Virus record (IMG/VR): IMGVR_UViG_3300042691_023371
Coordinates: 1-37,651 of that record
Source of the DNA: a virus
Length of the DNA: 37,651 nucleotides
Strand: one strand, 5' to 3'
In this document: piece by piece, positions 1-37,651 of the stretch
How the letters are laid out: each line of letters starts with the position of its first letter
How positions within the stretch are numbered: the stretch's first letter is position 1
Program-made: the position numbers and the translations under genes
The notes under the pieces: model-generated
Told to the model about the DNA's origin: nothing
Databases searched by the model: none
The model's input: only the letters and a program-made list of their open reading frames with translations

Positions 1-3000
1 GTTGGAATGCGTCGGGAAGACGCACCGCAACTTGCTGCCGCAGCGCGGTGGGAATGTAGTCGCCTTCGTCTGGCCGCTGGAGGTCATTGACCGCTCGAAT
101 CATCTGGCCGTACCGGCCGCCGGGGTTGGTGGCGAGCGATTCTAGAGCGTACTTTCCAATCCTACTTTGGTAACTCCACCATAAAAATATGTTCTTCATC
201 CAATGGCGTTCAAAAGTTGTAAGCGAAGAGTAATCGACCAATGCCGATTTCATTCGCTTACTAGCCGCCTGCGGCCCCACTCCTTTGCGAAGGAGTGCCA
301 AGAAACCACCGAGCCGGCCCATCGAGTCAACCGTCTCGCCGACTTTCTGGAAAGTATTAAGCCAGGGGTTTCGGGTTTCGTATGAGTTTGTAATCCCCTT
401 GATCGTGCCGAAGTCGCCAAGAGCCTGCGATGCTGATCGCGAACCGTCGGGAATCAACCCCTTGAAAGCCTGACTAATCGACATAGGAGTCGCGCCAGGA
501 ATGAACTGGTTGATTTGCCCCTCGACGTTGCTCGTCAACAGGTCGGTGGTGGCAAGGCCAGACAAAACGCCGTTGGAGCCGGAGTCAAGTTCGAGCATCC
601 GCATTAGGCCGTCAGGGTCAACGACCTTGCCGTCCTGCACGAACTGAGAGTAGCGGGGAATCTTCGCGAGGAAACCCATAGCCCTCTGGGGATTGCCCGC
701 AATGATATGGCGAGCGGCGTTCATGCCGGCAATAGAAACAGCGGCGTCGCCCGTCTCAAGCCAGATACTAGCGAGGTTACTATAGGCGTCACGCGCTTTG
801 GTACTCGGCCAGGCCAAAGTAAAGCCTTTCCAAAGGTTGGTAAACGTGGAGAACATATTCCCGATTTCTTCCTGTGCCTCTGGCACGTTGTAGAAGTCGG
901 AGATACGAACCAACCTGTCTGCCACTTCCTCTGGAATGCGGAAGTTACTAAGGGCCAGCCGGGGATTGACGAACGTATTACCACCGGCATCGGTGACATA
1001 CAGCGGAATGTTGAGTCGGCGGCCCAGGCGGGCCTGGATTTGCAGGGTGACGGCAGAGTCTGGTGCAAGACCGCCGGCCGCCGTCGGGCTTGGCGTCGCC
1101 GGCCGAAACCCAAGCGCGTTCGAGTGCTTGCCAATGACCTCTTCGAGCGGCCTCATCGTCTCGCCGGTGGCCCTGGTGAATAGCCCAACCTCGGCGTGTT
1201 CGGCCACCGAGTCGAAGATGTGCCGAGTTGTTGCGTCGCGGACGGCGGTGTTGACCATGAACCGCATCTGCGCGTTGATCGGATGCTCCGAGAAAGCGGA
1301 AACGTCGGCGGGAAGGTCTTCCTTCATCTTCCGCATCACTCGACCAATCTCGGTGGTCTGGTCGAGATTCACGCCCTCGGCAACGCCGGGCTGATACTGG
1401 AATGGGTCAGACGGTGTTAGTTGTGCTTCGCCGCGGCCAAGCGCGTTGGCTTGCTGGTCGGCTCGAAACATCACTTCGTCGGCCTGACTCTGTGCCAGTG
1501 CCATAGCCGAATCCGCTTCGTCAGACGAGGCGTAGGTCGCAGACCGAGCGCGAGCCATGATTCCATCCGCCTCATCCCTGGCGGCCTGGATAATCGTCCC
1601 GGCCCCGGCAGTCTCTCTCCAAGCCTGGGCGGCCTGCAATGCACGGCCGGCGGCGGTGGCTTGCTCCAGCGTCACCATCGGGTTGCCGTTTTTGTTCACG
1701 ATGAAGTCATAAATCTCCATGCCGACATCTTCGTCGGTGTGCGGAGAGTTGATCTTCTGCATCGCGTGTTCGCGAGTCTTCGGAAGTTTCGATATCTCCC
1801 GCAGTTCAAAGTCGCCGCCCGGCGTGGAGAGGGCAATGTTGCGTTGCTGCTGATTCTCGAACCTCGCACTGAAATCGAGGCCAGACCCGCCGCTAGAGCC
1901 ATAAGGCCCGAAGTCAGCCTCGGCGTAGCGTCGCGGGTTGTGCAGGCTGCCGAATCGGTCTTGGAGTTCGGGGAGAGAGATGCCGAGCCGCTTGGCTCTC
2001 GCGATGGCGTACTCCGAGAAGTCGCGGTAGTTCTGCACCACGCTGTTGAGTTCCGGCACTTCCCTAACCAGGGCAAGGTCTTCCACGGTGGGCTTGTTGT
2101 TCGTCAGCCGCAGCAAGGCGTCGTTGCCCTGCTTGCTGAACATCGAATCGGCACCCAGGATTCGCTTCGCATCCTCGTTGAGTTTCACGCGGTTCAAAAG
2201 TTGCCCATGTGCCGTGGCGAAGAAGTTTCCGAGTTCCTTTCCAGCGGCCACCTTCTTAGACCCCTTGAGGGCGTCGATTTGCGCAGCAAGATCGAATCGG
2301 CCTTCTGTCCCTTGCTGGAACAGCGCACCGAAGGCTCGACCGGCTGGACTCCAGGCCACCTTCTGACCAAGGAAGTCGGCGAAGTCGAGAGCCTTCTCGG
2401 TGGTCTTCTCGCTGAATGGGGTGAAACCAACGCGGGATTTCCCAAACCCAAACCCAAACAGATTGCCGAGCCGTTCGTTCATCGCCTCGTCAACGGCGGC
2501 GTCGCTTCCCAGGAAGTCGCGGATTTGGCGAAGGGCTTCCGGCCGGCGGTTTGCCGGAGCCTGTTGCAGAGCCTCGCCCAGCGTCGTTTTGTATCGAGCC
2601 ACCCGCTCGCCGATGATCGGGCGAACGTCCAGCGTGTCCGCGGACAGTGGCACGCGGGCCTTGCCCAAATCCTTGATCGCCCGGCTTCCCGTCAGCGTGT
2701 TCATGGCGGCAGACAATGCGTCATCGACGCTGCCGTACTGGGCCATCGCAGCCTTGGGGGCATACTGGAGAATGTCGGCATTCGCTGCCGCTCTTGCTGC
2801 CCGCGTCGATACGCCCAGGCCAGCCTGCAAAAGCCAAGTGGGGTCAGTTGCAACTTCCGCCGCAAACCCCGCTAGATCGTCGCCCCACCCGCCCAGCACT
2901 TCGTTGCCGGGGGAGAGGCCGTAGGATTCGAGCAACTCCTTGCCGGAGACTCGATCGTCATAGTTGAAGTTGAATCCCGAAAGTGGATCGCCGGCCAGCA

Positions 3001-3196
3001 CGCCGCGGGCGATTGCCCCAGGCGTGTCGAGGACTAGGCCGATGTTTTCCAGAGTCTGCCCTGACCGTGCCGCGAGTTGCGACATCAAGTCGGCGCGAAG
3101 GCCGGTGGGGAGTCGGGCCTTTTTCGTCTGCCCGCCGCCGCTGCTATAGAGGTCGGCGAGTGGGTTAGAGAGGCCAGCCGCGTAGGGTATCGGCAT
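1..3196 (-). CDS. Large polyvalent virion protein, partial (C-terminus off the left edge)
   Basis: An uninterrupted minus-strand frame runs from the ATG at 3196 to base 1, about 1065 codons without a stop. The N-terminus (MPIPYAAGLSNPLADLY) leads into a stretch of the type LENIGLVLDTPGAIARGVLAGDP followed by RVSGKELLESYGL. I know this pattern from very large polyvalent proteins of podovirus-like phages that are thought to be carried in the virion. Near the visible end (about residues 960-1050) is VDYSSLTTFERHWMKNIFLWW followed by YQSRIGKYALESL, a recurrent motif of the same class ('F-E-R-x-W-M-K' before a basic amphipathic helix). The middle is rich in Ala, Gln and charged helices. No catalytic motif is obvious in the visible part. 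It is the last gene visible in the block, 6 bp after the preceding stop, so co-transcribed. Likely role: internal/ejection protein. An enzymatic domain could lie in the missing C-terminus. The family resemblance is by pattern only. Confidence 0.8.
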   Translation of the reverse strand, partial: MPIPYAAGLSNPLADLYSSGGGQTKKARLPTGLRADLMSQLAARSGQTLENIGLVLDTPGAIARGVLAGDPLSGFNFNYDDRVSGKELLESYGLSPGNEVLGGWGDDLAGFAAEVATDPTWLLQAGLGVSTRAARAAANADILQYAPKAAMAQYGSVDDALSAAMNTLTGSRAIKDLGKARVPLSADTLDVRPIIGERVARYKTTLGEALQQAPANRRPEALRQIRDFLGSDAAVDEAMNERLGNLFGFGFGKSRVGFTPFSEKTTEKALDFADFLGQKVAWSPAGRAFGALFQQGTEGRFDLAAQIDALKGSKKVAAGKELGNFFATAHGQLLNRVKLNEDAKRILGADSMFSKQGNDALLRLTNNKPTVEDLALVREVPELNSVVQNYRDFSEYAIARAKRLGISLPELQDRFGSLHNPRRYAEADFGPYGSSGGSGLDFSARFENQQQRNIALSTPGGDFELREISKLPKTREHAMQKINSPHTDEDVGMEIYDFIVNKNGNPMVTLEQATAAGRALQAAQAWRETAGAGTIIQAARDEADGIMARARSATYASSDEADSAMALAQSQADEVMFRADQQANALGRGEAQLTPSDPFQYQPGVAEGVNLDQTTEIGRVMRKMKEDLPADVSAFSEHPINAQMRFMVNTAVRDATTRHIFDSVAEHAEVGLFTRATGETMRPLEEVIGKHSNALGFRPATPSPTAAGGLAPDSAVTLQIQARLGRRLNIPLYVTDAGGNTFVNPRLALSNFRIPEEVADRLVRISDFYNVPEAQEEIGNMFSTFTNLWKGFTLAWPSTKARDAYSNLASIWLETGDAAVSIAGMNAARHIIAGNPQRAMGFLAKIPRYSQFVQDGKVVDPDGLMRMLELDSGSNGVLSGLATTDLLTSNVEGQINQFIPGATPMSISQAFKGLIPDGSRSASQALGDFGTIKGITNSYETRNPWLNTFQKVGETVDSMGRLGGFLALLRKGVGPQAASKRMKSALVDYSSLTTFERHWMKNIFLWWSYQSRIGKYALESLATNPGGRYGQMIRAVNDLQRPDEGDYIPTALRQQVAVRLPDAFQ

Positions 3197-3202
3197 GGCT
3201 CA

Positions 3203-3469
3203 CTACTTCGCTTTCCTCGGATCGTAGGTGGGCAAGTTCAGTTGCGGGCGACGAACGGTCGGCGGCTTGAGTTGCCCGGCCTGTTCGAGCAACCCCATCC
3301 CAAGTTCATTGAACGAGTTGGTCAGAGCCTCGGACTCGTCAAACGAAATCGCCTGACCGAAGTTGAGTTTGCCAGACCCCTTGGCACCGCCTTCCGCCTT
3401 GCCGGCTAGGCGTTCCTTTTCCTTCTTGTAAGCATGGAGGCCGTGGAGGATTGCTGGAATGAGTGCCAT
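3203..3469 (-). CDS. Small phage protein of unknown function (88 aa)
   Basis: ATG at 3469, stop TAG at 3203. The sequence begins MALIPAILHGLHAYKKEKER, a short hydrophobic/amphipathic start followed by a Lys/Glu/Gly-rich helix, then 'NFGQAISFDESEALTNSFNELGMGLLEQAG' and a proline-rich tail. No family is recognised. It sits 2 bp after the stop of the 409-residue protein and 6 bp before the start of the giant polyvalent gene, so it belongs to the same operon of virion-type genes. Size and position suggest a minor virion protein or a chaperone of its large neighbour (inference from context only). The gene is real because spacing is tight on both sides and no competing frame makes sense. Confidence 0.7.
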   Translation of the reverse strand: MALIPAILHGLHAYKKEKERLAGKAEGGAKGSGKLNFGQAISFDESEALTNSFNELGMGLLEQAGQLKPPTVRRPQLNLPTYDPRKAK

Positions 3470-3471
3470 TG

Positions 3472-4701
3472 TTACTGTCCAGTTCCAAACATGGTGCTGA
3501 AAAATCCCTTGTATTCCGGCTTGGGGCCGAGAATGTCAGTCGCCAGAGACTGAGCGTATTCGCGAATCGCCGCAGCCGGATACTTCTTCTTCATCAAATC
3601 CGGCCCCACCGCCGCCGATATCTGCCCGGCCAGTGCGTACTGCATATTGTCATAGGCGTTTGGGTCTTTCGCGAGCAAGCCGCGGTAATGCTGCGCAATG
3701 TCACCAAACAGCGGGTGGCCTGGGTGCAGGAGCGACTCTGTGTCGTTGTCAGCCGCGGCGAGTTGCGAGAGCCGCACGTTGAATCCGCGATCGAATGCAC
3801 GGCGTTCTTCGGCATCAAGCATCGCCGGATCGGCGGCCTTTTCGCTTGCCATCTGAGCCATCTCCATCGCCCCTCGCGCTTGCGCCGCAAACGCAGAGAT
3901 GGGCATCGTCGGGTCTTCGAGAAGAGGCGAGAGATAGTCCCTGGACGATGTCGCACGCGAAGTGTCAGCCTTCTGAAAACCATAAACCTGCGCGTTGATT
4001 TCTTGCTGGCCTGTGATGGTTCGCTCGTTCATCCTCTCTTCACGCGCGCCAGCATCATCGGCCGACCTTTTGGCCCGCCTGGAAATCTTGTTGGCCGTAT
4101 CCCTGGCTTCCTTGAGAGACTTCTCGCCGGCCGCCATGCCCGTCAGCACCATGTGCTGCTTCATGTAGGTGTCACCGATCCGCATCAGCGTCTCGCGGCG
4201 GTCGTTGTCGGTCGCCTCGGTGGCAGAGCGGTACATGAGGTCGGACAGCATCTGCGCCCGGTCGGCCGGCGGTAGGTCGGGCATTTGATGGATGAGGCTG
4301 ATGCTCTGGGAAAGGCTGTTCGAGCCGCCGGCCTGGGCCATCGGCCTGGCCGCCATCTGCCGCCGCTCGCGTAGGGCAGCCGAAGGGGGCGTTGTCATCC
4401 CCTTTATCATCCCCATGCCCTGGTAGGGCTGGGTTTCGTCAATAGCCTGGGGAGGGGCGGGCAGGCCCGCAGCCACCCCAGGCCCGCCAGTGGCGTTAGA
4501 CGCGATCCTGGGGGCAGGGCGGGTCATCGGGTTGGGATTCGAGATATCGCCCCCCCGCTCCGCGTCCCTGGCGGCCATCTCCTCCATAGGGTCAATGACC
4601 GTAGACCGCTTCTGGGGCAGGCCAAAAACGCCGCGGACGGCATTCCTGACCGGCTGGCGGTCTTGGAGGTTGTCGAGGAACGTGAGGATCGGGCCTGCCA
4701 T
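3472..4701 (-). CDS. Helical virion-type protein of unknown function (409 aa)
   Basis: Starts at ATG 4701, 10-15 nt downstream of a clear Shine-Dalgarno (TCAGGAGA on the minus strand), which fixes the start. The product begins MAGPILTFLDNLQDRQPVRN, has a low-complexity Pro/Ala/Gly region to about residue 130, and is then largely charged helix with probable coiled-coil (EATDNDRRETLMRIGDTYMK; KEARDTANKISRRAKRSADD). No membrane segment or catalytic motif is seen. It is the first gene after one of the few real gaps (4702-4750), which carries the ATAAATAGG motif, so it may head a transcription unit with the 88-residue and giant polyvalent genes. An internal head or ejection protein is plausible from location; the sequence does not prove it. 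Confidence 0.75.
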   Translation of the reverse strand: MAGPILTFLDNLQDRQPVRNAVRGVFGLPQKRSTVIDPMEEMAARDAERGGDISNPNPMTRPAPRIASNATGGPGVAAGLPAPPQAIDETQPYQGMGMIKGMTTPPSAALRERRQMAARPMAQAGGSNSLSQSISLIHQMPDLPPADRAQMLSDLMYRSATEATDNDRRETLMRIGDTYMKQHMVLTGMAAGEKSLKEARDTANKISRRAKRSADDAGAREERMNERTITGQQEINAQVYGFQKADTSRATSSRDYLSPLLEDPTMPISAFAAQARGAMEMAQMASEKAADPAMLDAEERRAFDRGFNVRLSQLAAADNDTESLLHPGHPLFGDIAQHYRGLLAKDPNAYDNMQYALAGQISAAVGPDLMKKKYPAAAIREYAQSLATDILGPKPEYKGFFSTMFGTGQ

Positions 4702-4715
4702 AGAGATTCTCCTGA

Positions 4716-4728
4716 CCTATTTATGGGC
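4716..4728 (-). promoter_or_regulatory. ATAAATAGG element, copy 3 (T4-late-promoter-like)
   Basis: On the minus strand this reads GCCCATAAATAGG. The same 13-mer, with at most one change, also lies at 12845-12857 and 33048-33060, each time in a real gap of the leftward block and oriented with it. The core CATAAATA differs at one position from the T4 late promoter consensus TATAAATA. Here it is 15 nt from the ATG of the 409-residue gene, so if it is a promoter the mRNA leader would be very short. A role as mRNA-processing or ribosome-binding context is the alternative. Confidence 0.5.
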
Positions 4729-4750
4729 CAAATGGCCGATTTTCTGATCG

Positions 4751-5035
4751 TCAGTCAGGCTGGGCCATCGGTACAACCTCGATCGACTCCATCAGTTCCG
4801 GCGTCATGTGCTGCGGGAGCCACCAGAAAATCCCGTCTGGGCCGACCATCGAGAGGATTTCGCCGTGAATCAGCCAGCGGCCGTCGGGCAACGCGACGCC
4901 CAGGCAAACGTGCCGCGGGTCGCCGTGTTCGACTTGCAACTCATGCAGTGCCACAGCGGTGGGGTATTCGTAAACCAAGGCGAGGTCTTTGCAGTCCTCG
5001 AATGCCATCGGCAGTTGCATCTCGGCGAGAGTCAT
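4751..5035 (-). CDS. Small acidic protein of unknown function (94 aa)
   Basis: ATG at 5035 overlaps the stop of the LamG adhesin gene (TGATG), indicating translational coupling; the longer open frame back to 5134 is an antisense/off-frame extension and is not used. The product begins MTLAEMQLPMAFEDCKDLAL and contains VALPDGRWLIHGEILSMVG and a Trp-rich stretch (GIFWWLPQHM). It ends acidic and looks like a small soluble beta-rich protein. No family is recognised. The coupling to the adhesin suggests a chaperone, assembly factor or small structural partner of the fibre-like protein (inference). A real gap carrying a promoter-like motif follows its stop. Confidence 0.7.
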   Translation of the reverse strand: MTLAEMQLPMAFEDCKDLALVYEYPTAVALHELQVEHGDPRHVCLGVALPDGRWLIHGEILSMVGPDGIFWWLPQHMTPELMESIEVVPMAQPD

Positions 5036-8000
5036 CACACGTTCCTCTGGAGAGCGACCTGGAACGCTTGCATCGCGGTGTTGTAGTTCGCGGCCTGGGT
5101 CGAGTTCATGGAGAGGCCGATCGAGTAGGCACACATACGGCCCAGGAAGTAGTCGGTCGCTGCCGGCGTTGAAGAACGGTTCATCGCCATCACGAACACA
5201 GGCGACGAGTCTGGAGTGCCGACGCTTGTGGATGCCCCAGAGACTTCCACGGCACCGTTCTTGAAAAGGTCTGCCGTTGTCGTTGTCGGACTCGACCCAA
5301 TCCAGAACCCTCCGGCAGTTTGGACGGCCGACACTGCACCGGCCGAGGAGGTTGAGCCGCAGCGAAACGAAACTCGATTGTTATCAACTTGGTATCCAAG
5401 AAGAAACTGGTTCGTCCCGACACCGCCTGACGTTTCAGACCCCAGAAACTCTGTGTACGCCGCTAGTGGATTCGACCGGACATACGCCGCGAGATGGCGG
5501 TTGCCGGCCGAGAGCGTGTTGGTTGGGAATCCCGTGCTGAGATACTTCCCGCTTGCCCCCTGCAATCCTCCGAGCGTGCCGGTTTCATTGTAGAACGTCG
5601 GCGAATCGAAGCCTGGGCTTCCAAGGTTCGAGTCTGCCGACAGGCCGTACTGCTGCCCGGTTCGAGTAGGCCCGCGGTATAGCGGCACAGTCATGGCGTT
5701 GATGCCAGTGCCGCATAGTAAGTTCAAACGGAAGAACAGTGGCCGCAGATTTCCGAAGCCGTCAATGGTATTACAAAAAGTATTAACTGCATCAGCCGTT
5801 GCGGCCGAGACTTCGCCTCCGTTGAGGTACACCCGTCTGATCCAATCTTGGGCATCTGGATTGCCAACGGTTGGAGCGTACCGCGTCAGCCACTTCGCTG
5901 ATAAGTATTTTTCGATCAACTTGATTTCGGCGTCCGTAGGCACGCCGCGGTAGGCCAGAAACTCGTGGATAGTGCAATTGCTGGTTCCAGCAAGCGGCTT
6001 GCCGAGAGACAGGGTCGCTGATGTGGAAGTGAAGTTTCCAGCCGCTGCGCCACTGAGGGCGACTAGACCGTCGCGGCGGACTACAAGCGACGCCCCATTA
6101 CGGTAGGCCGCCCACACCCGCGGGGCAGTGGAATATGGGGGAAGCGCGCCCGTCAGTCTCCCGCCCCCTGGCTCGACGGCACTACCAACATCAAATATCA
6201 CGCTGCCGCCGAAGTACGAAGAAAAGAACACACGACTCACGCTATTCGCCATAGTTGGCGAACCAAAGGAAATGGCATCTGTTTGCGAGGTAGGTGAGGC
6301 AACGAAAAAGAATGCGGTCTGCGGCGAAGTGTTAGCCGTCAGGATCAACTCTCCGATGCTAATCTCGCTGCGAAGTTCGTCGGTTGCGTCGAGCGAAAGC
6401 CCAGGCTTGGTTGTTGTCGCGTCATACACCAGCGTCGGCTTGTTGGCTGTGGTGGCTTGCTTTGCGTCGTAGGTGTTGGTGGTGTATTCCTTCCACGCCC
6501 CAACCTTCTGCGACTGATCGGTAATCGAGACGGCCGGCAGCCACTTACCCCGCAAATACTTCTCCACCCGCTTGCGGTCTGTCGCGCTCAACACGCTGGG
6601 GTAGACGATGAGTTCACAAATCCATCCATCCCAAAAGTTTTGCGATGCCCCCTGGATTCTGTTCGAGCCGATCGAGGTGGTGGTAGGGCTACCAAGCGAC
6701 CCGGTGGCAGCGGGCGACTGCTTCTGCGCGCTGTTCATAAACAGCGTTGGCGCACCGGCATCGACGATGCCGCAGATGACTTGAGTAAGCCGGTTGTAAG
6801 CAACTCCTTCATACGCAGCGGTAGTCTGGCCCTGCATCGCCATTTGGAAGTTGTCCACCCGAAGGGCAGGCGTGTTGTCGGCGTTATTGGCCGACGAGAT
6901 GACTCCCGCATATTGCTGCGCGACCCTTTCGCCCACCACCGCGAACACCGTGACATTGGATTTCCCTATCACGTTGTTCGGACAGGTCATCCCAAGGTTG
7001 CCGGCGAATAGCAGTATGCTCTTGGTTGGAATGACCGACCCCGTGAAGGCGTATGGGATGCTGCTTGGGCCGACGGTTGTTAGCGGGCCGGAGGTGTTGT
7101 ATGGCGTGAAGTTATTGCCGTTGCCGGATTTGTCCTTCCAGACGATTGCCTGAGTGGTGCCTGGGACAAACGTCATCGAGGAAGAACTGGTATCCGAGGC
7201 GTCGAGCCAGAGCGAACAGGGAAGCCCCAGGTCGAGTGGGGTTGTTACCGCACTGAGTTCGGTTGCGATGGTGTTGCGATATTTTGTGATGCCCCACTTT
7301 TCCATCAACCAAGACTCGACCCCATCGACCTCCTTGTCGCTTAGTGGCTGGTCAAGCATGATGACCTCGCCAACAGCCCCCTTCCAGTTGCGCTCGGCAT
7401 CCTGGTTAAATCCTTTGAACAGACTGAACGAGTTGTTCCAGCCGGTGGTAGTGAGGTTTGGAACCGACACTACCGGCTGCCACTCGCCGTTATGCCTGAC
7501 CTGCGCCGTGCCGTCGCCAGCCACGCGAAGGATATGCACCGACACGCCGAGGTCGCCCCTTTGCGTAATGCCAGCCGAAGTAGCGTTAGCGGCAGTGCCG
7601 TTGCCTAAGTAGAGATATGTGCCGTTGGAATCATTTTCCATCCGAATGCCGACGCTCGACGAGCCGGTCGTTGGATGGTCTGTGTGATACAGATTTCTGG
7701 GGGATGCAAAGGGCGATGCGCCTGTTTGAAACTCGTCATTTTGGTAAACGATGAACAGTGTTCCGCCATTAAGGGCATATCCAGTGTCTGCCCGAATGAA
7801 TCCTGCACCGGTAGTTCTGGCGCAAATCCGCCCATTCATACCCGGCGTGTTCAAGTCCCAAATGACTGTTCCAGAAACAACCCCGCCGACCCCATTCCCT
7901 GACTTGTCATACACATAAGAGAAGGTTCCGCCGGGGGTTAAAGTGGAGTTTCCACCCGTCGGAACCTCGCCCTCGCTGTCAGCGACGTATCCGGCATCGC

Positions 8001-8193
8001 TAAAATCCCACCAAAATGCCGGCGCGGAGTTGGATAGCGAAAACGGTTCAGTGATAAAGTTGCTTGACGAGTTGGGCCACATCGTCGTCTGTTCGCTCGC
8101 GTCATATTGCAACATTCTGGTTGCAGAGCGAACCTGCGAAAGCCCGCGATTTCTGGACTTTCCTGGGCGCAGGGAGCGACGCGACTGTGGCAC
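5035..8193 (-). CDS. Receptor-binding/tail-fibre-like protein with four LamG (jelly-roll) modules
   Basis: GTG start at 8193, supported by AGGAG seven bases upstream. After a basic N-terminus (PQSRRSLRPGKSRNRG) the 1052-residue product shows repeated LamG/concanavalin-like units: W-x-D-x-SD at about 61-66 and again at 329-334, DKSGNG at 96-101 and 354-359, and a closing helix of the form V-E-x-[WY]-L-x-x-KW at about 292-300, 543-551 and 765. Modules span roughly 57-303, 322-552, 560-775 and 790-1052, the last two more diverged. Such folds bind glycans or other surface ligands, and in phage virions they occur in fibres and decoration. The position after the nozzle and minor virion genes fits a host-recognition protein. 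No peptidase or polysaccharide-lyase motif was noticed. A head-decoration role cannot be excluded. Confidence 0.8.
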   Translation of the reverse strand: MPQSRRSLRPGKSRNRGLSQVRSATRMLQYDASEQTTMWPNSSSNFITEPFSLSNSAPAFWWDFSDAGYVADSEGEVPTGGNSTLTPGGTFSYVYDKSGNGVGGVVSGTVIWDLNTPGMNGRICARTTGAGFIRADTGYALNGGTLFIVYQNDEFQTGASPFASPRNLYHTDHPTTGSSSVGIRMENDSNGTYLYLGNGTAANATSAGITQRGDLGVSVHILRVAGDGTAQVRHNGEWQPVVSVPNLTTTGWNNSFSLFKGFNQDAERNWKGAVGEVIMLDQPLSDKEVDGVESWLMEKWGITKYRNTIATELSAVTTPLDLGLPCSLWLDASDTSSSSMTFVPGTTQAIVWKDKSGNGNNFTPYNTSGPLTTVGPSSIPYAFTGSVIPTKSILLFAGNLGMTCPNNVIGKSNVTVFAVVGERVAQQYAGVISSANNADNTPALRVDNFQMAMQGQTTAAYEGVAYNRLTQVICGIVDAGAPTLFMNSAQKQSPAATGSLGSPTTTSIGSNRIQGASQNFWDGWICELIVYPSVLSATDRKRVEKYLRGKWLPAVSITDQSQKVGAWKEYTTNTYDAKQATTANKPTLVYDATTTKPGLSLDATDELRSEISIGELILTANTSPQTAFFFVASPTSQTDAISFGSPTMANSVSRVFFSSYFGGSVIFDVGSAVEPGGGRLTGALPPYSTAPRVWAAYRNGASLVVRRDGLVALSGAAAGNFTSTSATLSLGKPLAGTSNCTIHEFLAYRGVPTDAEIKLIEKYLSAKWLTRYAPTVGNPDAQDWIRRVYLNGGEVSAATADAVNTFCNTIDGFGNLRPLFFRLNLLCGTGINAMTVPLYRGPTRTGQQYGLSADSNLGSPGFDSPTFYNETGTLGGLQGASGKYLSTGFPTNTLSAGNRHLAAYVRSNPLAAYTEFLGSETSGGVGTNQFLLGYQVDNNRVSFRCGSTSSAGAVSAVQTAGGFWIGSSPTTTTADLFKNGAVEVSGASTSVGTPDSSPVFVMAMNRSSTPAATDYFLGRMCAYSIGLSMNSTQAANYNTAMQAFQVALQRNV

Positions 8194-8202
8194 TGGTAAC
8201 TC

Positions 8203-8547
8203 CTAGCCCTTTACGGTGACGCGAACAACAGCCGTCTGGCCGGCAGTGTCGGAGACGGCAGAAATACCCATCGCACCGTACAACTCGCCGGGGATTTCGT
8301 AGCAACGTCCAGCCTGGATGACGGTCGTGATGGCGGCGTTGGCCGAGTCATACAGTTTGTAGGCCGGCGACGATGGCGAGAACTTGGCCCGCCAGGAGAC
8401 GGTCTGGGCGGCACCCGTTGAGGTGCTGACAACGTATAGCAAGCCGCCGGCGAACGCACCCAGGCCGTACTGGCCGGTGGTAGCCTCGTCGCTTGTAATA
8501 GTAGACTGATCGTAAAGGTCGAAGGTGCGGTCGATTGAGAGGCTCAT
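8203..8547 (-). CDS. Small beta-rich virion-type protein (114 aa)
   Basis: ATG at 8547 overlaps the stop of the 422-residue gene as ATGA, and the next gene begins 9 bp after its stop. The sequence is beta-strand rich and Thr/Ser/Ala/Gly rich (MSLSIDRTFDLYDQSTITSD; AFAGGLLYVVSTSTGAAQTV; VRVTVKG at the end). This composition is typical of small phage structural proteins such as decoration, stopper or fibre-base proteins. It directly precedes the LamG adhesin, so it may form the collar or attachment point of that fibre. No named family is recognised. Confidence 0.72.
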   Translation of the reverse strand: MSLSIDRTFDLYDQSTITSDEATTGQYGLGAFAGGLLYVVSTSTGAAQTVSWRAKFSPSSPAYKLYDSANAAITTVIQAGRCYEIPGELYGAMGISAVSDTAGQTAVVRVTVKG

Positions 8548-9812
8548 GCCATCCCTCTGCTTTGGGTGAGAGTGCGGATTATATCGGAACTATTCGGATC
8601 GCCGATTTGATAACGCGACCGCCGGAGGTTTTCCAGGTACTGCGGCCGTGGGCCACCCTGTCCTTCCTGTTGCGGTGGCGGAATGTAACTAGGTTGATCG
8701 GCAGGCTGACCGGCTTGGGGCTGGGCCTGGGCGGGCTGTTCCTCGCCGGGCGGAAACCAAGATTCCTTCACCCAGTTTGCGGCAGACGGCCCGTATCCCC
8801 TCACAAGGCGAGCGACTAATGACGGGGCATACACGCCACCGGCACCGAGGATGGCGGTAGCACCGACCTCCCTGGCGACGGGCCATGCGTAGTCTTTCAG
8901 CAACTTGCCGGGCCGCATGGCAACCCCCATGCGCTTCAGAAGCGCAGACGGGGCGTAGGATTTTCCTGGGGGAGCCGGGGCGGCGTCCTTCTTCGGCTCG
9001 ATCGGAGAATCGCCTTCCGCACCCTGTGCCTTCTTGGCCGCCGCCGCAGCATCCGCGGCTGCCTTCTGCCGGGCAACCTCATCCGGCAACGGCGAGGAAC
9101 CCCCAGCGTCAACGTAGTCGATGTCGTTCGGTTGCAGGGTCGATGGGCGCGGGTCAACTTCGTAAAGCGTGTCAGTGCCATCGCGGCCAAGCAAGTCTGG
9201 CTGGGCAGTGCGATTGAGTAGACCCTTCTCTCCGAGTTGCTGCGGGGTTCCGCCGCGGTACTCTGGCTTCATGCCGATTGTCGAGGCCCACGGGTTTTGG
9301 TTGGGGGGAATGACAGGGAAGTCGCCGCCCAACTGGGCCTCGTCCGCAAGACGAACATCTGGCAGGCCGGCAGTGTCGAACCCCATAGCGCGGCCAGTGA
9401 TTGGGGCGGGAATGTTTCCAAGGCTCGCCGCGCGCTCGGCGACCAAGAGGTCGCGGAGCGACCTCATTTGCTCCGGTGTTAGCCGGGGCTGGTCGAAGTA
9501 GTAACTCCTCACCTTTAGTTCGTCTGTCGGCTTGGCATATCCGTAGCCCGTCGCCCCCTCTGGGCCGGTCTGCGGAAAGCGGTAGCCTGGGCCTCTGGTC
9601 GGTGGCACTTCTGCGCCGAGAGCCTTGGCAATCGCAGCGTTGATCGTCTGGGGGGTCGCCGCGCCGCCTGGGTCGAGCGTGACGCCTGACAGGTACGACG
9701 GATTGGTTCCTTCCAACTCCTGCGCTCGGCGAGTAGCCTCCGCGGCCTGGGCCAGAGCCGCAGCCCGCTCTTGATCGAGAGTCAGGTCGGGGATTTTTCG
9801 AGACTTTGCCAT
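8544..9812 (-). CDS. Pro/Ala/Gln-rich virion-type protein with MAKSRK N-terminus (422 aa)
   Basis: Begins MAKSRKIPDLTLDQERAAAL at ATG 9812, four bases after the stop of the upstream gene. The N-terminal MAKSRK recurs in other proteins of this phage (the 563-residue neighbour, and related forms on the two ART-like proteins). The body is low-complexity: Pro/Gly/Gln segments, an Ala/Lys-rich stretch near residues 240-265 (AAADAAAAAKKAQG), and one hydrophobic segment near 310-335 (ATAILGAGGVYAPSLVARLV) that could insert in a membrane. The C-terminus is Gln/Pro-rich. No enzyme motif is seen. Location among virion genes and the amphipathic/hydrophobic segment would fit an internal protein ejected into the host envelope (inference). 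Confidence 0.7.
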   Translation of the reverse strand: MAKSRKIPDLTLDQERAAALAQAAEATRRAQELEGTNPSYLSGVTLDPGGAATPQTINAAIAKALGAEVPPTRGPGYRFPQTGPEGATGYGYAKPTDELKVRSYYFDQPRLTPEQMRSLRDLLVAERAASLGNIPAPITGRAMGFDTAGLPDVRLADEAQLGGDFPVIPPNQNPWASTIGMKPEYRGGTPQQLGEKGLLNRTAQPDLLGRDGTDTLYEVDPRPSTLQPNDIDYVDAGGSSPLPDEVARQKAAADAAAAAKKAQGAEGDSPIEPKKDAAPAPPGKSYAPSALLKRMGVAMRPGKLLKDYAWPVAREVGATAILGAGGVYAPSLVARLVRGYGPSAANWVKESWFPPGEEQPAQAQPQAGQPADQPSYIPPPQQEGQGGPRPQYLENLRRSRYQIGDPNSSDIIRTLTQSRGMA

Positions 9813-9816
9813 CTTG

Positions 9817-11508
9817 TTATCCGATCAGTGAAGCGAGTAGTCGGTTCGGCATGGCACTCGCCATGTATTTCGGCAGTGCCATCGGATCGGCAAACCCAAG
9901 ATCGTTTTGACCGGGCAAGGTGCGGCTTCGCAGTGCCTTGTCGATCGACTCCTTGAGTTGCTGTTGCGTTGGGCCGGCTGGCCGCGGCGGTGCTGCCGAC
10001 GGCATCGGGGCGGGGGCTTGGCGAGTCAGGTCGCCGCCCTCTTGCTGCAACAGCGCACGGCCGGCTGGATTGCGGTCATAGGTTTGCATCGGCGGGGCTT
10101 GGCGAGTTGCGAGTTTCGCCTGCATCGCCTTTTCAACCTGGGGCAAGAGAATCTGATATGCCGCCTCGCGGAGATGCGGGCTTTCGGCAAGGAACTGATT
10201 CTGGTTGATGATCGTGCGAAGGGCTTGCTCGGCATTCCAATCGCCGTACCCAATCGAGCCATCCGGCATAACCTGTTGAATCAGTGAGTCGAGCCACGAC
10301 GCCGTCTCATCGGTGCCGCCAGCCATTCGGTCGATGTTCGGCAGCCCGCCCATGCGCTTTGCCTGGACGTTCGAGAGGTCGCCGCGAGACGAATCCATCA
10401 GAGCCGAAAGGCCAGTGTCGCCGAAGGCGCGTCGGAACAACTCTTCCTGGTTCTTGACAATCTCCGGCTTCATCTGCAATGCCGCAGTGATGTCGGCTTG
10501 CTGGGGAGTCTCCAACTGGATTTGGTCTGGGCTGTAAACCTTTTCCCCAAGGAGCGGGCCAAGAACAGGCTCCAGCCCCTTCGCTCGAATCGTGCGGTAT
10601 TGCGACCGCAGTTCCTGGCCTACCGTGCCTGGATCGACACGCTCCTCCGGCCGGTAGTCCTTGGCGGCGTCGCTGCCGATGAAATCAGACAACCGACTAC
10701 CGGCCGGGGCTTGGCTTCGATCGAGGTACACGCCTTCACCTGGGGAGTACGGCATTAGTGCCGCGTCGCCCAGTTGTGCGTCATACAAATCCTGCGGGTC
10801 GATTCCCTCGCCAATCAGATTGGCAAGAATCCCGCGTTGCGTCTGGCCTCGCTCGGTCTGCATATACGGCCGCCGGCCTTCCAGGCCACCGCGTTCGATG
10901 TATTCGGCCTCGTCGCCACGAATGTCCATCGCGGTCGCACGACCGGCTCGAAGTGCTTGGTCGCCTTCGGCCGACACACGATCCATGAATGGAAGGTTGA
11001 TCTGGCCGCCCTGGTTGAAGTCAACGATGGCATCGCGATCGTAGAACTTGGCAACGTCAGCCTGCCGCTCGGGGGCGACGAAGGCGAGAATGTGGGCCTT
11101 CTGGTCTGGCGACTGAGACTTGAACGCCTTCTGGTACGCGCTCGCGGCCTCGGCCATGCGCGTGCGCATTTCTGGGTCTGCCTCTTTGGGCAGTTCGTCC
11201 ATCATCGAGGTCATCGCGTCGGCCAGACTCTTGAACGTCGCTACCTTGGCCGGGTCTTTCCGATTGGACGCCATCGTCCTGCGAAGGTCATCCTCTACCG
11301 TCTGGAAGTCCTCGATGAACCGGTTCTCTGGGTTCGGGTCGGGTTCCGGCAGCGCGTCATACTCAGTGAGGTTGCGACCGCTGCCGGCCTTCCCTTGCTC
11401 GCGAGCCTGGAAAAGTTGGTCTGCGAAACTGCCGCGGCCGGCAGGGGCATCGCCCACGCCGCCCTTGAGTTTTCCGGCAGATGGTGGTCGCTTACGACTT
11501 TTTGCCAT
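9817..11508 (-). CDS. Virion-type protein with MAKSRK N-terminus (563 aa)
   Basis: Begins MAKSRKRPPSAGKLKGGVGD at ATG 11508, overlapping the upstream 112-residue gene by 17 bp. The product is largely alpha-helical and charged, with acidic segments (EYDALPEPDPNPENRFIEDF; MMDELPKEADPEMRTRMAEA), a central region rich in Gly/Asp/Arg, and a Pro/Gln-rich C-terminal third (APAPMPSAAPPRPAGPTQQQ) ending ...MPNRLLASLIG. No catalytic motif or membrane segment is recognised. It shares its first six residues with the 422-residue protein encoded directly downstream, although the rest is unrelated by eye. Context indicates a minor virion or ejection protein. Confidence 0.72.
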   Translation of the reverse strand: MAKSRKRPPSAGKLKGGVGDAPAGRGSFADQLFQAREQGKAGSGRNLTEYDALPEPDPNPENRFIEDFQTVEDDLRRTMASNRKDPAKVATFKSLADAMTSMMDELPKEADPEMRTRMAEAASAYQKAFKSQSPDQKAHILAFVAPERQADVAKFYDRDAIVDFNQGGQINLPFMDRVSAEGDQALRAGRATAMDIRGDEAEYIERGGLEGRRPYMQTERGQTQRGILANLIGEGIDPQDLYDAQLGDAALMPYSPGEGVYLDRSQAPAGSRLSDFIGSDAAKDYRPEERVDPGTVGQELRSQYRTIRAKGLEPVLGPLLGEKVYSPDQIQLETPQQADITAALQMKPEIVKNQEELFRRAFGDTGLSALMDSSRGDLSNVQAKRMGGLPNIDRMAGGTDETASWLDSLIQQVMPDGSIGYGDWNAEQALRTIINQNQFLAESPHLREAAYQILLPQVEKAMQAKLATRQAPPMQTYDRNPAGRALLQQEGGDLTRQAPAPMPSAAPPRPAGPTQQQLKESIDKALRSRTLPGQNDLGFADPMALPKYMASAMPNRLLASLIG

Positions 11509-11830
11509 TCTTCACGATCCTCTTGGGCAACTTCGCCTTGGGAGTCTTGGTCGGAATCTTGACGCCACGGGGGAGGTCTTCGTTTGTGACTGCGGGGGTT
11601 GGCGGCATCTCGCCGCTACTCATGCCAACCTTGACCTCGTTCTCCGACTCTTCGTACATACTGCAATCGCAGTCCTCTTCACCGCAGTCAGGGCATTTGC
11701 CCATCGCCTGCTTCATGGCGGCACGCTTGCCGACGGGGGCAGAGTTGATCTTCTGTTGACGAATGGCGTCCCTCGAAACCTTGTTCATTTCGGAGGACGG
11801 CAGGAACGAGAGTTCGATTCGGAATGACAT
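11492..11830 (-). CDS. Small zinc-knuckle-like protein (112 aa)
   Basis: ATG at 11830 overlaps the stop of the preceding gene (TAATG). The centre carries C-x2-C-x4-C-x-C (CPDCGEEDCDC, residues 46-56), which could bind one zinc ion. It is flanked by a basic N-terminal half (VGKRAAMKQAMGK) and a very basic Pro/Lys C-terminus (KIPTKTPKAKLPKRIVKNGKKS). Basic tails around a Cys cluster suggest nucleic-acid binding. The gene lies inside the block of virion-type genes, so it may be a packaged DNA-binding protein or an assembly factor. No named family is recognised. Confidence 0.7.
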   Translation of the reverse strand: MSFRIELSFLPSSEMNKVSRDAIRQQKINSAPVGKRAAMKQAMGKCPDCGEEDCDCSMYEESENEVKVGMSSGEMPPTPAVTNEDLPRGVKIPTKTPKAKLPKRIVKNGKKS

Positions 11831-12309
11831 TAGAGGATTCCCAAGAGGTTGCCGAGAAAGTTGCTTTTCTGTTGCTGACGCTGGGCGAACTTTTCCGCCC
11901 GAATCTTGCGCGATTGGAGGTTCGCCTCGATCGCGTCATTCACTCGCGAGATATCGAACTTCTGTTGCGTCGAATCACGGTCGAGGAGTAACGAGCGAAG
12001 CGTCTTCTGTTCCTCGGCTGCGTTTTTCTGATAGAGAAATCGCGCCTCTGGGCGATCGGCGAGAGCCGCAAGGTCGCTCTTGGTCGCGGCGTCATACTGA
12101 TCCTGAGACTCGCGATCCGCCTTCATGCCGGCGTTGTAGAGCGACAACTTGCTTCCCGCCCCGATGCCGCGGCCTTGCGTGCGGTAGGCACGGTCATTGC
12201 CAAGCAGGCCGCCAAGAGCGCGAGCCTCGTTGCGAGGACGGTAGAGACTCTCGCCGGTGGCATAGACCGGGCCGCTATACGTTGTCTGGAGCGTGCCTTC
12301 GGCGAACAT
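11830..12309 (-). CDS. Coiled-coil virion-type protein (159 aa)
   Basis: ATG at 12309, two bases after the upstream stop; the stop overlaps the next ATG (TAATG). The product begins MFAEGTLQTTYSGPVYATGE, has a Gly/Arg-rich region, and is then a continuous charged helix (residues about 75-150: KSDLAALADRPEARFLYQKN; DAIEANLQSRKIRAEKFAQR) ending in a hydrophobic FLGNLLGIL. The length, helical nature and position two genes after the tail nozzle resemble the slot of T7 gp14-type internal proteins, but sequence similarity is not visible. A hydrophobic C-terminal tip could contact membrane or partner proteins. Confidence 0.7.
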   Translation of the reverse strand: MFAEGTLQTTYSGPVYATGESLYRPRNEARALGGLLGNDRAYRTQGRGIGAGSKLSLYNAGMKADRESQDQYDAATKSDLAALADRPEARFLYQKNAAEEQKTLRSLLLDRDSTQQKFDISRVNDAIEANLQSRKIRAEKFAQRQQQKSNFLGNLLGIL

Positions 12310-12311
12310 TG

Positions 12312-12839
12312 TTACCTACCAAGAAGGCTTGACATTAGGCCGCTGCCACCACCAAAACCGCCAAACGGCCGCGCGCCACCGGCAAGAGCCTCACCAAAGA
12401 GCGGGGCGGCCCGCATTAGATTGCCCTGGCCGAAGATGGCACCAACGACGCTGCCAAGGACGTTCTGCCCCGCTTGCTGGCGAGCCTGCGATCGGTAGTT
12501 GTCGAGGGCCGCCGTACCCTGCCGCATTGCCTGGGCTTGCTGACGGCCAGCCTCGACCCTGTCTAGTTCCATCTTCTTGGCCGCGTTGCCGTAGGCTTGC
12601 TGGTACAGCAAGTCCTCGCTCCTGGCCTGTTCTGTCTGCGACTGAAACTTCCGGCGGTACTGATCCAGGGTCGATGCGGCCTTGTTCCGGCCCATATCCG
12701 CAGTCGCTCGGGAGAAGGCGGCCCGGCTGTTTCCGGCCGCACCGTCGCCACCCATGTAGGTCTGTGGCCGTCCCATGACCACTTTTCTGGCCTGCGACCC
12801 GGTAAACGGCGACTTAGTTTCAATCAGTGACTCGAACAT
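12312..12839 (-). CDS. Internal-virion-type protein, Gln-rich helix plus Gly-rich hydrophobic C-terminus (175 aa)
   Basis: ATG at 12839 follows the gap 12840-12879, with AGGGTG as ribosome binding site inside the ATAAATAGGG motif. Residues about 40-125 form a Gln/Ala/Arg-rich helix (AASTLDQYRRKFQSQTEQAR; RQQAQAMRQGTAALDNYRSQ). The last 50 residues are Gly/Ala/Phe-rich and hydrophobic (NVLGSVVGAIFGQGNLMRAA; GGFGGGSGLMSSLLGR). A helical body with a glycine-rich membrane-active end is what one sees in small internal or ejection proteins of podoviruses (gp14-like slot). This is by architecture and position, not by recognised homology. It is probably the first gene of a transcription unit. Confidence 0.72.
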   Translation of the reverse strand: MFESLIETKSPFTGSQARKVVMGRPQTYMGGDGAAGNSRAAFSRATADMGRNKAASTLDQYRRKFQSQTEQARSEDLLYQQAYGNAAKKMELDRVEAGRQQAQAMRQGTAALDNYRSQARQQAGQNVLGSVVGAIFGQGNLMRAAPLFGEALAGGARPFGGFGGGSGLMSSLLGR

Positions 12840-12844
12840 AACAC

Positions 12845-12857
12845 CCTATTTATTGGC
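12845..12857 (-). promoter_or_regulatory. ATAAATAGG element, copy 2 (T4-late-promoter-like)
   Basis: The minus strand reads GCCAATAAATAGG; the core AATAAATA is one base from the T4 late consensus TATAAATA. It lies in the 40-bp gap between the fibre gene and the 175-residue internal-protein gene, ending about 5 nt before the ATG at 12839 and overlapping its only Shine-Dalgarno-like bases (AGGG). That closeness means either leaderless or very short transcripts, or that the motif acts on RNA rather than as a promoter. Confidence 0.45.
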
Positions 12858-12879
12858 TGGATTGTGGAGTTTCGGGCAA

Positions 12880-13992
12880 TCAGTCGATGCCGCCGGTTCC
12901 TACGGGGTAAATCGCGCCAGCCCCAGTAGTAAAGTAAAAGCCGGAAATCGCTAGGCTGGAGTTTTGCTGGGCATTACCAAAGTTCATGGCGGTTCCATCT
13001 AAGGCACGAAGGTTTATCTGCGGGTTCGAGAAAGAGTTTTGAATACAAACTCCACCATTCGGGAAGTTTGTAATCCACCCAGACTGCACGCCGACAGTGA
13101 CAGGAAACCTGTAAAACCCATTGGCTCCAGAAATGACTAGCGGCAGCGTCATCCGCAGTAACTCCGTCGCCGGTGTTATGCCCCCGGGAAACGTAGGTGT
13201 GGCAGAGAGCGTCAGTTCGGCGTAAAAAAACAAGAGTTGGCCGATGCGAAAGTATTTCCCGATGCGTTTCGAGTAGGAGATGGTCATCGGGCCGTTGGCA
13301 GAAGTGAACGACGGGTTCCAATCCTGCCACCCGTCAAACGCTCCATTGGTAACGGCGTCCGCTTCGGCGAAGGCAGTAATCTGCCTTGAGTTTCCGCTGT
13401 TGAGGGCCACCGTCATGGTCGCGAGATTTCGCAGTCCATGAACCAGTTCGGTGCCGTTCTCCGTTTCGCGAAACTCCGATGCTAAGTAGCGAGGGACTTC
13501 CGGCGTCGCAATGAACGGAACGGACTCGATCGACTTCGTGGAGGGGTCGAGCCGCAGATGCCTGCCGCCCGTGTCTCGCCGAAGGTCGAGGCTGACCTCG
13601 GAGATGTTCGAGTTGCGTTCGACTATGTTCTTGACGGTGATGTAGTCGGAGCCTCGCACGGCCGGCTGGGCGAGCGGCGGCGTTGGCGAAACCGGCTGGC
13701 TATCCTTGTAGGGGTGGTCGCCCGGCCCGCCAGCGTAGGCATTGACGTTGCCGGAAAGCCTCTTCTGGAACGGCTCGGCTGGCGTGTAGTCCAGGTTCGT
13801 GAGTTGATACCGCCGCGTGTCTGGCGTGATAAGCCGGAGTTGCTCGGCCGGCGTGGAGTCAACTCGATCGTTGCCGCTCGAAAACTGCGGGCTGGATGCG
13901 TTTGCCAGCGCGTTGGCGATGATCGACGCCGCGGCCGGGGAAATGCCGCCCTCGATGAGCGACGATACCAAGTCGCCGCTATTGGCTGCCAT
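12880..13992 (-). CDS. Tail fibre/spike-type protein (370 aa)
   Basis: The likely start is ATG 13992 (MAANSGDLVSSLIEGGISPA), overlapping the nozzle gene by 14 bp; an in-frame ATG at 14052 lies deeper inside that gene and gives an unlikely basic extension. The N-terminal about 120 residues are Pro/Ser-rich and would attach to the virion. From about residue 225 the sequence turns into a beta-rich domain of the kind 'Y.KRIGKYFRIGQLLFFYAEL', then LRMTLPLVISGANGFYRF, a pattern common at the C-termini of tail fibres and spikes where a trimeric beta domain contacts the host. No enzymatic motif is seen. Placed immediately after the nozzle gene, as in many podoviruses. Confidence 0.75.
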   Translation of the reverse strand: MAANSGDLVSSLIEGGISPAAASIIANALANASSPQFSSGNDRVDSTPAEQLRLITPDTRRYQLTNLDYTPAEPFQKRLSGNVNAYAGGPGDHPYKDSQPVSPTPPLAQPAVRGSDYITVKNIVERNSNISEVSLDLRRDTGGRHLRLDPSTKSIESVPFIATPEVPRYLASEFRETENGTELVHGLRNLATMTVALNSGNSRQITAFAEADAVTNGAFDGWQDWNPSFTSANGPMTISYSKRIGKYFRIGQLLFFYAELTLSATPTFPGGITPATELLRMTLPLVISGANGFYRFPVTVGVQSGWITNFPNGGVCIQNSFSNPQINLRALDGTAMNFGNAQQNSSLAISGFYFTTGAGAIYPVGTGGID

Positions 13993-16900
13993 CAGCGACC
14001 CCCTTGACCTCAACGGCGTATAGCAGAGTCGCCGATGGCGTCGGGTCGCCATCGTTTGCCGGCACGGCGTCGCAGGCTAGTTCGATTGCGATGTGCTTGT
14101 CGGAAGATGCCATATCCGAAAGCGATCGGCCGGCGAACCTAGCGACGGCGAGGCCGGTCGCGAATCCGCCGGGCAACTGGGCGGAAGCCATATCGAGCGT
14201 CGTGCGTGCGCCTGGAGTCTTGTGGATAAATCCCGTACCCCTGTCTCGCTGCATCGCGTTGTTGCGAGCATTCGCGGAGTTGTTGAAATACTCGCGAAGC
14301 ACCAGGGTGGTGCTGGTTTCAGTGGGGCGGTAAGTCACGGTGACAGAGCGGTCAATCTGGGCGTCGCCGCCCCTAGTGTTGTCATCGACCAGCGGCATCG
14401 GCCCGGTGCGCATGTTCCACGGCACCGTCGTGCGAGCCAGGATCGGAAGTTCCGTATTGGCATCCACGCCTGTGCTTGGCGGCCTCGCGTATGCCGTTGC
14501 CGCCGCCCCAGCACCGCCGCCGCCAGTGATGGTCAGCCCGAATGCTTCGTTGAATGTGCCGTCATCGCTTGTCGTGCCGTAGTTCCATCCGCCTCGAAGG
14601 ATAATGACATCAACGAGTTTGCCGTCCTGCACCACCCCGCGAAACCGTGCGCCAGACCCACTGCCGCCAGAGGAAGCAGTGTTGGTCGCAATAGACGGCG
14701 GTGTCGTGTACCCGCTTCCTGGGTTCGTGATGGTGACGCTTGCGGCGTCGCGGTAAGCAACGTCGGTCAGCCCGCTGAACTGATACACGTTGCCATCAAA
14801 TGCACCGTAGATGGTTTCGGTGGTGCTTGTTGCCGGCGACTTGTAGTCGCAAGAACAAGTGAGGGAGTTGGGCCACGACTCTGTCCACCAAGCCTTGTTC
14901 GTGATGTGATAGCACAGTGTTACATTCGGGTAGCCAACTGCCGACCCGGTCATGGCGAAGAAACGCAAGATCGCGGTCTTCGGGTCGATGCGTAGGTGCA
15001 GCATATTCGGGTTGCCAAGCCATATCCTGCCTTCGTCAAACCAATCCCGCACTGGCTCGCTCAACGACTCGACATCGCCGTTCTTCGTCACCCGGTATAC
15101 GCCACGCTCGTCGGCGGCATAAATCTGATCGTCAAAAATATCCCAACACGATTGACTAAGGCACCCGCGGTGAGAAGCCAGCGTGACAACGGCATCCACC
15201 GATGGGTCGGTGTTGAAGTTGATGGTGTAGGAGTGTGCCGTCTGCATCGCGATCAGCACAGACCCGAATGGAATCAGTGCCGTGACATAATCGGTGGTAC
15301 GGAGATTCCCCTGGATGGGCAACTCGTTCGTGTCTGGGCAAGACTCGAACTCGTCATACTCTGAGAAGAAGACGGTGTTTTGGTCTTTGCCGCTTGTCGA
15401 AACGCCGTACCAGAGACGATCCTGCCAAGCCACCGCCACGGCCATATCGTTTCGAGCGGTTCCAAATCGGTAGGCATTGAGGCCGCCGTTCGGAAGCACC
15501 ACCGGCAACGATGCGTATGCGGGCCGGTCGGGGTCGAACAGTTCCTCGTCCGATATGCCGTCAGTGCCGTAAATCACGATCGAGCCGTTTTCGACGCGGC
15601 CGTACATATCGAGACGGTAGAAGACCAGAGACTGATCCGCTGACGTTCGGAAAAACTCCACGAACTGCGCTCGATCGGGTGGCGTCACTCCAGAGAGCGA
15701 CCAGACCAACTGGGATGCACGGCCGCTTCCGTTCGCGTCGGCATCAACGTCAACGATGGGAGAGAAGTCCGAGTAGGTGATTCGCTTCGTCATATCGCGA
15801 ACTCGAACCGGGCCAGTGCCGGTTTGGTTCGCCGGCGTCGCGAGCGTGACTTGGTTGCCGGATATGGAGACGATTTTGACAAGGTGGTCGATGGACGATT
15901 CGCCGAATCGAAGTTGATTTGCCAACGCCAGATTTGAAGCCGCAATCGCGGGATTGCCAGCCGAGATGGTGATGCTTGGCCCGAAGGTGAGGGAGGCAGC
16001 ATTCGCCACCGTGGCCTGCGCCGTGAGGGTTAGCGTGTTTGCGGCGATCGCCTGCACAATCGTGTTGTCGGGAATGCCGGTTCCTCGCACAGACATTCCA
16101 ACTTGAATGCCGGTGTTTGACGCGACCGTCAGGGTCGTGGTGTTGGTAGTGGCCGCCGCGGCCGTCGTTGTCGCTGGCTGAATAAGGCTGGCGACGAATC
16201 GGCCGCCGGCACCTAATGTTCCTGACGGGAAGTCGGTGATTGACGTTCCGACAGAGATGCCATCAAGCGTCGGCACGTTGATGAGCGTCTGGTTCGCGAG
16301 TGACGTTACGAACAGATTGAATGGGGCGTTGCCTCTCCAGGTCAACTGCATCCCAGGCTTAATCTTGGCAAGGTATGTCGCGGTGTTTGCCGAGTCCACG
16401 AACGAAAGCGTTGCGGTGGTCGAGCCTCGAACCGTCGTGATGTTGGCTGGAACGATCGCCGTTTCGCTGTAGTCCGCGAGCCGGTAGGCACACCTATATT
16501 TCCCGCGCATGGTGCCGCGGAGGATCGGCATCAACTTCGCCGGCTGAACGTCGGTGTAGAGAGACGTTGAGCCGCTGAAACCGTCGCCACCGTCGATGAT
16601 GGCGAGGCTCTTGATTTTGCCACCCTCTTGCGTGGACTGAACCTTCAACCCATATCCGCCACCACCGCGGAACAGGATCGTCGGTTCACGGTGGTAGTTC
16701 TGGCCGCCGCTAATAAGTTCGAGAGTGCCGATGGTTTTTTGCGGACTTGCCGGCACGATTACTTCGGTGGCGAAGTCGTAGCGTCGCTGATCGTTTGCAC
16801 CACTTGTCCAACTTGCCGGATTGGATGCGGCAGCCGAGACGCTTCTCGTCGGGAAATAGACTTGCGACATCTGGTTGGCAGCCGTCCACCCAGACCCAAA

Positions 16901-19075
16901 CACGGTTACGGTCGGCGGGCCGAAAATCGTGCCGGGAGTCAAGAAGGCGGCGGCACTACCAGCGGTGTCTGCGGCATTGGCTTGGAAGTAGAAATCGGTG
17001 TAGGTCGAGCCGAATGACGAGCGACGCGAGCCGCCGCCGTAGTTCCGGTATTTCTGCGACTCTGCCGGGCCTGACGCAGTCCATGCGGTCGATCGCCCGA
17101 TTTCCTCAATCTGGTAATCGTATGCGTTGTATTGCTCGAAGCGGATGGCGAACGCCGTGCCGGCCTCCATCTGCGAACCAGGGTTGACCATCTGGCACGT
17201 TAGGGAGGCGAGGTTAACAGTTGGGTCGAGAGGCGATGCTCGGAAGTCTGTGATTGGCCGCGGTGTCAAAAAGCCAACGGCGAATCCCTCCGCGTACCAC
17301 CGCGTATAGGTGTCCTGGTTATTGCTATGGAGCGACTCGAAGTTTCCGCTTGCGGTGGCGAGGCGGTCTTGCCCGCTATGGGGAGGCCACCTTTTGTTGT
17401 AGTCGTTCTGGTTAGATGCTGGTGCGGTGTTATTGACGAGCCAGGTGTCTGGGCAATAGGACAAATACACGCGGACGGTCGGAAACACCGTCTTGTTGGA
17501 CTGCGAATACGATGAGCCGTCATCCTTTTTCGTGGGACGAAGCGGAACGTCGATGTACGGGTACTTCACGTTGCTGACGGTGACGAACTGAACGGGAGAC
17601 GAGAATGTCTGCCAGTTCGCTTCATTCGCCATCGAGGCGGCATTGCATGGGCCGATCAGCATCTTGTAAGAGACGCTGGAGTAGTCGGGGAAGTAATACG
17701 CTCCCCAGTTCTGGATGGTCTTGTTGTTGCCCAGCCAATCGTCAGGCGTAATACCCTTGATCCTGACTTGGCTCTTTGCAAAACGCCATGTGTTGGGGCT
17801 GAATCCCAGACCCCAAAAAGCATCTTTATTCGCAGTACCCCAATAAGTAAACCGGCCGGCGATGCCATCATCCGCTGGCGATGCCGTGTTGGAGTAGTAC
17901 GATCCTGCCCCACCAGTACCGGAGGTATCCCAGTTCACCCGCTTCGACTGATAATAAGCCGCCGCCCCAGACAGGGTCGTTGACACACGGTTGTCGGGAG
18001 TCTGGAACGACGCCCAGGATGGATATGCGGCCCCCACCTTGTACGCCGACGAGGCCGCGGAAAACTCGATCTTGGCGTATGCGTCTTTCCCAGCGGCTGG
18101 AGCAACCGCCGTTAGCGGGACGAGGGCAGTGTATCTACCGGTGACTTCGTTGAAGGTAGTCAACGCCCTCTTAACGTCGCCACCAATAGCCTCACGGTAC
18201 GCAATGGTGACACTGCCGCTTGCCGACACGCCGTACTGGTGCGTTGTGGTGAGCGTGCCGTTAGTGATTGTCGCGCCAGACCCAGCGTTGTAGGTCGTGG
18301 GAGCGGTTGATTCCTTGTAGCCATAGACCGCAGGGTCAACCACAACCGTGCCGACGGCGAAGAAGCCCGTCCCGATTTGTTCGTTGCTGACCGTGAGGGT
18401 TGGCACCGATCGGAAGTTCGAGCCACCGTCAACAACGTCGATGGCGACGATCGCCCCGGCTTGCACCACTGCCCGCAGGGAAGCGTTGCGGTCGGGATTG
18501 CCATCGCTCACCGTGATGACCGGAGGGGTGTAGTAGGACGTTCCGCTGCTAAGAACGTCTACCCGCTCGATGAACCACCCGTCACCAACTGGAGACACAG
18601 ACGGTGCGACAGTCGGGGCCGGCATCCCGAAGTCAATCGACTTGTCGCTGATTTCGTAGCGGAACGTCTGCGGCGTGATGCCGCCGCCGAAGAAGGCGTA
18701 GATATGCCCAAACCGATCCTGGCAGATGGACGGGCGAGTCTCTTTCGTGCCTGCCGTCTTGAAAATCTCGCTGTTTGACCAGGACGAGCCGGAGTAGGTG
18801 AGGTGTTCGAGAGTCACATACTGATTCGTGGAAGCACCGTCGCCGAAGGTGAGGCGACACGAAATGAGGCGATCGTTGGCACTCTTGCCGTCCGTTGCCC
18901 GGTAGAGCGACAGCATCGCCCCGGCAGTGCCTTGGTAGACCAGGGACATTCCAGGCCGTGGGGTCAACTGCCCAGGCTTTCGCACCTGGAGGTTGTTCTG
19001 ATCGACGGCACCACCGGGAGGAACCGAATACGGCGAGGCTGCCGTGACTAAGCCAACCCACTTCTCAATGTTCAT
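13979..19075 (-). CDS. Tail nozzle (T7 gp12-like tail tubular protein B), unusually large, 1698 aa
   Basis: ATG at 19075 overlaps the stop of the adaptor gene (ATGA). The N-terminus (MNIEKWVGLVTAASPYSVPPGGAVDQNN) and the segment near residues 1205-1240 (AVAWQDRLWYGVST...VFFSEYDEFE), with DQIYAADERGVYRVTKNGDV downstream, have the look of the propeller blades of podovirus nozzle proteins. Nozzles of this family are about 800 residues, so this one is roughly double. The extra length includes Gly/Tyr/Pro repeats of the type SGxxYxxxPxxxxxGGG at about 178, 222, 795 and 1452, plus Thr/Ala-rich beta segments around 960-1060. Gene order (adaptor then nozzle, overlapping) supports the call. The inserts may decorate the outside of the short tail and carry host-contact functions. 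Homology is by pattern; a structural prediction would settle it. Confidence 0.78.
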   Translation of the reverse strand: MNIEKWVGLVTAASPYSVPPGGAVDQNNLQVRKPGQLTPRPGMSLVYQGTAGAMLSLYRATDGKSANDRLISCRLTFGDGASTNQYVTLEHLTYSGSSWSNSEIFKTAGTKETRPSICQDRFGHIYAFFGGGITPQTFRYEISDKSIDFGMPAPTVAPSVSPVGDGWFIERVDVLSSGTSYYTPPVITVSDGNPDRNASLRAVVQAGAIVAIDVVDGGSNFRSVPTLTVSNEQIGTGFFAVGTVVVDPAVYGYKESTAPTTYNAGSGATITNGTLTTTHQYGVSASGSVTIAYREAIGGDVKRALTTFNEVTGRYTALVPLTAVAPAAGKDAYAKIEFSAASSAYKVGAAYPSWASFQTPDNRVSTTLSGAAAYYQSKRVNWDTSGTGGAGSYYSNTASPADDGIAGRFTYWGTANKDAFWGLGFSPNTWRFAKSQVRIKGITPDDWLGNNKTIQNWGAYYFPDYSSVSYKMLIGPCNAASMANEANWQTFSSPVQFVTVSNVKYPYIDVPLRPTKKDDGSSYSQSNKTVFPTVRVYLSYCPDTWLVNNTAPASNQNDYNKRWPPHSGQDRLATASGNFESLHSNNQDTYTRWYAEGFAVGFLTPRPITDFRASPLDPTVNLASLTCQMVNPGSQMEAGTAFAIRFEQYNAYDYQIEEIGRSTAWTASGPAESQKYRNYGGGSRRSSFGSTYTDFYFQANAADTAGSAAAFLTPGTIFGPPTVTVFGSGWTAANQMSQVYFPTRSVSAAASNPASWTSGANDQRRYDFATEVIVPASPQKTIGTLELISGGQNYHREPTILFRGGGGYGLKVQSTQEGGKIKSLAIIDGGDGFSGSTSLYTDVQPAKLMPILRGTMRGKYRCAYRLADYSETAIVPANITTVRGSTTATLSFVDSANTATYLAKIKPGMQLTWRGNAPFNLFVTSLANQTLINVPTLDGISVGTSITDFPSGTLGAGGRFVASLIQPATTTAAAATTNTTTLTVASNTGIQVGMSVRGTGIPDNTIVQAIAANTLTLTAQATVANAASLTFGPSITISAGNPAIAASNLALANQLRFGESSIDHLVKIVSISGNQVTLATPANQTGTGPVRVRDMTKRITYSDFSPIVDVDADANGSGRASQLVWSLSGVTPPDRAQFVEFFRTSADQSLVFYRLDMYGRVENGSIVIYGTDGISDEELFDPDRPAYASLPVVLPNGGLNAYRFGTARNDMAVAVAWQDRLWYGVSTSGKDQNTVFFSEYDEFESCPDTNELPIQGNLRTTDYVTALIPFGSVLIAMQTAHSYTINFNTDPSVDAVVTLASHRGCLSQSCWDIFDDQIYAADERGVYRVTKNGDVESLSEPVRDWFDEGRIWLGNPNMLHLRIDPKTAILRFFAMTGSAVGYPNVTLCYHITNKAWWTESWPNSLTCSCDYKSPATSTTETIYGAFDGNVYQFSGLTDVAYRDAASVTITNPGSGYTTPPSIATNTASSGGSGSGARFRGVVQDGKLVDVIILRGGWNYGTTSDDGTFNEAFGLTITGGGGAGAAATAYARPPSTGVDANTELPILARTTVPWNMRTGPMPLVDDNTRGGDAQIDRSVTVTYRPTETSTTLVLREYFNNSANARNNAMQRDRGTGFIHKTPGARTTLDMASAQLPGGFATGLAVARFAGRSLSDMASSDKHIAIELACDAVPANDGDPTPSATLLYAVEVKGVADGSQ

Positions 19076-20214
19076 AGGGTGTCCGGTAGTTGTGCAGACT
19101 TCCAGCCCATAGAGCGGAAGGTCGGGAAGTCGAGATGCCGCGGGCGGCCAGACATTGGCGAGACAACGTCGGCTTCCATCGCCAATCGCAAATCACGGTT
19201 GAAGAGAGCGACGGCGTCCTTCGCACTGCGGCCGGCCAACCTGGCGTACCACATTTCCGCCGCGGACAGGATTGCCGTATACATCTGCGGCGAACAGTCG
19301 ATGAGGTCAGAAATGGCGTACTTGACGCCTGCCACTGTGGTGCCGGAGTCGGCAAGCGTCAGGGCGTTCGTGGCAGACCGGGCTGCGATGAGCCGCTCTT
19401 GCTGGTACGCCGTCAGCGATCCGAGGGGGTCGGCATCGGCGGTGGCTGACCCAAATCGAATCACGCTACCAACGCATTGAGTCGGGAAGTCGGTGCCTGT
19501 TCCTGTGACTGCGGTGCCGTTTACGGACACAGTCCCTTGGCGGCAAATCTGCTCATAGCCCATCAGCCGAATGTCTGACGGCCGATAGCGGTAGGTGTAG
19601 TGCAGCACCGTGCCACCGATCGGAACGCCAACGAATCGAATCTGGTAGCGATCTGGTGCAGTATCTGACCGCATTATGGTGTAGTAGTACGGCTCTCCCG
19701 CCCCCCGCGTGTTGATTTCCAGCCGCTGCCACTCCTGCGGCGACAGGAAGCAGTGCAGCGTGCCAACGACATTGCTGACCAGCGCGTCGATGTCCTTGAG
19801 TTCCAGCGGCAAATCGTAGAACGTCTGGCACCTGACCGTCACTGGCGTGGCTGCCGCCTTCGAGGTCGAGGCGGGGCGATCCACCGTGATGACGTTGCCG
19901 GCCTTCGAGACAACCCGAATAGCAAGGTCGAAGTAGCCGGGGTCAACGTAGACGAGCCGCCCAACCTCGAACCCCGTGGCGTTTGCAACCGTGATGGTGT
20001 ATTGCCCGGCGACAATCCCCGTTGAGGTAACGGTGGTTGTAACCTCGTTGGTCGTGATGCTTCCCGTCTTGGTGTGCCAGAGCCAATCGCGAACCTGGAG
20101 TACCTCGCGGACGCCGTGGAGGACGGCACCGCGGATGGCGTGATGCTCGCCGTCCTGCGCGCCGCCGCCCGTGGTGGTCAATAGGTGGTAAACAACGTCT
20201 TGGGCGCAGAACAT
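19072..20214 (-). CDS. Tail-tube adaptor (T7 gp11-like tail tubular protein A), 380 aa
   Basis: Starts at ATG 20214, directly at the stop of the upstream gene, and ends overlapping the nozzle ATG. The N-terminus is helical with a Trp-rich turn (VLQVRDWLWHTKTGS) typical of adaptor proteins, followed by beta-rich insertions (VTSTGIVAGQYTITVANATG; TVSVNGTAVTGTGTDFPTQC). It continues with FYDLPLELKDIDALV and YTYRYRPSDIRLMGY, and closes with helices (YTAILSAAEMWYARLAGRSA) that would pack on the portal. T7 gp11 is about 200 residues; this protein is longer because of a Thr/Gly-rich inserted beta domain around residues 45-125 and another near 225-300. It forms the ring between portal and nozzle. Identification rests on order and fold-like pattern. 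Confidence 0.75.
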   Translation of the reverse strand: MFCAQDVVYHLLTTTGGGAQDGEHHAIRGAVLHGVREVLQVRDWLWHTKTGSITTNEVTTTVTSTGIVAGQYTITVANATGFEVGRLVYVDPGYFDLAIRVVSKAGNVITVDRPASTSKAAATPVTVRCQTFYDLPLELKDIDALVSNVVGTLHCFLSPQEWQRLEINTRGAGEPYYYTIMRSDTAPDRYQIRFVGVPIGGTVLHYTYRYRPSDIRLMGYEQICRQGTVSVNGTAVTGTGTDFPTQCVGSVIRFGSATADADPLGSLTAYQQERLIAARSATNALTLADSGTTVAGVKYAISDLIDCSPQMYTAILSAAEMWYARLAGRSAKDAVALFNRDLRLAMEADVVSPMSGRPRHLDFPTFRSMGWKSAQLPDTL

Positions 20215-20757
20215 TTACTTGCTCGTTCGTTTCCAGGTTGGGGCGTATTTGTCGATGACGAGTTCTCGAATCTCGCCAGCCTTTTTGCCGGGGTGACGCT
20301 TTCGCTCAATAGCCGAGAGCCTCTTCATCGCCTGCGCTCCGATCGGCACTGACGGGGTCGGCGGCAACTCCACCCGCTTGTGCGTGACGGCTCCAGTGAC
20401 GTTGAGATTTCGCTCTGCGGCCACCTTTTTTATGTCCGCGGCCGAGTCGATCCAGGCAGCCGGATCGCGGTGCGCCCGCCCGTCCGCGAGGCTCGAACAG
20501 TAATACTTCCCGCTAATCGAGATTCCGGCGGCCTTTGCTTCCCTGACGATCCTTGACGCCATATCTGGTGCCATGTCGTTCAGCCACTCCCCGTTGTAAC
20601 GCCGCTCCATCAGCGTCCGGTCGGTTCCGCGCAGACCTGGGGGCTGTTGCAGCACCACCATTGCGGCCCACTTTTCCCCGTACTCCGATGACAATCTCTC
20701 GAACGTGGCAACCGCTTCGGCTCCCAGGATTCGGATTTCGCTTGGCACGACGCTCAT
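20215..20757 (-). CDS. Phage protein of unknown function (180 aa), start inside the endonuclease VII gene
   Basis: ATG at 20757 is preceded by GGTGA four bases upstream and by an in-frame TGA two codons upstream, so initiation here is independent. The product is soluble and mixed alpha/beta (FERLSSEYGEKWAAMVVLQQ; SGKYYCSSLADGRAHRDPAA; DIKKVAAERNLNVTGAV) with a basic C-terminus (TWKRTSK). I have seen similar 'SGKxYxSxLADxRGHxDPxAW' proteins near terminase/portal modules, without a known function. Its first 245 bp overlap the 3' part of the endonuclease VII frame in a different phase. It is followed directly (TAAATG junction) by the tail adaptor gene, suggesting a morphogenesis role. Confidence 0.7.
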   Translation of the reverse strand: MSVVPSEIRILGAEAVATFERLSSEYGEKWAAMVVLQQPPGLRGTDRTLMERRYNGEWLNDMAPDMASRIVREAKAAGISISGKYYCSSLADGRAHRDPAAWIDSAADIKKVAAERNLNVTGAVTHKRVELPPTPSVPIGAQAMKRLSAIERKRHPGKKAGEIRELVIDKYAPTWKRTSK

Positions 20758-21010
20758 ATTTCACCAAGTAGTCAACGGCCTTGGAAAGTTCTTTCAGCGA
20801 GTCGCCAAATATTGCAAGGCCGTAGTTGCAACGTCGGCACAGCCACCCGCGAATGTTATTACTGGCGTGGCAATGATCGACGCACTGCCCAGGCTGGCCG
20901 CATATCTGGCAAAGGCCGCCGCAATCATGTTGAAGTTTCTCCCATTGCCGGGTGGTCAGTCGGTATCGCGTCCAGAGGTTTGATCGCCGCTTACTCTCGG
21001 ACTTGCTCAC
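20513..21010 (-). CDS. Recombination endonuclease VII (T4 gp49-like Holliday-junction resolvase)
   Basis: Starts with GTG at 21010, overlapping the portal stop as GTGA. The domain is compact and canonical: LWTRYRLTTRQWEKLQHDCGG, CQICGQPGQC (C34, C37), VDHCHASNNIRGWLC (D45, H46, H48) and CRRCNYGLAIFGDS (C58, C61), then the helix ELSKAVDYLVKYE. The Cys pairs bind zinc, and the D-H in the His-Me finger is catalytic in this family. The enzyme cuts branched DNA so that it can be packaged. The recognisable domain ends near residue 86. The remaining 80 residues are Arg/Gly-rich, resemble an out-of-phase reading, and overlap the 180-residue gene. Either that tail is translated but unimportant, or a frameshift or sequence error exists. 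Family call is firm. Confidence 0.88.
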   Translation of the reverse strand: MSKSESKRRSNLWTRYRLTTRQWEKLQHDCGGLCQICGQPGQCVDHCHASNNIRGWLCRRCNYGLAIFGDSLKELSKAVDYLVKYERRAKRNPNPGSRSGCHVREIVIGVRGKVGRNGGAATAPRSARNRPDADGAALQRGVAERHGTRYGVKDRQGSKGRRNLD

Positions 21011-23001
21011 CCGGCTAACTCCGGCGGTAGTTGTTCAACCTCCCCCACCGGCGCGTCCTGGCCCGGCTCTGCGGGAGGGGTGGGCAGACCGGGCGGCGCG
21101 GCCGGCGGGGGAGGGATGAGGTAGGGGTCGGCATTGATATCGAGCGAAGTAGCCCAATCAGAGATGAGGCTATTGAAGGGCTGGACAAGTCCGCTCGAAG
21201 CCAGCGGTGCAAGGATCGGGGCGAGCGTCTGCACGGCGAGTGTCATTTGCTCGACGCGGCTTGCCTTGTTGGGTTTCCTCGCGCTGCCAGCCTCGACGCG
21301 GAATAAGAAGTCGCGGGAGAGGGATGCGAGGTCGCGTTTCGCAACGTGCCTTTCCCATGCAATGGCACCCATCGGCCCAAGAATGCTGGCAACGTCACCA
21401 GATTCGAGCAACCAGCGGGCGGCGAGAGCCTCGCGACGCGACAGAGCGGACATAGCATTTTCCAACTCGTTCGCCATGTTGTCGGGTCTGATACTCACGT
21501 TCTCCTGCTTGATCGTCGCCTCGGCGGCCGATCGGAACATGGAACGTGTGTAGCCCTGCACCAACTCTGTCAGGCCGGTGCGAATCGCGAACTGTTCGGC
21601 CACCGCGGTGAGAATGTCCCACAAGTCTTTCGTGACTTCCGGCATTCTGAAAACGCTAATAACGTCCTCAATCCGCCGGCCTAGCAGTTCCGCCAACTCG
21701 ACTACCTTGAATCCTCCCTCACTGGGCGCGAGGAGTTGATCCTTGAGTTCCTGGTCGGCGGCCTTCTGTACGGCGAGGATGGTTTCGCACGAAGTCGCAA
21801 CGCGGCTGGCGAGGAAACTCATTCCCCAGTTCAGCATTCGCAACTCCCCGATTGCGGGTTTGATATGGCTGATCGGCCATGCGTAACCGGGTTTGGTATG
21901 GAATGCCAGCGGGGTGAAAGGCCAGCCGTTCGGTTCAACGTAGTACGGAACGGGCCATGCCGTCCGTACCAGGAGACTCTGGGGCAGCCCGGTCTGCGGA
22001 TCGACCTCTTCCTCCATTACAGCGGGAGGCATATTCAAGGGGTACTCGACCCCTTCGCAGATGACGAGGTAAACGTATTTACCAACCGCGTCAAAAATCC
22101 CCTTCGACTCTTTCGGGGCGTCCTTGAATCGGTCGCCCAACCCACACTTCGACCACACTTTGTAATAGGTGACTAGCCGCTGGGTCTGGCCGGGCTTGCG
22201 CTTGTTCGTCCGCGGCTCGTTGTCAGCCTTGATTTCGGCGTTGCCGTCCAGGTGCTTTTCCAGGTCGCCCTCTGGAATCTGAAACTGAGCGGCAACCTCT
22301 TCGAGCGGGCGAATGCAGCGGCGAGCGCACCACTGCATATCGTCCATGTTGTCGAAGTCGGGGTCGATTAGTAAGTTGTCAACCGTATCGTAAAACGAGC
22401 CTACAACCCGCACCGGTTCGCCTGGGGCATCGAGCGTAACGAGTTCAGTCCAGAGCGTACCCATCCCCTTCATCAACGCCTCGTCAACCATCTTGCGAGA
22501 CTGACGCTTCAAGTCCAGGTGGTCGGGCGTGAAGTTGAGGTAGGCTTCGATCAACTGCCGCGAGATTTCGCGGCTCATCCGTCCCTCGGCGTCTTGCTGG
22601 GCGAGAGCCATCAGTTCTTGCTGCTCTGGCCCCATCATCGACATATCCTGCGGAAGCCCATACGCTTCGGCAGGGAGGTCTGGCTGTTGAGTCAGTGTTA
22701 CAGTGCGAACCGGATTCCTGTGATAAATGACACTTCCAAAGGTGTCGATGAGTTCAAACACCTTGTTAACCTGCATTCTGAATGCGGGCGGCGCAATGCT
22801 GGTGTTGTAACCCTTCTCACCCCTGGAGTAAGAGTTCGACCACATGGAGTTGTGGTCGGAATCGTAGAACATCGCAGCCTCTTTGCCGTCATCGGCAAAT
22901 GGCTTCTTATATTTCAGCGCAGCCTCGAACTTCTTAGTCCAGGTGCGAACGAGTTGCCGGAGAGGGTTACTTTCCGGCAGGCTTGGCGTTCTGGTTTCCA
23001 T
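21007..23001 (-). CDS. Portal protein (664 aa)
   Basis: ATG at 23001 overlaps the upstream 102-residue gene by 35 bp. The product follows the plan of podovirus-type portals: helical N-terminus (VRTWTKKFEAALKYKKPFAD), wing region (DTVDNLLIDPDFDNMDDMQW; QRLVTYYKVWSKCGLGDRF), the PYYVEPNGWPFTPLAFHTKP segment, the long stem/clip helices (AIRTGLTELVQGYTRSMFRS; ATIKQENVSIRPDNMANELE), and a Pro-rich C-terminal tail (LIPPPPAAPPGLPTPPAEPG) that may line the barrel or interact with scaffold. The dodecameric portal is the DNA entry ring and docks the terminase. Position right after large terminase plus one small gene is standard, and length is normal. Confident on pattern and neighbours. Confidence 0.88.
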   Translation of the reverse strand: METRTPSLPESNPLRQLVRTWTKKFEAALKYKKPFADDGKEAAMFYDSDHNSMWSNSYSRGEKGYNTSIAPPAFRMQVNKVFELIDTFGSVIYHRNPVRTVTLTQQPDLPAEAYGLPQDMSMMGPEQQELMALAQQDAEGRMSREISRQLIEAYLNFTPDHLDLKRQSRKMVDEALMKGMGTLWTELVTLDAPGEPVRVVGSFYDTVDNLLIDPDFDNMDDMQWCARRCIRPLEEVAAQFQIPEGDLEKHLDGNAEIKADNEPRTNKRKPGQTQRLVTYYKVWSKCGLGDRFKDAPKESKGIFDAVGKYVYLVICEGVEYPLNMPPAVMEEEVDPQTGLPQSLLVRTAWPVPYYVEPNGWPFTPLAFHTKPGYAWPISHIKPAIGELRMLNWGMSFLASRVATSCETILAVQKAADQELKDQLLAPSEGGFKVVELAELLGRRIEDVISVFRMPEVTKDLWDILTAVAEQFAIRTGLTELVQGYTRSMFRSAAEATIKQENVSIRPDNMANELENAMSALSRREALAARWLLESGDVASILGPMGAIAWERHVAKRDLASLSRDFLFRVEAGSARKPNKASRVEQMTLAVQTLAPILAPLASSGLVQPFNSLISDWATSLDINADPYLIPPPPAAPPGLPTPPAEPGQDAPVGEVEQLPPELAG

Positions 23002-23275
23002 GCTTCGCTAGTTCTTGGAGTTGCTTCGTGATAGGGGCGTAATCCCAGCAACCAAACTCATGCCAGCCGGGGTTTTCGAGAAGGGCAGGATCGTCCTTGT
23101 GGTGGACGCTGGTTTTGTAAACGAACCCACCCAGCGAAAACGCGAGAAGGTTAATCGCAGACTCGCCACGATCGTCCTGCACCCACCCCAGCACCGGAGT
23201 GGAGAAGTTGCTGATATCGTGCGAGAAAAGTACCAAGTCGCCTGGGCGGGGTTTCGGCATTACAAAATCTGGCAT
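22967..23275 (-). CDS. Small SH3-like phage protein between terminase and portal (102 aa)
   Basis: ATG at 23275 overlaps the stop of the large terminase (TAATG). The sequence (PKPRPGDLVLFSHDISNFST; VLGWVQDDRGESAINLLAFS; VYKTSVHHKDDPALLENPGW; FGCWDYAP) matches a small family I know from many phages at exactly this place: R-P-G-D-x-V-L, then beta strands, then VxHxxDP and a G-x-W-D ending. Function is not established; an SH3-like barrel that assists portal or terminase assembly is a guess. The C-terminus (ELAKHGNQNAKPAGK) overlaps the portal start. Confidence 0.75.
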   Translation of the reverse strand: MPDFVMPKPRPGDLVLFSHDISNFSTPVLGWVQDDRGESAINLLAFSLGGFVYKTSVHHKDDPALLENPGWHEFGCWDYAPITKQLQELAKHGNQNAKPAGK

Positions 23276-24978
23276 TAGTTGATTCCTCCTTGTGGGCCTA
23301 GATTAACATAAGCCCGGCCATCCTCACCTAGTCGCTTTTTCCGTTTTTCCATCCATTTGATCCACCAAGGATCGACTTGGTCGCGGATGGGCGGCTTGTG
23401 ATAAGAGGGGCGGTATGCCGCGAGGTATTCGAGGCACTGGCAAGCATGGACTTCACCGCGGGTATTGGGCTTGTCGGTAACAACCGCCACGCCGCTGATG
23501 TAGTTGGTGATTTTGCGATACCGCTTGATTTCCCTCTCCAGGTCGGTCGCAGCCCCGCGGAGGATGCGGATCGTCGGCGTCCCGCTTGGGCGGATATGGA
23601 GAGCCGTCCTGGTGGCTTCACAGCGGGCGATGATGTCATCGCAGCCGGCCAGGAATGACGATCCAGTGACTTCGGATCGCACCTTCCACTTCGTCAGTTG
23701 CTCGGTGTATTGCTCCACTGGCAGCCGGCCGGAGCCGATGTCGCGGAGCCGGCCACCGTGGGCGTCGATCAAGAATGCGTAGAAGTGGTCATTGCCCACC
23801 TTCTTGGCGAACTGCTCGCCAAATATCACGGCGTTGGCTTGCCGCAGATATAGCGAGTCATAGACCAACCAGAAGTCGCCCTCTGGAGGAACAGCCAGGA
23901 AGAGGCAGGCCGTGACGGCGTGGCCTGGGTCGATGACGGCGTAGCGGCACCAATCGGGAGGAACCTGACCGCCCGGCAAATCGGCCCGGTCAAACCCGTG
24001 GATCGCCATATCGAAGTTGGGGTAGACCAGCACCGAATCCACGGTGAAGTCGCCCTCGCTCCGCATTCGCAATACATCGTCACCCGATGCCGCCCATCGA
24101 GCGATGGAGAGGGCCTTCTCTTCGGGATTCAGATAAGGGTTATCCAAAAAGCGCAGGCGGAACAGACGAATCGAAGACCTGTCACCTAGTTCCGCCTCGC
24201 AAGCATCAGCCCGTTCTTTCAGCGATAGTAAGGCATTGTTGGTCGAATGCGGCATAGCCGACCACCGAAAGCGGCCCCGGCGGTCAACGATTCTCGCTTG
24301 TAGTTCGCCGATCCAACGCTCATCCTCCAAGTCCTCGTCCACATGGGCGACGTTACATTGGTAGCCCTGGACAGGTTCTGATTCGGACGAGAAGAAATGT
24401 ATCTCCCACCCGTTGGTCAATGTAATCTTCTGGCAGTAGCCGGCACTCTTGAGTAGCCAACTGACTTTCTTGACGAACCGCGGCGGAATGAGCGGCGGGG
24501 CGGGGCGGGCATCCGCGAGGCGATCCTTGTCGAGAATAGGATCGAAGGCCCGCCACTCTTGCGTCTCGGCGTCCTTGATGATCTTGAACGCCCCTTCTTT
24601 CATCAGAAGCGGGTAGCAGACCAAACCTAGATGCTTCCAATCTTTTCCAACAATAACAAGGATGCCGTTTTCCTTGGGGTATTTGTTATATGGGTCTTGC
24701 CCAGTTACCGCCCTCGCATCCTCAACAAAAGTGCAGAGGCTCTTGCCAGACCGATTCCCACCGATGACCAGGACTTCACTCGCCGTGCAGGCGTGGAACG
24801 CTTCCTGGTTCGGGTTGGGCCGGTAGAGTTTCAGAGCCTCGACCTTCCGCTCCCGCAACTCGTTCTGGAGGGATTTCAGTTCCTCCCTCTGGAACTGGGT
24901 CAGTTGCGGGCTGCCCGCCGGAATCGGTATCACCGGCGGTTTCAAGCCGGGGTGCCTTCTTCTTGGCTTTTTTGCCAT
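23275..24978 (-). CDS. terL: Terminase large subunit (packaging ATPase/nuclease)
   Basis: The ATG at 24978 is fixed by a very strong GGGGGAGGTGG five bases upstream. Residues 73-80 are the Walker A loop GGNRSGKS. VAHVDEDLE at about 210-217 is Walker B (D214, E215). The nuclease half shows AVIDPGHAVTACLF (D350) and FLIDAHGGRLRDIGSG (D405), the usual acidic residues of the RNase-H-like domain. Length (567) is typical. The enzyme docks on the portal, pumps DNA into the prohead and cuts it. The N-terminus is basic (MAKKPRRRHPGLKPP). Its first 68 codons overlap the 3' end of the upstream gene in another frame; the conserved YRPNPNQEAFHA segment lies within the overlap, so the terminase frame there is genuine. 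Confidence 0.95.
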   Translation of the reverse strand: MAKKPRRRHPGLKPPVIPIPAGSPQLTQFQREELKSLQNELRERKVEALKLYRPNPNQEAFHACTASEVLVIGGNRSGKSLCTFVEDARAVTGQDPYNKYPKENGILVIVGKDWKHLGLVCYPLLMKEGAFKIIKDAETQEWRAFDPILDKDRLADARPAPPLIPPRFVKKVSWLLKSAGYCQKITLTNGWEIHFFSSESEPVQGYQCNVAHVDEDLEDERWIGELQARIVDRRGRFRWSAMPHSTNNALLSLKERADACEAELGDRSSIRLFRLRFLDNPYLNPEEKALSIARWAASGDDVLRMRSEGDFTVDSVLVYPNFDMAIHGFDRADLPGGQVPPDWCRYAVIDPGHAVTACLFLAVPPEGDFWLVYDSLYLRQANAVIFGEQFAKKVGNDHFYAFLIDAHGGRLRDIGSGRLPVEQYTEQLTKWKVRSEVTGSSFLAGCDDIIARCEATRTALHIRPSGTPTIRILRGAATDLEREIKRYRKITNYISGVAVVTDKPNTRGEVHACQCLEYLAAYRPSYHKPPIRDQVDPWWIKWMEKRKKRLGEDGRAYVNLGPQGGIN

Positions 24979-25480
24979 CCACCACCTCCCCCTGGACGAT
25001 TCTCACAGCCTGTTGGAATCGGGCTTGGAGTTCCGATTCCAGTTCATCGTCTGACCACAGCGTGAGCGGTTTCTTGACGCCGCCTTGATCGACGTTCTTG
25101 CTGACCAATCGGCAAATAGTCTCCAGTAGTCGGCTTCGCGTCGATGAGCCGGGTGGCGAATCGTAATACTGTTTGACAAGCATCGCCGAGAAGCCGCCGA
25201 CGCCCCCGAAATACTCAACGACCCGCTCGATAACCTCGGCCGAATGCGGGATATTCGAGCCGCCAGCCTGGATTTGCGAAAGCCAGTAATCCACCCCCGA
25301 CGCTTCGACTTGCCGGAGGGATTCCTGCCTTTTCCGTTTGGCCCGCTTTCGCCGGAGCCGCTTCCGCTTTTCGTGGCACCCCCGACAAACCATTGACAAA
25401 GAGCCGCCCACCATTGGGTAATGCCCTTTGTCCAACGGCCAAGCCGTTCCGCAGTTTTTACATACGCGCCCATCAGCCAT
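24776..25480 (-). CDS. Zinc-ribbon protein, candidate terminase small subunit (234 aa)
   Basis: ATG at 25480 (MADGRVCKNCGTAWPLDKGH). The first 36 residues carry two C-x2-C pairs (C7/C10 and C32/C35), then a strongly basic helix (EKRKRLRRKRAKRKRQESLR) suited to DNA binding. Residues about 60-165 are helical (EVIERVVEYFGGVGGFSAML; SRLLETICRLVSKNVDQGG). Position immediately before terL suggests the small subunit that recognises pac/cos DNA, but I see no direct family match. The last 67 residues are Gly/Pro/Glu-rich (ETAGDTDSGGQPATDPVPEG) and overlap the start of terL by 203 bp. No Shine-Dalgarno is visible; instead a stable hairpin ends 9 bases before the ATG. Confidence 0.65.
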   Translation of the reverse strand: MADGRVCKNCGTAWPLDKGHYPMVGGSLSMVCRGCHEKRKRLRRKRAKRKRQESLRQVEASGVDYWLSQIQAGGSNIPHSAEVIERVVEYFGGVGGFSAMLVKQYYDSPPGSSTRSRLLETICRLVSKNVDQGGVKKPLTLWSDDELESELQARFQQAVRIVQGEVVDGKKAKKKAPRLETAGDTDSGGQPATDPVPEGGTEIPPERVAGAEGRGSETLPAQPEPGSVPRLHGE

Positions 25481-25489
25481 GTGTAAATG

Positions 25490-25524
25490 GTAACAGCCTG
25501 CCGGAGTTGCCGACAGGCTGTTAC
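25490..25524 (-). promoter_or_regulatory. Hairpin in the capsid-terminase junction
   Basis: An 11-bp perfect inverted repeat, GTAACAGCCTG ... CAGGCTGTTAC, with a 13-base loop that can itself pair CGG with CCG. It lies between the stop of the decoration-like gene (25548) and the ATG of the candidate small terminase (25480), its base only 9 bases from that ATG. There is no run of U after it on either strand, so it is not a classic intrinsic terminator. It may set expression of terminase below that of capsid by blocking translation or by protecting the 3' end of capsid mRNA. Confidence 0.55.
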
Positions 25525-25547
25525 GAGTTTCTTGATGCGGCCGGGCA

Positions 25548-26387
25548 TCAGACCAGATTGCAATCGACGTTGACGCGGAGCGTCGTGCCGGAGTAGGACT
25601 GCGTGGTGAGTGTCAGGGAGTCGGTCGCCACCGAAACCGCAGCAGTGAAGGCCGTGTCCACGGTGAGAGTGGCAGTCACGGTCGTGCCGCTGATCGACAG
25701 GCTCGACACGCTGGCAACCTTCGTGCCAGCCGCAACGCCCGTGCCACTCAGCACGCTGTCCTTGGCAATCAGATGGAGGTTGCCAATCGACGTAGAAATC
25801 CCGACGGTCGTGCCGGCGTTCGTTCCTGCGGTCGCGACCGACACAGTCGCCGACGGGTCAGCGGAGAAGCCGACACGGTTGGCGACGGTCGAGCCAGTAA
25901 CCGTCGTGCCAGACGAAACCTCGATGTAGTTGTTGACGATCGTGGAGTTGGCGGCCTTCGCGGCAGTCGTTGGGCCACCGATGACGAGCCAAACGATGTC
26001 GTTCGTCCGCACTTCGGTCGTGAGGTACTCGTCGAGGACGCCGACCATCTTGCCGTTGAGGGCATCGGTCGCAGCGGCGGTGGCACGAAACTGCGCGCCG
26101 AGCGGATTCGCACGGTCGATGACGTACCACTTGCCCTTGTCAGCACCGTTGTCGGCCGGGTTGAGGGCCGACGTTCCAACGTAGCGGCAAGCCATGCAGT
26201 AGACGAGGCGGTTGGAGTACCGCACCGCAGCCGGCCCCGTGCCTGGGTTAACGTCCGCGAACGCCTTCACCGACCCGACAATCTCTCGGCCGGCGAGGGG
26301 GAATCCAGCCGTGTCGAGTTCAATCGCTTCCTTGTTGAGAAGCGTAGTGCCGCGGGCGAACGGAGGATCAGAAAAAAGACTCGACAT
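25548..26387 (-). CDS. Head decoration/virion protein following the major capsid gene (279 aa)
   Basis: ATG at 26387 with CTGGAG ten bases upstream. The N-terminal half (DPPFARGTTLLNKEAIELDT; AVRYSNRLVYCMACRYVGTS; KGKWYVIDRANPLGAQFRAT) looks like a compact beta domain. The C-terminal half is extremely Ser/Thr/Val/Ala-rich beta repeat (STIVNNYIEVSSGTTVTGST; SSLSISGTTVTATLTVDTAF), as in Ig-like or decoration domains. It lies directly after the major capsid gene, 41 bp away, the usual place for a capsid cement/decoration protein. No exact family is recognised. The leader (CCTGGAGTCACTCGAATG) is nearly the same as that of the plus-strand clamp gene. Confidence 0.7.
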   Translation of the reverse strand: MSSLFSDPPFARGTTLLNKEAIELDTAGFPLAGREIVGSVKAFADVNPGTGPAAVRYSNRLVYCMACRYVGTSALNPADNGADKGKWYVIDRANPLGAQFRATAAATDALNGKMVGVLDEYLTTEVRTNDIVWLVIGGPTTAAKAANSTIVNNYIEVSSGTTVTGSTVANRVGFSADPSATVSVATAGTNAGTTVGISTSIGNLHLIAKDSVLSGTGVAAGTKVASVSSLSISGTTVTATLTVDTAFTAAVSVATDSLTLTTQSYSGTTLRVNVDCNLV

Positions 26388-26428
26388 TCGAGTGACTCCA
26401 GGGCTGGGTGTTTGGGGCTAGTGATTCG

Positions 26429-27559
26429 TCAGACGGCCTTGACCAACTTAAAAAAGTTTCGCGGCGAACGGCAGCGGAGGTTTGCTAATACTGAACAGGC
26501 GTACCGGTAACTGGAAAGTTCCTCGTCGTAGAAGGGGCCTTCCCCCACAAGGAGGGTGTTCTCAAGCGACCGGAGTTCCATGTTGCCGATCGACAGGCCG
26601 TAGCCGGAGTCAGCCGGGCAGGCGTACTCAGAAGTCACAGTAACGCCGTCCTGCATCACGGAGTCCGTGAAGCCGACTTCCGCCAACTTGTTACTCTCGA
26701 CGTTGATCCGCTCCTTGCCATCGAGCGTGGCGAGGTACTGGATATACAACTTGCGGTCGAGGATGACGAGGTCGATAGCCGCCTCGCGAGTATCGTTGCG
26801 GCGAGCGTGGTGCAAGCCGAGACGAATCGCCTCGACGCAGTTCTGCCGCCACGACTGCGTGTTGTTCTGCGAGAAGCCGCTACTATTCCAGTTGACAATC
26901 ACAGGACTAAAAAAGTCGAACTCAGGGTCTACCGGGGTTTCCGGCCATTGGCCGGTAGTGCCAAGCCGACCGCCGCCGTAAGCACCGAGTTGCGTCGAGA
27001 GGCCGGCGTAGTTGTCAGTGGGGTAGCAGAAGCGGTCGGCTGCGTTGGCGGTGCGCTTCGTGGCGACGCCGGCTACAGACGAGTCGATAGTACCGTCGTA
27101 CCCGAGAAAACTCTCAAGTCCATGCCAGTTATTCTCCTGGCCGGTGGCACTACCATCCGCGTAGACCTGATAGCCCAGGTGCTGTTCGAGCGACTCTTGG
27201 AGACGAGCGGCCATCGAGCCGGCAACATTAACAAGTGCCTGCTGACCGCGGTTCTCCAAAAGTTCGCGCCTAAAAATCGAATCTTGGGTCGTAAAGCCTT
27301 TATATGGCAGTTCGAGCCGCTTCCAGAGCGACTGACGGCTGAACACTCGCGGTGTATCACCTGACGAACCCTGCACGCTCGCGTTTTTGTACCGGATATT
27401 CCAGTCGAAACCGCGCCCGCTCTGGTTCATTAGTACGTTGCCAGCCTTCTCCAGCATGGCGTACACTTTGAACTTACGAAAAGTTGACAGTTCCTCTTCC
27501 CTCAAATGCTGGACGATAGTAGTGCCGATAACTCTCGCCCAATCGGATACCGACGCCAT
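26429..27559 (-). CDS. Major capsid protein (376 aa)
   Basis: ATG at 27559 with AAGGA nine bases upstream. The product begins MASVSDWARVIGTTIVQHLR and has the general HK97-type coat layout: N-terminal helix, an extended loop (RYKNASVQGSSGDTPRVFSR), a long spine helix (QQALVNVAGSMAARLQESLE), peripheral beta sheet (VILDRKLYIQYLATLDGKER) and a C-terminal A-domain-like end (ENTLLVGEGPFYDEELSSYR). It lacks a prohead protease region, and no protease gene is seen nearby; instead it follows a separate scaffold gene. Size and position between scaffold and decoration gene support the assignment. Call made on order plus pattern; structural search should confirm. Confidence 0.83.
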   Translation of the reverse strand: MASVSDWARVIGTTIVQHLREEELSTFRKFKVYAMLEKAGNVLMNQSGRGFDWNIRYKNASVQGSSGDTPRVFSRQSLWKRLELPYKGFTTQDSIFRRELLENRGQQALVNVAGSMAARLQESLEQHLGYQVYADGSATGQENNWHGLESFLGYDGTIDSSVAGVATKRTANAADRFCYPTDNYAGLSTQLGAYGGGRLGTTGQWPETPVDPEFDFFSPVIVNWNSSGFSQNNTQSWRQNCVEAIRLGLHHARRNDTREAAIDLVILDRKLYIQYLATLDGKERINVESNKLAEVGFTDSVMQDGVTVTSEYACPADSGYGLSIGNMELRSLENTLLVGEGPFYDEELSSYRYACSVLANLRCRSPRNFFKLVKAV

Positions 27560-27580
27560 GATAAAAGTCCTTGTGAGGGG

Positions 27581-28642
27581 TTAGTTAACCGGGGTTGTCA
27601 AGCCCTGGCTCTGGGCTTGCATCTGCAACTTTTCGGCGAATGTCATGTTAGGGGGCGGAACGCGAGGATCGGCAGTACCAGGAGAACTTCTTGCTGGAGT
27701 CCGCATCGCCTGTTGGCGAAGGTATTCCATGTTCTGCTTGGCCTGTGCGTCACCTTGAGGTTGCTGTTGCGGTGCCGGCATTTGCTGGGGCATCCCGCTG
27801 GCGTTCGTTGTCTGATAGTAAGCGAGAAGTAAATCCCGCTCGACCATCGACCTTGCGAACTCCCAACGAGACTCAGCACCTTGAATGCCGTGTCGCTTGG
27901 CGTCCTCGACATATTTCTGGGCGAGAAGTGCCTCTCGGGAGGCACGACCACTTTCATCAAGTAGCCAATCTTTGTTCTCTGACTCGATGCGAGAGACGAA
28001 TGCTTCCTCGTCCCGGCGGGCCATAGTCCGCTGGAGCAACTCTTGGGCGCGCTGCTCGGCGACCTTTGCCACCATCGGGGCGAGGGTTTCTTCGGGGTTT
28101 TCCAAGAACTTGCGGGCGAAGTCGGCCCGATAGGCTTGGTACTCAGCCAATGCGTGCTTGGCATCGAGCGGAGCATTAGGGTCGATCGCGTCCCGGCCGT
28201 TCTCGTCCTTGACGAGATACTGCTTGTAAGCATCTCGAATCTTGGGCGGGTTCCACCAGGAATGTTCCTCTGGCTTGGCGGCCGGCTGGGGGGCGGGGGC
28301 GGCCTGGGCCTGACCGGCGGCCTGTTGCTGTTGCCAGCGGTCGAACATCTCTCGCTTGGAGAGGTATTCCGAGACTTGAGGAACAAGCCCCTGGAACTGG
28401 CTTACCTGTTGCTGGAGAGCCTGCCGGTGCTGGAGTGCTTGGTAGATCGAGGACGCGACTTCCTCGTCACTTCGCCCCTGCAATCCAGGGATTTGCTTGA
28501 AAGTGTCCCACGGCGAAGTGGCCGCTGGGGCTTCTGGAGCCGGTGTTACTGCCGACTCGGGAGACTCAACCTCGGGAGACTCCAGTTCGCCACTGATTTC
28601 AGTCTCATCAACCGGAACATCAACCGCTTCTTCTGGTGGCAT
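27581..28642 (-). CDS. Scaffolding protein (353 aa)
   Basis: ATG at 28642 with AGAGGGA as ribosome binding site. The N-terminus is acidic and Pro/Glu-rich (VDVPVDETEISGELESPEVE), followed by a long Gln/Ala-rich coiled-coil (QALQHRQALQQQVSQFQGLV; FDRWQQQQAAGQAQAAPAPQ) and charged helices (AKVAEQRAQELLQRTMARRD). It ends with a Gln/Pro/Met-rich stretch (QQMPAPQQQPQGDAQAKQNM) and a short C-terminal helix (FAEKLQMQAQSQGL). This is the standard composition of podovirus scaffolds, which guide coat assembly through a C-terminal helix and leave the head. Position directly upstream of the major capsid gene, 21 bp apart, is decisive. Confidence 0.85.
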   Translation of the reverse strand: MPPEEAVDVPVDETEISGELESPEVESPESAVTPAPEAPAATSPWDTFKQIPGLQGRSDEEVASSIYQALQHRQALQQQVSQFQGLVPQVSEYLSKREMFDRWQQQQAAGQAQAAPAPQPAAKPEEHSWWNPPKIRDAYKQYLVKDENGRDAIDPNAPLDAKHALAEYQAYRADFARKFLENPEETLAPMVAKVAEQRAQELLQRTMARRDEEAFVSRIESENKDWLLDESGRASREALLAQKYVEDAKRHGIQGAESRWEFARSMVERDLLLAYYQTTNASGMPQQMPAPQQQPQGDAQAKQNMEYLRQQAMRTPARSSPGTADPRVPPPNMTFAEKLQMQAQSQGLTTPVN

Positions 28643-28653
28643 CAGTCCCTCTA

Positions 28654-31332
28654 CTATTGGGCCATTGGCGAAGTGTAACGCTGGGCCGGGGCCATCCTGG
28701 CCGGTGGTAAGCCGTACATTGTTGTACCGGCTTCTAATATCCGCCGCAACCTATCATCGCGCTTCTGATAGGCACTGGGCTTATACATCTCATAGTTCGG
28801 ATCATCGGCACGCACCGGATTGCCCCCGAAATCAGTTACCAGGGGATGGTATTCCGGCGGTGTAAACAGGCCGGGGTGCTGGTCTGGGAGGTTTACTTGC
28901 ATGATCGCGGCATTCTGCGGCGTTTCCCCCACGGTATTGGTGCCGATCCTGCCGCCGCCGCGGGCCAATGACTTGGCAACCTTGGCCGCACCGCGGGCCA
29001 TCGACTTCTCGTTGATAAGCGAACCGATAAGGGAGCCGCCGCCAGTAACGCCAGCCAGACCCAACTCGGCAATACCCTGCATATCCGCGAGGTCGCGGGG
29101 ATAGTTCGCTACCATTTCGCCAAACGGCGAGAGGTAGGTCGGCTTTACCGGGGTCATGGGCTTGTCTGGCATTACTGTCTTGCCAGTGAAATCATGCGTC
29201 GCCCCACCGAAAGCCTCGGGTGACATTGCGTATTTCTTGACGAAACTCGGGTACTCGACGCTGGAATACTGCCGTGCCTCGGTATCCAAGTCCTTTAGTT
29301 CGCGAATGATTCCGCGAACTTCCTTGGGGTCAGCCCCTGCCGGATACCGGGGGGTGGTGCGATAGAAATCGTCACGCATCCGGTCGAGCGTTGCCCGGTT
29401 GGCCTCGGGCATATCCAGGTTGTAGAGATACCGCTCGGATAGTTGCTGGTTGTAACGCGGCAGGAAGTTGTCCGCGTTGGTCATCTTCGTGGTTACGCCC
29501 TCAAAGGTGGTCGAGGACAGGCTCGGGTACTTCGCCCCACCCAGGCTATCGCCGGCAGTGCCATCGGGCTGGCCGGTGTACCACCACTGGAGTGCCTCGT
29601 TCATCCGCCCCTGCGGCGTGTTGAACCGACTCGCGGCAAGGTTGTAGGTCTGGGCCGCCCCTCGCGTGTCGCCAACCATATCGAGGGCGAGGCCACCCAC
29701 TGCCGCCAGAGCCTTGCCGGAGTTATTGGCACCAACGGGGCGGTGCGTTCCGTTCTGGAAAGTGGAAAGTAGGTTGTAGACCCGCTCGCTCTGGTAACCC
29801 TGTTCGCCCTGCGGCGTCAGTCGATACCGCGATTCAGCCGGCCCAACCTTGTCGAACTCGGCCGCCTGCTCCGGCGTGGCCCCGGCGTCGAACTCGGTAT
29901 CCGTTGCCCCAGGCTCATAGCGGCCGGGGAGGTTGCTTCGCATCTGGTTGAGGAACCCGTCGCGAAGGGCGATGGCGGTCTTGTCGCTCTCGTCGAATGG
30001 CATCCCCTTGATCGAGGCCAGAGCGTTGTTGACAGACGCCTCGGAGACGATTCCGCTTTTCTTGGCTAACTCGAAATACTGCGCCGGGCTGATGGTGCGA
30101 ACTGCCCCACCGTCATCCTTGATCCGCACCACCGGCATCTGCATCGCTTCATCAACAACGGCATTGAAGTGCCGCATCTCCCGCGTTGGATTCGCCTGGA
30201 AGGCAGCCATATCCTCGGGGGTCAGGTCATCAGAGAACCGGTTGCCGACATACTTCGCGGCACCAGACGCCTTACCCTGGAGGTAATCGCCGGCCTGCCC
30301 AAGCATTCCGAAGAAGGAGTTGTCTTGTTCGCCCTGGCTGGCTGGGGCAGGGGGCGGGGCAGGGGGTGTCGAGAACTTGCTCAACCGATCGCCATAGCGG
30401 TCATCGGCGGAAGCCACACTGCCGCCAAGCCCCATCGCAGCAAGGATGGACGCGATCCGCTTGATGTTGACCGCGTTTTCGTCAAAGACCTTGTATTCGC
30501 GGGTGCCGCCAGTTGGGGCCGGGACGTTGACGCCCTTCTCGGGAATCGTCCCTTCGTACAGTTGGTTTTCGATTTCCTGCGCTCGGAGGATATCGCCATC
30601 TGCCCTCGCCGCCGCCGCCTCGTCTTCCAGCATCTTCATCGGCGACTTGCCGAGAGACTGCGGGCCGTAGCCAGCCCCCGCCCCCCAGCCAGTACCCATC
30701 CGCGATGCCGCCGGGATTCGGGCGTCCTCGACCAACCGGTCTACGATGATCGGCGACAGTTCGTTGCGGAGTGCATCCGCGGCAGGATCGCCGGAGGCGG
30801 CCCACTCCGCGATATTCCTCATCGAGTTTGGGCCTTCGAGCGACGGGTCAACCGTCGGATCAAGGTCGGAGAGTTTGGTGCCGCCAAACCCGCCGTGCAT
30901 CCGCATCGCGTCGAGCCAGAGCAACTCCTGGGTGGACATCGGCTCCCCAGTTATGCCAAGCACATCGACTGGCAAAATGCCGCGGCGTATCCCGATTCTG
31001 TCCAGAGCGTCTTGCACCGCTCGCGTCTGGGAGTTGATCGGAACGTCCAGGTTCAGAATCATCCCAGGATCGCCAACGAACTCTGCCGAATAGTGGCGAA
31101 GGCCAGAGGCGTTCTTGCCTAGCGGCGGGGCGGCCAGCCCCTGGCGAAACAGAACGTCAGGGGCAACGCCGTATTTCTCAACCCAGCGAGCGAGTTGCTC
31201 GTTGCTATGAAAGTCGATGCCCGGCACCGGGTAGTCGTTGACATACACATCGTCGCCGCCAAACTTCTCCACGACGTTGGGCGAATGCTGGTAGAGCATC
31301 TTCGCCGGCGGCTTCTTGCGTCCCTTTGCCAT
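28654..31332 (-). CDS. Polyvalent virion-type protein with divergent N-terminal ADP-ribosyltransferase-like domain (892 aa)
   Basis: ATG at 31332 with TAGGA eight bases upstream. After the basic tag MAKGRKKPPA come features that line up with the ADP-ribosyltransferase domain of phage polyvalent proteins (ART-PolyVal): MLYQHSPNVVEKF (12-24; His in place of H-G-S-P-H), DFHSNEQLARWV (40-51), PGMILNLDVPINSQTRAVQD (89-108; compare the 'YEVDIPD...' segment) and REYKVFDENAVNIKRI (278-293; compare 'NYVVFD...I.I'). The G-x-G-x-Y loop is not clear, so activity is uncertain. Residues 310-892 are low-complexity and helical, with a Gly/Ala hydrophobic patch near 765-785 (GLAGVTGGGSLIGSLINEKS). It lies between another ART-like gene and the scaffold gene. 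Likely a virion-carried effector or structural polyvalent protein; the ART assignment is moderate. Confidence 0.6.
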   Translation of the reverse strand: MAKGRKKPPAKMLYQHSPNVVEKFGGDDVYVNDYPVPGIDFHSNEQLARWVEKYGVAPDVLFRQGLAAPPLGKNASGLRHYSAEFVGDPGMILNLDVPINSQTRAVQDALDRIGIRRGILPVDVLGITGEPMSTQELLWLDAMRMHGGFGGTKLSDLDPTVDPSLEGPNSMRNIAEWAASGDPAADALRNELSPIIVDRLVEDARIPAASRMGTGWGAGAGYGPQSLGKSPMKMLEDEAAAARADGDILRAQEIENQLYEGTIPEKGVNVPAPTGGTREYKVFDENAVNIKRIASILAAMGLGGSVASADDRYGDRLSKFSTPPAPPPAPASQGEQDNSFFGMLGQAGDYLQGKASGAAKYVGNRFSDDLTPEDMAAFQANPTREMRHFNAVVDEAMQMPVVRIKDDGGAVRTISPAQYFELAKKSGIVSEASVNNALASIKGMPFDESDKTAIALRDGFLNQMRSNLPGRYEPGATDTEFDAGATPEQAAEFDKVGPAESRYRLTPQGEQGYQSERVYNLLSTFQNGTHRPVGANNSGKALAAVGGLALDMVGDTRGAAQTYNLAASRFNTPQGRMNEALQWWYTGQPDGTAGDSLGGAKYPSLSSTTFEGVTTKMTNADNFLPRYNQQLSERYLYNLDMPEANRATLDRMRDDFYRTTPRYPAGADPKEVRGIIRELKDLDTEARQYSSVEYPSFVKKYAMSPEAFGGATHDFTGKTVMPDKPMTPVKPTYLSPFGEMVANYPRDLADMQGIAELGLAGVTGGGSLIGSLINEKSMARGAAKVAKSLARGGGRIGTNTVGETPQNAAIMQVNLPDQHPGLFTPPEYHPLVTDFGGNPVRADDPNYEMYKPSAYQKRDDRLRRILEAGTTMYGLPPARMAPAQRYTSPMAQ

Positions 31333-31341
31333 GATTTGTTC

Positions 31342-32556
31342 CTACTGGAGTAGCGAGCCGGCAAGCGGACTCTGCACTGGTGTTTGTTGCTCCTTGGCAC
31401 CATCGGCAAGCAGTGCCGGAGCCAGAAGGGAGTAGGGGTAACGCTTGACCAGTTCCATGATGGACGGGTCATAGACAACGAAGTTTTCGGTGCGGCTCGG
31501 AGAGTTGTCAGGCCGGCTGCGACTGAATGCGTCTGGGTATCTGATTCCTGGGATGCCGCGATCAACCAGGGCAGACTCAAACTCGCCAAGATTCGGATGG
31601 GCAGATGAATCTCGATACCGACTAGGAATCCGCCTGCCGTCAATCAGTTGGCCGGCATTTGGCGGTCGATAGTCTTTCAGCGCGTCATAGAGGTCTGCCG
31701 GCGTATTCCGACCGCCAAGCCACGGCTCTCCGTCGCCGTACACCGTGTCATTCGCCTCTCGGGCAACGTCCATGAGGGCGTCGCGGAGCCAGCCGCGTTG
31801 TTCGCGAATGGGCCGCATGTACTCGACAAAGTTCTCTCGCGGAGAATGGAGATTGAAGTGGTAGGTGAATGCCGGGTCGGACTCCGGCTTCACTCCGGCC
31901 ATTGGCGGCTCTGGCTTCCCGTAGAACGACCGATGATCGTCATAGTGCGGATGCAGGAACGCGAACGACGAAGCCCACTCATCCTTGTTGAAATACGGCA
32001 GGTTGTTGTCTTGCAACTGGAAGAACGAGAGTTGGTTCTGCAACGACCGGCTCGACTGCGGGAGCATTTCGTACATGCGCTCGTAGTACGGAATACTTGC
32101 CTTCCAGGCGTCGCTGTTCCTATATGCCTCTGCCGTGAGGTTGTCTAAGGTCTGCCCGAAGTTTCCGCTGGCGTAGTTGTCGTTGAGAATCTTCTGCCGC
32201 AACTCCCCCAACTCGCGACGCTGCTCTGGGGAAAGACTGAGATGGTCGAGGCTGCCGAAACTCTCGCTGTATGGCTTCCGCATTCGCGACTGCCAATCAG
32301 TCCAGTTGTCATGCTTCCAGGCGCGGCGACGCCATTCGTCAATCGCCGGATTCTGTCGCTCCAGTTTCCGCGTAAACTCGTCGTGGTAGTTCTGGCCGAC
32401 GGCTGGGCTTTCGTAGTTGTAGAGGCCGCCGGTGTAGGAGTTGGCACCCTGGCCCGTCCGCAAGTAATCCAGCGACGGGGCATCAAACTTGTGGGGAGAC
32501 TCATGCCCCACAATCACCATGCCACCCTGGAGCGGGCCGCGGCGTGACTTCGCCAT
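31342..32556 (-). CDS. ADP-ribosyltransferase-like protein (ART-PolyVal type), 404 aa
   Basis: ATG at 32556 overlaps the upstream stop (TGATG); a GTG one codon earlier is also possible. After the basic tag MAKSRRGPLQGG comes VGHESPHKFDAPSLDYLRTG (16-35) and GANSYTGGLYNYES (37-50), matching the 'YHGSPHxFxxF...IGTGEGAQAYGxGLYFAE' core of ART domains in phage polyvalent proteins. The C-terminal part has ALVDRGIPGIRYPDAFSRSR (329-348) and ENFVVYDPSIMELVKRYP (357-374), matching the closing 'GIPGIRYLD...NYVVFD' of the family. Between them lie about 270 residues, far more than the compact domain, largely helical and aromatic. ART domains transfer ADP-ribose from NAD+ to host targets. A target is not inferable. 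It may be injected with the DNA. Domain call is strong; activity is unproven. Confidence 0.78.
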   Translation of the reverse strand: MAKSRRGPLQGGMVIVGHESPHKFDAPSLDYLRTGQGANSYTGGLYNYESPAVGQNYHDEFTRKLERQNPAIDEWRRRAWKHDNWTDWQSRMRKPYSESFGSLDHLSLSPEQRRELGELRQKILNDNYASGNFGQTLDNLTAEAYRNSDAWKASIPYYERMYEMLPQSSRSLQNQLSFFQLQDNNLPYFNKDEWASSFAFLHPHYDDHRSFYGKPEPPMAGVKPESDPAFTYHFNLHSPRENFVEYMRPIREQRGWLRDALMDVAREANDTVYGDGEPWLGGRNTPADLYDALKDYRPPNAGQLIDGRRIPSRYRDSSAHPNLGEFESALVDRGIPGIRYPDAFSRSRPDNSPSRTENFVVYDPSIMELVKRYPYSLLAPALLADGAKEQQTPVQSPLAGSLLQ

Positions 32557-32894
32557 CACGCCCCCCTGGCTTGCTCGAAGAACTCACTTCGCCAGCGGAT
32601 CGCCAAGTCCTGGTGGTAGTGCTTCTGAATCCACCACTGGACGAACATTCGCACCAACTCACCAATGAGCGGGGCGAGAATGAGAAGCAGGATCGAGCCG
32701 TATTCCTGCTTGGCCTTCTCTTTGACGTTAGCGCAAATCGTCTCGAACGAGTCCCCAGGCTGGAACTCTTGCACGACCATCTCGGCTAGTTTCCGGCAGC
32801 GACGCCTTCCAGCCAGATACTTCTTCTTGGGAAGCCCGGCGTAGAACTCGCTTTCGAGTTTCGCGAAAGCCGAAAGATCGTCAGCACGGCCCAT
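32556..32894 (-). CDS. Small membrane protein with one transmembrane segment (112 aa)
   Basis: The likely start is ATG 32894 (MGRADDLSAFAKLESEFYAG), inside the end of the Lys-rich peptide gene; the longer frame back to 33005 is an off-frame reading of that peptide gene. A basic stretch (LPKKKYLAGRRRCRKLAEMV) is followed by a hydrophobic segment at about residues 72-92 (SILLLILAPLIGELVRMFVQ) and a Trp/His/Arg-rich end. One membrane span and a size of about 110 residues would suit a holin or an envelope-interacting accessory protein, but it is encoded with head genes, not beside an endolysin, and no lysis enzyme was found in the window. The stop overlaps the ATG of the ART-like gene. Confidence 0.65.
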   Translation of the reverse strand: MGRADDLSAFAKLESEFYAGLPKKKYLAGRRRCRKLAEMVVQEFQPGDSFETICANVKEKAKQEYGSILLLILAPLIGELVRMFVQWWIQKHYHQDLAIRWRSEFFEQARGA

Positions 32895-32994
32895 TCTTGG
32901 TCGCCATGTTTTCGTAGGCTGCGTTGAACTTGTCTGTGATGTTGGCGGGCTTCTTGGGGGCCGCCTTCTTGCTCTTCTTCTTGGCACTAGCCAT
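32881..32994 (-). CDS. Lys/Ala-rich 37-residue peptide with near-consensus ribosome binding site
   Basis: ATG at 32994 is preceded by AAGGGAGGTGA seven bases upstream, the best Shine-Dalgarno in the window, so this very short frame is likely translated at a high level. The peptide begins MASAKKKSKKAAPKKPANIT and then becomes acidic/aromatic (DKFNAAYENMATKNGPC). The first 16 residues look like a histone-tail or nucleic-acid-neutralising sequence. It is the first gene after the ATAAATAGGG motif at 33048 and a short GC hairpin, and its end overlaps the next start by 14 bp. Possible roles: DNA-condensing virion peptide, or a translated leader that couples to the downstream membrane-protein gene. 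Confidence 0.65.
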   Translation of the reverse strand: MASAKKKSKKAAPKKPANITDKFNAAYENMATKNGPC

Positions 32995-33012
32995 AGACAA
33001 ATCACCTCCCTT
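32984..33012 (-). promoter_or_regulatory. Near-perfect Shine-Dalgarno for the 37-residue peptide
   Basis: The minus strand reads AAGGGAGGTGA (about 33002-33012) followed by TTTGTCT and ATG. Eight or more consecutive bases can pair with the 3' end of 16S rRNA. No other gene in the window except terL has a comparable site, which decides the start and argues for high expression. Confidence 0.7.
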
Positions 33013-33023
33013 CACTCGGATGC

Positions 33024-33060
33024 GCCGGGGGGCCGGCTAGGTTTCGCCCTATTTATGGGC
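33024..33060 (-). promoter_or_regulatory. ATAAATAGG element, copy 1, plus leader hairpin
   Basis: Positions 33048-33060 read GCCCATAAATAGG on the minus strand, identical to the copy at 4716 and one base from the copy at 12845. It begins right after the stop of the nuclease-like gene. Downstream, 33024-33037 forms a small hairpin (GCCGG, four-base loop, CCGGC), followed by the strong ribosome binding site. The arrangement promoter-like motif, hairpin, strong Shine-Dalgarno suggests the start of a highly expressed late unit covering the ART-like, scaffold and capsid genes. Confidence 0.55.
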
Positions 33061-33061
33061 G

Positions 33062-33535
33062 TCAAAACTTCGAGAACGGCAGCGTGTCTACCGGCCGGAG
33101 GTCAGACTGCGGGATATAGAACTGCGGCCCGCGGTTGCTCAAGTCCTGCCAGTACCGTTCCTGTTTCCCCTCGCGACCGTAGAGCCAGCCGCGGATTTTC
33201 CCCACCCCATTGCTCACACAGACCAGGACATAGGGCTTGTTGTCCTCGTCACTCTTGGTCAAGACGAGATGCCCGGTGTCATAGGTGGTCGCTCGAACCT
33301 GGAGCGAACCAACATCGTCGCCGCGAAACTCCCCCGCACCGCACCAGAACACATCACGGTGCTTGGCGACACAGCACTCCCCAACTGCCCCGATGATATC
33401 GAGCAACTCGGAGTCGGCGGTTCGCGCCCCGTAGTATTGCTGCCGCCCCTTGGCTCGGGCGTCAGCCCGCCGAAGCGATCCAGCAATCAGAGCGTGGAGA
33501 TACTCACTGTTCGTCAGTTCGACAACCACCGTCAC
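33062..33535 (-). CDS. Putative PD-(D/E)XK-like nuclease (157 aa)
   Basis: The most likely start is GTG 33535, nine bases after AGGAGG; GTG at 33544 abuts that site and is too close. After a helical N-terminus (YLHALIAGSLRRADARAKGR) the protein has IIGAVGECCVAKHRDVFW (G-E at 52-53), then FRGDDVGSLQVRATTYDTGHL (D73/D74, Q79-V-R81), the order helix-GE, D-x(4-6)-[EQ]-x-[KR] seen in PD-(D/E)XK-fold proteins of phages. The third residue is Q-V-R instead of E-x-K, so catalysis is uncertain. Beta strands follow (KPYVLVCVSNGVGKIRGWLY). It could be a DNA nuclease or a resolvase-like or Cas4-like fold; I do not recognise a named family. It overlaps the upstream gene by about 30 bp. Confidence 0.65.
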   Translation of the reverse strand: MTVVVELTNSEYLHALIAGSLRRADARAKGRQQYYGARTADSELLDIIGAVGECCVAKHRDVFWCGAGEFRGDDVGSLQVRATTYDTGHLVLTKSDEDNKPYVLVCVSNGVGKIRGWLYGREGKQERYWQDLSNRGPQFYIPQSDLRPVDTLPFSKF

Positions 33536-33797
33536 AGCAACCACCCTCCTGGCGATCAGCGATTCCCTTCAACGCCCCAACGATTTCGTCTCGCACCTCA
33601 ACATTGTCCAGGGCTTCGACTGCCCCGCAGAGTTGGCTGGCGAATGACTTCCGTTCCTCGTTCCAGAGTTTCTCCCTGGCGACTTGGCTACGGAGACGGG
33701 TGATTTCATCGAGAGCATCCCCAGCAATCTTCGCGAATGCCGGTTCGCCACAGTGATGCTTCATCATTTCCAGGGAATCACGAACGTCCTGGGTCAT
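33504..33797 (-). CDS. Small coiled-coil protein with a Cys-rich C-terminus (97 aa)
   Basis: The preferred start is ATG 33797 (MTQDVRDSLEMMKHHCGEPA), with TGAGG eight bases upstream that is also the stop of the preceding membrane-protein gene; this indicates translational coupling. An in-frame start ten codons earlier overlaps that gene. The body is a charged helix (DALDEITRLRSQVAREKLWN; ALDNVEVRDEIVGALKGIAD), and the end is GGCCDGGCRTDEQ, a possible metal or redox Cys cluster. No family is recognised. It is encoded with small early-in-block genes upstream of the head module. Confidence 0.65.
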   Translation of the reverse strand: MTQDVRDSLEMMKHHCGEPAFAKIAGDALDEITRLRSQVAREKLWNEERKSFASQLCGAVEALDNVEVRDEIVGALKGIADRQEGGCCDGGCRTDEQ

Positions 33798-33804
33798 GGA
33801 TACC

Positions 33805-34179
33805 TCAATACCGGGTGGAAAGAACAAATAGCCAAGTAACCAGGAAGGTAAACAGCCCGGCGGCCGTCCAAACCGCCTCGACTATCGCTTCTGGATCGCT
33901 CTCCATGCGGAATAGCGTAACGAACACCGCAAAACCCCGCAGATGGAATGTTATGGCGGGGGCTTCCAGGGAATATGTCGCGATTACTGACATTACAGCG
34001 TAATAAGCCGAGATAATCAGGGTAACTTCGACAGTTCTGCCGAACTTCGTTGCATATTTGAACGCCGGCGGGAGAAAAAATGGGGATATGCGTCGATTGA
34101 CCCCGATCGGGAAGTGCAATAAGACGCAATAACAGGCGTGTAACCGACGGGTAAGAGAGGGGTAACCGCCTTCTGACAA
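33805..34179 (-). CDS. Small multi-span membrane protein (up to 124 aa), start uncertain
   Basis: The frame is open from a TTG at 34179 to TGA at 33805-33807. It contains three hydrophobic segments: EVTLIISAYYAVMSVIATYS, ITFHLRGFAVFVTLF and AVWTAAGLFTFLVTWLFVLS. The last, followed by a short STRY tail, is the clearest membrane span. The upstream part (LHFPIGVNRRISPFFLPPAF) is basic/aromatic and could be cytoplasmic. No Shine-Dalgarno precedes the TTG; an internal ATG at 33993 would give a 62-residue product but would split the first span. The stop overlaps the ribosome binding site of the next gene, which supports the frame. Size and topology resemble holins, but no endolysin is adjacent. Confidence 0.5.
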   Translation of the reverse strand: MSEGGYPSLTRRLHACYCVLLHFPIGVNRRISPFFLPPAFKYATKFGRTVEVTLIISAYYAVMSVIATYSLEAPAITFHLRGFAVFVTLFRMESDPEAIVEAVWTAAGLFTFLVTWLFVLSTRY

Positions 34180-34332
34180 TGGACACTGGGCAAATATTGT
34201 CCAGAGGGGGCAGTTTTCACTGAGCCACTACCCAGATTTCCCCCGTTCGTATTGGAAAGGCGACGAGAAACGTCGAATCTCGGATACGAAGTGGGAAAAT
34301 CCCACCGTTCGCGATTCGCGAACCGCGGACAT
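34180..34332. other. Untranslated block with nested stem-loops upstream of the leftward operon
   Basis: Start of a non-coding stretch of about 770 bp. It holds, in order, CGACG-agaaa-CGTCG (34261-34275), GTGGGA-aaa-TCCCAC (34291-34305) and the perfect odd palindrome GTTCGCGA-t-TCGCGAAC (34307-34323). The first is nested within TTCGTAT (34246-34252) and ATACGAA (34284-34290). The base composition is less GC-rich than the rest. Any promoter for the leftward block must lie in 34180-34945; I cannot point to a convincing -10/-35 pair. Clustered stem-loops beside short repeats are common at replication origins, a possibility only. Confidence 0.5.
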
Positions 34333-34374
34333 CAGCACCAGCAGCACCAGCAGCACCAGCAGCACCAGCAGCAC
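34333..34374. repeat. 9-nt tandem repeat (CAGCACCAG) x 4.7
   Basis: Four full and one partial perfect copies of CAGCACCAG in phase. It follows directly after the stem-loop cluster and precedes the GC-rich array. In translation it would read Gln-His-Gln repeats (plus) or Leu-Val-Leu / Ala-Gly-Ala (minus), but the surrounding frames lack ribosome binding sites and sensible context, so I treat it as a DNA repeat (iteron-like or a replication-slippage product). Confidence 0.75.
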
Positions 34375-34661
34375 GCCCCATTTGGAAAACGGGGAAAATA
34401 TCGGGAGCGGGACGTAACAAGTCATGGGCTGGGCCGGGGGGGCCGCGGGGCCGCGACGCAACCCCTTTGCTGCCAACGACTTACGGCAACCCCGGCGGAA
34501 CGCTGACGGCTCCGGCCCCCGTTTCCCGCGGCCGATCGAGTGCCGTTGCCCGGTTCCTGGTCGCCTTCCCCCCGTGCGCGCCGCGGCCCCGCGCGCCCGC
34601 TGCGCGCGCCCCGCCTGGCCTTCGGCCAGCGGTGCGCGCGCCCGCGTAAACCCCCTCGGCG
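34375..34661. other. Non-coding GC-rich spacer with imperfect hairpins
   Basis: No gene can be supported: frames are open only because stop codons are rare in such GC-rich DNA. It contains an inverted repeat centred on CTGGCC-ttc-GGCCAG (34615-34629), extended outward by GCGCGC arms (about 34600-34641), giving a very stable stem. The remainder shows nothing I can interpret. Confidence 0.5.
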
Positions 34662-34932
34662 GCCCCGGCCCCGGCCCCCGGCCGTCGCCCTGGCCGTCGC
34701 CCTGGCCGGCGGCCCCGGCCCCGGCCCTGGCCGTCGCCCTGGCCGTCGCCCTGGCCGGCGGCCCCGGCCCCGGCCCCGGCCGTCGCCCTGGCCGTCGCCC
34801 TGGCCGGCGGCCCCGGCCCCGGCACCGGCCGTCGCCCTGGCCGTCGCCCTGGCCGTCGCCCTGGCCGGCGGCCCCGGCGGCCCGCCCTGGCCGTCGCCCT
34901 GGCCGGCGGCCCCGGCCCCGGCCCCGGCCCCT
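34662..34932. repeat. Higher-order GC-rich tandem array (49-bp units built from 12-bp and 25-bp blocks)
   Basis: The array is made of a 12-bp block GGCCGTCGCCCT and a 25-bp block GGCCGGCGG followed by CCCCGG-type filler. Pairs of the 12-bp block plus one 25-bp block form a 49-bp unit beginning at 34680, 34729 and 34778. A fourth copy (34827) has three 12-bp blocks and a variant long block, and a last partial copy runs 34889-34932. Because 49 is not a multiple of three, the reading frame rotates from unit to unit, so the long open frames across it are not proteins. Confidence 0.85.
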
Positions 34933-34939
34933 GGAAACG

Positions 34940-34971
34940 AGAAAAGCCCCCCCGGCCGGAGCCGGGGGGGC
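34940..34971 (-). terminator. Intrinsic terminator of the 165-residue gene
   Basis: A perfect 11-bp stem GCCCCCCCGGC / GCCGGGGGGGC with a four-base loop lies at 34946-34971. On the minus strand it is followed by TTTTC (complement of 34941-34945), the standard layout of a rho-independent terminator. It stands about 35 bp after the stop of the coiled-coil gene at 35007 and would insulate that gene from the late block. Confidence 0.85.
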
Positions 34972-35006
34972 GATCGTCTCGCGTCGGGTTGTCGATCGTC
35001 CCCGGT

Positions 35007-35504
35007 TCAACCGGCGGCGGTCGGCTCGGCCAGATGGTCGGCGGCCCATGTAGCCGCGGCGGCCAGAACGGCGGGGTTCTCGACCCGCCATTGCTGGACG
35101 TAGGCGAAGTCGCCGATCGTGGCGTCAAGGCCGCTCGTCGGCCGTTTGCCCCCTCGGCCGTCCGACACGAACCGCCGCTCATAGTCCTCCCTGACGTATC
35201 GGCGGCCGTCGCTGCCGACCTTCACGGCATAGTCGAACCGCCGGCCGTTCGGGAGGATGGCGCACGCCTTGGCGACGATTCCCGCCTTCCGATCGCCTTC
35301 ACTCAGTTCGGTGATGGGATGGAATCCGGGCGTCTTTCCCGTGGTGGCCTTGGCGGCGGCGTCGCGTTCGGCCTTGGCCTTGTCGGCGTCGGCGCGGGCG
35401 GCGTCGCGTTCGGCGACAAGGGCGTCGCGTTCGGCTCGGAGCCGCTGCAACTCGGCGGCGGCGTCCAGGGGAAGGGCGGGGGCGGTGGTTGCTTTCGGGG
35501 GCAT
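35007..35504 (-). CDS. Coiled-coil phage protein of unknown function (165 aa)
   Basis: ATG at 35504 with GGAGA eight bases upstream. The N-terminal part (about residues 14-50) is an Ala/Arg/Glu heptad coiled-coil (AAELQRLRAERDALVAERDA; ARADADKAKAERDAAAKATT). The C-terminal domain (FHPITELSEGDRKAGIVAKA; NGRRFDYAVKVGSDGRRYVR; EDYERRFVSDGRGGKRPTSG) is a small mixed fold that ends with a helix rich in Ala/Trp. No family is known to me. It is a single-gene unit: its own upstream control element (35575-35590 on this strand) and its own terminator. Position in the divergent control region suggests an early or regulatory role; coiled-coil would allow dimerisation. DNA binding is not evident. Confidence 0.75.
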   Translation of the reverse strand: MPPKATTAPALPLDAAAELQRLRAERDALVAERDAARADADKAKAERDAAAKATTGKTPGFHPITELSEGDRKAGIVAKACAILPNGRRFDYAVKVGSDGRRYVREDYERRFVSDGRGGKRPTSGLDATIGDFAYVQQWRVENPAVLAAAATWAADHLAEPTAAG

Positions 35505-35574
35505 CGTCAGTTCTCCATCCGGGGGTTGGTTGTTAGAGCGTCGCCGGCCCGGCCCGGCACCGCTCTACCCCCTA

Positions 35575-35590
35575 TCTCTACACACCCCCC
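35575..35590 (-). repeat. Left arm of 16-bp inverted repeat (control element, leftward)
   Basis: Reads GGGGGGTGTGTAGAGA on the minus strand, 71 bp upstream of the ATG of the 165-residue gene. Identical to the arm at 35774-35789 on the plus strand. Shared orientation relative to both genes suggests a common promoter core or operator. Confidence 0.75.
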
Positions 35591-35773
35591 CACGATTTCC
35601 CGGCGGCGGCTGCCGCGATTTCCTGGCGGCGGTTGCTTTGTAACGCGGCCGGCGGCCGGCGGTTGCTTCCCTGCTAGGTGCTACTAGCACGGTGCCGGTG
35701 CCGGCGGCTTTCGGCTTCCCGGCGGGATGCCAGTAGTAACCGGCGTTTTGACTGTGTTTTGTCTGTGTTACTA

Positions 35774-35789
35774 GGGGGGTGTGTAGAGA
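35774..35789 (+). repeat. Right arm of 16-bp inverted repeat (control element, rightward)
   Basis: Reads GGGGGGTGTGTAGAGA on the plus strand, 57 bp upstream of the clamp-like gene. Preceded by the CTGTGTT direct repeats. A degenerate third copy, GGGGTGTGGAGAG, lies at 37139-37151. Confidence 0.75.
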
Positions 35790-35846
35790 CATTCCCCCGG
35801 TGGGTCGATCGGTTTCGCCCCGCCATTCCCCCTGGAGTCTCTTGCA

Positions 35847-36473
35847 ATGATTCGTCTTCCCAAGTTCATTCGGTCGATCGTCGGGTGTGCTGACGCAACG
35901 TCCTCCCGCTACGCCCTTGGTGGCGTCAACGTCGAGGTCGCTGACGGTGTGGTCAACCTCACGGCAACTGACGGTCGCATCCTGGTCAATGTGTCCTACG
36001 GCTCTGAGTCATCGCAGCCGGTCAACACGATCGTCAACGGCAAGGCTCTTGCCAAGGCGTTCGGTGCGGTGTGCAAGGCGAAGTGCGACGAGCGGATGGA
36101 GATGTCGCTGGTCAATGCCACCCCGGTGGCGATGGTCTACGGAAAGAAGTCGCCGGTGCCGATGGTCGCCGATGTGGTCGAGGGTCGCTTCCCCCGGTGG
36201 CGCGATGTCTTCCCCGATATGACGCCCAAGTTCGCCATCCGGCTCGACTGCGAGTTGCTGGCGAATCTGTGCAAGGTGTTTGTCGAGGCCGGAGCGTCGC
36301 GTGCCACGTTTCACTTCACCGATGAACACTCCGCGGTGCGGATCGACGCCAAGGCACCAACGGGCGAAGTGATTCGGGCCGTCGCGATGCCGGTGGCAAC
36401 GGAGAACGGCGGTTCGATGCCGGCTCCGCTCGGTGGTTTCCAGGTCGATGCGTCGGTGGCGGCGGCCGGTTGA
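35847..36473 (+). CDS. DnaN-like sliding clamp, two-domain size (208 aa)
   Basis: ATG at 35847 with CTGGAG upstream. The sequence lines up with the middle and end of bacterial DNA polymerase III beta clamps: RYALGGVNVEVADGVVNLTA-TDG (21-43; compare RYxLNGxxxE...ATDGHRLA), VNGKALAKAF (63-72), VVEGRFPRWRDVFP (110-123; compare VDGRFPDYRRVLP), AIRLDCELLANLCKVF (130-145) and a final VIRAVAMPVA (175-184; compare the YVVMPMR end). Bacterial DnaN is about 370 residues with three domains; this has room for two, the size of T4 gp45 (228), which forms a trimer. It would encircle DNA and tether the polymerase. First gene of the rightward unit. The clamp call is by motif order and is fairly strong; oligomeric state is inferred. 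Confidence 0.75.
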   Translation: MIRLPKFIRSIVGCADATSSRYALGGVNVEVADGVVNLTATDGRILVNVSYGSESSQPVNTIVNGKALAKAFGAVCKAKCDERMEMSLVNATPVAMVYGKKSPVPMVADVVEGRFPRWRDVFPDMTPKFAIRLDCELLANLCKVFVEAGASRATFHFTDEHSAVRIDAKAPTGEVIRAVAMPVATENGGSMPAPLGGFQVDASVAAAG

Positions 36474-36481
36474 TTCCAGGG

Positions 36482-36526
36482 GGCGACGCTCCCCGGTCGG
36501 CAACTTCGCCGGCCGGGGGCGTCGCC
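36482..36526 (+). terminator. Strong hairpin between clamp gene and next gene
   Basis: A stem of about 19 bp (GGCGACGC... / ...GCGTCGCC) with one bulged T, one G-U pair and an AACTTC loop begins 9 bp after the clamp stop and is followed by GTCTTTC. It is a partial terminator or attenuator, or a 3'-end stabiliser; the poor U tract argues against complete termination. The next gene starts 26 bp later. Confidence 0.6.
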
Positions 36527-36551
36527 GTCTTTCACCAAAGGGGTTTCTGTC

Positions 36552-37139
36552 ATGGGCGAGTATGCAAAGTTCGGTGGTCGCGAGGTCAAGATCGGAACGT
36601 GCGAGGATATGTGGTATCTGCGCTACGATCAGCGTTCCAAGGTGTCGCCGCTGCCCGGCAACGTCGATCCGGTTCGCGATGCGGCGGCTCTCCGTTTCCG
36701 TTTCCCGTGGCCCGACGAGGATGCCAAGAATCCCGGCGACTTCGAGGACTATGGCCGGGGTATCGGCGTCACGGTTGATTTCCCGTGGATGCGGGAGTCG
36801 ATCGACCACTACACCGTGCAGTTCATCAACACGGAGTACGGGCTGAACGTGTGTCTGCCCTGCCCCGAGGGTGCCAAGGCGATGGACGGGGTGAAGATTC
36901 ACCGGAACGGCTACCGGGGAAACGTGGTCATCCGGCAGCAAAGACTCCATGAGGGGCGGCTTGTCATCGTCTGTGAGTGTGGTTCGTGCGGCGCGGCGTT
37001 TCGTCTTCCCGATTGGGAGTCTGCGATGCCCGTGTTCATGGCAATCAACGCCAAGGCAGAGTTTCGGTGCGAGGTAGACGATGCGGGGTTCTACCGACAG
37101 ATCGCCAAGCGTATCGCCGACGGGTACGGGGTGGCGTAG
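36552..37139 (+). CDS. Cys-containing protein of unknown function (195 aa)
   Basis: ATG at 36552 with AAAGGGG eleven bases upstream. The N-terminal half is aromatic and acidic (GTCEDMWYLRYDQRSKVSPL; PGDFEDYGRGIGVTVDFPWM). The C-terminal half has CLPC (101-104) and CECGSCGAAF (141-150), two Cys pairs that could form a zinc site, then a helical end (DAGFYRQIAKRIADGYGVA). No family is recognised. It lies between the clamp-like gene and the conserved 137-residue gene. The leader AAAGGGGTTTCTGTCATG is almost identical to that of the next gene. A nucleic-acid-associated role is possible given the zinc-like site and neighbours. Confidence 0.7.
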   Translation: MGEYAKFGGREVKIGTCEDMWYLRYDQRSKVSPLPGNVDPVRDAAALRFRFPWPDEDAKNPGDFEDYGRGIGVTVDFPWMRESIDHYTVQFINTEYGLNVCLPCPEGAKAMDGVKIHRNGYRGNVVIRQQRLHEGRLVIVCECGSCGAAFRLPDWESAMPVFMAINAKAEFRCEVDDAGFYRQIAKRIADGYGVA

Positions 37140-37151
37140 GGGTGTGGAGAG
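37139..37151 (+). promoter_or_regulatory. Third, degenerate copy of the GGGGTGTGtAGAG control element
   Basis: Reads GGGGTGTGGAGAG, 12 of 13 bases matching the two arms at 35577-35589 and 35776-35788, and in the same orientation relative to the downstream gene. It overlaps the stop codon of the 195-residue gene and lies 76 bp before the ATG of the 137-residue gene, a spacing similar to the other two copies (57 and 71 bp). Confidence 0.5.
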
Positions 37152-37227
37152 TTGATTTTCCGGGGTGGTGGCGGTGGTCGGCACGGTGCCGGCCCCGCCC
37201 TACCCCCTAGCACAAAGGGTTTCTGTC

Positions 37228-37641
37228 ATGGATTCAAAGATTGCTGCGAAGTGGGTTGCCGCGCTGCGGTCGGGTCATTACGTCCAGGCCAAGGGTACGC
37301 TCCGCGGCCCGGCGAACGAAGACCCCGGTGCCGTTGGGCATTGCTGTCTCGGTGTGCTGTGCGACTTGCACAAGGAGTTCATCGAGTCCCAGGTCGGTGT
37401 CGGCGGCGTTGTCGATTGGTTGCCTAACGCCCACAACGAGCCGGGAGTGACTCGCGTGTGTGCCTACCGGTGCGGGGCGTTCCAGGCCGAGGGGGTTTTG
37501 CCGGTGCCGGTGCGCGAGTGGGCCGGGCTGGGGTCGATCAACCCCAGTGCCGGGGGCAACTACCTCACCGAGTTGAACGATGGGTGCCAATCGTTCGACC
37601 AGATCGCTTCGTTCATCGAGGCGAACGTCGAGAGGCTCTGA
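37228..37641 (+). CDS. Conserved phage protein of CCLGVLCDL type (137 aa), function unknown
   Basis: The correct start is ATG 37228 (MDSKIAAKWVAALRSGHYVQ), eight bases after AAAGGG; an upstream GTG in frame at 37165 lacks a ribosome binding site. The pattern KWVAALRSGHYVQAKGTLRG, HCCLGVLCDLHKEF, VREWAGLGS, and the ending LTELNDGCQSFDQIASFIEANVERL is a widespread small-protein family of phages and some bacterial plasmids ('...WxxALRSGxYxQGxGxL...YCCLGVLCDL...LNDxGxSFxEIAxFIE'). Its role is not known. Cys residues of CCLGVLC and further Cys at about 74-78 could bind metal. Third gene of the rightward unit, with its own control-element-like motif upstream. Confidence 0.85.
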   Translation: MDSKIAAKWVAALRSGHYVQAKGTLRGPANEDPGAVGHCCLGVLCDLHKEFIESQVGVGGVVDWLPNAHNEPGVTRVCAYRCGAFQAEGVLPVPVREWAGLGSINPSAGGNYLTELNDGCQSFDQIASFIEANVERL

Positions 37642-37651
37642 GTCCCAAGGG

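Follow-up and report, generated by a model that had tools for sequence, protein, structure and literature searches.

Gene order at the locus

The window analysed here (the whole 37,651-nucleotide stretch of IMG/VR record IMGVR_UViG_3300042691_023371) carries two adjacent open reading frames on the minus strand, encoding proteins of 404 residues (31342..32556) and 892 residues (28654..31332). A sequence-only reading had described both as ADP-ribosyltransferase (ART)-like proteins lying in front of the scaffold and capsid genes. The two ORFs are present as described, and the next two genes, also on the minus strand, encode a putative scaffold protein (27581..28642) and the major capsid protein (26429..27559). 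The capsid protein was assigned by PHROG 9953 (E 3e-11) and has 43 relatives; the scaffold gene was without any profile match and is named from synteny and position only. On the other side of the ART-like genes lies a small gene (32556..32894, minus strand), the TGA of which overlaps the ATG of the 404-residue ORF (TGATG). Its probable ATG is at 32894, its open frame extends to 33005, and the query used in comparisons of this gene was the piece 32556-32882, which starts four codons inside it.

The window virus, which is uncultured, is probably a phage of planctomycetes: two related contigs are contained in Planctomycetia MAGs. The capsid protein had no match at E 0.001 to cultured phages. The similar basic N-terminal tags noted earlier on the two ART-like proteins are real, but three other proteins of the window begin alike. 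Therefore, the tags are not ART-specific, and the reading of them as a packaging signal peculiar to ARTs was abandoned.

The 404-residue protein

The motifs picked out earlier in both proteins were located, and their scores are well above those of shuffled sequences. In the 404-residue protein, these are VGHESPHKFD at residue 16, GGLY at 43, GIPGIRYPD at 334, and NFVVYD at 358. Scored with a 79-member ART profile built without the window proteins, this protein reached 90.1 bits, compared to a top score of 7.4 bits among the 760 of 1000 shuffles that were scored. It was also matched by a 16-member ART model built from relatives (E 1.7e-17) and by the ART-PolyVal/HYD2 clade in hhalign (99.3%), with the homology covering both ends of the protein.

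The active site of this clade is described as a His on strand 1, a Tyr on strand 2, and an Asp on strand 5 (PMC5512222). All three are in place in the 404-residue protein as H18, Y46, and D342, each in or beside a strand of the predicted structure, and are accompanied by Q253 and N358. The H, Y, D, and N columns hold the same residues in 57/57 other rows of profile A6 (57 domains hand-picked from 67 non-redundant ones), and in the 79-member set H is found in 79/79, Y in 77/79, D in 74/79, and N in 79/79. Judged by its sequence and its model, the 404-residue protein looks like one domain and belongs, as a divergent member, to the phage ART-PolyVal/HYD2 clade; the earlier view of an ART with an enlarged middle is borne out.

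In library scans, the protein was not recognised by any Pfam, PHROG, or NCBIfam family. PF18760 as curated gave no match to it at E 1, and the gathering threshold was not reached. Clear relatives also score under this threshold (30.0 bits for P0001 and 27.0 bits for L041, relative to 31.2 bits); therefore, the miss is a limit of detection. An IMG/VR peptide-pattern scan with the 404-residue protein found no relatives, and searches of PDB chain sequences with the ART profile and two ART proteins gave nothing or matches judged to be chance, the best of which (E 0.0065) was a designed helical repeat protein.

The model predicted for the 404-residue protein has the ART fold. Its first seven matches in the VIA structure comparison are all ART-fold entries, with Z from 5.9 to 12.3: 9k3a_B (12.3), 6fkg_A (8.4), 1dtp (7.0), 8qnl_C (6.4), tankyrase 2 (6.2 and 5.9), and 6kyf (5.9). 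Z values under 8 carry a warning from the tool that the arrangement may be a common one, and only two of the matches are at or above this value. The entry 9k3a_B was identified as an ART from the YHGT and GSGTYFS stretches of its own sequence, and MbcT, NatT, and 6kyf are entries that we take to be ARTs. Foldseek found no match to the same model in the PDB at E 0.001. In the enlarged middle, a helical insertion separates the region of strand 2 from that of strand 3; the mean pLDDT was near 68 for this model and for that of the N terminus of the 892-residue protein.

The N-terminal domain of the 892-residue protein

The motifs of the 892-residue protein, YQHSPNVVEKF at 14, LNLDVPINSQ at 93, and REYKVFDENAVNI at 278, all lie within residues 1-325 (30358..31332, minus strand). 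With the 79-member profile, this N-terminal region scored 20.1 bits (single-test E 2.7e-8); the top score was 4.1 bits among the 2101 of 4000 shuffles that were scored, and the best unrelated ORF reached 6.2 bits among 2416 scored. With the 404-residue protein left out of the comparison, the hhalign probability was 94.1%; among the controls, 25 other proteins of the window did not exceed 2.4%, and the highest value from 60 shuffles was 15.7%. Against this, only residues 79-126 and 274-309 align to the profile, the YQHSP and GIDF stretches contribute no score, the 16-member model gives no significant match (E 8.0), and a six-frame scan of the window with profile A6 did not find the region at E 0.01.

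The order of strands in the model of this region resembles that of the 404-residue model. It has ART-like structure matches, every one in the PDB at Z 6.0 or less, and these are partly circular because an ART alignment served as the input for the model; Foldseek listed no ART for it among PDB entries. The family H, Y, D, and N columns are occupied by Q15, D40, a Gly, and a Glu, the last at a position where every member of the 79-member set has Asn, and the INSQ stretch keeps its Gln. As the H-Y-D residues are absent, we call the domain ART-derived and not an ART. Residues of approximately 1-325 are thus, by profile evidence, a very diverged ART homologue, and the description of the 892-residue protein as ART-like holds for its N-terminal third, but the active-site residues are missing. 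Scans of IMG/VR by peptide pattern with the whole protein or its N terminus found no relatives, and tblastn of both against cultured phages gave only matches of E 2 or worse.

Fusion partner, insertion site, and variable slot

The conserved C-terminal part of the 892-residue protein (residues 346-892, 28654..30297, minus strand) is homologous to a 556-residue protein of the nearest relatives, with about 50% identity over residues 346-874. In these relatives, the gene of the 556-residue protein is just upstream of the scaffold gene and is directly preceded by a homologue of the small gene, and no ART was found on their contigs. The 892-residue protein is a fusion, in which the diverged ART domain is joined in frame to the N terminus of a 556-residue-type protein, and the ART-derived sequence is inserted between two genes that are neighbours in the nearest relatives. 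The inserted block is not set apart by its GC content (0.587 and 0.625, relative to 0.601 for the window). Library scans of the 892-residue protein gave nothing credible (best PHROG E 0.12), its second part had no credible Pfam or PHROG match, and no MuF domain was matched in Pfam at E 1. A likeness of the 556-residue family to the window gene at 19072-20214 (HMM E 0.059) was rejected, with a profile comparison probability of 0.2%.

In a sister clade, the same slot before the scaffold gene is variable. An ART, often with a damaged active site, is present in 16/21 loci where the slot is visible; endonuclease VII is present in four of the other five, and one locus retains only an ART tail fragment.

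Proposed function of the two proteins

Starting from the ART homology, residue states, fusion, insertion site, and variable slot found by computation, we propose, with a probability of about 0.55, that an active ART and a degenerate ART fused to the 556-residue protein are both packaged and leave the particle with the DNA. Both proteins would be made late, alongside the scaffold and capsid proteins, would enter the head during assembly, and would exit together with the DNA. The intact ART would then ADP-ribosylate a host macromolecule, with NAD as the donor, and the degenerate domain may be a non-catalytic module on the 556-residue protein for docking, for partnering the ART, or for ligand binding. 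The earlier suggestion of two effectors that modify host proteins is an overstatement because the second ART domain occupies only one third of a fusion, at its N terminus, and is without active-site residues.

Packaging and injection are suggested by gene position and by likeness to the cyanophage A4 pre-ejectosome: the ART of phage phiGT1 holds the same place ahead of the scaffold and capsid genes, the best structural match of the 404-residue model is a domain of the solved A4 pre-ejectosome, and about 44% of phage ARTs are placed by PMC9503650 in contexts that suggest head packaging. The swapping of ARTs in and out at one spot in related viruses hints at weapons carried in the particle.

A possible but clearly less probable explanation is that the ARTs are unpackaged, late-expressed morons that target the host or rival phages in the infected cell, as T4 ModA and ModB act after entry, with the spot in the head block merely tolerating insertions. 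The variability of the slot fits this explanation, and endonuclease VII would seem no obvious head cargo, but the ART-like domain of the A4 pre-ejectosome sits in the virion, and the ART-derived domain here is fused to a protein conserved at the pre-scaffold position.

An extension of the packaged reading, which we regard as doubtful, is that the pre-scaffold position is a dedicated cargo bay where fast-changing ARTs, their ends conserved and their core variable, are swapped, and that in the window phage hard-wiring of a catalytically altered ART to the conserved pre-scaffold protein has made a jointly carried enzyme/pseudoenzyme pair in which the altered member docks, activates, or acts as a decoy for the active one.

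It is improbable that the domain of the 892-residue protein has stayed enzymatic through an altered active site, with Q, D, and E in place of H, Y, and N. The Glu at the otherwise invariant Asn column, which corresponds to the position of the catalytic Glu in PARP1 (NEYIVYD), and the retained Gln would suit such an enzyme, but all three H-Y-D residues are substituted, and PARPs with an H-to-Q change, PARP9 among them, show little or no activity by themselves. Least probable of all is that this domain is not ART-derived and that its two short matches arose by chance or convergence, since, for all the limited alignment and the failures with the smaller model and profile A6, the matches are colinear and in the correct order, exceed the shuffle and proteome controls, and occur with a strand order like that of the 404-residue model.

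Phage ARTs located in the head are expected from predictions to be common, but few are known to be firmly linked to a virion, T4 Alt foremost. This lineage offers a syntenic slot with many natural ART variants (intact, damaged, replaced, and fused) for asking which of them enter the particle and what their targets are, and the joining of a degenerate ART to a conserved pre-scaffold protein would provide a natural packaging handle. The locus also points to an NAD-based conflict between phages and planctomycetes, for which a limited literature search found no title devoted to planctomycete phages.

Comparison with known systems

Phage ARTs of this general kind are already known (PMC5512222, PMC9503650), whereas the variability of the slot and the fusion with a pseudo-ART seem to be new. 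The ART-PolyVal/Tox-ART-HYD2 domains of phage polyvalent proteins, as presented in PMC5512222, share a homologous domain, the H-Y-D residues, and a virion-gene setting with the window. In contrast to them, the 404-residue protein appears to be single-domain, has a long helical insertion, and was missed by every library scanned, and the copy in the 892-residue protein, in which the active-site residues are missing, is joined to a partner without a known domain.

In Sulfitobacter phage phiGT1, gene 5 (QLB38217.1), which encodes an ART-PolyVal protein, is immediately followed by a small gene and the scaffold and capsid genes, and its product aligns with the 404-residue protein at both ends. phiGT1 has one ART, in which the His and the last-motif Asn are about 216 residues apart, compared to 340 in the 404-residue protein; virion proteomics of this phage exists (PMC10386132, Table S3).

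The ART-like domain of the A4 pre-ejectosome (PDB 9k3a chain B, which from its length and numbering appears to be A-4L gene 27) is inside the virion and had no sequence-profile match; unlike the 404-residue protein, it is part of a 1717-residue internal protein. The ART-MuF and ART-portal fusions of PMC9503650 join an ART to a head-associated protein and are the comparison for the 892-residue fusion, the partner of which has no MuF or portal match and the ART of which is degenerate. T4 Alt, previously offered as the model, compares in its way of working, as an ART predicted to ride in the head, but it belongs to the R-S-E active-site clade (PMC5512222), and the closest kind to the ART found here is the H-Y-D ART of polyvalent proteins.

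Gene Arrangement and Identification of the 404-Residue Protein as an ADP-Ribosyltransferase

The genes under discussion are all on the minus strand of the 37,651-base IMG/VR virus record. The first of them in gene direction is a small gene with a probable ATG at 32894 and its stop at 32556; it is followed by the 404-residue ORF (31342-32556), the 892-residue ORF (28654-31332), a putative scaffold gene (27581-28642), and the gene for the major capsid protein (26429-27559; PHROG 9953, E 3e-11). The stop of the small gene overlaps the start of the 404-residue ORF in the sequence TGATG, and only nine bases separate the stop of the 404-residue ORF from the start of the 892-residue ORF; the block therefore resembles a single operon.

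The ADP-ribosyltransferase (ART) motifs that the sequence-only reading had placed in the two proteins were found where it put them, and the 404-residue protein is an ART. It had no Pfam, PHROG, or NCBIfam model match at E 1. In a tblastn search of cultured phages, both of its ends matched gene 5 of Sulfitobacter phage phiGT1 (E 9e-3; 3e-10 and 1e-8 for the two ends in pairwise comparison), which is ART-PolyVal by Pfam at E 1e-6, just short of the curated cut-off. A model made solely from ARTs of the window's relatives (16 proteins) gave E 1.7e-17, and a model of 79 ART domains, with the window proteins left out, gave 90.1 bits. PMC5512222 describes the active site of this clade as a His, a Tyr, and an Asp in strands 1, 2, and 5, respectively, which are H18, Y46, and D342 of the 404-residue protein. 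These columns are H, Y, and D in 57/57 other rows of the A6 alignment (hand-picked from 67 non-redundant ART domains), and in the 79-member set H is present in 79/79, Y in 77/79, and D in 74/79.

The AlphaFold model of the 404-residue protein had a mean pLDDT of 68.1, with core strands in blocks of 78-95; the long middle is predicted to be a run of helices between strands 2 and 3, with low confidence over much of it. Foldseek against the PDB returned nothing at E 0.001, the top row being chain B of 9k3a, the cyanophage A4 pre-ejectosome (E 0.023, probability 0.98). In a second look with VIA, in which a Z below 8 is by itself weak evidence, 9k3a_B led (Z 12.3, rmsd 4.8, 176 aligned), followed by MbcT (8.4), the diphtheria toxin catalytic domain (7.0), NatRT (6.4), tankyrase 2 (6.2 and 5.9), and an anti-CRISPR protein (5.9). 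We take MbcT, NatT, and the anti-CRISPR protein of these rows to be ART folds.

Elsewhere in the window, five minus-strand proteins open with MAK and a basic, proline-containing stretch: the 404- and 892-residue proteins and those encoded at 23275-24978, 9817-11508, and 8544-9812 (starts 32556, 31332, 24978, 11508, and 9812). Judged from these N termini, this is possibly a shared tag or a habit of initiation regions in this phage. A GC-rich tandem repeat (34657-34931; period 49, 5.5 copies) lies upstream of the head block, and the long ORFs that span it are mechanical and repetitive. The 1052-residue protein (5035-8193) has a Laminin_G_3 (concanavalin-like) domain (E 4.3e-9) and matches a virion structural PHROG (E 6.4e-25). 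The 1698-residue protein (13979-19075), whose gene comes after those for the portal and two other proteins, matches several virion PHROGs in short, repeated stretches; its first 900 residues are about 31-32% identical to the best relatives, and the portal and the two genes ahead of it are 60-80% identical to relatives.

The 892-Residue Protein Is a Fusion with an Altered ART-Derived Domain

The N terminus of the 892-residue protein is ART-derived but altered. It scored 20.1 bits with the 79-member model (single-test E 2.7e-8). Two colinear segments account for this score: the LNLDVPINSQ region at residues 79-126 and the TREYKVFDENAVNI region at residues 274-309. With the same model, the rest of the protein scored -1.5 bits, the best other window protein 4.7, and the top shuffle of this N terminus 4.1 (2101 of 4000 scored); among 2416 scored ORFs of the relatives, 16 ARTs had at least 135.8 bits and the top other ORF 6.2. 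Alignment by hhalign with A6 lacking the 404-residue protein gave 94.1% (E 1.3e-7), compared to at most 2.4% for 25 other window proteins (the 1698-residue protein left out) and at most 15.7% for 60 shuffles. The small 16-member model missed the domain (E 8.0), and a six-frame scan of the window with A6 at E 0.01 picked up the 404-residue ART alone.

The AlphaFold model of this N terminus (pLDDT 67.3) had the same strand order as the 404-residue model. Foldseek against the PDB did not find an ART; VIA rows 1-16 were all ParT, Xre-RES, or tankyrases, at Z of only 4.3-6.0; and BFVD gave 13 matches at E 0.001 or better, of which one carries the name ART-PolyVal-like. There is partial circularity in these structure matches because the alignment behind the model consists of ARTs, the 404-residue protein among them. 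In this domain, Q15, D40, and G occupy the H, Y, and D columns of the family, and Glu stands where 79/79 family members carry Asn. Because these columns are substituted, we call the domain ART-derived, and on these residues it has likely lost the usual ART activity.

The 892-residue protein is a fusion, in that residues 346-874 are about 50% identical to a protein of approximately 556 residues encoded directly ahead of the scaffold gene in relatives. In the nearest relatives (L006-L016, 11 loci, capsid identity 74-78%), the 556-residue gene is whole, with the small gene directly ahead, in 7/11 loci; two others have a partial gene, and two begin too late. Locus L134, on a MAG contig, is an eighth such arrangement, its homologue split into two overlapping frames (3849-5520). 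Several of these eight records are short fragments (longest virus record 43,432 bases), and no ART was detected in any of them with profile A6. Because the 556-residue gene adjoins the small gene and no ART was found in the nearest relatives, the window phage has, compared with them, extra ART-derived sequence between these two genes, comprising the entire 404-residue gene plus roughly the first 340 codons of the 892-residue gene. Base composition did not distinguish this block from the rest.

A Variable Slot Ahead of the Scaffold Gene in Relatives

In the sister clade (L018-L043, 26 loci, capsid identity 55-57%), the position ahead of the scaffold gene is hidden in five loci (L021, L022, L032, L033, and L037) that start too near the scaffold or capsid gene. 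An ART was present ahead of the scaffold gene in 16 of the 21 loci that show this slot, separated from it by another gene in L040; L020 is a repeat of L019, and L030 a near-repeat of L029. No whole ART was present in L023, L028, L034, L039, and L043, all of which except L034 have at the slot a protein of the endonuclease VII family (a name taken from L023). L038 has both, and L039 retains a short fragment of only the ART tail (2587-2664) near the endonuclease gene, as if its ART had been replaced. At the slot of the more distant L044 and L048, an ART was not found. The window has an HNH/endonuclease VII-like gene (24776-25480; weak PHROG matches) between its capsid and terminase-like genes, akin to the endonuclease family of the slot (E 6.4e-07).

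The L027 ART is cut before the first two active-site residues, and so 15 of the 16 slot ARTs could be scored: H, Y, and D were complete in nine, and one residue was missing in six (Asp in L018, L024, L031, L038, and L040; Tyr in L035). By sequence, the slot ARTs resemble one another more at their ends than in the core: over 14 distinct proteins, the pairwise identity averaged 0.56 for the N-end, 0.33 for the core, and 0.71 for the tail; the values for 64 other family members were 0.65, 0.33, and 0.51. A broader IMG/VR scan gave 295 ART relatives, the best 80 of which were kept. One record of the same clade, IMGVR_UViG_3300049595_001870 (117,778 bases; L020, L053, and L070), has two ART loci, L053 and L070, which are separated by roughly 57 kb.

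A single capsid-alignment scan of genomes gave two relatives, both in MAGs: L134 (78%) in one of the Planctomycetia, and L135 (55%), which has an ART ahead of the scaffold gene, in one of the Pirellulaceae. A planctomycete host is therefore likely for the window phage, but not proved, because of possible errors in MAG binning.

Discussion

We propose that the 404-residue ART would ride in the head and enter the cell with the DNA, which the gene position, phiGT1, and the likeness to A4 support but do not prove. A real rival is that the ART is a late moron that is not packaged. Possible roles for the fused altered domain are docking to the head, pairing with the 404-residue ART, or binding NAD; for PARP15, it is reported that an ART domain can require a partner (PMC12572374).

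Literature searches restricted to open-licence papers turned up neither a degenerate ART joined to a pre-scaffold protein nor the planctomycete slot seen here. The kind of protein is already described in two earlier surveys (PMC5512222, PMC9503650). It is common to interpret phage ARTs encoded close to head genes as head cargo; PMC9503650 places about 44% of phage ARTs in contexts of this sort and describes fusions of ARTs to MuF or portal proteins.

The best structural match of the predicted 404-residue fold is the A4 pre-ejectosome domain. Chain B of 9k3a is taken, by length and numbering, to be the A-4L gene 27 product, the matching part of which contains YHGT and GSGTYFS and was undetected by Pfam and by the ART model. 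Phage phiGT1 has its own ART at the same position as that of the window.

Follow-up and report, generated by a model that had tools for sequence, protein, structure and literature searches.

Late promoters of phage T4 have the form TATAAATA and depend on gp55 and the clamp. Among small phage proteins, protein J of phiX174 is a basic DNA-binding virion peptide of an ssDNA phage, and gp79 of phiEco32 is an example of a small regulator. The phiEco32-like podophages have their own sigma factor and a single-element late promoter without a -35 box; in phiEco32 itself this factor, gp36, reads the promoter of middle and late genes (PMC8948821). ART-PolyVal is a domain of proteins predicted to enter the host with the injected phage DNA (PMC5512222).

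Here, we analysed a 37,651-base virus record (the window, meaning that whole stretch) in which a very short reading frame lies between a promoter-like element and a larger partner gene (Table 1). This arrangement, at the head of a structural-gene block, is almost invariant in about two dozen uncultured phages. As in the phiEco32-like phages, a single conserved element without a -35 box lies upstream of late genes in the window lineage. Six of the larger genomes encode a putative sigma factor, which is matched only weakly. The element itself differs in sequence (tAATGTAtA in phiEco32 versus CCATAARYA here), as do most of the genes (PMC8948821), and the portal protein of the window weakly resembles SU10-type portals (E 0.08).

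Table 1. Features of the window and, in the last row, loci of the sigma-like protein in related contigs.
Feature	Position	Strand	Basis
Microgene, 37 aa	32881..32994	-	exact frame, family conservation, pN/pS
Shine-Dalgarno AAGGGAGGTGAT, near-complete complement of the 16S 3' end	33001..33012	-	rank 1 of 3191 starts
Promoter-like element GCCCATAAATAGGG, no -35 box	33047..33060	-	19 of 20 aligned leaders; genome-wide excess; no sigma-70 match
Another copy of the element, right before the 409-aa gene at 3472-4701	4715..4728	-	pattern search
Upstream gene, 160 aa, ends at the element	33062..33544	-	phrog_18407
Partner gene, 112 aa, all-helical, no own Shine-Dalgarno	32556..32894	-	homologues come right after the microgene in relatives
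Next gene, 405 aa, N terminus like the ADP-ribosyltransferase of polyvalent proteins	31342..32559	-	G014 protein, 33% over 45 aa
Gene of 892 aa, similar to the remainder of that polyvalent-like protein	28654..31332	-	26% over 265 aa, E 7e-8
Major head protein, 376 aa	26429..27559	-	phrog_9953, E 3e-11
Clamp-like protein, facing away from the late block	35847-36473	+	family match: DNA_pol3_beta, phrog_947
Sigma-like protein in relatives	L124:6980-7498(-), L137:5149-5661(+), L128:10877-11395(-), L131:18598-19110(+), L141:1062-1580(-), L122:15760-16266(+)		weak Sigma70 r2/r4

Read along the minus strand, the locus consists of AAGGGAGGTGAT-TTGTCT-ATG, then the frame for the peptide MASAKKKSKKAAPKKPANITDKFNAAYENMATKNGPC and a TGA stop (32994..32881), with 6 bases between the end of AAGGGAGGTGAT and the ATG. 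The 22 nt 5' of the start are predicted to form a duplex of -17.9 kcal/mol with the 16S tail, the strongest when all ATG, GTG and TTG starts on both strands of the window are ranked by duplex energy, and GGAGGTGAT is a 9-nt exact match to that tail, the longest in the window. The nearest rival among the gene starts of the window belongs to a 567-aa gene (-17.3), and no other comes close, bearing out an earlier note on this DNA that had credited the microgene with the best ribosome binding site. In some relatives (L112 and L116) a strong Shine-Dalgarno-like string lies ~25 nt from the microgene start, with weaker GGGG or GAGG strings closer to it.

A portal protein search yielded 80 related viral contigs. 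By profile search, 24 of 40 related records, the window not counted, contain a homologous frame whose start and stop are intact, and a scan of 2.9 million viral contigs with a degenerate DNA motif added one microgene contig (L179), while 4 of its 13 contigs were chance matches within long unrelated genes. The family thus counts 26 records including the window, some of them near-duplicates, with 21 distinct peptides. Family members measure 32-57 aa, their frames unbroken and their lengths differing by whole codons, and pN/pS values of 0.03-0.53 among closely and moderately related pairs indicate purifying selection on the frame. The homologous frames and this selection confirm that the 37 codons are a real gene, as had been claimed, and the same microgene, which the earlier note proposed to look for before capsid modules of related phages, is what these 26 records contain. 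We therefore regard the microgene and its expression architecture as almost certainly genuine.

The partner gene directly follows the microgene in every record read out. Twenty-six records have the partner gene and 24 of them the microgene as well; of the other two, G005 ends at the contig edge and G038 has no microgene. In the latter (contig L118) and in a Planctomycetia metagenome-assembled genome (MAG; G046, contig L184), the element, the leader and a Shine-Dalgarno-like GGGGGTGATC are kept and the partner gene comes next, indicating that the microgene is dispensable in those two. Loss of the frame where the ribosome binding site persists, which had been named as evidence against the gene, is therefore seen in these two relatives but not generally. 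The 567-aa gene, a packaging gene, also has one relative in a Planctomycetia MAG, so the host, judged from a metagenomic bin, may be a planctomycete; among 397 genomes of the class of the MAG, the partner gene found a strong match only in that MAG and weak ones in 3 others. Genomes of the relatives measure 59-62 kb, placing the lineage at ~60 kb, and G001 and the window are one and the same phage (100% over 1-24953 and 99.7% over 34707-37651). Near the point where the match to G001 resumes, the window has a GC-rich 49-bp tandem array (34657-34929; 5.5 copies, 91% matches).

The microprotein has a Lys-rich N terminus followed by a helix, consensus (I/L)KDKFNAAYEKM; most relatives further carry a Cys-rich tail, for example CDCGGKGCSKCDCGK. 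M1, Y27 and M30 (numbering of the window copy) are invariant. In L112, L116 and L117, the nearest relatives, and in the window copy itself the protein ends in GPC or GPCR, so that the Cys cluster is absent there. In the AlphaFold2 model of the window copy (mean pLDDT 69), residues 19-34 form a helix and the N terminus is disordered. The net charge is +7 in the window copy and +5 to +12 across the 20 members counted. Family scans and PDB profile searches gave no convincing match in Pfam, PHROGs, NCBIfam or PDB, and tblastn among 50,697 named phages found no match to the microprotein, the partner, the head protein or the microproteins of relatives. A hit to the pectate lyase N terminus (PF04431; 17.7 against a cut-off of 26, E 0.0045) was set aside as most likely compositional, arising from a Lys/Ala-rich stretch. 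No Pfam, PHROG or NCBIfam match supports a histone, H1-like or protamine-like identity, and the likeness to a histone tail that had been suggested is one of composition only; conservation is highest in the helix, and a Cys cluster is present in most relatives. DUF6321 proteins (PF19846) are likewise small, basic and Cys-containing, but their motifs differ, and no match to this family was obtained with the microproteins of the window, L102 or L109. In the AT-rich relative L087, a DUF6321 gene that does match PF19846 and encodes a small Lys/Cys protein lies directly upstream of the microgene. Judged by sequence, the microproteins are a new and unnamed family, ordinary in kind among phage microproteins.

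Partner proteins are 112-129 aa long. In the window the 5' end of the partner gene overlaps the 3' end of the microgene by 14 nt and its own Shine-Dalgarno reaches just -3.3 kcal/mol, which suggests that the partner is probably translationally coupled to the microgene; many relatives instead have a gap of a few bases between the two genes. The AlphaFold2 model of the partner family is all-helical (pLDDT 85, pTM 0.81), and a fold search with it returned no match (best E 2.0 in PDB). A basic end, WWRRRK...WRRKW, is kept in most of the family. Further downstream, the 405-aa and 892-aa genes both show similarity to one G014 protein of 919 aa, itself a weak match to ART-PolyVal (PF18760) below the cut-off. 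With these ART-like genes and then the major head protein following, the microgene does stand before a capsid module, as the earlier note had placed it.

The promoter-like element is recognisable as CCATAA in 19 of 20 aligned leaders (CCATATA in one), with the flanks [TC]G[TC]CCATAA[AG][TC]A[AG]GG, 19-86 nt from the start codon. Other upstream columns of these 20 leaders are less conserved, save the T-run and stem of a terminator, and none forms a conserved -35. The exact pattern has 18 matches in 16 records (~670 kb, some duplicated) against ~2.6 expected, and 17 of the 18 were seen by inspection to lie just 5' of a start codon. CCATAARYARG is present at ~1-2 copies per genome before gene starts, including two in the window, 16106 and 31568 in G014 and 4047 in G020. 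Searches of the window region found no sigma-70 promoter at the microgene site, and the leader has no Rfam match. The promoter-like element noted earlier is thus real and conserved upstream of the gene, but it is not of the sigma-70 type. In many relatives a strong terminator hairpin (fold z -6 to -7) immediately precedes the element, which suggests that transcription starts afresh there. In the window, the element comes right after the stop codon of the 160-aa gene. G007, G008, G010 and G033 carry a variant of the element, GCCCATAAACTGGGC (e.g., G008 28128, minus strand). This short inverted repeat nearly touches the ATG of a gene of 83 aa that lies a few hundred bases 5' of the microgene, which may mean that this gene starts without a leader or is under different control.

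A conserved sigma-like protein is encoded in six larger genomes, G001 included, and measures 171-173 aa where fully read. It weakly matches Sigma70_r2, Sigma70_r4 and a sigma PHROG (best Sigma70_r2 E 9e-4, below the cut-off) and is a candidate for reading the CCATAARYA element. Given this protein and a conserved element that lacks a -35 box and often follows a terminator, the microgene is likely to be the leading cistron of a late operon, comprising the head and packaging unit, that a phage sigma transcribes in these ~60-kb uncultured phages. T4 late promoters are also single -10-like boxes without a -35, CATAAATA of the window is one base off TATAAATA, and the clamp-like protein of the window is a further point in common; however, the elements of relatives drift away from it (CATAAGCA and others), neither gp55 nor gp33 was identified here, and what the sigma-like protein has is an end resembling region 4. 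A late promoter of the T4 type, dependent on a clamp, is nevertheless possible. A search for a T7-type RNA polymerase found none, but the control search was also matchless, so its absence is not proven.

Taken whole, the explanation that the microgene is coding, forms the first cistron of a late operon, is driven by a phage sigma and serves packaging, the head or ejection stands for us in even balance. Its mechanism would begin with a phage-encoded sigma-like factor that directs host RNA polymerase to the single element [TC]G[TC]CCATAA[AG][TC]A[AG]GG. The near-perfect Shine-Dalgarno would then give very high microprotein output, and translation of the microgene would couple to that of the partner, which has no such site. 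By its composition, the Lys tail may bind nucleic acid, the helix may bind a partner, for which the co-translated helical protein is the likeliest choice, and the Cys tail of most relatives may bind metal or form disulphides. The genomic position of the microgene favours packaging, head filling or ejection, and we tentatively propose an abundant accessory of DNA packaging or head filling, or a cargo ejected with the neighbouring polyvalent ART-like proteins. More speculative is the fuller picture, which we think rather doubtful, of undescribed Lys-rich, mostly Cys-rich and possibly metal-binding late microproteins that are paired with a novel all-helical basic protein in packaging or ejection and switched on by a new single-element promoter class with a lineage-specific sigma.

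Other roles for the peptide can be weighed on the same evidence. It could be a host-directed or regulatory protein that, like small regulators such as phiEco32 gp79, targets RNA polymerase, ribosomes or the nucleic acid of host or phage, a use suited to a small basic protein with a helix and a Cys cluster; single members weakly resemble Zn- or metal-binding families below cut-off (MZB, E 0.016; CopL, E 0.28), and dispensability in two relatives is typical of accessory host-interaction genes. However, the microgene heads a block leading to head and packaging genes rather than an early region, keeps one partner gene throughout and lacks the conserved Cys cluster in the clade of the window, so we consider such a role unlikely and count the anti-host factor raised in the earlier note as unsupported. 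That note also proposed a head-internal peptide, like phiX174 J or protamine, that neutralises the charge of packaged DNA. By general features the microprotein and J are alike in size, strong basicity and place before capsid genes, and the Lys-rich N terminus and very high predicted translation agree with this, but J is basic throughout and has neither the conserved helix nor the Cys tail of this family. Moreover, ~60 kb of DNA carries ~120,000 phosphates, and full neutralisation at +7 per peptide would take ~17,000 copies, an arithmetic that makes bulk neutralisation unlikely. With the helix rather than the Lys tail most conserved, and the Cys cluster left unexplained, a neutralising peptide seems improbable to us.

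Two further readings shift the weight to the partner gene. The partner might be a small membrane protein in a membrane or lysis module, with the microprotein as its regulator, given the hydrophobic character of its central helix in the window and the majority of relatives (KD19 maximum 1.8-2.4). This reading we find very improbable: in the divergent G012, G014, G024, G030 and G039, KD19 is only 1.1-1.6, leaving no clear membrane segment, while the strongly basic WRRKW end is conserved, and no lysis gene was recognised near the microgene. For the same loss of hydrophobicity in several relatives, we do not take the partner to be a holin by default. The microgene might instead be a leader cistron that mainly loads ribosomes and couples partner translation, its peptide being unimportant, in keeping with a strong Shine-Dalgarno on the microgene and none on the partner, the overlap in the window and the two relatives that fuse the leader straight onto the partner. 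Purifying selection on the amino-acid sequence, conservation over deep divergence with whole-codon length changes and the non-overlapping spacing in many relatives make this least probable of all.

These results indicate that even a gene which routine callers miss for its shortness can rank among the steadier features of a lineage of uncultured phages, and they put the microgene forward as a candidate, open to test, for a phage protein made in large amounts. The more interesting parts are the pairing of promoter and sigma and the constant partner; the probable late promoter of this lineage is a searchable 14-base signal.
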